DNA of 36,623 bases from assembly GCA_021159185.1 (NCBI GenBank), contig JAGGSH010000008.1, positions 1 to 36,623 of the forward strand, given 5' to 3'. The notes under the pieces were generated by a model. It ran no database searches. It saw nothing but the letters and a program-made list of their open reading frames with translations, and had not been told where the DNA came from. Each line of letters begins with the position of its first letter. The stretch's first letter is position 1. The stretch comes from a bacterium (GTDB lineage Bacteria; Patescibacteriota; Minisyncoccia; Moranbacterales; UBA9337). Shown here piece by piece: positions 1-36,623 of the stretch. The translations under genes were made by a program, and so were the position numbers.

Positions 1-2
1 CA

Positions 3-158
3 ATGAAGTCTACGCTCTTAATCAAAAAAAGGGGCTCTAAATTCTTGAATTTTCAAAAACAGTTTACTTTATTGCCTTCGGGAGTGTATAATAATTTACA
101 ACCATATCAAGGAAAAAGCCCTGTGTTATTTTTTAAAAAACTGTCAGTGAATCAGTAG
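3..158 (+). CDS. Possible 3' end of a gene that begins before the window
   Basis: One reading frame is open from the window edge to a TAG at 156-158 and encodes about 51 residues, ending in ...PYQGKSPVLFFKKLSVNQ. An ATG lies at position 3, but the frame is also open to the window edge, so this is more likely the C-terminus of a longer upstream gene than a complete small gene. The composition is protein-like (alternating hydrophobic and polar residues with a Pro-Ser-Gly turn), but I do not recognise a family. It reads in the same direction as the DciA-like gene 45 bases downstream. Confidence 0.35.
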   Translation: MKSTLLIKKRGSKFLNFQKQFTLLPSGVYNNLQPYQGKSPVLFFKKLSVNQ

Positions 159-202
159 GTATATGCAAGAATGACATGATTCATGGCGCCCATATTTAAA
201 AA

Positions 203-478
203 ATGAAGCTTCTAAAAAACTTTTTAGCCAGAAAAAATTTCAACAAAAAAATAGACTTGGATGAAAAGACTGTTTTTTATATTTTTGAAAAAGTTATAAA
301 AAAGGAATACGGCAGAATGGGCGGAGAAAATATCCAACCCCGTTTTTATAAAAAAGGAAAAATTTTCATAAAAACCCAAAGTTCCAACTGGGCCAATGAA
401 ATCTGGCTGAACCGCCAAAGCTTGATTAAAAAAATAAATCAAGAACTGGGAAGAGAGGAGATTAAGGAAATAAAGTGA
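203..478 (+). CDS. DciA-like (DUF721) protein
   Basis: This 91-residue protein matches the DUF721/DciA pattern. It has a short helical N-terminus, then a beta segment (KGKIFIKTQSSNWANEIWL) in which a strand is followed by the typical S-x-W-A-x-E-L-like motif, then a helix with L-x-x-x-I-N-x-x-L-G, and it ends after a final I-K-E-I-K strand. In bacteria without DnaC or lambda-type loaders, DciA proteins help load the replicative helicase DnaB. That is family knowledge; nothing next to it proves the role here. The protein is shorter than typical DciA, as is common for the isolated KH-like domain. The ATG at 203 is the only sensible start, and an A-rich stretch rather than a clear Shine-Dalgarno precedes it. 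Confidence 0.6.
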   Translation: MKLLKNFLARKNFNKKIDLDEKTVFYIFEKVIKKEYGRMGGENIQPRFYKKGKIFIKTQSSNWANEIWLNRQSLIKKINQELGREEIKEIK

Positions 479-501
479 TTATTTTCCTTTCCATAAATCT
501 G

Positions 502-582
502 CAGACATCCCGAGGTACAGGGGCCTCGGGGAGAGAACAGTGTCGAGGAACAGCGCCGCCGAAGCCGCCCTGCCCGTGTCTG
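502..582 (+). ncRNA. Candidate structured RNA element (GC-rich, unassigned)
   Basis: This roughly 80-base segment is far richer in G+C than its AT-rich surroundings. CAGACA (502-507) pairs with TGTCTG (577-582) to close the element. Inside, CCCGAGG (509-515) pairs perfectly with CCTCGGG (524-530) around an 8-base loop. The loop bases CAGGG (518-522) can pair with CCCTG (568-572) to form a pseudoknot. A closing stem, a hairpin and a loop pseudoknot together suggest a folded RNA (small RNA, ribozyme or cis-regulator) upstream of ruvB. I compared it from memory with SRP RNA, twister, twister-sister, pistol and the fluoride riboswitch and could not assign it. The strand is assumed from the neighbouring genes. 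Confidence 0.3.
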
Positions 583-599
583 GACAAAAAAGTCCCCTA

Positions 600-630
600 A
601 ATTGAGGATAAAAGATAGTAATCCTCAATT
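600..630. other. Perfect 10-bp stem-loop
   Basis: AATTGAGGAT (600-609) is followed by an 11-base loop and its exact complement ATCCTCAATT (621-630). No T-run follows on the + strand, so it is not a typical intrinsic terminator. It follows the GC-rich folded segment by 17 bases. The rest of the 480-801 gap before ruvB holds short direct repeats (GCAGTAAGTATTA and AATACAAACTACA, each twice) and no convincing gene. Confidence 0.5.
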
Positions 631-801
631 GCCTGCATATTTATGAAAATGAATGAACTTTCTTCTCAGACATTCCAACTTAGCATAGCTTTATTTTTTT
701 GTCAAGCAATGGTACAATGCAGTAAGTATTATGCAGTAAGTATTAAGGGAAAAGAGTTTGATTCGCATATCCCATAATACAAACTACACAATACAAACTA
801 C

Positions 802-1815
802 ATGGCAATTACTAATTCCAAAGAAAAAGAAGAAGACAAAAGACTGGATATTACTCTGCGGCCGCAGAGTTTTTCCGAGTATGTGGGGCAGGAAAAAGCC
901 AAGAGAAATTTAGGCATTCTCATTGAAGCCGCCAAGAAAAGGAAAGAGCCGATTGAGCATATTCTTCTTTATGGGCCTGCTGGGCTGGGAAAAACCACTC
1001 TGTCTTATATTATTGCCAAGGAAATGGGTGTAAGCGTCAAAGTAACTTCCGGTCCAGCCATTGAGCGAGTGGGGGATCTGGGATCTATTTTAACCAATCT
1101 TCAGGACGGCGATGTTTTATTTATTGATGAAATCCATCGGTTAAATAAAGTGGTGGAAGAAGTGCTTTATCCGGCTATGGAAGATTATAAGCTGGATATT
1201 ATTGTGGGTAAAGGCCCTTCTGCCAGAACGCTACAGCTGGACTTGCCTAAATTCACTTTAATTGGCGCCACTACGCGATTGGGATCTATTTCCAATCCTT
1301 TGCGCAACCGTTTCGGCATTACTCATCGCCTGACTTTTTACACTAACGAGGAAATTAAAAAGATTATTGAGCGCTCCAGCCAAATTTTAAATATTGATAT
1401 TGACGAGGATGGATCTCTGGAACTAGCCGCTTGCAGTCGCCAAACTCCCCGAGTGTCCAACCGCCTGCTTAAAAGAGCGCGCGATTTCGCCCAAGTTAAT
1501 GACCACGATTTAATAAATAAAAAAATTGCCAGAGAAGCTCTGGGAATGCTGGAAGTTGACGAGCTGGGACTGGAACCGACCGATCGGCATATTATGGAAA
1601 CCATTATTGAAAAATTCAAAGGCGGTCCGGTTGGAGTGCAGACTATAGCGGCCGCTACTTCTGAAGAAGTTCAAACCATTGAAGATGTTTACGAACCGTA
1701 TTTAATCCAGCTCGGATTCCTGGCCCGCACACCCAAGGGGCGGGTAGCCACTGAAAATGCCTTTAAGCATCTGGGTTACGATTTTCCGGAAGAGAGGCAG
1801 GAGAAATTGATGTAA
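802..1815 (+). CDS. ruvB: Holliday junction branch migration ATPase RuvB
   Basis: RuvB is the hexameric AAA+ motor that drives Holliday-junction branch migration with RuvA and hands junctions to RuvC. The 337-residue protein has full family length. In order it shows the N-terminal [16 protein letters not shown] segment, Walker [10 protein letters not shown], the [12 protein letters not shown] segment, Walker [12 protein letters not shown], the sensor-1/arginine-finger region [18 protein letters not shown], and the C-terminal winged-helix RuvB_C domain with [12 protein letters not shown] and the [16 protein letters not shown] ending. The ATG at 802 directly follows a repeated AATACAAACTACA stretch and has no strong ribosome binding site. 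RuvC is encoded 6 kb downstream on the same strand; ruvA is not in the window. Confidence 0.97.
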
Positions 1816-1886
1816 TCAGTAATCAGTAACTAGGGATTTGATTTATAATTTCTATTCCGCAATATTTACTACTTACTGTATAGTAT

Positions 1887-2123
1887 ATGTCAAACATTAT
1901 CGGAATTTTTTATAGTGTTATTTTTCTCAGTTTTGCGCTGGCGGCTTTGTTTATTGTTTTTCATATTGTCAGATATTCCATCAATAAAACCAGCTCTTTA
2001 GTTATGCTGGTGGTTTTTATTTCTGTTTTTAGCGTTCTGTTAATTTCCAATATGGTTTTATTTTTTTCCGTCCCGTGGGAGCAGATGTTTGATTTTATTA
2101 ATTTGGGAGGCGGCAATTTTTAG
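1887..2123 (+). CDS. Small membrane protein with two helices
   Basis: This 78-residue protein of unknown function is dominated by two predicted transmembrane helices (roughly residues 5-28 and 38-61), joined by a short basic loop (RYSINKTSS). A short tail ends in GGGNF and contains a Trp. The helix-loop-helix layout recalls the VirB2-like pilins at 28-34 kb, but the Gly/Ala-rich YLTAAGNE signature of those proteins is missing, so I do not assign it to them. It lies between ruvB and a repeat element and reads in the same direction as its neighbours. Confidence 0.6.
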   Translation: MSNIIGIFYSVIFLSFALAALFIVFHIVRYSINKTSSLVMLVVFISVFSVLLISNMVLFFSVPWEQMFDFINLGGGNF

Positions 2124-2137
2124 GAAGTTTTACCTTG

Positions 2138-2315
2138 TGTCATTCCGGAAAATTTCGGAGCGAAACTATATGTCATTCCGGAATTTTCGGAGTAGCAACG
2201 GAGAAAATATCCGGAATCTACGCTTTCATTTACCTCAGGCTTTCAGATTTTAATTAACCTAGATTCCGGATATTTTTTCTTCCACTTCATTTCAGAAAAA
2301 ATTCCGGAATGACAT
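2138..2315. repeat. Dispersed palindromic element, copy A
   Basis: This is a nested inverted repeat. An 18-bp outer arm (2170-2187, core TGTCATTCCGGAAT) pairs with 2298-2315, and a 17-bp inner arm (2204-2220, core ATCCGGAATCTA) pairs with 2260-2276. A further TGTCATTCCGGAA stands at 2138. A near-identical element lies in reverse orientation at 26511-26710. The palindromic ends and lack of coding capacity suggest a MITE- or REP-like intergenic element. It ends only 6 bases before the start codon of the PH-domain gene, so its stem will sit in that gene's 5' leader if transcribed through. Confidence 0.8.
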
Positions 2316-2321
2316 GCTATT

Positions 2322-2921
2322 ATGAAAAGATTTCAAAAATTTCATTTTAGAGGACAAAATCCAAACGAGGAAATTTTATTGGTGGTTCGCCGCCATTGGT
2401 TTGATATTCTAAAGCAGTTCCTAGTGGTTTTTTTAATGGCGCTTCTTTTAATTTTTAGTTTTTACGCCTTTCCTTATTTTTTGGATGATTTTGGCGGAGC
2501 GAAACTCCAGCCACTAATTTTTTTTCTGGAAAGCAGTTTTTCTATGCTGATTTGGCTTTACGCTTTTTTAATTTGGATTGATTATTATTTTGATGTCTGG
2601 ATTATTACCGACAAGCGAATTATTAATGTTGAGCAGAAAGGGCTTTTTATGCGCCACATAAGCGAGCTGGAATTGCCAAAAGTGCAGGACGTCACTACGG
2701 AAATAGAAGGGATAATTCCCAGTGTTTTAAATTACGGGGATGTGCATATCCAAACAGCCGGGACAGTGACTCGGTTTATTTTTTGGCATGTGCCCGATCC
2801 CTATAAAATTAAAGGAATTATTATGGAGCTTCAGGAAAAGGCCCAGCGGCGGGAGGCCAGAAAATTAGGGAAAGCTATCCATACAGCGGAACAAAAAGCG
2901 GCTCATTTGCTGGACGAATAA
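2322..2921 (+). CDS. Membrane protein with bacterial PH domain (DUF304/YdbS-like)
   Basis: The 199-residue protein has a cytoplasmic N-terminus (RGQNPNEEILLVVRRHWFD), two transmembrane helices at about residues 33-54 and 66-88, then a bacterial PH (bPH_2/DUF304) domain. Typical of that domain are the segment YYFDVWIITDKRIINVEQKG, the ELELPKVQDVT stretch and the YGDVHIQTAG strand. Proteins of this kind are inner-membrane anchored and of unknown biochemical role. The end is rich in Ala/Arg/Lys and probably helical. It starts 6 bases after the copy A repeat and precedes a secreted lamin-tail protein by 15 bases, so the two are probably co-transcribed. Confidence 0.8.
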   Translation: MKRFQKFHFRGQNPNEEILLVVRRHWFDILKQFLVVFLMALLLIFSFYAFPYFLDDFGGAKLQPLIFFLESSFSMLIWLYAFLIWIDYYFDVWIITDKRIINVEQKGLFMRHISELELPKVQDVTTEIEGIIPSVLNYGDVHIQTAGTVTRFIFWHVPDPYKIKGIIMELQEKAQRREARKLGKAIHTAEQKAAHLLDE

Positions 2922-2936
2922 AAAAAACTGGCGCGG

Positions 2937-5447
2937 ATGAAGGCTTTTCCAATAAGGAGAGTATTTTTAATAGCGGTTATTGCCCTGACAACTGGTTTGG
3001 GTTTTTTTGTTGGGGAAATTTTCGCGGCGGGAGATGTTAAGCATGTTGTTATAAGTGAGATTCAAATTAGCGGTGAAACGGCCAATGATGAATTTATTGA
3101 GTTATATAATCGGACGGACAGCAAAATAAATCTTAATGGCTGGGATTTAAAAAGAAAGACGAAAAGCGGAAAAGAATACAATGTCCTGAATAATATTAAA
3201 GGAATAATTCCCGCCCGCGGTTATTTTTTAATCACGCCAAGGGCTAACTGCGGAAAAAATAAAACAGAGAATTGTTATGCCGGTTTGGCTTTTTTTGACG
3301 ATGAATATACGACAAATAGTTTTTTGGCAAAACACAACACAATCTTACTATACGATAAAAACGAAAACTTGATTGATAAAGTCGGTTGGGGAGAGGCCAA
3401 TGATTTTGAAGGAAGGGCCGTGGATGCCAATAATTTAAAGAATAGCCAAAGCATAGAGAGAAAAAGTGTAAATGGCATAATTCAAGATACTGATGATAAC
3501 AGCGCTGACTTTTTTACGCAGAAAAATCCTAATCCGCAAAATAGCTCTTATGTTAATAGTGGTGATAATGGTGATAATTTCACCAATGAAAATGTAAGCG
3601 AAAATAATAGTAAAAGTAATAGCAGTGAAAGCGATGATAGCGAGGATAGCAACAAAGCCGATAATAATGCGTTAACTGTTTATTATTCTAAGATAAGGAT
3701 AAACGAGTTGCTTCCCAATCCAAAGGGGAGCGACAGGGAAAATGAATACATAGAACTTTACAATTATGGCGATAAAGAAATTGATTTGGAAAACTGGGAG
3801 TTTAAAGACGCGAATATTTTGAAAAAGGGAAACAAAAAAGGAAAAAAATTATCGGGAATTATAGCGCCGAAAAAATATTCAGCTTTTTATAAGACCGTTT
3901 CGCTGAACAATAACGGCGATGAAATTAAATTATTTAATCCTAACGGGGACGAAATTGATAGCGTTGGTTATGGCAAGGCGAAAGAAAATTTTTCTTACAG
4001 TTTTAAGGGCGGGAAATGGGAGTGGACGCCTTTTTTAACTCCCGGAGAAGTCAATCGATTTAAAGTTAAAAAAAGTTATTCCCATTCTGTTTATATTAAC
4101 GAAATTCTGCCCAACCCTTCCGGTGAAGAAAAACTGAACGAATATATTGAACTTTATAATTCCGGTGATAAGAATATTGATTTAAGCCAATGGATTTTAA
4201 AGGATTCTTCTAAAAGTGGAAAGTTTATTTTCCCAGAAAATAGTTTGATAAAATCCAAAAAATTTTTGGCAGTTCATCGCGCCGATTTTAAATTCGCTAT
4301 GAATAATTCCGGATCGGAAACGATTTATTTTTTAGATCCCAATGAAAATATCGTGTTTTCCATTTTCTATTCCAAAGCCAAAGAGGATGTTTCCTATAAC
4401 TTCAACGGGCGCGGCTGGCGCTGGAGCCGATTTTTAACTCCGGGCGCGGAGAATAAATTCAATAGCTTGCCGAAAATAGAAATTAAAAAAGACAAGAAGG
4501 TCTATAAAAATATTTACGCTGATTTTAAAGTCAAAATAAGCGATCCCGACAAGGATAAAATAAAAGTCGTTTGGGATTTCGGCGACGGGCGTAAAAGTTA
4601 TAAAAAGAAAACCCGGCATAAGTATAAGGAGACGGGAAAATATTCCGCCGGCTTAAAAGTTTTTGACGGAAGCGAAGAAATAATTAAAAAGTTTAAAATC
4701 AAAGTCAAAAAATTTCCCCGTCCCAAGGTGAGAATTACCCGGCTTTTGCCTAATCCCAAAGGAAAAGACAGCGAGTTGGAGTGGATTGAAATTAAAAACA
4801 AATCCAAAAAAGAAATCAATCTGAAAAATTGGAGCATTGCCACCGGCAATTCCAGCAAAAAAATAACTAATCATCCGATCGGCGAAGATTTTTTTATCCG
4901 GCCGGGAAAAGTTAAAAAAATAATGAGAAACCTTTCTAAATTTTCATTGAATAATAAAAAGTGCCGAATTGAATTGCGTTATCCGGACGGAAAAATCGCT
5001 TACAAAATAAAATACAAAAGAGAGGACGGGGTTAAAGACGATGAAATTTACGAAAAAATGAAAGGCGGAAAATGGCAATGGACGAAGAAGAGCGTTCCGG
5101 ATGTTCTAAATGTTGAAGCTGTTCTAAATGTTGAAGATGATGAAGATGTTGAAATTGTTGAAAATGACGAAGATGAGGAAGATGTTGAAGATGAGAGGTG
5201 TATCGGCGGGCAGTCGCTGGAATTATCCGGCAATAAGGAATTAGAATTATTAGCGGGGGAATTAAGAATTGAAAAAGCGGGAAATACGGCGGCCGTCTTA
5301 GGCGTTTCCGCCGTTAAAAGAACAAGCGGCGGCTACGCTTTTAATTCTCCGGCCGGCTGCGACAAACATTACGCTTTGAAATTTTTAGAAAAATTATTTC
5401 AAGAAATCAACCAGACTTTAAATAATTGGATAAATCTGTTAAATTAA
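2937..5447 (+). CDS. Secreted protein with four lamin-tail domains and a PKD domain
   Basis: The 836-residue protein starts with a signal peptide (basic start, hydrophobic core ending GEIFAAG near residue 31). Four lamin-tail (LTD) domains follow at about residues 34-180, 251-365, 382-505 and 597-710. Each shows the pattern I-N-E-L/I-L-P-N-P-x-G then NEYIELYN...DLxxW. A PKD-like domain with VVWDFGDG (about 515-590) lies between the third and fourth. A Ser/Asn/Asp-rich linker spans about 200-245. An acidic stretch at about 720-745 is encoded by short tandem repeats of a GTTGAAGAT-like unit. A hydrophilic tail contains two cysteines; no LPxTG-type sorting signal was seen. Extracellular LTD repeats are thought to act in surface binding or in presenting nucleases, but no nuclease motif is visible, so I predict a surface structural or adhesive protein. 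Confidence 0.85.
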   Translation: MKAFPIRRVFLIAVIALTTGLGFFVGEIFAAGDVKHVVISEIQISGETANDEFIELYNRTDSKINLNGWDLKRKTKSGKEYNVLNNIKGIIPARGYFLITPRANCGKNKTENCYAGLAFFDDEYTTNSFLAKHNTILLYDKNENLIDKVGWGEANDFEGRAVDANNLKNSQSIERKSVNGIIQDTDDNSADFFTQKNPNPQNSSYVNSGDNGDNFTNENVSENNSKSNSSESDDSEDSNKADNNALTVYYSKIRINELLPNPKGSDRENEYIELYNYGDKEIDLENWEFKDANILKKGNKKGKKLSGIIAPKKYSAFYKTVSLNNNGDEIKLFNPNGDEIDSVGYGKAKENFSYSFKGGKWEWTPFLTPGEVNRFKVKKSYSHSVYINEILPNPSGEEKLNEYIELYNSGDKNIDLSQWILKDSSKSGKFIFPENSLIKSKKFLAVHRADFKFAMNNSGSETIYFLDPNENIVFSIFYSKAKEDVSYNFNGRGWRWSRFLTPGAENKFNSLPKIEIKKDKKVYKNIYADFKVKISDPDKDKIKVVWDFGDGRKSYKKKTRHKYKETGKYSAGLKVFDGSEEIIKKFKIKVKKFPRPKVRITRLLPNPKGKDSELEWIEIKNKSKKEINLKNWSIATGNSSKKITNHPIGEDFFIRPGKVKKIMRNLSKFSLNNKKCRIELRYPDGKIAYKIKYKREDGVKDDEIYEKMKGGKWQWTKKSVPDVLNVEAVLNVEDDEDVEIVENDEDEEDVEDERCIGGQSLELSGNKELELLAGELRIEKAGNTAAVLGVSAVKRTSGGYAFNSPAGCDKHYALKFLEKLFQEINQTLNNWINLLN

Positions 5448-5457
5448 ATATATTAAA

Positions 5458-5572
5458 CCCACGAATATACCTGCCTGCCGGCAGGCAGGCAAATCCCGCT
5501 ACAAGTCTACAAATAATAAATTTAAAATGAAATCCATTTGTATATTTGTAAAAAGATTTGTAAATTTGCGGG
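5458..5572. repeat. Dispersed palindromic element C, copy 1, with GC-rich insert
   Basis: It begins CCCACGAATATAC and ends with TTTGTAAATTTGCGGG, so its ends are imperfect inverted repeats. The same ends bracket 9262-9358. This copy also carries the GC-rich palindrome CCTGCCTGCCGGCAGGCAGG (5470-5489), variants of which recur near 7215 and 26540. There is no coding potential. It lies between the lamin-tail gene and the permease gene. Confidence 0.7.
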
Positions 5573-5581
5573 TAATATGAT

Positions 5582-6193
5582 ATGCCAACACAGGGACTGG
5601 AAATTTTCATATCTTTTTTAGTTGTCGGATTTATTACTTGGTACGGAACCGGCTTGGACGATCTTTTGTTTATGTCGGTCGTTTTTAAAAAGAAAAGCCA
5701 TCACCAAAAAGTGATTATGTTTTTTGGTAACCTGGCCGCCGTTTGCGTGATAGTTTTAGCGGCCGCTTATCTTTCCCATTTTAACGAATATGTGGAGGAT
5801 CGCCCGTTGTTTACGCGCTTGCCCGGGCTGATTCCGATTATGATCGGTTTTTTGGAAATCAGATCGCTGTCCAGAAAAAAGCGGCGGCGAAAAATTAAAA
5901 AGAAACCCGGAGATAAAAAAGGATATCATTTATTTACTTTCGCTTTTTTTCTTTACGCTTTTAACAGTGTTGATGATTTTATAGTGACTTCTTCCATTTT
6001 TTTCACTAACAGCGAGCTTCTAAAAATTTTCGCTTATGGAATTGGTTTTGTGTTCGGCGCGGCCGTTTCGTTGTTTTTGGCTTCCAAGTTTTCCAAAATC
6101 ACTCAAAAAATAACTTTCTTGGAATTTCTGGCTCCCGTGGTGTTAGTTATCGTCGGAACATTAATCTTGTCCGGATTTTTTAACGGGCATTGA
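5582..6193 (+). CDS. CadD/LysE-superfamily-like membrane transporter
   Basis: The 203-residue protein has about five to six transmembrane helices. Two halves resemble each other: helix 1 contains TWYGTGLDDLLFMSVVF and a later helix contains FFLYAFNSVDDFIVTSSIFF, each with an acidic pair in the membrane. Between them lie the GLIPIMIGFLEI helix and a very basic loop (SRKKRRRKIKKKPGDKK). This layout matches cadmium-resistance (CadD) transporters and the wider LysE-type exporter superfamily, where the Asp pair serves substrate or ion binding. The substrate here is unknown; metal export is only a possibility. The ATG at 5582 follows element C1 by 9 bases, with no clear ribosome binding site. Confidence 0.55.
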   Translation: MPTQGLEIFISFLVVGFITWYGTGLDDLLFMSVVFKKKSHHQKVIMFFGNLAAVCVIVLAAAYLSHFNEYVEDRPLFTRLPGLIPIMIGFLEIRSLSRKKRRRKIKKKPGDKKGYHLFTFAFFLYAFNSVDDFIVTSSIFFTNSELLKIFAYGIGFVFGAAVSLFLASKFSKITQKITFLEFLAPVVLVIVGTLILSGFFNGH

Positions 6194-6268
6194 GCGGCTT
6201 GCGAATTAAAAACCCGCGAATGAGGAGCTAATTAAAAATGAATGGAAACGAATAGGTTTTAATAAATT

Positions 6269-6998
6269 AGGGCAAAGCTTAAAACCCCGAACCAATAATG
6301 ATAAATTATTGGCATGAAAATCATCTATTCCAAGTGTAATTCAAACAAGAGATTTTACAAATTATCTGACGGCAGATTAAAGTGTTCAGAATGCGGGAAA
6401 TGTTTCACGCCGCATAAAAATCTAATTTTAATTTCTCGTAAAATTCTCAAAACAAATCATCAGCGAATTTATTCTGGAGCATTCTACCAATACTATTCTG
6501 GACAGAGTTAATATCCCCAAATATAAGTTATTGAAAATATTAACTTTGATTAAAATAGAAATGACCAAAGAATCCAGCTTTTGGAATATTATGCCGAAAC
6601 AGGCAAGTCTGGTCTGAATTAGTAGCTGGAGTTGAAGCTTCTGACTTACATCCAAGAATAGAAAAACAGGTTAAAAAAGGATCAGTCGTTTGCTCGGATA
6701 CTTGAAGAGGCTATACTGGAATTACCAGCAGGGGATATGTTTATAGATTTGTAAAACACAGTGAAAATGAATACTCTGACAAAAAAGGAAATCATATTAA
6801 CGGACTGGAAGGATTTTGGGGATATCTGAAAAGAAAGCTAGCCGCTAAAGGAGGAATTAGGAAAGAAAAGTTGCCTTTATACCTTGGGGAATATGTCTAG
6901 AGATACAATCACAGAAATTTAAGTTTTAAAGAATGGGAAAACCTTTTATTTAAACTAATATTTAAATATTTTAGGTTTGAATAATCAAGCTTTACCTT
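6269..6998 (+). mobile_element. Decayed IS1595-family insertion sequence
   Basis: The transposase remnant at 6314-6984 is bracketed by a probable terminal inverted repeat. AGGGCAAAGCTT at 6269-6280 matches the reverse complement of AAGCTTTACCTT (6987-6998) at 10 of 12 positions. I could not identify a target-site duplication with confidence. The IS1595 assignment rests on the zinc-ribbon N-terminus and the ISXO2-like catalytic-domain motifs described under the pseudogene. An 8-bp stem (CCAATAAT/ATTATTGG, 6291-6312) lies directly before the transposase start. Confidence 0.6.
6314..6984 (+). pseudogene. IS1595/ISXO2-like transposase, multiply broken
   Basis: The remnant starts with a zinc ribbon (CNSNKRFYKLSDGRLKCSEC) typical of IS1595-family transposases. 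After a frameshift, a segment reading ISEFILEHSTNTILDRV and KYKLLKILTLIKIEMTK continues the helical domain. A further frame change joins AFGILCRNRQVWSELV, GSVVCSD and HINGLEGFWGYLKRKL, the catalytic-core hallmarks. The stretch that should hold the first catalytic Asp (V-D-E-T-Y-V-G-G) is missing, so there is an internal deletion. Two in-frame stops occur where the family has Trp: TGA at 6703-6705 in SDT*RGY and TAG at 6898-6900 in EYV*RYN. Each is one transition away from TGG. The element cannot transpose by itself. Confidence 0.85.
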
Positions 6999-7270
6999 AT
7001 TATACGGCAACATTAACATTTTCTACTTCCTGTTTTTTGTTTTAAGGAACTTTGAATTTTTTTTATAGCTTAACTATAGAGGGGGAACACTTCGCGTTGT
7101 CAAACGGTTTTTTGAAAATAAAAAAGCGGTGAGTTGATGTTTCTTATTTTTGCTTTATTGAAATTGCTGCAATAAGGTGCTATTGTTGAATCATAACACC
7201 ACTCCTTAATCTCTGCCTCGCCGGCAGGCAGGCTTCTATTAAAAAAAGGAGAAGGCAAAAAGTAACGATT

Positions 7271-7804
7271 ATGTCGGGACATTCAAAATGGAGCACCATA
7301 AAGCACAAGAAAGCTGCGACTGACGCGAGGCGGGCGAATGTTTTTACCAAGCTGGGCCGCTTGATTTCCGTTGCCGCTAAAAGAGGAGGCAATCCGAACG
7401 CTAACCTCAAATTAAAATTGGCTATTGATCAAGCGCGGGCGGTTAATATGCCGAAGGATAATATTGAAAGGGCGATAAAGCGCGGAACCGGAGAATTAAA
7501 AGACCAAGCGAATATTGAAGAAATAATTTATGAAGCATTTGGTCCGGGCGGAATAATGATGGTTATAAAAACCTTAACGGATAATAAGAATCGGACAGTG
7601 AGCGAAATTAAAACAATTTTAGGAAAATTTAGCGGCAAATTGGGCGGAATTGGCAGCGTGATGTGGAATTTTGAAATTTCCGAGTCGGGATATAAGCCGA
7701 AAAATATTATGAAAGTAGATAAAGTAGAATCGCAAAAATTTGCGTCTTTGCGGGAAGCGTTAGAAGAACAGGATGATGTGCAGAAAGTTTTTGATAATCT
7801 GTAG
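7271..7804 (+). CDS. yebC: Short YebC/PmpR family protein lacking most of domain III
   Basis: The N-terminus MSGHSKWSTIKHKKAATDAR and the following GNPNANLKLKLAIDQARAVNMPKDNIERAIKRG are classic for YebC/PmpR/TACO1, a family now linked to translation of proline-rich stretches and earlier described as transcriptional regulators. Domain II begins with YEAFGPGGIMMVIKTLTDNKNRT and runs to GSVMWNFE. Full-length members (about 240-250 residues) then have a domain III of about 60 residues. Here the sequence goes almost straight to the final helix, FASLREALEEQDDVQKVFDNL, giving only 177 residues. The deletion is clean and the C-terminal D-D-V-Q-x-V motif is kept, so this looks like a shortened functional form, not a broken gene. 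It is followed by ruvC, a common neighbour of yebC. Confidence 0.9.
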   Translation: MSGHSKWSTIKHKKAATDARRANVFTKLGRLISVAAKRGGNPNANLKLKLAIDQARAVNMPKDNIERAIKRGTGELKDQANIEEIIYEAFGPGGIMMVIKTLTDNKNRTVSEIKTILGKFSGKLGGIGSVMWNFEISESGYKPKNIMKVDKVESQKFASLREALEEQDDVQKVFDNL

Positions 7805-7913
7805 ATTGTCAAAAACTTAGTATTAAGTATTTTGTATAATGTATCAAGTATGATTTTTAAAAATGAAAAAAATACATAATACCAAATACAAGATACATAA
7901 TGCTACTCGCGCG

Positions 7914-8408
7914 TTGCGCGTTATTGGCATAGATCCTGGTACTGCTACAACGGGCTGGGCGGTAATAGGAGAAAAAGCGGGGAAAGTTACTCCACTAGCT
8001 TATGGACATATTAGTACTTCCCCTAAAAAAACAACTGCGCAAAGATTGAAAGAAACAGCGGATGATATTGAAGAAATAATTTTAAAATACAAGCCTCAAG
8101 AAGCGGCTGTGGAAGATATTTTCTTTTTTAAAAATGTGAAAACCGCTGTTAAAGTAAGCCAGTCGCGGGGAGCTATGCTGTTGACTTTGGAAAAATTAAA
8201 GGTTAGCATATTTGAATATACTCCGCTTCAGATTAAACAAGCATTAACCGGTTATGGGCGGGCGGAAAAAAAACAAATCCAGCTGATGGTGAAAAGTATT
8301 CTAAAACTAAAAACCATTCCCCGGCCGGACGACGCCGCTGACGCTATAGCCGCGGCTATCTGTCACATAAACAGCCGGAAAATAAATAATTTGAAAGATA
8401 TTTCATAA
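7914..8408 (+). CDS. ruvC: Crossover junction endodeoxyribonuclease RuvC
   Basis: RuvC cuts Holliday junctions symmetrically after RuvAB migration. The protein shows all family motifs: the first catalytic Asp in VIGIDPGTATTGWAVI, the Glu in AAVEDIFFFKNVKTA, the KVSQSRGAMLL helix, the YTPLQIKQALTGYGRAEKKQ loop, and the final catalytic pair in RPDDAADAIAAAICH. I chose the TTG at 7914 because it yields MRVIGIDPG, where the family normally starts. An ATG at 7863 would add 17 residues (MKKIHNTKYKIHN...). These are encoded by a TACATAATACCAAATAC-like stretch that resembles the non-coding repeat before ruvB, so I doubt they are translated. No strong ribosome binding site precedes either start. It follows yebC. 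Confidence 0.95.
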   Translation: MRVIGIDPGTATTGWAVIGEKAGKVTPLAYGHISTSPKKTTAQRLKETADDIEEIILKYKPQEAAVEDIFFFKNVKTAVKVSQSRGAMLLTLEKLKVSIFEYTPLQIKQALTGYGRAEKKQIQLMVKSILKLKTIPRPDDAADAIAAAICHINSRKINNLKDIS

Positions 8409-8414
8409 AAGCTA

Positions 8415-8556
8415 TCTCGCAAAACCGCGTTTTTTGAGAAATCAAACCGCGTGGCAATTGAAAAAATATAAGCACAGCTTAATTTAGAGATTTATTGAAG
8501 ATTATCGACCTAGTGGCTGGCTATGGGGATTTCTCAAAAAACGCGGTTTTGCGAGA
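8415..8556. repeat. 29-bp perfect inverted repeat around an 84-bp core
   Basis: Positions 8415-8443 (starting TCTCGCAAAACCGCGTTTTT) are the exact reverse complement of 8528-8556. The 84-base interior has no gene. A partial extra copy of the AAACCGCG core stands just inside the left arm (about 8444-8451). It fills most of the gap between ruvC and the seven-helix membrane gene. The arms could form a long cruciform or RNA stem, or could be the ends of a small non-autonomous element; no clear flanking duplication was found. Confidence 0.75.
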
Positions 8557-8601
8557 AGATGTGAACAATATTTAATTTTTAAATAATTTAATTTCATTAC
8601 T

Positions 8602-9261
8602 ATGAACACTATCAGTCCTTTAATTAATTATTTTGTTTCTCAGGGAGTTCCATTGGAAACAATTATACTTATTCTAATGCTTCCAATTATTGCTACCATG
8701 ATCGCTTTTTTCCGGCAAGTTGTCGGCATAAAGGCTTTTGGGATTTACACTCCCTTAATTGTAACTTTCGCTTTTCTGGCTATGGGGGTGAACGGAATAA
8801 AATACGGAGTGATTATTTTCGTAAGTGTTATTTTTATTGGTATGATCACCCGCTTCATTCTTAAAAAATTTCGCTTGCTTTATCTTCCCCGAGTAGCCAT
8901 AACTTTAAGCGTGGTGGCTTTTTCCATTTTAACCATATTGGTTTTCGGTGGAACGCTTCATCGGACAGGATTGGCGGCGGTTTCTATTTTTCCTTTGCTT
9001 ATTATGATTGCTATTGTGGAAAAGTTTGTGACTGCTCAAATAGAAAAAGGGAGTAAAACAGCTATATTATTAGCTGTTGAAACATTAGTAATTTCTTTAA
9101 TTGGATATTATCTCGCTAGCTGGGATATTCTGATAAGTGTTATAGTAGCTTATCCATATCTGGTCCTTTTTACTCTTCCTATAAATTTTGTTTTAGGCAA
9201 GTGGACAGGATTGAGGTTTGCCGAATATTACCGGTTTAGGGAAATTTTGAAAAAAATGTAG
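8602..9261 (+). CDS. Seven-helix membrane protein of the transglutaminase-associated 7TM type
   Basis: The 219-residue protein is almost entirely membrane helices (about seven) with short loops. It has FFRQVVGIKAFGIYTPLIVTFAF near the start, a basic loop RFILKKFRLLYLPRVA in the middle and a cytoplasmic end RFAEYYRFREILKKM. The G-I-x-x-F-G-x-Y-T-P-x-x-x-x-x-A-F pattern and its position just before a RimK-related ligase with a retropepsin-like domain match the 7TM domain that is elsewhere fused to an inactive transglutaminase (7TM_transglut family, described by Iyer, Aravind and colleagues). The transglutaminase part is absent, so only the membrane module remains. I infer a membrane anchor or transport partner for the ligase encoded downstream. 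Confidence 0.7.
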   Translation: MNTISPLINYFVSQGVPLETIILILMLPIIATMIAFFRQVVGIKAFGIYTPLIVTFAFLAMGVNGIKYGVIIFVSVIFIGMITRFILKKFRLLYLPRVAITLSVVAFSILTILVFGGTLHRTGLAAVSIFPLLIMIAIVEKFVTAQIEKGSKTAILLAVETLVISLIGYYLASWDILISVIVAYPYLVLFTLPINFVLGKWTGLRFAEYYRFREILKKM

Positions 9262-9358
9262 CCCACGAATATACGAATCTTTTTACAAATTTACAGATGT
9301 TAAATTAGAAAAAGCCGGATTTATTTGTAAATTTGTAGCTAATTTGTATATTTGTGGG
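9262..9358. repeat. Dispersed palindromic element C, copy 2
   Basis: The element starts CCCACGAATATAC and ends GTATATTTGTGGG, an imperfect inverted repeat. Sub-repeats TTTACAAATTTAC and TTTGTAAATTTGTA lie inside. It shares ends and internal words with 5458-5572. It occupies the whole gap between the 7TM gene stop codon and the ligase gene and overlaps a GTG at 9354 that might otherwise be mistaken for the ligase start. Confidence 0.7.
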
Positions 9359-9365
9359 AAATATT

Positions 9366-10760
9366 ATGTTTAATGCAATAAAAAACCGAAAAAAAATATT
9401 GGGAATGAATGCTCGCAATTTTAGTTATGTTAGACCTAATAATTTAAAGAAGGCTATTAGAATCGCGGATAATAAAATAGTCAGTAAAAGAATTCTTAGG
9501 AAAGATGGCATTCCCGTTCCCAAGTTAATCGCCAAGATTTCCTCTTATGAGGACTTGGAAAATTTTGATTGGAATTCTTTGCCGTCCGGATTCGCGCTCA
9601 AACCCAACAGCGGTCTGGGCGGAGAAGGCATAATAGTGGTTTACGGAAGAAAAAAAGGAAGAGAAGATGCGTGGGTCAAAGCGGATAGATCCGTTGTTAC
9701 GACAAAAGACTTGAAAAGCCACATCAGGAATGTTCTTGATGGAAATTTTTCCAGTTCCGGTGTTCCGGACATAGCTTTTTTTGAAGAAAGAATGCAGCTA
9801 CTTAAACTTTTCAAGCCCTATTCCTATAGAGGCATTCCCGACATTAGAATAATTGTTTACAATAAAGTTCCCGTGATGGCGATGTTGCGCCTTCCCACAA
9901 AAGCGTCGGGAGGGAAAGCCAATCTTCAGCAAGGAGCGGTCGGAGTAGGCATTGATTTAGCGACGGGAATTACTACCTCGGCGGTTCAAGGTAAAACCAA
10001 AATTATTGAATACGCGCCCGGGACGCGCTTGCTTCTTTCCGGAATAAAAATTCCCTATTGGAAAAGCATGCTTGAGCTGGCGGTGCGTGCCCAAGAAATA
10101 TCGGGATTGGGATTTTTAGGGGCGGATATTGCCATAGACAAGGAATATGGGCCTGTCTTTCTAGAGCTTAACGCCCGCGCCGGACTGTCCATCCAAATTG
10201 CCAATCTGGACGGGCTTAAAGAACGATTGGAGAGAATAAGCGGGCTTAAAATTAAAACCGCGCAAAGGGGCGTAAGAGTGGGGATGAATCTTTTTGGCGG
10301 CGAAGTGGAAGAAGAAGTGGAAGAAATTTCAGGGAAGAGAGTTATCGGACCAGTGGAGAAAGTGAAACTGATTGGAAGGAAAGGAAAAGAAGTGGAAGTA
10401 GAAGCCAAGATTGACACTGGCGCTGGCTGGTCGTCCATAGATTCGGAAATTGCCAAAGAAATAGGATTTGAGAAAACGGTTGAAGAGTATGATAAATTAA
10501 ACATTAGCTACCAAGATATAAAAGATTTAAGCAAAAAAGAGCGCTGGAATATTGTAAAAAATGTTCCCTATATCGATTCTGCATTAATAGTCCATTCTTC
10601 GCATGGAACTACTTACCGTCCGATGGTGAAAGTGAATCTCTTTATGGACAAAAGAAATGTTTCGGCCAAAGTCACTATTATTGATCGGGCGCAACTAAAA
10701 TATCCTGTTATCATCGGAAAAAGAAATTTGGGAAGATTTTTAATTGATGTCAATAAATAA
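9366..10760 (+). CDS. ATP-grasp ligase fused to a retropepsin-like aspartyl protease domain
   Basis: Residues 1 to about 310 form an ATP-grasp domain of the RimK-related alpha-L-glutamate-ligase-like (sugar-transfer-associated) type. It shows LGMNARNFSYVRPNN at the start, KDGIPVPKL, the ATP-binding FALKPNSGLGGEGIIVV, IPDIRIIVYN, and the metal-binding GADIAIDKEYGPVFLELNAR. From about 325 a second domain follows: KVKLIGRKGKEVEVEAKIDTGAGWSS, containing D-T-G-A, and ending YPVIIGKRNLGRFLIDV. This is the retropepsin-like fold annotated as 'ATP-dependent zinc protease' (RimB-like, PF05618). In other bacteria the ligase and protease are usually separate genes in one operon. I infer that the enzyme makes, and may trim, a peptide or amino-acid modification. 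The start is the ATG at 9366; the in-frame GTG at 9354 lies in repeat C2. Confidence 0.85.
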   Translation: MFNAIKNRKKILGMNARNFSYVRPNNLKKAIRIADNKIVSKRILRKDGIPVPKLIAKISSYEDLENFDWNSLPSGFALKPNSGLGGEGIIVVYGRKKGREDAWVKADRSVVTTKDLKSHIRNVLDGNFSSSGVPDIAFFEERMQLLKLFKPYSYRGIPDIRIIVYNKVPVMAMLRLPTKASGGKANLQQGAVGVGIDLATGITTSAVQGKTKIIEYAPGTRLLLSGIKIPYWKSMLELAVRAQEISGLGFLGADIAIDKEYGPVFLELNARAGLSIQIANLDGLKERLERISGLKIKTAQRGVRVGMNLFGGEVEEEVEEISGKRVIGPVEKVKLIGRKGKEVEVEAKIDTGAGWSSIDSEIAKEIGFEKTVEEYDKLNISYQDIKDLSKKERWNIVKNVPYIDSALIVHSSHGTTYRPMVKVNLFMDKRNVSAKVTIIDRAQLKYPVIIGKRNLGRFLIDVNK

Positions 10761-10764
10761 GGAT

Positions 10765-11691
10765 ATGTCAAAAAAAATTATACTTGTCCTTTATAGCCAA
10801 AAATTTCCTGAAAATATGCTACGGCGTTCGGAAGATATGTTTAGTTTTTTTTCTAGTAAATGTATAAAATTATGCAGAGGGTTTATTAGCGATTTCAGTG
10901 AAAAAGATAAATTATTTCAAAAAGCCTTATTTTTCGAAAATAAAAAATGGGCATGGAAAGAAAATATTATTCCTGATGAAATTTATGATAGATCACTTTT
11001 TATACGCAGTAAATCAGAAATGGATAGACGTAAAATTATAGAAAAAAACTTTATTTTTTATAATAGTCTCAAAATTAACGAGTTGATGAGCAATAAATGG
11101 CTAACATACAAAAATTTTATCGAATATTCTCCCAAAAGTGTTTTAATCGAGAATAAAAATGATCTTGATAAATTTAAAAAACTCAGTTCAGAAAAAATTA
11201 TTTTAAAACCTCTTTTCGGGTCAGGAGGTAGAAATATAAAAGTTTATAAAAAGTCCGACTTTCGTCCGATAAAATTTCCTTTTATCGTTCAAGAATTTTT
11301 GGTTACCAGAAAGGGCATTCAGGGTATTGTGAAAGGGCAACACGATTTGAGAATTATACTGGCAAATAATAAAATTATTCATTCTTTTGTGCGCGTTCCT
11401 CTTAAAGATAAATTTATTGCCAATCTTTCTCAAGGAGCGAAAATAAAACTTATCTTAGAAAAAAATTTGCCAAAAGAAGTTATAAAAATTGCAAAAAAAA
11501 TTTCTAAAAAAATAAATCGGGTTGATATTAAAGGCAAAAAGAGATTATATTCGGTTGATTTTTTAGTTAGTGACTCTCAGAGACCTTATTTATTGGAGTT
11601 TAATTCGCGTCCAGGAATTATATTGGAAAAAGAAGAAATGAAAGTCAGAGCCTCTTATTATAATAATTTAATAAATTTTTTCAAAAAATAA
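10765..11691 (+). CDS. ATP-grasp ligase (RimK/YheCD-like), second of three
   Basis: This protein of about 308 residues has a poorly conserved N-terminal domain (MSKKIILVLYSQKFPENML) and an ATP-grasp core. The core includes NKWLTYKNF, the nucleotide-binding KIILKPLFGSGGRNIKVYKK, FIVQEFLVTRKGI, HDLRIILANNKII and the metal-binding SVDFLV...PYLLEFNSRPG. Enzymes of this fold join a carboxylate to an amine through an acyl-phosphate; the substrates here are unknown. The gene starts 4 bases after the previous stop (ATG 10765), and in-frame TTG/ATG codons at 10744/10747 would overlap the upstream gene. It is markedly more AT-rich and Lys/Asn/Ile-rich than the genes before it, suggesting a different origin or relaxed composition. 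It is co-directional with the next ligase one base away. Confidence 0.75.
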   Translation: MSKKIILVLYSQKFPENMLRRSEDMFSFFSSKCIKLCRGFISDFSEKDKLFQKALFFENKKWAWKENIIPDEIYDRSLFIRSKSEMDRRKIIEKNFIFYNSLKINELMSNKWLTYKNFIEYSPKSVLIENKNDLDKFKKLSSEKIILKPLFGSGGRNIKVYKKSDFRPIKFPFIVQEFLVTRKGIQGIVKGQHDLRIILANNKIIHSFVRVPLKDKFIANLSQGAKIKLILEKNLPKEVIKIAKKISKKINRVDIKGKKRLYSVDFLVSDSQRPYLLEFNSRPGIILEKEEMKVRASYYNNLINFFKK

Positions 11692-11692
11692 T

Positions 11693-12616
11693 ATGAAGAT
11701 ATGTATTTTAACTTATCATAAGAGTGTCCACCCAGTAAAAAGATTAAAGGAAGAAGGAGAAAAAAGAAATCACGATATATATGTAATGGAATGGGAAGAT
11801 ATGATTTTTAATAACAATTATAAAAAGAGAAATTATCTCGGTGATAAGAAGAAAGATTTAAAAGAATTCGATGCTATTATTCCGCGTAGCGATCGTTATC
11901 GCATTGAAATAAACGGAAGAAAAGTTAGTAGGAATTTAAATACAATTTTTCGTTTAATTATACAATATATTGAAGGGAGTAAGACATTTTTTTTAAACAG
12001 TCGATATTTTTCTGAATATCAAAGCTTGGATAAAATTTCTCAACAATTCTTTTTTGCTCAAAATAAAATTTCCGGGATAGATACTTATTTTTTTACTTCC
12101 CCTGAAAAACTTCCGAAATTAACTCAAAAAAAAGTGCTGAAGTTTCCAATTATTGCTAAAATGGCAGAGGGAAGCGTGGGGAAAAGCGTTTATAAATTAG
12201 AAAACAAAAACAGTTTAAGAAAATTTCTTATTGATAGAGAAGAAAATGATTCTTTATTCTTGTTTCAAAGGTATTATAAAATAAAGTCTGATTTTAGGGT
12301 ATTAGTTGTTGGAAATAAATCTTTGGGAGTAATTGAAAGAATCGCTCAAAAAGGAGAATGGAAAACTAATATTTCTTTAGGAGGAAAACCGAAATCATTT
12401 ATTGATGATAAGATGGCTGGGTTAGCTGAAAAAGTTTCCAGAAAAATGAAACTTGATTATGTCGGAGTGGATATTTTAAAAGACGGAGAAAAATACAGGG
12501 TGATTGAAACTAATTCATTACCTCAGTTTAAGGGATTTGAGGAAGCTAATCACGACGTTAATGTAGCCAAGGAGCTTATTAAGTTAGTCGAAAAAAGATA
12601 TCGTAGTGAATTTTGA
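11693..12616 (+). CDS. RimK-type ATP-grasp ligase, third of three
   Basis: The 307-residue protein is a fuller match to RimK-type ligases than its upstream neighbour. It has an N-terminal domain MKICILTYHKSVHPVKRL with FDAIIPRSDRYR, the PIIAKMAEGSVGKSVYKL phosphate-binding strand and loop, LFQRYYKIKSDFRVLVVGNK, then AQKGEWKTNISLGGKPK, and the metal-binding YVGVDILKDGEKYRVIETNS followed by LPQFKGFEEA. RimK-like enzymes add amino acids (often glutamate) to a protein or small-molecule carboxylate; the acceptor here cannot be read from sequence. It starts one base after the stop of the previous ligase and is similarly AT-rich, so both were probably acquired or evolved together. The next gene follows within 4 bases. 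Confidence 0.85.
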   Translation: MKICILTYHKSVHPVKRLKEEGEKRNHDIYVMEWEDMIFNNNYKKRNYLGDKKKDLKEFDAIIPRSDRYRIEINGRKVSRNLNTIFRLIIQYIEGSKTFFLNSRYFSEYQSLDKISQQFFFAQNKISGIDTYFFTSPEKLPKLTQKKVLKFPIIAKMAEGSVGKSVYKLENKNSLRKFLIDREENDSLFLFQRYYKIKSDFRVLVVGNKSLGVIERIAQKGEWKTNISLGGKPKSFIDDKMAGLAEKVSRKMKLDYVGVDILKDGEKYRVIETNSLPQFKGFEEANHDVNVAKELIKLVEKRYRSEF

Positions 12617-12620
12617 TCAA

Positions 12621-13289
12621 ATGAAAATTTTTAGCGCGAGAGGATATTTCGCCGGTGTGAATGCATTAAAAATTATCATCAATGCGGATGATTACGGGTT
12701 AAGCAAAGAGTTTAATAGGGGCATTCTTGAACTTGCCGGGAAAAGAATAGTTTCCAGCATTACTGTAATGATAAATAGAAAATATGTTAAGCCGCTAGAT
12801 TTGTTAACTTTTAAAAACATTTCCGTCGGGCTTCACTTAGAGCTTAAAGAAAAAGCCTCATTAGAGGAAATTGAGAATCGAGTAAAAAAATTTAAAAATA
12901 AATTTAAGAAGATTCCGTCCCATCTTGACGGACACAAACATTGCCACTTAACAAAAAATAATCTTCCAAAAGTTATTAGAATAGCCCAGAGATATAATTT
13001 GCCTGTCAGATCTAAACTTACGCAAGACAGGAAGATGTTAAGGGAATATAAAATAAAAACTCCCGATAGATTTATTAGCTGGCATCCAAAAAGAAAAGAG
13101 AAGTTTTTTAGCAGGATAAAAAATATTAAAAGTCCCACTTGTGAAATTGTTTGCCATCCAGGGTATTTTGATAAAAGCTACAAGTGTTCTTATAATAAAC
13201 AGCGGGAACAAGAGTTAAGAATATTAAAAAGCGGAGAATTTAAAACAATAATTAAAAAATATAAATTAGTTAATTATAGCGACTTATGA
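12621..13289 (+). CDS. YdjC/ChbG-family carbohydrate deacetylase
   Basis: Members of this family remove acetyl groups from N-acetylated sugars through a metal-dependent mechanism. Seen here are LKIIINADDYGLS (catalytic Asp and metal ligand), ISVGLHLEL (His ligand), SHLDGHKHCHL (second His) and IVCHPGYFD. The length of about 220 residues fits. Three starts are possible: GTG 12606, ATG 12621 and GTG 12657. I chose ATG 12621, but GTG 12657, 12 bases after a GAGAGGA, gives a start closer to the usual M-x-x-I-I-N-A-D-D. The end overlaps the PBP gene by 4 bases (ATGA), implying translational coupling. Placement between amino-acid ligases and a peptidoglycan synthase suggests that it acts on cell-wall or surface amino sugars (inference). 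Confidence 0.85.
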   Translation: MKIFSARGYFAGVNALKIIINADDYGLSKEFNRGILELAGKRIVSSITVMINRKYVKPLDLLTFKNISVGLHLELKEKASLEEIENRVKKFKNKFKKIPSHLDGHKHCHLTKNNLPKVIRIAQRYNLPVRSKLTQDRKMLREYKIKTPDRFISWHPKRKEKFFSRIKNIKSPTCEIVCHPGYFDKSYKCSYNKQREQELRILKSGEFKTIIKKYKLVNYSDL

Positions 13290-15793
13290 AGCCTATTTTT
13301 ACGGCTAGAAAATTTAATAAACCGAAACAAGGGAATTTTTGGAAATTGCTGGCGAAAACGCTGGTTTTTTTGGCTGGGCTGGCGTTGCTGGGAGCAATAG
13401 GCGTGTTCGCGTATTTTGCCAAAGACTTGCCCGATCCGGGGAAAATAAATAAGCGCTTAGTAGTTGAGTCCACTAAGATTTACGATCGCACCGGCCAACA
13501 TTTGCTTTACGAAATTCACGGCGAAGAAAAAAGGACGCTCATTTCTTTTGAAGAAATTCCAGAAAACATAAAATGCGCCACCATTGTTTTAGAAGATCAG
13601 GATTTTTATTCTCATCATGGTATAAAGTTAAGCTCCATTTTTCGGGCGGCTTTCAAAGATGTGCTTCACCGAGGAGTAGCTCAAGGCGGATCAACTATCA
13701 CTCAGCAGTTTATTAAGAATTCTATCCTAACATCAGAGAGAACGATGGCCAGGAAAATAAAAGAAGTTATTTTATCTTTTGAAATGGAACAGAAATTTTC
13801 CAAAGATGAAATTCTGGGAATGTATCTTAATGAAATACCTTACGGATCTAACGCTTACGGCATTGAAGCGGCTGCCCAAACTTTTTTTGGGAAGCATGCT
13901 CGTGAATTGTCGCTGGATGAAGCGGCTATGCTGGCGGCTTTGCCTAAAGCTCCTACCTATTATTCGCCTCACGGATCCCATCCAGAAAAATTGAAAGAGA
14001 GGCAAAAGACAGTCTTAAAAAGAATGGCTGACTTGGGATATATTACTTCCTCTCAAGCAGAAGAAGCTATAAACGCTGATGTTTTTAGCAAGCTAACATC
14101 TCATTGGGAAGAAATTCAAGCGCCTCATTTCGTTATGTTTGTGAAAGAATATTTAGAAAGCAAGTATGGCGATCAAGTGATAGAGCAAGGAGGTTTTAAT
14201 GTGCGCACTACTTTAGATTGGGATAAGCAACGGATTGCCGAAAAGGTGGTGAGGGAAGGGGTGGAAAAAAACAAGACATATAATGCCAGTAACGCGGCGC
14301 TAACAGCCATTGATCCCAAAACGGGACAGATTTTAGTAATGGTGGGATCTAAAGATTATTTTGACAAGTCTATTGACGGGCAGGTTAATGTGGCTATTCG
14401 CGATCGCCAGCCGGGTTCGTCTTTCAAGCCTTATGTTTATCTTACCGCTTTTACGGAAGGTTATACCCCTGAAACTATTTTGTTTGATGTAAAAACGGAA
14501 TTTGAAACCGGGACAGACAAAGAATATAGTCCGCAAAATTATGACGGAAGTTTTCATGGACCGTTAAAAATCAAAGAAGCTCTGGGGCAATCGCTTAATA
14601 TTCCGGCCGTTAAAACTTTATATTTAGCCGGTGTAAAAGATTCTATTAAAATGGCCAAGCGTTTGGGAATAACCGGACTAAACCAACCGGAGCGTTATGG
14701 GCTCTCGCTGGTTTTAGGCGGAGGAGAAGTGAAATTGCTAGACCATGTAAGCGCTTTCGGAACTTTAGCCAATAAAGGAGTTCGCCATGAAAAAACGGCT
14801 ATTTTAAGAATAGAAGACAATAAGGGGAAAATATTGGAAGAATTTAAGCCGTCTCCCGGAGAAGAAGTGGTAAAAGAAAAATATGTGGCGATGCTAGACT
14901 ATATTATTTCAACCAATAAATACCGCGCTCCCGCTTTTGGGGAAAATAACCCGTTCCGATTTGATAATCGTCCCGTGGCGGCTAAGACGGGAACTACCAA
15001 TGAGTTTCGGGACGGCTGGGCGATTGGATATACTCCGTCATTGGCAGTGGGTGTTTGGGCGGGAAATAATGATAATTCTCCAATGAAAGAAGGATCCGCC
15101 GGAGCTTATGTGGCCGCGCCCATCTGGAGGAGTTTTATGGATCAGGTTTTAGGAAATTATAATATAGAGCAATTTCCTAAATATGAAAAAGAGGAAGATA
15201 TTGAAAAGCTGGTCCTAAAAGGCGAGCTGGATATTAAAAAGGATGTTAAAGTGTGCGAGATTCCCGGCCGAAAAAATAAGTATTGCCTGGCTAATAAATA
15301 TTGTTTGAAAGAAGATGAAAAGAAAAGGAGTTTTGCCAATGTCCATAATATACTTTGGTATGTTGATAAAAACGACCCCCGGGGAGAATATCCGGAAAAT
15401 CCCGAAAAAGATCCACAGTTTAAAAAATGGGAGAAGGGAGTAAAAAAATGGTATGAAAAAGAGGAAGAGAAATATGTTTGGGGCGAAGCGGTGGAAGAAG
15501 AATGCCGCCAAAGCGATTTCAGCAAATATCTTCCTAAAATTGACTTGTCGGTTTCAGGCGAAAATTCCTCGCAACTCTCTATTTCCGTGGACGCGAGCGC
15601 TCCTTACGGCGTGGATAAAGTCAAGGTTTACATAGACGATAAGGAGATCGGCTCTTTTGACCAAAAAGATTTTAGTTTTAAATATTCCCTTTCCGCCGAA
15701 GAAAACAATACCACTTTAAAAATCAAAGCCAAAATCACCGACAAAAACGGAAACGAAGCCGGCGACAGCAAGGATGTAAGGGTGAGTTTTTAG
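13286..15793 (+). CDS. Class A penicillin-binding protein (bifunctional transglycosylase/transpeptidase)
   Basis: This 835-residue PBP1A/1C-like enzyme polymerises lipid II glycan and crosslinks stem peptides outside the membrane. It has a short cytoplasmic basic segment and one transmembrane helix (about 22-46). The GT51 domain contains Glu103 in LEDQDFYSHHG, GGSTITQQFIKN and YLNEIPYG. The transpeptidase domain has S378-S-F-K381 in RQPGSSFKPY, S436-L-N438 and K567-T-G569 in AAKTGTTNEF. A C-terminal extension holds a Lys/Glu-rich segment with several cysteines (about 640-720) and an Ig-like domain (about 750-835: LSISVDASAPYGVDKVKVYI). ATG 13286 overlaps the deacetylase stop. The stop lies inside a hairpin (15792-15813), and a terminator follows at 15827. 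Confidence 0.95.
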   Translation: MKPIFTARKFNKPKQGNFWKLLAKTLVFLAGLALLGAIGVFAYFAKDLPDPGKINKRLVVESTKIYDRTGQHLLYEIHGEEKRTLISFEEIPENIKCATIVLEDQDFYSHHGIKLSSIFRAAFKDVLHRGVAQGGSTITQQFIKNSILTSERTMARKIKEVILSFEMEQKFSKDEILGMYLNEIPYGSNAYGIEAAAQTFFGKHARELSLDEAAMLAALPKAPTYYSPHGSHPEKLKERQKTVLKRMADLGYITSSQAEEAINADVFSKLTSHWEEIQAPHFVMFVKEYLESKYGDQVIEQGGFNVRTTLDWDKQRIAEKVVREGVEKNKTYNASNAALTAIDPKTGQILVMVGSKDYFDKSIDGQVNVAIRDRQPGSSFKPYVYLTAFTEGYTPETILFDVKTEFETGTDKEYSPQNYDGSFHGPLKIKEALGQSLNIPAVKTLYLAGVKDSIKMAKRLGITGLNQPERYGLSLVLGGGEVKLLDHVSAFGTLANKGVRHEKTAILRIEDNKGKILEEFKPSPGEEVVKEKYVAMLDYIISTNKYRAPAFGENNPFRFDNRPVAAKTGTTNEFRDGWAIGYTPSLAVGVWAGNNDNSPMKEGSAGAYVAAPIWRSFMDQVLGNYNIEQFPKYEKEEDIEKLVLKGELDIKKDVKVCEIPGRKNKYCLANKYCLKEDEKKRSFANVHNILWYVDKNDPRGEYPENPEKDPQFKKWEKGVKKWYEKEEEKYVWGEAVEEECRQSDFSKYLPKIDLSVSGENSSQLSISVDASAPYGVDKVKVYIDDKEIGSFDQKDFSFKYSLSAEENNTTLKIKAKITDKNGNEAGDSKDVRVSF

Positions 15794-15813
15794 ATGTATC
15801 TATAGATGCATCT
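15792..15813 (+). terminator. Hairpin at the PBP stop codon
   Basis: AGATGTATC (15792-15800) pairs with GATGCATCT (15805-15813), with one G-T pair and a four-base loop. Nearly the same hairpin (AGATGCATC/GATGCATCT) follows the last pilin gene at 34497-34518. No T-run follows directly, so it probably assists the stronger terminator 14 bases downstream. Confidence 0.4.
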
Positions 15814-15826
15814 ATTTCGAATGAAA

Positions 15827-15857
15827 AATCCCTGTTTTAATTCAGGGATTCTTTTTG
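15827..15857 (+). terminator. Intrinsic terminator after the PBP operon (left island boundary)
   Basis: AATCCCTG (15827-15834) pairs with CAGGGATT (15843-15850) and is followed by CTTTTTG. This is a standard rho-independent terminator for the + strand operon. The same sequence words recur at 21020-21068 on the far side of the minus-strand cassette. Confidence 0.75.
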
Positions 15858-15976
15858 CGAGAAAGATAACTTGTGGCGTATTTTATGAGTGTGCTTGAAG
15901 AAAATTCTGAAATAAAAGAAAGAAGGGGTTTAAAGGAATGAATGCTCAAGTCTAACTAAATTATAATTACAATATC

Positions 15977-17137
15977 TTACCGATTACCTTTTGCGCGATT
16001 GTGTGTTTTGCACAACATCTCGCAGTTTTTAGCGTCTGTCGCGCCACCTTTGCTCCATGCTGACACGTGGTCAGCGTCCATTTCACTAAACAGCCAGATT
16101 TTATTCTTGTTAGTGTCATGTCCAACAGCGCACAGCGGGCAATTTGATATTTTTCTCTTTTTAGCTATAGCGGTTTGCGTTGCGTAAACCGCTCTTTTGG
16201 TTGCTTCGTCAAATACACGAACATTAAGCAGTTTTGTGTCAACTGAACCACCAAGTATATATTCAAAAATACCTTTACGATTTTTGATATAAGGATCGCC
16301 ATAAAGTTTTTGCACCGCTTTTGAAACTTTTGACGGATCGTAAGATTTTTTGCGGTATTTCTCATATAACCGCCCCCATTCAAGACCGCGCATTTCCTTT
16401 TCAACATCTGTAAACACACTGGAAATCCAATCAATTACGCTATTGAAATACGTTTTTAATTCTTTGATATTTGTATCTTCGCGATGACGGCTCATGTAGT
16501 CGTCAATATTGCCTTTACTCACCCAGTCTAATGCTTGCTCCAAAAAATCTTGGCGATTAACAATGCCAGATATGTACGCGCTCCATTTTTGAGTGTTGGC
16601 ATTTTGACTATTGCTAAATTCTTCTTTCGCAAGCGTTACAAATGGTCCTGAATAAATAGCGTTGAGCAATTCTTGAGGTTTGAGCGGAACACCTGCGATG
16701 TTGATTGTTTTAAACCATTCTTTAATTTGGCTTTCGGTGCCCTTACATTCATAAATTAAAAGTTTGGTTTCCAAAATTTTATCTTTTTTATCTTTTGCCA
16801 TAGTGCCAAAATACTGCATCCCGTTTTCATCTTTAAGAGCAAATTTGTCAGTAATAAATCGCCCAAGACTGGTGATACGCTGTTGTCCGTCCAACACCTC
16901 AAATTTATTATTGCCAACCTTATTGAAATAGATTAGTCCAATCGGATAACCCTTGAGAACTGATTCTATTACTGCGGCTTCTCTTCCTTCTTCCGCGTAA
17001 ATATAATTGCGCTGATATTCCGGCTGAATAGTCAGTTTGCCAGCCAAGCCAAACAAGCCCTTGCCTTCAAGTTCGTTATAAACAAACCCTTCGCAAATAT
17101 CTTTAACAGTTATGTTAGTTTTTAAAATTGTGTCCAT
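15977..17137 (-). CDS. DUF262 (ParB-like) protein with C-terminal HNH nuclease domain
   Basis: The 386-residue protein has an N-terminal DUF262/GmrS-type domain, shown by [31 protein letters not shown] and the signature [18 protein letters not shown]262 is a ParB/Srx-related fold that in GmrSD-type enzymes uses nucleotides to license DNA cutting. A helical middle section follows. The end is an HNH module: CPLC, then [13 protein letters not shown] (the D-H pair) and [14 protein letters not shown], with two CxxC-like pairs that can hold zinc. All expected HNH residues are present, so I predict an active DNA nuclease. The start ATG at 17137 lies one base downstream (on the minus strand) of the RhuM gene's stop at 17139, indicating one transcript. 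A copy of its first codons survives upstream at 18181-18219. Confidence 0.85.
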
Positions 17138-17138
17138 A

Positions 17139-18173
17139 CTACTTTTTTAAATTATCTTTTAATTTTTTCTCCACTTTTTTCTCAAGTGTTTTAATGTTTT
17201 CCAAATACGCTTCTTCTACCGGAGAAAGAGTTTTTGCCTGAAATTTCTTGTATTCTTTGACGGCTTTTTCAGCGGCTTGCTTATTGCTCACTTTCCCCGC
17301 GTTTTGCAGCGCGCCCTTACCGTAATTTTCGGTAAATTTATCTAATTCTGCCACCCAATCCGCCATACTCATTTTTTGTTTTTCTTGGGCTTTTATTTCC
17401 GCTAAATCAAAGAACGCCGAGACCATGCGGTTGAGCCGAAACAATTCGTCTTCGGTAAGATAATTTTTTGCTATTGCTACTTCAGATAATGTCGGCAATG
17501 CTCCGGCAAAAGCGGTCAATCCCATAAAATCTTTTTCCGCGTCAGCTCTCTCAGCGATTGTTTCGGCGGCGGTATGTTTATTGGTCGCGTAATGAAGTTT
17601 GTTTTGCACTATCTTAAAAAATGTGATTGATTCCGGACTATGAGGATTGTAATCAATGCTCGTGGCATACAGATCCAGCACTTGGCGATAAAGGGCTTTT
17701 TCGCTGCTGCGGATGTCGCGGATGCGGTCAAGCAGTTCTTTCCAGTAATTGCCCCCGCCGGATTTTTTAAGCCGCTCGTCATCCATCACAAAACCTTTAA
17801 CAATATACTCTTTTAATTTTTGCGTTGCCCAAATTCTAAATTGTGTGCCGCGCAATGATTTCACCCGATAGCCGACGGAAATAATAACATCAAGGTTATA
17901 ATATTTCACGGATTGTTCTTGAATTTTTCCTTTTATAGCTCCGTGTCGAGCGGTATGTCGGAAATCCCGACATACCGCTTTTTCATCCAACTCGCCTTCT
18001 CTAAATACATTTTGTATGTGTTCGGCAATTGTAGAGCGTCCCTTATCAAAAAGCTCCGCCATCTGCTTTTGCGAAAGCCAAACGGTTTCGTTTTTCATCC
18101 GCACCTCAATCTTTGTCTCGCCATCCGCGGTGTTGTAGATGATAATTTGGTTGTTTTTATCTTGGGTGTTCAT
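17139..18173 (-). CDS. RhuM-family protein
   Basis: The 344-residue protein matches the RhuM family ('virulence RhuM', PF13310). It shows [20 protein letters not shown], then [19 protein letters not shown] (a DNA-binding-like helix-turn-helix), [50 protein letters not shown], and the C-terminal helical half with [19 protein letters not shown] and [12 protein letters not shown]. The end is a Lys/Glu coiled coil. Named after a Salmonella pathogenicity-island gene, the family occurs in many mobile islands and beside restriction systems; its biochemical role is not established. Here it sits between the ATPase and the DUF262-HNH gene in one operon. A 13-bp perfect stem-loop lies inside the coding sequence at 17949-17978. 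Confidence 0.88.
17949..17978. repeat. 13-bp perfect stem-loop inside the RhuM gene
   Basis: AGCGGTATGTCGG (17949-17961) is followed by a short loop and its exact complement CCGACATACCGCT (17966-17978 within one base). The reading frame stays open through it (codons for about [15 protein letters not shown]). It could be chance, a site for DNA recognition, or an mRNA structure. Confidence 0.6.
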
Positions 18174-18180
18174 AATTTTT

Positions 18181-18219
18181 TACCAGTCGCAAATGTCTTT
18201 AATAGTGATGTTTGTTTTT
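18181..18219 (-). pseudogene. Remnant of a second DUF262 gene start
   Basis: Reading the minus strand, this stretch encodes KTNITIKDICDW and then a stop. The intact DUF262-HNH gene starts [18 protein letters not shown]. The DNA of the two stretches is also very similar, with only a few substitutions over about 35 bases. The frame upstream lacks an ATG and is AT-rich junk. It lies between the ATPase and RhuM genes, so a DUF262-type gene or a copy of its 5' end once stood here and was mostly deleted or displaced. Confidence 0.6.
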
Positions 18220-18275
18220 GGGGTTGGTTTTATATTGTTATTTTTAATTTTTATATTTGATTTTATATAAATTGA

Positions 18276-19811
18276 TTAAAAAAATCCTCTCATTTTCTCT
18301 ATAGATTGTTTTAATTCTTGTGGTGTTGGACTTCCTCCGTTTTCTTTAGGGTGATGAATTTTATTTCTAATGTGGGTGTGGATTGTTACTTTATTTTGAG
18401 TAGTTCTAAAAGGACTATTTACTGTTTCTTTTTTTAATTTTGAGAAAAATTCGTTATCAAAAATAATTTGTCGACAATCGTTTTTGTCATAACTTTCGTT
18501 TTGTTTCAATGTTTTAAAATCATTATCTGGATCATTCCAAAAATTTATTTCAATCTCATTATAAAGTTCATCATAATATTCTTCAGTTGCTAACCCAAAA
18601 GCAATAAAATTTACTTCGTTAGCCGAAACATAAGGCAAAACTCTTTTTTCTAATTCTAAAATTTTTACTTCTTCATTTTCTTTTTCTAAACAATGAATTT
18701 GAATTTTAACATTGTCATTGTTTAATGTTTGTTTAACAAAAAGTGGAGAGTGAGTAGAAAATAGAAATTGATTTTTTTCAGAAATTGATACTATGTGATC
18801 AATAAAATTATTTTGTAAATCTGGGTGTAGATGTAGTTCCGGTTCATCAATTAAAATCAAAATATTTTCTTTCGAAATTTCCGCCATTGTTTCTAAAAAC
18901 AATAAAGAAACAACCATTTCAACGCCTGATCCAAGCTGAGATATTGGCAAATCTAAGCTTTCTAATTTTTGAGAAAGAAAAGCGCTGTCAAAAGGTGCAT
19001 TACAATCAATTAGTGAAAGATCAGCTTTTGGCAAACCTACTTTTTCCAGTTTTTCGTTTAGTTTCTGGAATGTTTTTTGTTGTGATTTTTCATCTATCTT
19101 TTCTAAAATACTTGTTTCAAAATTATTTTTTTGAGTAATAAATTTTTCACCATTAAAATCTTCAGCTGTTTCAATTTTTCTTACTTCTTTATTGAATCTC
19201 CAATTAAAATCATCAAAAACAGATGAAATAGACGAATTAAATCCTTTATAAAGTTGCTTTTCTCTATTTTTTGGAAAATAAAAACTCTTTGGCAAACCTT
19301 CTGATTCCAAAGGAAAAGTTAACAATCTTTTATCAAATGTAAAAATTGATGGCTTTTCTGGTTTATGTCCTTTTCTTTCTTTTTCCCAATACTCTTTTTC
19401 TACACCATTTTGCGTAATTGTTTTACTTTCATTAACGGGTAAAACATAATGAGAACCAACAACAATATCTGAAAAAGCTTTTTTGGGGGTTGCTCTATCT
19501 CTTTTCTTTACTTCTAAACAAACTCTATTACATTCTATTTCTTGTTTAGTGTAGCCATCTGGTAAAAGTACTTTAAAATTTTCATCAAATTCTAAAATAA
19601 TTTTTATTTTAATATCTTCGCCCTTGTGAAAATCTGTATGTTTTATTCTTCCTGATAAAAAATAAGGAGAAAGACAAAAATTTATTGCCTCTAAAATGGA
19701 GGTTTTACTTGTCCCATTTTCACCAACTAATAAAGATAGATTTTCTAATTGAAAATTTTCTAATTTTTTAATTCCTCTAAAATTTTCAATAGCAATCTGT
19801 TTAATTTTCAT
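18276..19811 (-). CDS. OLD-like AAA ATPase with HEPN-like C-terminus
   Basis: The protein of about 511 residues has an SMC/OLD-type ATPase. It shows MKIKQIAIENFRGIKKL, Walker A LLVGENGTSKTSILEAIN, an ABC-signature-like LGSGVEMVVSLLFLETM, Walker B ILILIDEPELHLHPDLQ and the switch His in QFLFSTHSPLFV. These AAA_15/AAA_21 proteins serve as motors or sensors in defence systems. After the ATPase there is no obvious Toprim domain. The end instead reads HTHIRNKIHHPKENG, which fits the R-N-x-x-x-H motif of HEPN ribonucleases, so I infer an ATPase-HEPN effector. I chose the ATG at 19811, 1 base after the methyltransferase stop; an in-frame ATG at 19862 would overlap that gene by 50 bases. The gene is visibly more AT-rich than its island neighbours. 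Confidence 0.75.
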   Translation of the reverse strand: MKIKQIAIENFRGIKKLENFQLENLSLLVGENGTSKTSILEAINFCLSPYFLSGRIKHTDFHKGEDIKIKIILEFDENFKVLLPDGYTKQEIECNRVCLEVKKRDRATPKKAFSDIVVGSHYVLPVNESKTITQNGVEKEYWEKERKGHKPEKPSIFTFDKRLLTFPLESEGLPKSFYFPKNREKQLYKGFNSSISSVFDDFNWRFNKEVRKIETAEDFNGEKFITQKNNFETSILEKIDEKSQQKTFQKLNEKLEKVGLPKADLSLIDCNAPFDSAFLSQKLESLDLPISQLGSGVEMVVSLLFLETMAEISKENILILIDEPELHLHPDLQNNFIDHIVSISEKNQFLFSTHSPLFVKQTLNNDNVKIQIHCLEKENEEVKILELEKRVLPYVSANEVNFIAFGLATEEYYDELYNEIEINFWNDPDNDFKTLKQNESYDKNDCRQIIFDNEFFSKLKKETVNSPFRTTQNKVTIHTHIRNKIHHPKENGGSPTPQELKQSIEKMRGFF

Positions 19812-19812
19812 A

Positions 19813-20928
19813 TTATTTTTTCTTATGTTTAACCAAAATCCTTTGATAAATTTTTCTACCATTTGAAATGGGATTATTATAAACAGTAAAATTGCCTATT
19901 TTAAACTCATCCGGAACTTGCCCATTTGCAGTGCCTCCAACAATCTCAAACTGCTCCGGACTATACTTATCCAAAAAACTAATCGGCACACCCATCACGC
20001 CTTTATAATCGCTCGGAATAGAATCGGTAAACGGCACTTCTATGGCATCGTAATTGTCATATTTATCATACGCTTTTTTACCTTTGATTTCCTTGTGCTT
20101 GCTGTATTTCAAATTTTCTTTCATTGTCATAGACCGCAACGGCTGGTGGCGGCGTCCGTGATCAAGATTAGTGAACCAACAAACATTGCGGAATTTCACA
20201 AGTCCGGTTTTTTTATCATAAACCCCCGAAGCAAAATCTCGCGTGTTTGGCGTAAAAAAGTACGCGTTTCCGCCTTGAAAACCGTTCCCTAACCACATTT
20301 TGTTATCTTTTATCAAAGGAAAAATTTCTTTGTAAGTAATCGCGTTCATACTGCCAATGATCACAAACTTTTTATTATAATCAAAAAGTTGCTTAACATA
20401 TTCGCGAAACAAGCTAAAGGGTGGATTTGTTACCACAATGTCAGATTTCTTGAGTAATTCCACACACTCAGGACTTCTAAAATCACCATTTTCTTTTAAC
20501 GGCGTCCATTCATTATGCTTGTTTGCCTTTAATTGCTTGGCAACATCTTTTAAGTTAAACTCGCCGTCTCCGTCTATATCGCGCGCTTCGTTGATAATAA
20601 ATTTATTGGCAGTTATTTTGGGACGGCCTTTTGATTTTGGAATAGTTTTATTATCTCCAAATAAACTTAGTTGCGTGTTGGCTACGGGCGAAGGCTTGTA
20701 GCTGGTAGTAATAAGCTGTTTTAATCCAAGCTTATTAAAATTGAGAACAAAATAGCGAAAAAAATTACTCTCATACGGATCGTCGCAGTTGCAATACACT
20801 GCCTTGCCGCGAAATACATTAGCGTCGTAATCCAAATACGCGGAAATTTCTTTTTGAATATCGCCGAACTGGGTATAAAACTCGTCGTTCTTCGCCCGTT
20901 TTGCGTTTGTAAGATTTTTATTTGCCAT
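19813..20928 (-). CDS. EcoRI-type adenine-specific DNA methyltransferase
   Basis: The 371-residue protein matches the EcoRI modification methyltransferase family (PF13651). Conserved features are NDEFYTQFGDIQKE near the start, AVYCNCDDPYESNFFRYF, SDIVVTNPPFSLFREYV with the catalytic NPPF at residues 168-171, KFVIIGSMNAITYKEIFPL, NVCWFTNLDHGRRHQPL, and the ending VPISFLDKYSPEQFEIVGG. Such enzymes methylate adenine N6 in DNA. No EcoRI-type endonuclease gene follows; the neighbours are an ATPase, a RhuM protein and a DUF262-HNH protein, any of which may provide the cutting or killing function. It is the first gene of the minus-strand cassette. The start ATG at 20928 gives the family-typical M-A-x-K-x-L-x-x-A-K-x-x-K-x-D-E-F-Y-T. 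Confidence 0.92.
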   Translation of the reverse strand: MANKNLTNAKRAKNDEFYTQFGDIQKEISAYLDYDANVFRGKAVYCNCDDPYESNFFRYFVLNFNKLGLKQLITTSYKPSPVANTQLSLFGDNKTIPKSKGRPKITANKFIINEARDIDGDGEFNLKDVAKQLKANKHNEWTPLKENGDFRSPECVELLKKSDIVVTNPPFSLFREYVKQLFDYNKKFVIIGSMNAITYKEIFPLIKDNKMWLGNGFQGGNAYFFTPNTRDFASGVYDKKTGLVKFRNVCWFTNLDHGRRHQPLRSMTMKENLKYSKHKEIKGKKAYDKYDNYDAIEVPFTDSIPSDYKGVMGVPISFLDKYSPEQFEIVGGTANGQVPDEFKIGNFTVYNNPISNGRKIYQRILVKHKKK

Positions 20929-21019
20929 ACTTTGCTCAATCGGATGAATGTTGTATTAGTTTTTTTATGGATAAATTTTTCGAAATCGTGTAATTTTGCA
21001 AATAAAGAATTTTTGTTTA

Positions 21020-21068
21020 AATCCCTGTTTTCCACCATAGGCAGATAAAAAATTCAGGGATTCTTTTT
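21020..21068 (+). terminator. Terminator-like hairpin, right island boundary
   Basis: AATCCCTG (21020-21027) can pair with CAGGGATT (21055-21062) around a 27-base loop, followed by CTTTTT. The T-run is on the + strand although the genes on both sides lie on the minus strand, so this looks like a duplicated copy of the PBP terminator at 15827-15857. Confidence 0.5.
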
Positions 21069-21081
21069 ACAAGAAAGTTTT

Positions 21082-24000
21082 TTAAATTCTCCCTGTTACT
21101 CTTTCCACTTCTTCCAGTGTTGTTTCGCCTTCTAGAACTTTTAGGATACCGTCTTGTTTCATAGTGAGCATTCCGTTTTCAATGGCTTTTTCTTTTATAT
21201 GCGAAGATATGGCGTTTTGCGAAATCAATTCTTCAATGTCTTTGTCCACGACCAAAACTTCGCTAACAGTTGTTCTTCCTTGATAGCCGATTTTATTGCA
21301 CTTGGAACAGCCTTCCGGTTTATAAATATGGCTAATAGATTTAAATTTGGACATGTCCACGCCTGATTTTGGAGAAATAGTTTTCAAAATTCTTTCTATT
21401 TTTTCTTTTTCTTCTTGGGTTGGTTTTACTTTTTTCTTGCAGTCGCAAAGCCGGCGCACTAATCGTTGCGCCATAAAAGCGTTGACTGAAACGGCTAAAT
21501 CGTCCGGACGCACTCCCATATTGATTAAGCGTTGAATCGATCCGGCCGAGTCGTTGGTGTGCAGAGTGGAAAGGATAAGATGCCCGGTCAGTGAAGCTTG
21601 AGTGGCGGTCTTGGCGGTTTCTTCATCTCGGATTTCACCTACCAGCATAATGTCGGGGTTTTGCCTTAAAAGCGAACGCAACGCCGTGGAAAAACTGTAG
21701 CTGTTTTTGTCGCTCACTTGCGTTTGCAATATTCCTTCCAGCTGGTATTCAATGGGATCTTCCACGGTTATTATTTTCACTTCGGGATTATTTAATTCTC
21801 CCAACAAACTATACAAAGTGGTGGTTTTTCCCGAGCCGGTTGGTCCGGTGTTTAAAATAATTCCGCTAGGCTGTTTAATTTGCTCTTTGATTTTTTCCAG
21901 ATTTTGTTTTCTTATTCCCAGCTTTTCTATATCCAAGGCCACGGCCGATTTATTCAGCAGCCGCATTACCACCGTTTCGCCGTAGCCGCCTAGAATTATG
22001 GATACGCGGACGCCCACCGTGGTTTCGGTAATATTCTCAAAAGGCTTTTCTATGGTTATGGAAAAGCGGCTATCTTTAACTCCTTCTCTTACTTCAGCTT
22101 TAAACCCGCTCAATGTTTTTATTTTTCCCAAAAGAGAAGGATATTCATTGAGAGGAATTGATCCGATAGTCTGCAGTATTCCGTCAATTCTGAACCTAAT
22201 CTTAACCTCCTTTTCTCCCGGTTCAATGTGAATGTCGCCGGCCTTCAAAAGCAAGGCGCTGGCAAAAACGAGCTTCAAAACTTCTTTCTGATCATATTCG
22301 CCGATTTTTTCAGAGAGTTTTTTCAGAGAACGAATATTTTCGGAAGCAGTTTCCAGATCTTTTTCCGGAATCGAAATGGAGCGGGAAAGAGACTGCTCCA
22401 TCAACTTTTCATATATATTTTCCAAAAATTCCGATTGGCCGGTGACGCGCCAGATTTCTTCCATGGAGGTTGTTCCGTCCAGCGCTTTTAAAATCCCGTC
22501 CTGGGTCATGGTAACCATTCCTTCTTCCAGAGACGCTTTGGCTATTTCACTTTCACTGGCCATTTCCAGAATTAAATTTTCAATGGTTTCAGAAATAGTG
22601 ATAACTTCAAAAATTCCTATCCTTCCTTTATATCCCAGATTATGGCATTTGGGGCAACCAGTTGAACGATAAAGCGCGGGAATATCTTTGGGAATTTCCA
22701 GTTTGGATTTAGGCGAAATTATGGCCAGAATTTTTTTAATAGACTCAACCGTTTCTTTAGCCGGCTTGTATTTCTTTTTGCAATAGGGGCAAAGCCGCCG
22801 CACCAGCCGCTGGGCGATTATAGCGTTAACTGCCGGAGCGATAGTGGAAGGTTTAACCCCCAATTCAATTAAGCGGGGAATGGAAGCGCAAGCGCTGTTA
22901 GCGTGAAGAGTGGAAAGAACCAGATGCCCGGTAAGAGCGGCGTTGACGGAAATATCCACGGTTTCTTCGTCCCGGATTTCGCCTACCAAAATAACATCGG
23001 GGTCTTGGCGGACAATAGCCCGCAGGCCTTTGGCGAAAGTGTAATCTTTGTTTTTGCTTACTTGGGTTTGGGAAACGCCCTCAATTTCATATTCAATGGG
23101 ATCTTCCACTGTTATTATTTTCACTTCGGGCGTATTTAATTTATTTATCAGAGCGTAAAGAGTGGTGGTTTTTCCCGATCCGGTGGGGCCGGTAGTGAGA
23201 ATCATTCCGTTAGGCTTAGCTGTTTGTTTCTGAATTTGATCGTAAGCCAATCCTTTCAATCCTAAATCCTCAACCGATACTGAAATATCGGATTGATTGA
23301 GGATGCGCATCACAATGCTTTCTCCGTAATTTCCGGGAATAATGCTTACGCGGATATCAATTTTTCCCGGCTGCGAGGAGTCTGATTCTTCCGATTTTTT
23401 TAAGCCAATGCCAATAGAGAAATGCCCGTCCTGGGCAATATCGCGGATATTGATTTTCATTCCCCCCATCATTTTTATTCGCGACACGACAGAGCGGTAT
23501 ATGTCCAAGGGAAATTTTCCTATATCTTGAAGCACTCCGTCCAAGCGGTAGCGCAATTTGAAATATTCTTTTTCCGGCTCCATATGGATGTCGCTGGCTT
23601 TCATTTCAACCGATCCCGCCATAATTGTGTCAATAATTTCGGTGGTGGAAATTTCTCTAATCCTGTCTTTTAATTTCAAAAGATCGTCAAATTTTTGTTT
23701 GAAATTTTCCAAGTCTTCGCCTTCCAGCGACATACGGTGCAAATCCAATTCTTCCAAAAAAACAACTTCTTTGTATTTTTCTAAAACTTTTTTTAAAGAA
23801 GCGCTGGAAACGACGAAATAGTCCAGCTTCCAGCCTTTTTCTTTTTGGAGTTTTTTGAAATAATCAAAAACTTTTTTATTTTCCGGATTAGCCAAAGCAA
23901 CTTTTAGCTTCCTTCCCGTTTTTTGAAAAACAGCCGCCTTGTAATTCAGAGAGTCTTTTTCAGGGATAGTTTTGACGATGTCCGGATTGATCGGAAGCAA

Positions 24001-24156
24001 ATTAAGATCTACATAAGGAAGATTGCATTTTTTGGCCAAAGATGACGCTTGCTCTTCTTCGGATTCGCTTTTTATTTTTTTTAACAAGCGCTGGGTTTTT
24101 AATTCCTTATCTTTTCTTGTTTTATCAAGCGCGGCCTTTTTGATATACTTAGTCAT
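21082..24156 (-). CDS. Tandem double PilB/GspE-type secretion ATPase
   Basis: The 1024-residue protein contains two complete type II secretion/type IV pilus ATPases in line. The first half has an N-terminal MshE/GspE-N-like region (SSLAKKCNLPYVDLNLLP), Walker A GPTGSGKT at 323-330, ITVEDPIEYEIEG, Walker B DVILVGEIRDEE at 387-398, the His box LTGHLVLSTLH, and zinc-binding C456-x2-C459 and C501-x2-C504. The second half (about 600-1024) lacks the N-terminal domain but repeats all motifs: Walker A 771-778, DIMLVGEIRDEE 835-846, LTGHLILSTLH, and cysteines at 904, 906, 950 and 953 (the first pair reads C-D-C instead of C-x-x-C). PilB normally forms a hexamer of single chains that drives pilus assembly; here three double chains could make one ring. 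Its partners PilC and PilM/N/O are not in the window. Confidence 0.93.
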   Translation of the reverse strand: MTKYIKKAALDKTRKDKELKTQRLLKKIKSESEEEQASSLAKKCNLPYVDLNLLPINPDIVKTIPEKDSLNYKAAVFQKTGRKLKVALANPENKKVFDYFKKLQKEKGWKLDYFVVSSASLKKVLEKYKEVVFLEELDLHRMSLEGEDLENFKQKFDDLLKLKDRIREISTTEIIDTIMAGSVEMKASDIHMEPEKEYFKLRYRLDGVLQDIGKFPLDIYRSVVSRIKMMGGMKINIRDIAQDGHFSIGIGLKKSEESDSSQPGKIDIRVSIIPGNYGESIVMRILNQSDISVSVEDLGLKGLAYDQIQKQTAKPNGMILTTGPTGSGKTTTLYALINKLNTPEVKIITVEDPIEYEIEGVSQTQVSKNKDYTFAKGLRAIVRQDPDVILVGEIRDEETVDISVNAALTGHLVLSTLHANSACASIPRLIELGVKPSTIAPAVNAIIAQRLVRRLCPYCKKKYKPAKETVESIKKILAIISPKSKLEIPKDIPALYRSTGCPKCHNLGYKGRIGIFEVITISETIENLILEMASESEIAKASLEEGMVTMTQDGILKALDGTTSMEEIWRVTGQSEFLENIYEKLMEQSLSRSISIPEKDLETASENIRSLKKLSEKIGEYDQKEVLKLVFASALLLKAGDIHIEPGEKEVKIRFRIDGILQTIGSIPLNEYPSLLGKIKTLSGFKAEVREGVKDSRFSITIEKPFENITETTVGVRVSIILGGYGETVVMRLLNKSAVALDIEKLGIRKQNLEKIKEQIKQPSGIILNTGPTGSGKTTTLYSLLGELNNPEVKIITVEDPIEYQLEGILQTQVSDKNSYSFSTALRSLLRQNPDIMLVGEIRDEETAKTATQASLTGHLILSTLHTNDSAGSIQRLINMGVRPDDLAVSVNAFMAQRLVRRLCDCKKKVKPTQEEKEKIERILKTISPKSGVDMSKFKSISHIYKPEGCSKCNKIGYQGRTTVSEVLVVDKDIEELISQNAISSHIKEKAIENGMLTMKQDGILKVLEGETTLEEVERVTGRI

Positions 24157-24346
24157 AGTTTTTGCAGATAAGCTTTTAGTTTTATTTTAGCTTATTTTGT
24201 TTAAGGAAGCAAAGAAATAACTTATGCAACTTACAACACATAACATGAAACAGAAAACTTATATTACGCCGCATCATTGCACTAGCTGAAACTAACTTGT
24301 TTTGTGTCCACATAACCACATAAGGACACAAGAGTAAATATTACAG

Positions 24347-24388
24347 AATCAACCTCTGCTCATGACCGGAAGCAGAGGTTGATTTTTT
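24347..24388 (+). terminator. Strong hairpin with T-run, + orientation
   Basis: AATCAACCTCTGCT (24347-24360) and AGCAGAGGTTGATT (24371-24384) form a perfect 14-bp stem with a 10-base loop and a T-run to 24388. It has terminator form only on the + strand, yet both flanking genes are on the minus strand. It may end a short unannotated + transcript from the 24157-24346 gap or be left over from rearrangement. A smaller GTGTCC/GGACAC stem lies just before it (about 24304-24329). Confidence 0.5.
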
Positions 24389-24421
24389 AAATATGTATGA
24401 AATGTAAAATGAAAAAAACTT

Positions 24422-25564
24422 TTACATTCCCAGCTTTTTTATTTTTTCTAAAACTGTTTTTTCTGTTTCAATGATGTTGGTGTCGGTTATTTTAAATTCA
24501 TAAAGACTTCCTTTGATTTCTCCTTCAAGTTCAAGCAATGGAACTGTCTTTTTTAAATCTTTTTCTTGGGAGAATTCAATTATTCCTTTGATAGTATCAG
24601 GGGTTTCATTGAAAAGAACCATAAAAATTTTTCCGGACGAATAATTATCTTTTATTTTTTCCAAAACGAGCGGAATGTCAGAAGGCTTGCTGTGGCTTTG
24701 AACAAAGTCTTCCAAGGAAACCAGCGACCAAACCAGCTTTAATTTCTCGTCCCATTTAATGCGGGCCATAATTCTTCCCCAGAGCTTAAGAAGATGAAGC
24801 GGCTGGGTTTTATATAAATGGCGGATAATTTTTTGCTGGTCGCCCCCCTTGTCCATAAGCCGGGCGGAAAGCTGAAGCGCTTTAGGAGTGGTATTTTTTT
24901 TCTGGAAGCTTCCGGTGGCGCTAATAATTCCTGTTAAAAGGCAATTGGCGATATTCTCGTCCAAAGAGGACGGGTTAATTTTTTCAAAGATTTCAGCCAG
25001 AATTTCACAAGTGGAAGAAGCGGTTATATCCACCATATTAATTTGCCCAAAGTTATCATTTGAATTACGGCAGTCAATGTTGATCACGGGAACCTCGTAA
25101 AAAATATCGGGATTTTCTTCGTATATTTTTCCCAATGATTCTTTGTCGGGAGATCCGAGGACTATCACGAGGTCAAATTTAAATTTAGCCGGTATAAAAG
25201 AAAAGTCGCGCGGATCAATAGAGCCTTGCTCGGGCGTGATGTAAATTCTAAGTTCGTTCTTTTTTTCCACGGTGCGGACATTGCCGATTTTGTTGTGAAG
25301 AGTGTTAAAGGAAATAATAAAATCGCGCGCTCCGGAAATAGTGTCTGTAATATTTTTCGGTCGGGGAAGAAAGTTGAAACGGCTATTGTTTTTAAAAGGA
25401 TCGTTAAAAGCAATGGTTGGACGGGCGCCTGTTTTTTTGAGGAAAAAATAAAAACTCCACCCAGCGCTCACAGCGTCATTGCTGGGGCTTTGGGGGAGAA
25501 AAATTAAAATATTCTTTGATTTTTTGAGAATTTCTTCCAGTTGTTGGATGGGTTCCAGCGCCAT
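24422..25564 (-). CDS. Degenerate DHH-family phosphoesterase-like protein
   Basis: The 380-residue protein has the overall layout of NrnA/RecJ-like DHH phosphoesterases, which cleave short oligonucleotides or cyclic-dinucleotide products. Motif I reads LPQSPSNDAVSAGWS instead of H-x-x-P-D-x-D-A-x-G-S. The next strand, DLVIVLGSPD, lacks the usual motif Asp. The name-giving motif reads NIDCRNSNDNFG instead of D-H-H-x-x-N, followed by a normal VDITASSTCEILAEIF. The loss of several metal ligands predicts no or altered catalysis. The C-terminal half keeps a DHHA1-like arrangement with SSGKIFMVLFNETP. It starts at ATG 25564, ends 265 bases before the tandem PilB start and reads the same way, so it may be associated with the pilus ATPase, though a hairpin lies between them. 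Confidence 0.75.
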   Translation of the reverse strand: MALEPIQQLEEILKKSKNILIFLPQSPSNDAVSAGWSFYFFLKKTGARPTIAFNDPFKNNSRFNFLPRPKNITDTISGARDFIISFNTLHNKIGNVRTVEKKNELRIYITPEQGSIDPRDFSFIPAKFKFDLVIVLGSPDKESLGKIYEENPDIFYEVPVINIDCRNSNDNFGQINMVDITASSTCEILAEIFEKINPSSLDENIANCLLTGIISATGSFQKKNTTPKALQLSARLMDKGGDQQKIIRHLYKTQPLHLLKLWGRIMARIKWDEKLKLVWSLVSLEDFVQSHSKPSDIPLVLEKIKDNYSSGKIFMVLFNETPDTIKGIIEFSQEKDLKKTVPLLELEGEIKGSLYEFKITDTNIIETEKTVLEKIKKLGM

Positions 25565-25579
25565 ATTGTTTGAAATTTA

Positions 25580-25630
25580 AAATCCTGCCATTAGCTTCGT
25601 AGTTCTTTAAACTAGCAGGATTTGTTTTTT
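25580..25630 (+). other. Hairpin with T-run between the tRNA and DHH genes
   Basis: AAATCCTGC (25580-25588) pairs with GCAGGATTT (25615-25623) around a 26-base loop, followed by TGTTTTTT. On the minus strand it lies in the leader of the DHH-like gene. Terminator form is on the + strand only, again opposite to the nearby genes. Confidence 0.4.
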
Positions 25631-25657
25631 GTGTCAAATAGTTGGCATAGTAAAACT

Positions 25658-25721
25658 CGCCTTCGCGTATCTACGGGCGGACTGCGTCACGCCGTAGCTA
25701 CGCTGAAGCGTAGCGAAGGCG
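25658..25721. repeat. Inverted repeat at the 3' side of tRNA-Ser
   Basis: CGCCTTCGC (25658-25666) is the exact complement of GCGAAGGCG (25713-25721), and inside lies a stem CTACGC-TGAA-GCGTAG. The outer arm reaches two bases into the tRNA 3' end. It may form the trailer structure of the tRNA transcript or be a genomic palindromic repeat. Confidence 0.5.
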
Positions 25722-25806
25722 GAGGGAGTGGGATTTGAACCCACGGAACCCGCAAGAGTTCAACGCTTTTCGAGAGCGTCCCATTCAACCGCTCTGGCAT
25801 CCCTCC
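25720..25806 (-). tRNA. tRNA-Ser(CGA)
   Basis: On the minus strand the sequence begins GGAGGGATGCCAGAGCGGTT (acceptor GGAGGGA, D-arm) and ends in TCCCTCC plus discriminator G, giving a perfect 7-bp acceptor stem. The anticodon arm is ACGCT-CTCGAAA-AGCGT, with anticodon CGA reading the serine codon UCG. The long variable arm (about TTGAACTCTTGCGGGTTC) is typical of class II serine tRNAs. The T-arm is GTGGG-TTCAAAT-CCCAC. The terminal CCA is not encoded (CC then T follows), so it must be added after processing. Confidence 0.95.
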
Positions 25807-25849
25807 ATTTCCATTTTGCCATTTTTGTTTTATGTTGTAAAATAGAAGT

Positions 25850-26443
25850 ATGCAAGATTTTAATAATAAAGCAAATGATTCGGAAGGAGAAACGGAGGCA
25901 GGGATGGACGCGGAAGCGAAGTTTATAGATCCCAAGGAAATTATCGGGCAGCTGGAGTTGGAGGAAGGAAGCGCGGTGGCCGACTTTGGATGCGGTTCGG
26001 GCTATTTTTCTATTCCTTTTGCCAAGGAAATAGGAAGCGAGGGCAAGATTTATTGTTTGGATATTTTATCCCAAGCGTTGGAATCCGTGGAAAGCCAAGC
26101 GAAAATTTTGGGCATCTCTAATATTTTTACTAAAAGAGTTAATTTGGAAAATGAAAATGGTTCAAAGCTGGAAAATAATAGCCTGGATTGGGTGATAATG
26201 AAAGATGTGCTTTTTCAAAATGAAAAGAAAGAGAATGTTATTAGAGAAGCTTATAGAGTATTAAAGCCAAAAGGAAAAATTCTGATAATGGAATGGAGCG
26301 ACAAAAATCTTTTAGTGGGTCCGGAAAAAGGCAAAAGAATATCACCCGAAAAAATGAAAGAGCTGGTTAGCGGGCAGAAATTTACAATCAAGAAAAATAT
26401 TACCGCGGGAGATTTTCATTATGTGATAGTGGCGGAGAAGTAA
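25850..26443 (+). CDS. Class I SAM-dependent methyltransferase
   Basis: The 197-residue protein has the class I methyltransferase fold. Motif I VADFGCGSGYFSIPFA binds S-adenosylmethionine, IYCLDILSQALESV carries the acidic residue after strand 2, and SLDWVIMKDVLFQNEKKENV is motif IV. EAYRVLKPKGKILIMEW is the typical post-motif segment of the Methyltransf_11/UbiE-like group. The substrate is unknown. The first 25 residues are hydrophilic (NDSEGETEAGMDAEAK) and probably disordered. It starts 43 bases from tRNA-Ser on the opposite strand and is followed by the copy B repeat, so it is likely a single-gene transcript. Confidence 0.85.
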   Translation: MQDFNNKANDSEGETEAGMDAEAKFIDPKEIIGQLELEEGSAVADFGCGSGYFSIPFAKEIGSEGKIYCLDILSQALESVESQAKILGISNIFTKRVNLENENGSKLENNSLDWVIMKDVLFQNEKKENVIREAYRVLKPKGKILIMEWSDKNLLVGPEKGKRISPEKMKELVSGQKFTIKKNITAGDFHYVIVAEK

Positions 26444-26510
26444 TTTACTGGCTTTTAAAATTAAGCTGTAGAATTTCAGAGTTTATAGCTTTTATTATCT
26501 GCTTTCTGTT

Positions 26511-26710
26511 TGTCATTCCGGAATTTTTTCCGGAACGCCTGTCTGCTGGCAGGCAGGAAGTGGAGGAAAAAATATCCGGAATCTAGGTTAATTAAAATCT
26601 TTAAGCGTGAGATAACTGAAAGCGTAGATTCCGGATATTTTCCTTTGCTGTCGCTACGGAAAATTCCGGAATGACAAAATAATTTCGCTCCGAAATTTTC
26701 CGGAATGACA
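26511..26710. repeat. Dispersed palindromic element, copy B (reverse of copy A)
   Basis: The 36-base core at about 26565-26600 (ATATCCGGAATCTAGG, then TTAATTAAAATCT) is the reverse complement of 2245-2280. The right part, with GAAAGCGTAGATTCCGG and AAAATTCCGGAATGACA, mirrors the left part of copy A. The ends are TGTCATTCCGG and CCGGAATGACA. A GC-rich GCCTGTCTGCTGGCAGGC palindrome is inserted on the left (about 26537-26555). It fills the gap between the methyltransferase and lipoprotein genes; no gene is seen in it. Confidence 0.8.
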
Positions 26711-26751
26711 TAAAGCAAGACAGTGAATAATATTAAAGTTTCTTATAATTT

Positions 26752-28149
26752 ATGCAATCAAAAATAAAAAACACAATTGGCTTGATTTTAGCAATTTTTT
26801 TAGTGTCTTCACTGATTTTTTTGTCGGGATGTTCCAAGAAGGAAGCTTCCAATTACAAAGTGAATTTGGAAATTTGGGGGATTTTTGACGACAGTAACTC
26901 CACTTACGCTGACATTATTAAAAGTTATAAAGACATTAATCCTTTCGTGGGGGAAATTAAATACAGGAAATTTACAGCTGACAGTTATAAGAAAGATTTA
27001 TTGGACGCGATGGCTTCAGGGCAAGGGCCGGACATTTGTCTGATTCACAACACTTGGCTGCTTTATTTTAAAGATAAGATAACACCGTCCCCGGAATATA
27101 TTTTGGGCGAGAAAGAATTCCGCGACAATTTTGTGGATGTGGCGGCCAACGATTTTTTAGGCGAAGGAAAAATTTACGCGGCTCCTTTAAGCGTTGATTC
27201 TTTGGCGCTTTATTATAATAAAGATCTTTTTAATTCTGAAGGAATTGTTTCTCCGCCCGCCACTTGGGAAGAGTTTAATAATGATGTGAAAAAATTAACC
27301 AGAGTGGGAGAATTCGGCGATATTATCCAATCGGGAGCGGCTTTGGGCACCGCTTATAACATCAATCGTTCCATTGATATTCTTGGCTTGCTGATGTTCC
27401 AAAACGGAGCGTCCATCGTGAATGAAGATAGAAATCAAGTTAATTTTGGAAAAGAAAGTGAAAACGCGCTGGAATTTTACACCCAATTCGCCAGACTTGG
27501 CTCGGATGCTTACACATGGAATAAGAAAGCGCATTATTCCATTGACGCTTTTTATGAGGGAACGGCGGCTATGATGCTGAATTACTCGTGGCATTACCAA
27601 ACCGTTAAAAGCAAGAATGCCAAGCTTAATTTCGGAGTGGCGCCTGTTCCTCAGATATCTCGGGAAAATCCGGCGAATTACGCCAACTATTGGGGATTGG
27701 CTGTGGTAAAAAATAAAATTCAAGAGACGGAAAATGGCAGAGGAGGAGGCGCGGAGTTGGCAGCGGTTAATAATAATATGCGCATACATGAGGCTTGGCA
27801 GTTTTTGAAATTTTTAACTACCAAGAACAATGGCAGTTTTACGGTTACTCACGCTGTGAGCGGAAAAACCAAAAAATTTCCAGTTAGCTTTGATCCGGCT
27901 AAAAATTATTTGGAAAAAACGGGAAGGCCGGCGGCGCGGAGGGACATAATAGAAGAACAAAAAAGCGATCCTGTTTTAGGTCCGTTCGTTTACGGCAATT
28001 TAATTGCCAAGAGCTGGCATCAGCCGGATCCGGAAGCCGCAGAAACTATTTTAGCGGAAGCTATTGACTCAGTGAATCAGGGAAATTCCAGTGTTTCCCA
28101 AGCGTTGAAAACCGCGGAATCAAGAATTAATCAATTTTTTAGGAGATGA
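26752..28149 (+). CDS. Extracellular solute-binding lipoprotein (family 1, sugar-type)
   Basis: The 465-residue protein begins with a lipoprotein signal: a hydrophobic stretch, then LSGC with the lipidated Cys at residue 27. The mature part shows the family 1 (MalE/UgpB-like) solute-binding pattern: LEIWGIFDDSNS, then YKKDLLDAMASGQGPDICLIHN, IYAAPLSVDSLALYYNKDLF, PPATWEEFNNDVKKLT, AAMMLNYSWHY, LNFGVAPVPQI, and AWQFLKFLTTKNNG. Such proteins bind sugars or other solutes and hand them to ABC permeases. No permease or ATPase gene is near; instead a pilin-type locus follows 21 bases later. The transporter may be encoded elsewhere or the protein may serve in surface capture (inference). A TATAAT at 26744 ends only two bases before the ATG, so it is unlikely to be this gene's promoter. 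Confidence 0.88.
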   Translation: MQSKIKNTIGLILAIFLVSSLIFLSGCSKKEASNYKVNLEIWGIFDDSNSTYADIIKSYKDINPFVGEIKYRKFTADSYKKDLLDAMASGQGPDICLIHNTWLLYFKDKITPSPEYILGEKEFRDNFVDVAANDFLGEGKIYAAPLSVDSLALYYNKDLFNSEGIVSPPATWEEFNNDVKKLTRVGEFGDIIQSGAALGTAYNINRSIDILGLLMFQNGASIVNEDRNQVNFGKESENALEFYTQFARLGSDAYTWNKKAHYSIDAFYEGTAAMMLNYSWHYQTVKSKNAKLNFGVAPVPQISRENPANYANYWGLAVVKNKIQETENGRGGGAELAAVNNNMRIHEAWQFLKFLTTKNNGSFTVTHAVSGKTKKFPVSFDPAKNYLEKTGRPAARRDIIEEQKSDPVLGPFVYGNLIAKSWHQPDPEAAETILAEAIDSVNQGNSSVSQALKTAESRINQFFRR

Positions 28150-28170
28150 TTTTTTTATTTTGAAATTGTT

Positions 28171-29397
28171 ATGTTTTTGCTTAAGCGCCGAAAATTAATG
28201 ATCCTATTTGTGGCACTGTTTTTGGCGGGCTGTTTTTTATTTTTTTCAACAGCGGACGCGGCCGGAATTGTTCCTTGTGGCAGGAACGCAGGGACGGCTG
28301 AAGAAATGCAGCCTTGCACTTTATGCCATTTGTTTATAGGAATTCACAGGATTATTGAGTGGGGCTTTAAAATTTTAACTTTCGTGGCGGTGGCGTCTTT
28401 GGTGGGAGCGGGAATAATGTATATTATTTCGGCCGGCAATGAGAAAATGATGGAAACGGCCAAAAATCTCACCAAGCATACGCTTATGGGATTTGCCATA
28501 GTGCTGGGAGCTTGGCTGATAGTGAATTACTCTATGATACTTTTAAGCAAGCAAGATGATTTGGGAATAGGGGTAACCAGCTGGAGCGAATTTAATTGCG
28601 ATACAAGTTCGGATTTGGGAGAGGAAGGGTCGATGAGCCCTAGTAATAGTAGCCGGTGGCTATGCGTGTCCGCTGGAAATTGCAGGATAGATTCCAACGG
28701 TTCATATAGCTCCGAGGAAGAATGTGAAAATAGTCCGACATGCAGTAATGATTGTGGAGATTATCACACTTCTTGCACTAATCGTCCGTGTTGCAATTCC
28801 AAACACACTTGTGTTCAGCATCCAGGATTAGCTTCTGGTATAAATTGGTGCGTAGGAGAGGGGGAATATTGCGGAGCGGGAAATACGGGATATTGCTACG
28901 ATGGAACTTTTTACAATCCTTGTCCCCCCGATGCGTTTCATGTGACCGGAGGAGCGGATTGTTCTACTGGCAGATATTGTTGCGCTAATCATTATCAACA
29001 AACCCCAACTCCAGATCCAACTCCAGATCCAAATCCAGATCCAACTCCAACTCCAACTCCCAATCTTTCAGACATAGATTATCCTAGTGAAATAAATTTG
29101 GAAACTGCTGTCGGAACCAGCGCAATAGCTTCTGATCATATTACAAATAATGGGACAACAGATTTAATTTTCAATAGTATGCATTATGATGGAGTAGGTA
29201 TTATAGAATTAGCAGATGTAGCTACGGAAGATAATGAATGTGTTGATTTGTTGATAGTCCATCCCGGCGATAGTTGTTCTATGATGATAACATACTCTCC
29301 TAATTCTTTAATGGCGGAACCGCATCAAGGGACAATTACTTTTAATACCAACGCGGGAAATTTAATAATTGTTGTGAATGGACACAGAATCGAATAG
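28171..29397 (+). CDS. Pilin-domain (VirB2/TrbC-like) protein with Cys-rich and Ig-like extensions
   Basis: The 408-residue protein starts with a signal sequence (cleavage likely after STADA; an LAGC earlier at 18-21 could alternatively be a lipobox). Then comes a VirB2/T4SS-pilin-like domain with two helices: IEWGFKILTFVAVASLVGAGIMYIISAGNEKMMETA and, after a short loop, LMGFAIVLGAWLIVNYSMILL, at about 50-135. The YIISAGNE turn is the signature shared with the pilins at 31-34 kb. Residues about 145-285 form a Cys-rich segment with many pairs, suggesting disulfides outside the cell. A linker of Pro-Thr-Pro-Asp repeats (about 287-305) leads to an Ig-like C-terminal domain (about 308-408) resembling ASPM/SPD-2/Hydin-type domains. 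I predict a decorated pilin or tip protein of a surface fibre. Confidence 0.7.
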   Translation: MFLLKRRKLMILFVALFLAGCFLFFSTADAAGIVPCGRNAGTAEEMQPCTLCHLFIGIHRIIEWGFKILTFVAVASLVGAGIMYIISAGNEKMMETAKNLTKHTLMGFAIVLGAWLIVNYSMILLSKQDDLGIGVTSWSEFNCDTSSDLGEEGSMSPSNSSRWLCVSAGNCRIDSNGSYSSEEECENSPTCSNDCGDYHTSCTNRPCCNSKHTCVQHPGLASGINWCVGEGEYCGAGNTGYCYDGTFYNPCPPDAFHVTGGADCSTGRYCCANHYQQTPTPDPTPDPNPDPTPTPTPNLSDIDYPSEINLETAVGTSAIASDHITNNGTTDLIFNSMHYDGVGIIELADVATEDNECVDLLIVHPGDSCSMMITYSPNSLMAEPHQGTITFNTNAGNLIIVVNGHRIE

Positions 29398-29433
29398 TTG
29401 GTTTTATTTTTATAATTCAAAAAGAATAACAAT

Positions 29434-31392
29434 ATGCGACAAGAAAAAATGATGCCGAATTCTCAAGATGAGAACGAGGATGCGGAAAATAACAAGGATG
29501 ATGTTAAAGAGCAAAACAAAAACGAGGCGGGGAAAGTAGAGGAAGAAAATAATGAAGCTGGCGATTTGGAATTGGCGGATAAAATTGAAAACGAAAAAGA
29601 AGAAAGCGTGGAAGAAAAACGGGAGCGTTTGCAAAAAGAGCTGGACGGCGCGACGGCGAGCTATGAAAAAAAACGCCAGGAAATTGAAGCGATAAAAAAA
29701 GAACTGGGAGAAAGTGTGGATTTGGGGGAGTCCGCCAAGGAAGAAGAAATTTTCAAAGAAGATATGGAAAAAGCCCAGTCGGAAATTAACGCGCTGAAAA
29801 ATAATGAAAGCAATTCGGCGGGCAAGCAAGAAAGCGCGGAACAAGAACAAATAAAGGAGCAGCAGCCTTTGAGTGAAGACACTCTTTTGAAAGAGCTGGA
29901 GAGTATGCCGGAAAACGAAAGAAAAACAATGGAGATCGGATGGCATAATCTCGGATTTGCGATGGAAGGAACGAAGGCGAAAATATTTTCAAAAATTACG
30001 GGAATGGCGTCAAAATTCATTCCGAAAGAAAGCGCTGCGGGAAAATTTTTGGAAGCGCTTTCAGGGACATATAAAAAAGACGCGGAGCTGCAGGAAAGGA
30101 AAATGGTCAACGCTGAGAGCGAGGAAGGAGAAAAAATATTGAAAACCAGCAATCGTTTGAAATTAGCCTCCAACGCGTTGAAAGTCGCGTCTTATATCGG
30201 GCATGGTCCGGCTATGGGTGTTTCTTCAGTTTTTGCCAGGGGAATGGAAACCGCTAAAAAAATGAGATTGGACAGCGAAGAAGTTTTGAATAAGAACAGG
30301 ATCGCGGATGAAAACGCGGCGGCGGAAGAGGCGTGGGCAATATACGAGCAAGCTCAAAAATCTTCCAAAGAGGGAAAGCCTTCCAGAATCGATCTGCAAA
30401 GATCTTATGAAACGAATGTTCCCAAAGATGTTTTAGAAAGATTGAGCAAAAGCGGAGAGCAGAACGCGGCGCAAACTTTTCTTTTTAAAATAATAAGAAA
30501 GCCGATGGAATTTTCCGCCAAAAGGCTGGACAAAAAAATCCAAGCGGTTGAAAATAATCAGAAAATGAGCGCGGAAGAGAAAGAAGCAAGAAAGAATAAA
30601 TTGCTGGATACTTATTCAAGAGCGCTTAACGATCTTGACGGAATTGTTTCGCAAGCGGGGGAAGTGGATACAATCGCGGCAGGATTGAAATACGCGGAGG
30701 TGGCGGGCAAGGGAGTGATGGCGGCGATTATGGCGAAGACAGTTTATGATGGGTTGGAGAAAATTTGGGACAACATCGGAGGCGCTTTTTCTTCGTTGGA
30801 GGAGGGGGATGTTGTGGAGAAAGGTGCGGGAGGGTTTCACAAATTGAGTCATGAAGAGTGGTCTAATCTGTCATCGGAAGAAAAAGCGGAATATAATGAA
30901 CAATTAAATAGAGAAATAAAAAGAGAAAGAGTGGCTGATCATATAAAAAGAAGCAGAAAGAGGGCGCTTGAGATTTTTTCGGAAAATTTGAAAACCGAAA
31001 AAAAAGTAAAGGAAATTGCTTCAGCAATGGGAATTGAGGATATGGACAAATGGGAAAGTACTATGATTGGAGGAGTTCCCGTTAAAATTAATGGCAAGCT
31101 CGTTCCTTTGGAACTTCTTACCGAGAAAGAATTGCGAAGTGTTAAGGCGATTGCTGAAATGAATTTGAAGTTTCCGGAAGATCCCAAAGATTCTCTTTTT
31201 ATTGAAGAATTTGGAAGCCTTAGAGAGTCTCAAAAATATTTCAGGGAAAAGAGAGAATTAAACGAGTCTATATTAGAAAGATTAAGGGATATGGGCTATG
31301 GTGTTTCCGAAAAAAAAGACGAAATTTTAAAAGGAGTTGAAAAAACAGGGAAAGTAAGGATGGGAGCAGATTTTGAAGATGATGATTTTTAA
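29434..31392 (+). CDS. Large acidic coiled-coil protein, function unknown
   Basis: I do not recognise this 652-residue protein. The first 150 residues are extremely rich in Glu/Lys/Asp/Asn and predicted to be disordered and then coiled coil (KRERLQKELDGATASYEKKR). The middle (about 165-300) is Ala/Lys-rich helical with GMASKFIPKESAAGKFLEAL and a small hydrophobic patch ASNALKVASYIGHGPAMG. A second weakly hydrophobic segment, AGKGVMAAIMAKTVYDGLEKIWDN, lies near 425-450. The C-terminal 190 residues are again charged and helical. There is no signal peptide. It lies inside the pilin locus, so it may be a cytoplasmic assembly or scaffold component; this is inference from position only. Confidence 0.7.
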   Translation: MRQEKMMPNSQDENEDAENNKDDVKEQNKNEAGKVEEENNEAGDLELADKIENEKEESVEEKRERLQKELDGATASYEKKRQEIEAIKKELGESVDLGESAKEEEIFKEDMEKAQSEINALKNNESNSAGKQESAEQEQIKEQQPLSEDTLLKELESMPENERKTMEIGWHNLGFAMEGTKAKIFSKITGMASKFIPKESAAGKFLEALSGTYKKDAELQERKMVNAESEEGEKILKTSNRLKLASNALKVASYIGHGPAMGVSSVFARGMETAKKMRLDSEEVLNKNRIADENAAAEEAWAIYEQAQKSSKEGKPSRIDLQRSYETNVPKDVLERLSKSGEQNAAQTFLFKIIRKPMEFSAKRLDKKIQAVENNQKMSAEEKEARKNKLLDTYSRALNDLDGIVSQAGEVDTIAAGLKYAEVAGKGVMAAIMAKTVYDGLEKIWDNIGGAFSSLEEGDVVEKGAGGFHKLSHEEWSNLSSEEKAEYNEQLNREIKRERVADHIKRSRKRALEIFSENLKTEKKVKEIASAMGIEDMDKWESTMIGGVPVKINGKLVPLELLTEKELRSVKAIAEMNLKFPEDPKDSLFIEEFGSLRESQKYFREKRELNESILERLRDMGYGVSEKKDEILKGVEKTGKVRMGADFEDDDF

Positions 31393-31440
31393 AATGCTGT
31401 GTAGTTAGTCCGTGGCAAGAATTTATTTATTTTTTTAAAT

Positions 31441-31548
31441 ATGCTTAAAAGATTCTTAATGTTTGGATTACTGGCTTGCGAATTATTGTTTTTTGCGGGA
31501 GTGAGCGATTCTTTGGCGCAGTGTTGCGTTGTTACTAGTAATAAGTAA
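31441..31548 (+). CDS. Possible 35-residue secreted peptide
   Basis: A short frame starts at ATG 31441 and ends with TAA at 31546-31548. It encodes MLKRFLMFGLLACELLFFAG and then VSDSLAQCCVVTSNK. The N-terminus has a basic start and a hydrophobic core like the signal peptides of the nearby pilins, and the end has a Cys-Cys pair. It may be a small secreted peptide or the remaining 5' end of a lost pilin gene. It sits 9 bases before the next pilin start and reads the same way. Confidence 0.4.
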   Translation: MLKRFLMFGLLACELLFFAGVSDSLAQCCVVTSNK

Positions 31549-31557
31549 ATAAATATC

Positions 31558-31830
31558 ATGAAACTAATTAGTATCGCCCATGCCGGAGTTATTTCCGACG
31601 CTCCCAAGTTATCCGGAGTGGCTTTGAATGTTTTAAATTTTCTGTTGTCGGTTTTTGGGATTATTGCTATAATCAGTTTAGTGGTTGCGGGAGTGGTTTA
31701 TTTGACGGCTGGCGGGAGCGAGCAACGGATAGAAACGGCCAAGAAAATAACGCTTTATTCAATAATAGGAATCGCGGTGGCGTTGGCGGCGATGGTGATT
31801 GTGAGGCAGATAGCCGGAATAATCGGTTAG
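31558..31830 (+). CDS. VirB2/TrbC-like pilin, minimal form
   Basis: The 90-residue protein consists of the bare pilin-type domain. A short leader (MKLISIAHAGVISDAPKLS) precedes helix 1, LNVLNFLLSVFGIIAIISLVVAGVVYL, then the turn TAGGSEQRIETAKK and helix 2, LYSIIGIAVALAAMVIVRQI. No Sec-type cleavable signal is evident, so the first stretch itself may act as an uncleaved leader. Proteins with this two-helix topology and the YLTAxGxExxxxxAKK turn are annotated as type IV secretion pilins (PF18895-like) in Patescibacteria. Its second-domain twin is the C-terminal half of the 33718-34467 protein (LNTLNFLLSVVGVLAII). Confidence 0.75.
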   Translation: MKLISIAHAGVISDAPKLSGVALNVLNFLLSVFGIIAIISLVVAGVVYLTAGGSEQRIETAKKITLYSIIGIAVALAAMVIVRQIAGIIG

Positions 31831-31886
31831 AGCGAAAATTATAAAAGGAAAAATATTGCGCAAGGCAAGGATAAAACAATGAAAAA

Positions 31887-32441
31887 GTGGAAGCGGTTTT
31901 CAAGGAAAGCCATGTTATAATTTTGCTTGAGGATATGCGGGATGATATCAAGCTTATTGCCGAAGGAGTGAGCGGATTAAGAGAAGAGATGGACAGGAGG
32001 TTTGAGGAAGTTAATAAAAAGTTTGAACAGATTGATAGGAGATTTGAACAGATTGACAAGAGATTTGAACAGATGGATGAAAGATTTGAACAGTCGGACG
32101 CTAATTTTAAAGCCATTTTTAAATACCAGTCCGGCTTTAGCGACGAAGTTCATGGGAGGTTTGACCAAGCTGATAAAAGGTTTGACCAGCTAAATAATGA
32201 GTTGGCGGAAATAAAAAAAGAAATTAAAAAGATAGATAAAAATAAGGTAGGCGTAAAGAGATTTAATTTGCTGGAAAAGAGAGTGATTAAAATGGAGAAA
32301 AGATTAGAGAAGTATAAATATAAAATAGCAAGAAAGCGACAAGCAGAAAGCAGTAAGTGGCAAGCGAGGCGAGTAACAAAATATTTATGGCTTGCTTCTT
32401 GTTGCTTACCGCTTAATTCTTATTTAGAGAGGAGGTGTTGA
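31887..32441 (+). CDS. Heptad-repeat coiled-coil protein
   Basis: The 184-residue protein starts with EAVFKESHVIILLEDMRDDI and continues with repeating units EMDRRFEEVNKKFEQIDRRF, IDKRFEQMDERF and so on, a tandem 7-residue repeat based on FEQ(I/M)D(R/K)RF. A second FDQ block follows (RFDQADKRFDQLNNEL). The pattern is an elongated coiled coil, like many Patescibacteria proteins of unknown role. The start is the GTG at 31887; an ATG at 31879 is out of frame and stops after 13 codons. The last 37 residues (from KRQAESSKWQAR) are encoded by an AAGCAGAAAGCAGTAAGTGG-like repeated stretch usually found between genes, so the true stop may have been lost. It lies 1 base before the next pilin. Confidence 0.65.
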   Translation: MEAVFKESHVIILLEDMRDDIKLIAEGVSGLREEMDRRFEEVNKKFEQIDRRFEQIDKRFEQMDERFEQSDANFKAIFKYQSGFSDEVHGRFDQADKRFDQLNNELAEIKKEIKKIDKNKVGVKRFNLLEKRVIKMEKRLEKYKYKIARKRQAESSKWQARRVTKYLWLASCCLPLNSYLERRC

Positions 32442-32442
32442 A

Positions 32443-32817
32443 ATGAAAAATAAAATTAAAAAGATAGCTTACGGCGCGGTGTCAGCGGGTCTTTTGGCTC
32501 CGGCTTTGGCTTGGGCGCAGTGGGGGAGCGAAGGACTGAGCAACGCGAGTGCTGCTGATTTGCCGTCTGGAACTATTTGGGAGATTGTTGGCAACTTAAT
32601 GAAATGGCTTTTGGGATTAGTCGGATTTGTCGGAATAATCGGATTTGCCATAGCGGGAGTTCTGTATTTGACGGCGGCCGGGGATGAAGATAAAATCGGC
32701 AAAGCTAAAAACGCCATGCTGTATTCCATTATCGGAGTGATTGTGGCGCTGGTTGGTTTTGTGGCTATTCAAGCTATTCAAGCTTGGTTGAGTGGAGGAA
32801 CTAACACGCAGTTCTAA
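32443..32817 (+). CDS. VirB2/TrbC-like pilin with signal peptide
   Basis: The 124-residue protein has a classical signal peptide (MKNKIKKIAYGAVSAGLLAP, cleavage likely after ALAWA), a short extracytoplasmic segment, then the two-helix pilin domain WEIVGNLMKWLLGLVGFVGI...YLTAAGDEDKIGKAKNAM with second helix YSIIGVIVALVGFVAIQAI. The ATG at 32443 has the best ribosome binding site of the region (GAGGAGGTG at 32430-32438, 4-5 bases upstream), suggesting higher expression than its paralogues. It is followed by an intrinsic terminator at 32840. Confidence 0.85.
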   Translation: MKNKIKKIAYGAVSAGLLAPALAWAQWGSEGLSNASAADLPSGTIWEIVGNLMKWLLGLVGFVGIIGFAIAGVLYLTAAGDEDKIGKAKNAMLYSIIGVIVALVGFVAIQAIQAWLSGGTNTQF

Positions 32818-32839
32818 AGATTGTTGATCAAAAATTTTT

Positions 32840-32880
32840 AGCGAAAGCGGGAAGATATGTTCTTTTCGCTTTTGTTTTTT
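32840..32880 (+). terminator. Intrinsic terminator within the pilin locus
   Basis: AGCGAAA (32840-32846) pairs with TTTCGCT (32864-32870) and is followed by TTTGTTTTTT. It ends the transcript of the 32443-32817 pilin and separates it from the promoter-led gene that follows. Confidence 0.65.
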
Positions 32881-32888
32881 ATAAAATA

Positions 32889-32897
32889 TGGTATAAT
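32889..32897 (+). promoter_or_regulatory. Extended -10 element just before a pilin start
   Basis: TGGTATAAT (32889-32897) is an extended -10 box. Transcription would begin about 7 bases later, at the A of the ATG at 32904, so the mRNA could be leaderless. A clear -35 is missing (TTGTTT at 32872 is too close), which is usual for extended -10 promoters. Confidence 0.5.
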
Positions 32898-32903
32898 TAA
32901 AAT

Positions 32904-33305
32904 ATGCGAAAGATAAAAAATAGCATTTTAATTTTAACGGCGGTTTTGTTTTTGGGCGGTTTTGTTTTGGAGAGTGTTAATGCTGTTGTGTGTGAGCCTG
33001 GCTTTAATGATAATGATGATGTTGGCGTTTGCTTTCCGGATGACACCGGGCTTTCCGAAGCGCCGGTATGGATAATTATTGTAAATTTAATGCGTTGGAT
33101 TTTAGGAATATTTGGGTTCGTAGCTGTTATAGGATTTGTTATTTCGGGAATACAGTATTTAACTTCAGCGGGGAATGAAAACGCCATTGAAACAGCCAAA
33201 AGAAATATGAAATGGTCTATCGTCGGAGTGTTGGTGGGCTTGGGCGGGTTAACTATAATTTGGGCGATTAACTGGACGCTTATCGCTTTTAATCCTTATT
33301 TTTAG
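32904..33305 (+). CDS. VirB2/TrbC-like pilin with acidic N-terminal segment
   Basis: The 133-residue protein has a signal peptide (MRKIKNSILILTAVLFLGGF, cleavage near SVNA), then a short Asp-rich segment with two cysteines (CEPGFNDNDDVGVCFPDD), then the pilin domain NLMRWILGIFGFVAVIGFVI...YLTSAGNENAIETAKRNMKW and second helix SIVGVLVGLGGLTIIWAINW. The two cysteines bracketing the acidic patch could form a small disulfide loop. It is the closest paralogue of the next gene: both begin MRKIKN and share ILGIFGF and MKWSIVGV. Confidence 0.85.
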   Translation: MRKIKNSILILTAVLFLGGFVLESVNAVVCEPGFNDNDDVGVCFPDDTGLSEAPVWIIIVNLMRWILGIFGFVAVIGFVISGIQYLTSAGNENAIETAKRNMKWSIVGVLVGLGGLTIIWAINWTLIAFNPYF

Positions 33306-33310
33306 CGCTC

Positions 33311-33336
33311 TTACAAATTAAGATCTTAATTTGTAA
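33311..33336. promoter_or_regulatory. Perfect 26-bp palindrome before a pilin gene
   Basis: TTACAAATTAAGA (33311-33323) is followed directly by its exact reverse complement TCTTAATTTGTAA (33324-33336). There is no loop, so in DNA it is a symmetric binding site of the kind used by dimeric regulators; as RNA it would form a hairpin ending 6 bases before the ATG at 33343, covering the ribosome binding region. Confidence 0.6.
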
Positions 33337-33342
33337 ATTGTT

Positions 33343-33708
33343 ATGAGAAAGATAAAAAATTTTTTATTAGTGTTAGTTTCATCAGCTTTGATTCCGTTTA
33401 TTGTTTTAGCTCAATGGGATCCTCTTATGGCGGAACTGGAAACTGAAAGTCAATTGCCGCTTGGGATGACAATTTATCTTACGATAGAGAACTTAATGCA
33501 GTGGATTTTGGGAATATTCGGATTTATAGCTATTATCGGATTTGTAATCTCCGGCATAATGTACCTGACGGCGGCCGGTAATGAAGACCAAATTACCAAA
33601 GCGAAAGCGGCCATGAAATGGTCTATCGTCGGAGTGATAGTCGGTTTGGGCGGGTTTGTGGTCATACAAGCTATTAACTCTTGGCTAGATGAAGGTATAA
33701 AATTCTAA
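33343..33708 (+). CDS. VirB2/TrbC-like pilin
   Basis: The 121-residue protein has a signal peptide (MRKIKNFLLVLVSSALIPFI, cleavage near VLAQ), a short polar segment (WDPLMAELETESQLPLG) and the pilin domain IENLMQWILGIFGFIAIIGF...YLTAAGNEDQITKAKAAMKW with second helix SIVGVIVGLGGFVVIQAI. It is a recent tandem duplicate of the preceding gene, judging from shared runs in both helices, but lacks that gene's Cys-containing acidic insert. No Shine-Dalgarno is visible; the palindrome upstream may control it. Confidence 0.85.
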   Translation: MRKIKNFLLVLVSSALIPFIVLAQWDPLMAELETESQLPLGMTIYLTIENLMQWILGIFGFIAIIGFVISGIMYLTAAGNEDQITKAKAAMKWSIVGVIVGLGGFVVIQAINSWLDEGIKF

Positions 33709-33717
33709 AATATAAGA

Positions 33718-34467
33718 ATGATAAGTTTTATGTCTAAAAAAATATTAGCGCTGGGTTTTGTCGGAATTTTTTTTCTGATGTTTTTTGTTGGCGTTTCCGG
33801 TGCGCTGGCTAGCACAGTTACTTGTACCACTGCGGGAGGGCATTGCGTTATTGGAAGCTGTCCCAGCGACGAAGCTCCCAATGGAGATACTTGCGATGGC
33901 GGGGAATTATGCTGTGCCGCTTCGGGATCTGGGTCCGGTGGCGGATTTGGAACGGTTGAATTTACCAATCCTTTGGAATACGACACAGTGGAAGACGTGC
34001 TGTATAGTTTATTGAATACTCTGCAAGGAATAATAGTGGTTATTTCCATAATTTTTATTATCATCGGAGCGATTTTGTATATTACTTCCGCCGGGAATGA
34101 AAAGAATATGACAATGGCTAAGGGAGCGATTACTGCCGCCATGATCGGGCTGGCGATTGGAATAGCGGCGCCTTCTTTCTTGCGGGAAATTTCGGATATT
34201 TTGGGCTGGGTTCCTGATAATGAAGAGGTGAGCGAGGCATTAACACTGGCGGAAATTGCTTTAAATACTCTTAACTTTCTTCTTTCAGTTGTCGGAGTGC
34301 TAGCCATCATTATGCTGGTATGGGGAGGAATAATGTATTTGACGGCGGCCGGGAATGAAAAGAGAATAGATACTGCCAAAAGCATAGTGACATGGTCTGT
34401 TGTCGGAATTGTTGTGGCTTTAGCGGCCATGGTGATTGTAAAGCAGCTGGCCGTTTTCTTTGCGTGA
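33718..34467 (+). CDS. Double-domain VirB2/TrbC-like pilin
   Basis: The 249-residue protein carries two pilin domains. After a signal peptide (MISFMSKKILALGFVGIFFL, cleavage near GALA) comes a Cys-rich segment (CTTAGGHCVIGSC...CCAASGSGSGGG). Domain 1 has LLNTLQGIIVVISIIFIIIG, YITSAGNEKNMTMAKGA and a second helix ending in APSFLREISDILGW. Domain 2, about 175-249, has LNTLNFLLSVVGVLAIIMLV, YLTAAGNEKRIDTAKS and VVGIVVALAAMVIVKQL. Domain 2 is closest to the minimal pilin at 31558-31830, suggesting a fusion. In-frame ATGs at 33718 and 33730 are both possible starts. A hairpin terminator follows at 34497. Confidence 0.85.
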   Translation: MISFMSKKILALGFVGIFFLMFFVGVSGALASTVTCTTAGGHCVIGSCPSDEAPNGDTCDGGELCCAASGSGSGGGFGTVEFTNPLEYDTVEDVLYSLLNTLQGIIVVISIIFIIIGAILYITSAGNEKNMTMAKGAITAAMIGLAIGIAAPSFLREISDILGWVPDNEEVSEALTLAEIALNTLNFLLSVVGVLAIIMLVWGGIMYLTAAGNEKRIDTAKSIVTWSVVGIVVALAAMVIVKQLAVFFA

Positions 34468-34496
34468 TAAGATAATTACGCTTCAATTATTTTTTT

Positions 34497-34524
34497 AGAT
34501 GCATCTATGGATGCATCTGTTTTT
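34497..34524 (+). terminator. Terminator after the pilin locus
   Basis: AGATGCATC (34497-34505) and GATGCATCT (34510-34518) form a perfect 9-bp stem with a TATG loop, followed by GTTTTT. It resembles the hairpin at the PBP stop codon (15792-15813). Confidence 0.65.
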
Positions 34525-34557
34525 AATTATCATAAATGGCAAGGAACAAATCTCCCA

Positions 34558-34581
34558 CATCAATATATTGATATATTGATG
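34558..34581. repeat. AT-rich 10-bp-arm palindrome
   Basis: CATCAATATA (34558-34567) and TATATTGATG (34572-34581) are exact complements around TTGA. It lies between two terminators in the intergenic gap and could be a protein-binding site or a simple AT-rich cruciform. Confidence 0.45.
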
Positions 34582-34611
34582 CAAGTTAAAAATGTTGTTT
34601 AGGAAAATTTA

Positions 34612-34652
34612 AAAGGCGAGGTTCGCTGTTGCGAACTTCGCCTTTGATTTTT
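34612..34652. terminator. Bidirectional terminator between convergent genes
   Basis: AAAGGCGAGGTTCGC (34612-34626) pairs with GCGAACTTCGCCTTT (34631-34645), 15 bp with one G-T pair and a TGTT loop. A T-rich run (GATTTTT) follows on the + side and an A-rich run precedes it, so it can stop the + strand pilin transcript and the minus-strand gene ending at 34652. Confidence 0.8.
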
Positions 34653-35164
34653 CAAGAAGCGGAGGTAAAAACCAGTTTGGTTTTTTTGCTGGCTTTTACC
34701 TCCTTTATTTCTTTTGGAAGGTTGAGGCTGATTTTTACACAGCCTCTATTATCACTTTTCACTACCGAACTATTTGGCAGTGAATTTACTAAAATTCCTC
34801 CGTAATAATTAACATTCTTATATGGAAGAATACTAGCGTCCCAGCACTTTTTGCCAGTTACCGGGACATCGGTATTTCGGGCTCTGGTCAGCCCATACTT
34901 CGGAATTTCATAGTAGCCGCTGCTGGCTATTCTGAAATTCCATTTTCCGTCGCCTATATACACATTTTGTGGCTGGGCGTTGGGGAAGTAGTAGACCACT
35001 TTAGTTTTGGGCTGGGGTTGGGAAAAACTGCTAAAAAACGGAATGTAATCAAGTAGTTTTCCTGCATCCCATTCTCCGCCATTTTCCTTAAAAGCCGAGT
35101 AAGCGATGCTTAAAAACATTGCCATTATCAGAGGCAGTGTGATGAATTTAAAACTTTTATTCAT
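34652..35164 (-). CDS. Membrane-anchored protein of unknown function
   Basis: I do not recognise this 170-residue protein. It starts with an N-terminal hydrophobic helix (FITLPLIMAMFLSIAYSAF), which is probably an uncleaved anchor or a signal. An aromatic and Pro-rich stretch follows (YIPFFSSFSQPQPKTKVVYY), then a beta-rich-looking domain with GDGKWNFRIASSGYYEIPKYGL, a Cys (CWDASILPYKN) and another near the end (RGCVKISLNLPKE). The two cysteines could form a disulfide. Its start overlaps the end of the SPFH gene by 8 bases, so it is translated from the same mRNA and may work with that protein at the membrane. Confidence 0.65.
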   Translation of the reverse strand: MNKSFKFITLPLIMAMFLSIAYSAFKENGGEWDAGKLLDYIPFFSSFSQPQPKTKVVYYFPNAQPQNVYIGDGKWNFRIASSGYYEIPKYGLTRARNTDVPVTGKKCWDASILPYKNVNYYGGILVNSLPNSSVVKSDNRGCVKISLNLPKEIKEVKASKKTKLVFTSAS

Positions 35165-36197
35165 TATTTTTCACTACCTCCTTCAGCTTTTTCTTGTCGC
35201 CGCTTACAAGTATAGCGGCAGCGCGGGAAACAGGATCGGAGCCGTCAACAATTATCCGTTCAGCCGTTCCGTATTCCGTTTGAATGGCGTTTATAATTTC
35301 TTGATCGCTCATTTTTAGGAATTCGTTTGCTCTTATAGCTCTAATACCTTTTCTTAAATTGCTGATTTTAATTAATTTTGCTATAGCTAGGGCTCTTTCT
35401 ATTTGCTTTTGCGTATAGGCATCTTCTAGCAGTTTCGGAAGTCTGATATCTGTGACAAAAACACGAGGAACTAACATTCCCCACGATCTTTTTTTAATTT
35501 TTCCTGTTTCCTTATCCCTAACTTCTTTCATTTCAGCCTCACAGCTGTTTCTTATGTGTTCCCTTAAGAGATCTTTTGTGTGTGGAGCTTTTGTGGATTT
35601 CATACCTCCAATAAAGCCCCTGGCTTCTCTGAGGGAAAGGTTGGTTATTGATTCTTCTGGTTTATCAATCCATGTGTAAGCATACGGATCAATTACCATT
35701 GTTTTCATTGAAAAATCTACTATAACAGGGATAAGATCTTTTGATAATGCGACAGTTCCCTTCATGTCATGGGTTATTTCCCTGATATCAACGGGTATAT
35801 AGCCCATTAAGGGCTCTGGCGGTTTCCAAATCAAGCCTTCGTTATAATTAAAACGATCAGTCCTCCCTCCCATAGGTGTGGGAACTCCCTTGTGTCCGGA
35901 CTCTATTGTAGTCCAAAACCTTTTTCCAAAACAAAAGGGGATTGTTGCGCTTGCTGTTGCTAAACACGCAAATAGATACGTCCATTTATTTGTTGGTATT
36001 GGTAGCATCCAAAGGGATAAGCAGGCTGTCAAAGATAGCAGAATAGTTAGAATGATAGTGAGCCAGATACCTTGGATGTATCCTTTTGTAGTTTCGCCTT
36101 TTTTGGGAATTGGGTTTAGCCAACTTAATCGTTCTTTTGTTTCTCTATCTTTAGATATTTCTTTCTTTATTTCTGATAATTTCTTTTTAATAATCAT
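35157..36197 (-). CDS. SPFH/band-7 domain membrane protein
   Basis: The 346-residue protein has a basic cytoplasmic start, two closely spaced transmembrane helices at about 44-64 and 72-90, then an SPFH/band-7-like domain: TTIESGHKGVPTPMGGRTDR, EGLIWKPPEP, VDIREITHDMKGTVALSKDLIPVIVDFSMKTMVID, and LVPRVFVTDIRLPKLLEDAYTQKQIERALA. The E-x-G-x-x-G-V start and the R-V-x-V-x-D-I-x-L-P segment before a charged helix match HflC/stomatin-type proteins. These form large membrane rings or organise membrane proteins and proteases. The start ATG at 36197 has a good ribosome binding site (GGAGGAAAG on the minus strand), and a promoter lies about 105 bases upstream. Confidence 0.75.
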   Translation of the reverse strand: MIIKKKLSEIKKEISKDRETKERLSWLNPIPKKGETTKGYIQGIWLTIILTILLSLTACLSLWMLPIPTNKWTYLFACLATASATIPFCFGKRFWTTIESGHKGVPTPMGGRTDRFNYNEGLIWKPPEPLMGYIPVDIREITHDMKGTVALSKDLIPVIVDFSMKTMVIDPYAYTWIDKPEESITNLSLREARGFIGGMKSTKAPHTKDLLREHIRNSCEAEMKEVRDKETGKIKKRSWGMLVPRVFVTDIRLPKLLEDAYTQKQIERALAIAKLIKISNLRKGIRAIRANEFLKMSDQEIINAIQTEYGTAERIIVDGSDPVSRAAAILVSGDKKKLKEVVKNNE

Positions 36198-36302
36198 TTT
36201 ACTTTCCTCCCCATCCTTTCGGGATAGATGTATTTTTTTATTAACTTTTCAAAGATCAAGAGCTGTTTCAGTTCTGATATTGGACGATTCCAATAACATT
36301 TC

Positions 36303-36331
36303 ACCTTAGCATATTTTACGGAAAAAGTCAA
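36303..36331 (-). promoter_or_regulatory. Sigma70-type promoter of the SPFH operon
   Basis: On the minus strand a -35 box TTGACT (36326-36331) is followed after exactly 17 bases by TAAGGT (36303-36308), preceded by TGC as an extended -10 (TGnTAAGGT). This leaves a leader of about 100 bases before the ATG at 36197. Confidence 0.6.
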
Positions 36332-36502
36332 TAGTTGACAAAAAATCATAACCTGCTATCTTTAAGTGTGGGGTGAGAGCAGATTTAAGTTGTGGTTCGC
36401 GGGAGCGGGCTTTTTTAGTAAAAATCCTCTACGAATTACGAATTTTACGAAATTACGAACAAGCAAATTAAGAATTAATTAAGGAGACAAAGAAAAGTAT
36501 AG

Positions 36503-36526
36503 ATTCCCGCCTGCGCGGGAATGACA
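36503..36526. repeat. Short palindromic repeat with ATTCCCGC arms
   Basis: ATTCCCGC (36503-36510) pairs with GCGGGAAT (36515-36522) around CTGC and runs into GAATGACA. The same GAATGACA/TGTCATTC word ends the elements at 2138-2315 and 26511-26710 and appears again as TGTCATTCC at 36615-36623, where another element is probably cut by the window edge. The rest of 36332-36623 holds no gene; it contains repeated ACGAATT/ACGAAATT words near 36430-36460. Confidence 0.6.
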
Positions 36527-36536
36527 GTAGTAATAA

Positions 36537-36564
36537 CAATATAATATAATATAATATAATATAA
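36537..36564. repeat. Five-base microsatellite (ATAAT)n
   Basis: About five to six tandem ATAAT units run here without interruption, directly followed by CTATTAG. Such a tract is prone to length change by slippage. It lies between palindromic repeats and near no gene in the window. Confidence 0.7.
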
Positions 36565-36623
36565 TCTATTAGATTTCACAGCGTTGTTTACATTTTTTGT
36601 TAATTATTTTCACTTGTCATTCC

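Follow-up and report, generated by a model that had tools for sequence, protein, structure and literature searches.

An RloABC-like core with an exchangeable ATP-grasp ligase cassette in Moranbacteria

In a 36,623-nucleotide stretch of a Moranbacteria genome (the window; GenBank assembly GCA_021159185.1, contig JAGGSH010000008.1, positions 1 to 36,623), two extra ATP-grasp ligases form part of a cassette that is replaced wholesale between conserved flanks. We consider it an even call that the locus is a Patescibacterial relative of RloABC which has become a variable-cassette locus, making a surface or wall product that varies between species. The surface chemistry of Patescibacteria is poorly known, though it is the surface that meets hosts and phages. 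A core fixed throughout the order, next to a ligase cassette that is swapped, directs attention to genes which may produce something variable at the surface, and hints that amino-acid ligation is how this product is built. Our literature search, which covered open-licence papers, found no prior description of the locus in Patescibacteria.

Open reading frames and Pfam/NCBIfam matches supported all named genes between positions 8602 and 15793 of the window. They lie on the forward strand in the order 7TM membrane protein, G1R (an ATP-grasp–retropepsin fusion), two ATP-grasp ligases, YdjC deacetylase, and class A PBP. From G1R onward the genes are spaced by +4, +1, and +4 bases (with ATG starts at 10765 and 12621), followed by an ATGA overlap between YdjC and PBP. 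These gene identities, spacings, and overlap had been given in an initial annotation made from the letters alone, and all were reproduced. The E-x-N catalytic motif is intact in the ligases, and a sequence scan revealed no membrane or signal segments in G1R, the ligases, or YdjC. Upstream on the same strand are yebC and ruvC (7271..8408; Pfam/NCBIfam matches and gene maps), conserved housekeeping neighbours that are probably outside the function of the locus. Promoter and terminator scans gave matches barely above shuffled expectation and strewn across coding sequence, and were left out of account in delimiting transcripts.

The conserved core comprises the first two genes. The 7TM protein (8602..9261; 219 aa) has seven hydrophobic segments and matches positions 58–247 of the PF14402 profile (E=1.4e-28). 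It corresponds to the membrane half of RloB; Pfam and NCBIfam searches showed the transglutaminase domain to be absent, and the full RloB model scored 75.9 bits against a cut-off of 900. Its AlphaFold model (pLDDT 91) had no match in the PDB at E<=0.001, with weak NqrD/RnfE-like similarity only. G1R (9366..10760) joins an ATP-grasp part (about 9414–10241, PF14397/TIGR02291-like; PF14397 E=6.7e-67) to a retropepsin part (about 10344–10754; PF05618 E=1.5e-11), with no signal peptide, hydrophobic N-terminus, or transmembrane segment. The ATP-grasp part exceeded the PF14397 cut-off and fell slightly below that of TIGR02291 (281.3 versus 314.2 bits), and its nearest solved structures were RimK and ArgX. 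For the protease part, which retains an intact DTGA motif, the nearest structures were 9g58 and 9g59 and the best-scoring model was RloA3.

This core is found throughout the order. G1R was present in 125 of 131 genomes, representing all 66 genera of Moranbacteria. The 7TM gene adjoined it upstream in 112 of 116 loci, RuvC lay upstream in 93 of 104, and in 92 of 96 the last gene of the run was a PBP. Linkage to the extra ligases and the PBP, for which the initial annotation had proposed a gene-order comparison, is thus kept across the order and is not private to this genome. Co-occurrence of 7TM and G1R is near-perfect: in a phylum survey of 380 genomes, all 110 with PF14402 fell among the 115 with G1. 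Co-loss was also considered as evidence for a single pathway, with all six genomes lacking G1R also lacking 7TM, and was dropped. The five of these genomes tested for RuvC lacked it too, making missing contigs the likelier cause; the sixth, G008, was left out, and there a contig end cuts the locus.

Between the flanks, gene content changes even among close relatives. Each locus carries 0–4 extra ligases, with some 60 distinct gene series in 92 loci. Compared with its sister species (L011/L084), the window locus showed high identity for 7TM (84%), G1R (83–88%), and PBP (83%), and 68% for YdjC, whereas ligases at the same positions were only 32% (ligase 1) and 35% (ligase 2) identical. Across 173 within-genus pairs, median identity was 79% for G1R and 80% for PBP versus 26% for the best-matching ligase (the latter over 136 ligase comparisons), and only 19 of 85 complete pairs shared an identical ligase series. 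In the pair L146/L149, the DNA is 97.9% identical as far as a breakpoint within the retropepsin domain and 96.5% identical beyond the cassette; their cassettes are unrelated, with nothing alignable between the flanks. Less than a quarter (<25%) of the middle could be aligned in 33 of the 48 pairs with alignable flanks. In 110 between-family pairs, a cassette gene showed greater similarity than did the G1R of those two genomes.

The cassette is also low in GC. Ligases had 36.6% GC versus 42.8% for the PBP and were lower in 77 of 82 loci (p=3e-14); in the window, the cassette ligases had a mean of 28% and the flanks 41–43%. The variable zone begins within G1R itself. Past residue 360, within-genus identity dropped from 76–95% to 48–54%, and breakpoints fell inside the retropepsin domain in both L146/L149 and L128/L131. 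The hypervariable C-terminal part (10434..10760 in the window) also has lower GC. Its sequence did not covary beyond relatedness with mean cassette similarity (partial Mantel r=0.036, p=0.096) or with the first ligase (r=0.015, p=0.28). Contig ends were no commoner in the cassette than upstream of it (30 upstream versus 25 downstream, p=0.59), and thus give no evidence of strain-level variation. The initial annotation had inferred a module extended by two further ligases. As these ligases are replaced between close relatives, they do not form a fixed pathway.

Cassette contents were drawn from a small toolbox of RimK-like, GSH-synthetase-like, and cyanophycin-synthetase-type ligases, MATCAP metallopeptidases, YdjC, GT1, and GNAT. 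In the window, ligase 1 (10765..11691) is a GSH-synthetase/RimK-like ATP-grasp of type GRb (profile E about 1e-12), and ligase 2 (11693..12616; PF08443 E=7.4e-30) is a RimK-family ATP-grasp of type GRa, with RimK 5zct as its best PDB match (E=8.5e-20). The YdjC-type sugar N-deacetylase (12621..13289; PF04794 E=2.1e-36) retains intact ADD, HLDGHKH, and CHPG active-site motifs. It is an optional member found in 10 of 92 cassettes. In relatives YdjC often precedes a MATCAP gene, which the window lacks. Within this order MATCAP stands as a gene of its own, and in other Patescibacteria it is fused to G1R; also in the toolbox, c21 is a remote MATCAP relative.

Comparison with known systems placed the core closest to RloABC of Pseudomonas aeruginosa, which consists of a secreted retropepsin (RloA), an inactive transglutaminase-7TM protein (RloB), and an ATP-grasp ligase (RloC), and whose mutants show hypo-osmotic, beta-lactam, biofilm, and cell-shape phenotypes (PMC12239564). 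The initial annotation had rightly recognized this operon type; its description as functionally undefined is dated by these phenotypes. Both systems encode side by side a homologous ATP-grasp (in the window a candidate RloC type), a retropepsin, and the 7TM half of RloB. In contrast to RloA, a separate protein with a signal peptide, the window retropepsin forms the C-terminus of a cytosolic ligase. The transglutaminase domain of RloB is absent in the window, with PKD domains in other Patescibacteria, and the core is followed by an exchangeable ligase cassette and a PBP. Fusion of ligase and retropepsin in one polypeptide also occurs in RimBK hybrids; RimK adds glutamates to ribosomal protein S6 and the retropepsin RimB removes them (PMC11957791). 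However, the RimB domain is N-terminal, the ATP-grasp belongs to another subfamily, and no 7TM partner has been described for the hybrid (PMC11957791).

Resemblances extend to three further systems. Ligases of type GRc in related cassettes match cyanophycin synthetase (CphA; E=1.4e-75), and in several loci the following gene matches the Mur-ligase remainder of that model (positions 481–860). The two parts of CphA are thus present and split over two genes without its N-domain, as in L184; the window's own ligases were not of this type in an NCBIfam search. Neighbourhoods of ATP-grasp, DUF1704 (QEGLA, MATCAP), and N-formylglutamate amidohydrolase genes were reportedly described by Iyer et al. 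in 2009. MATCAP likewise accompanies ATP-grasp ligases here, and L220 also has N-formylglutamate amidohydrolase, but in these Patescibacterial loci they are merged with an Rlo-type core, even to a ligase–retropepsin–MATCAP fusion. Capsule and O-antigen loci share the architecture of conserved flanks around a non-homologous, low-GC middle swapped between near-identical genomes. They differ in content: glycosyltransferases there, mainly amino-acid ligases and peptidases here, with no flippase, polymerase (Wzy), or ABC exporter recognized among the annotated cassette genes.

Our best inference is a variable product, either peptide or polyamide, that is synthesized in the cytosol and destined for the cell surface. 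The ligases would add amino acids stepwise in the cytosol to a putative acceptor, which may be a sugar amine exposed by YdjC or else a primer, either peptide or lipid-linked. The fused retropepsin, and possibly MATCAP peptidases where present, may trim or release the product. The 7TM protein could couple cytosolic synthesis to the membrane, with the product displayed at the surface or attached to the PBP-made wall. Surface selection, for example by phages or hosts, would favour cassette switching, such that product chemistry would differ between species. As first proposed, the enzymes are most naturally read as adding and trimming amino acids.

We place somewhat below even the broader proposal that this is a serotype-like switching locus. 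On this view Moranbacteria (probably along with many Patescibacteria) would diversify a coat of non-ribosomal peptide or polyamide through recombination of ligase cassettes between the conserved 7TM–G1R pair and a PBP gene. If true, amino-acid ligases and peptidases would serve such switching in place of glycosyltransferases. The locus brings together in a single system three enzyme groups that had been described apart, namely Rlo, MATCAP/DUF1704, and cyanophycin-synthetase-type ligases; in near-identical genome pairs such as L146/L149 the chemistry could be compared directly.

An unlikely alternative is dedicated peptidoglycan modification, in which the ligases would attach amino acids to wall precursors, as cross-bridges or side chains, and the PBP would be adapted to the modified stem peptide. 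Enterococcal D-aspartate ligase is an ATP-grasp enzyme, and ATP-grasp bridge ligases offer a precedent. The PBP (13286..15793; PF00912 and PF00905) contains transglycosylase and transpeptidase domains and an Ig-like C-terminus, exceeds the cut-off for the PBP1A family (TIGR02074, PBP_1a_fam; 533.9 bits), and has intact EDQDF, SSFK, SLN, and KTGT motifs. Its closing position and the finding of no second class A PBP in this genome favour this reading, as do the beta-lactam and cell-shape phenotypes of rlo mutants in P. aeruginosa (PMC12239564). Against it, the PBP remains about 80% identical while the ligases change, with no sign that it tracks them: allowing for G1R, PBP identity was not associated with first-ligase identity (p=0.14). 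Loci usually have about 90 bp between the PBP and the preceding gene, and only 7 of 92 have <=20 bp there, making the tight YdjC–PBP overlap of the window exceptional. RuvC is linked about as tightly as the PBP, and outside the order the 7TM–G1R–ligase block occurs without a nearby PBP; adjacency alone is therefore no proof of a peptidoglycan pathway. Thus, of the suggestion that the module had been joined to cell-wall synthesis, the conserved PBP linkage stands, while the linkage by itself is insufficient. Replacement of standard peptidoglycan chemistry, also suggested, is not supported, as the genome retains four Mur-ligase genes along with the intact PBP.

Distinctly unlikely, in our view, is a polyamide or small molecule that stays in the cytosol, with its breakdown left to the peptidases. 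It could be a storage polymer resembling cyanophycin, an osmolyte (N-acetylglutaminylglutamine, for example), or a natural product of peptide type. The cyanophycin-synthetase-type ligases and split Mur-ligase partner of several cassettes fit this idea, as do GNAT genes adjoining GRc in some loci, enzymes without signal or membrane segments, and MATCAP and retropepsin as possible degraders. Wholesale swapping between near-identical genomes would be unexpected for a storage or osmolyte pathway. The constant presence of a membrane protein and a PBP also argues against it, as does the non-cyanophycin type of the window ligases. Nor was a graspetide precursor-peptide gene seen at the locus, where short gaps leave little room for one, though such a gene may lie elsewhere in the genome.

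Reversible protein modification of the Rim/Rlo kind, with ligases poly-glutamylating or otherwise tailing proteins and retropepsin or MATCAP removing the tails, appears highly unlikely. The RimK/RimB cycle on S6 and the RimBK hybrids (PMC11957791), the affinity of cassette ligase 2 to RimK, and the resemblance of a ligase–carboxypeptidase pairing to the tubulin TTL/MATCAP cycle speak for it, but it leaves unexplained the exchange of several non-homologous ligases, the sugar enzymes (YdjC, GT1), and the 7TM partner.

A mere hotspot, where unrelated ligases collect between housekeeping genes and form no single pathway, would accord with RuvC and PBP as unrelated conserved flanks, with a few empty cassettes, and with the imported DNA that low GC suggests, but it is hardly credible given a toolbox dominated by ATP-grasp ligases, MATCAP–G1R fusions, and ligases trailing G1R where the flanks differ (Woesebacteria, Shapirobacteria).

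One gene boundary in the window may shift slightly: the part of YdjC homologous to L084 begins at position 12668, and the true start is thus possibly ~15 codons downstream.

The gene set and tight spacing described in the initial annotation were reproduced by ORF calls, Pfam and NCBIfam. All on the plus strand, the genes begin with 7TM at 8602-9261 and G1R at 9366-10760, in which an ATP-grasp ligase and a retropepsin domain are fused. Two cassette ATP-grasp ligases follow (10765-11691; 11693-12616), then a YdjC deacetylase whose gene ends at 13289, and the last is a class A PBP (13286-15793). Taking these starts, the gaps of +4, +1 and +4 bases and the ATGA overlap were all recovered. The enzymes of the locus have intact catalytic motifs. 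Among the locus proteins, membrane segments were predicted in 7TM and the PBP only, so the ligases, retropepsin domain and deacetylase are most likely cytosolic. Pfam placed yebC and ruvC upstream. The 193-bp gap between ruvC and the 7TM gene contains a perfect 29-bp inverted repeat (arms 8415-8443 and 8528-8556, 84 bp between). As the corresponding gap in the sister species is only 15 bp, the repeat looks like a small inserted, MITE-like element, and it could affect transcription into the 7TM gene.

The locus is not private to this genome. G1R was present in 125 of 131 genomes and all 66 genera of the order; its nearest named relative belongs to a Candidatus Moraniibacteriota genome (85% identity). 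We retrieved the surroundings of 120 G1R loci and mapped their genes with profiles built from named loci, the relatives all being draft or metagenome-assembled genomes with mechanical gene calls. Of 116 loci of the order, 112 have the 7TM gene directly before G1R, and RuvC lies upstream in 93 of 104. A same-strand PBP ended the gene run in 92 of the 96 loci with enough sequence, which excludes a ligase-PBP linkage confined to this genome, the case that would have undone the originally proposed connection. Five of the six genomes in which the locus went undetected also lacked RuvC, and in the sixth (G008) it is cut by a contig end; these absences are therefore probably not true losses. Among 380 genomes sampled across the phylum, 115 had a G1-type protein at an E-value of about 1e-29 or stronger and 110 had PF14402, every one of the 110 being included in the 115. 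Because the 7TM–G1R–ligase block stands with no RuvC or PBP nearby in Woesebacteria, Shapirobacteria and Collierbacteria, 7TM, G1R and the ligases form the core unit, with RuvC and PBP as neighbours kept mainly in this order.

Between G1R and the PBP, this conserved frame encloses a variable cassette. Zero to four extra ATP-grasp ligases were found there (none in 6 loci, one in 32, two in 28, three in 24 and four in 2), along with MATCAP metallopeptidases (13 loci), GT1 (12), YdjC (10), the c21 family (8), and Mur-ligase-like and GNAT genes (6 each). Compared with its sister species, the window is 84% identical in 7TM, 88% and 83% in the ligase and protease parts of G1R, 68% in YdjC and 83% in the PBP, but only 32% and 35% in the two cassette ligases when set against their positional counterparts. 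At the DNA level, nothing aligned across approximately 10757-12667 except 270 bp at 67%, and the sister cassette carries an additional MATCAP gene.

The same pattern recurred among 173 within-genus pairs (136 ligase comparisons), which share genomes and are thus non-independent, so that these and the following pair counts describe the pattern without testing it. Median identity was 79% for G1R, 80% for the PBP and 26% for the best ligase, and of 85 complete pairs only 19 had the ligase series in common. The flanks could be aligned in 48 within-genus pairs, and in 33 of them the alignment covered less than a quarter of the middle. The clearest case is L146 and L149, which are 97.9% identical in DNA over 5.1 kb ending inside the retropepsin domain, carry unrelated cassettes past this breakpoint, and then match at 96.5% for a further 7.9 kb. 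Between families, 110 pairs had a cassette gene that was more similar than the two genomes' own G1R, which points to transfer. Barring assembly artefacts, we are highly confident that the exchange pattern is real.

The upstream edge of exchange falls within G1R, whose within-genus identity stays at 76-95% as far as residue 360, shortly after the catalytic DTGA motif, and is 48-54% from there on. GC content drops at the same point: G1R averages 44.4% in its first part and 37.4% in its last, the ligases average 36.6% and the PBP 42.8%. In 77 of 82 loci the ligases had lower GC than the PBP; in the window they stand at 28%, versus 41-43% in the G1R ligase part and PBP. No association between the variable protease part and the cassette was detected beyond relatedness.

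Profiles built in this analysis resolved three recurrent cassette ligase types. GRa is RimK/LysX-like (window 11693-12616; best PDB match RimK), GRb is a divergent GSH-synthetase/RimK-like type (window 10765-11691; best profile match RimK), and GRc is of the cyanophycin-synthetase type (profile against PDB, E=1.4e-75). Because the GRc gene of L184 matches cyanophycin synthetase model positions 211-474 and the next gene matches 481-860, this cassette carries a split cyanophycin-synthetase-like pair without the N-domain. MATCAP metallopeptidases keep the HExxxH motif, and c21 is a remote relative of them (hhalign 95.6%, E=1.2e-8). Other Patescibacteria have MATCAP joined to the ATP-grasp ligase in proteins of ~670-1030 aa beside a 7TM protein, which in several cases bears a PKD ectodomain; L220 combines 7TM, G1R, MATCAP and an N-formylglutamate amidohydrolase. 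A further cassette family of ~470-490 aa recurs in L013, L088, L091 and L095; the one member scanned had no Pfam match, and the family lacks an HExxH motif.

The rloABC operon of P. aeruginosa shares the ATP-grasp, retropepsin and 7TM families with the window locus, and rlo mutants show hypo-osmotic, beta-lactam, biofilm and cell-shape phenotypes (PMC12239564). However, the separate secreted retropepsin and the transglutaminase domain that define Rlo are both absent here. The 7TM proteins of L211, L213, L220 and L054, from other Patescibacteria, carry a PKD ectodomain in the place taken by an inactive transglutaminase in the RloB of proteobacteria. RimBK hybrids also unite retropepsin and RimK in one protein, but in the opposite domain order to G1R (PMC11957791). 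In a Shewanella transposon screen, an inactive transglutaminase-7TM gene was tied to vesicle production (PMC12096838). We found no prior description of such a locus in Patescibacteria in the open-licence literature; as most subscription papers lay outside this scope, this is weak evidence of novelty.

From the observed architecture, exchange, composition and intact motifs we infer a possible chemistry and cellular place. Differing ligase sets between close relatives, trimming peptidases, optional sugar enzymes, conserved flanks and low GC suggest, with about even confidence, a locus for a variable peptide or polyamide of the cell surface. Cytosolic ligases would make this product, which might be joined to an amine that YdjC uncovers on a glycan, and the 7TM protein would help pass it to the surface. 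The PBP could serve in wall attachment, be co-expressed, or share position only. Such a locus would resemble known variable surface-product loci in its flanks, low GC and exchange, with amino-acid ligases replacing glycosyltransferases. The host genome (0.94 Mb, estimated 96% complete, the window being one contig) keeps four Mur-ligase genes, and its only RimK-family matches are the two cassette ligases. Its one class A PBP is encoded in this locus; many Moranbacterial genomes (e.g. L206-L210) have a second elsewhere, often of ~620-800 aa.

Just after the PBP, minus-strand genes at 15863-21077 encode an HNH/GmrSD-like type II restriction enzyme, a RhuM-family protein, an AriA/Old-like ATPase and an EcoRI-type methyltransferase. 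The sister species has the same flanking genes with none of these between them, and the segment looks like an inserted defence island. The adjoining minus-strand gene (21082-24156), encoding a 1024-aa protein with weak PADLOC matches only, has a counterpart in the sister species at 78.5% DNA identity. The 836-aa protein encoded at 2937-5447, which contains a PKD domain and four stretches of Lamin Tail Domain and is kept upstream in many Moranbacterial loci, is probably a surface protein.
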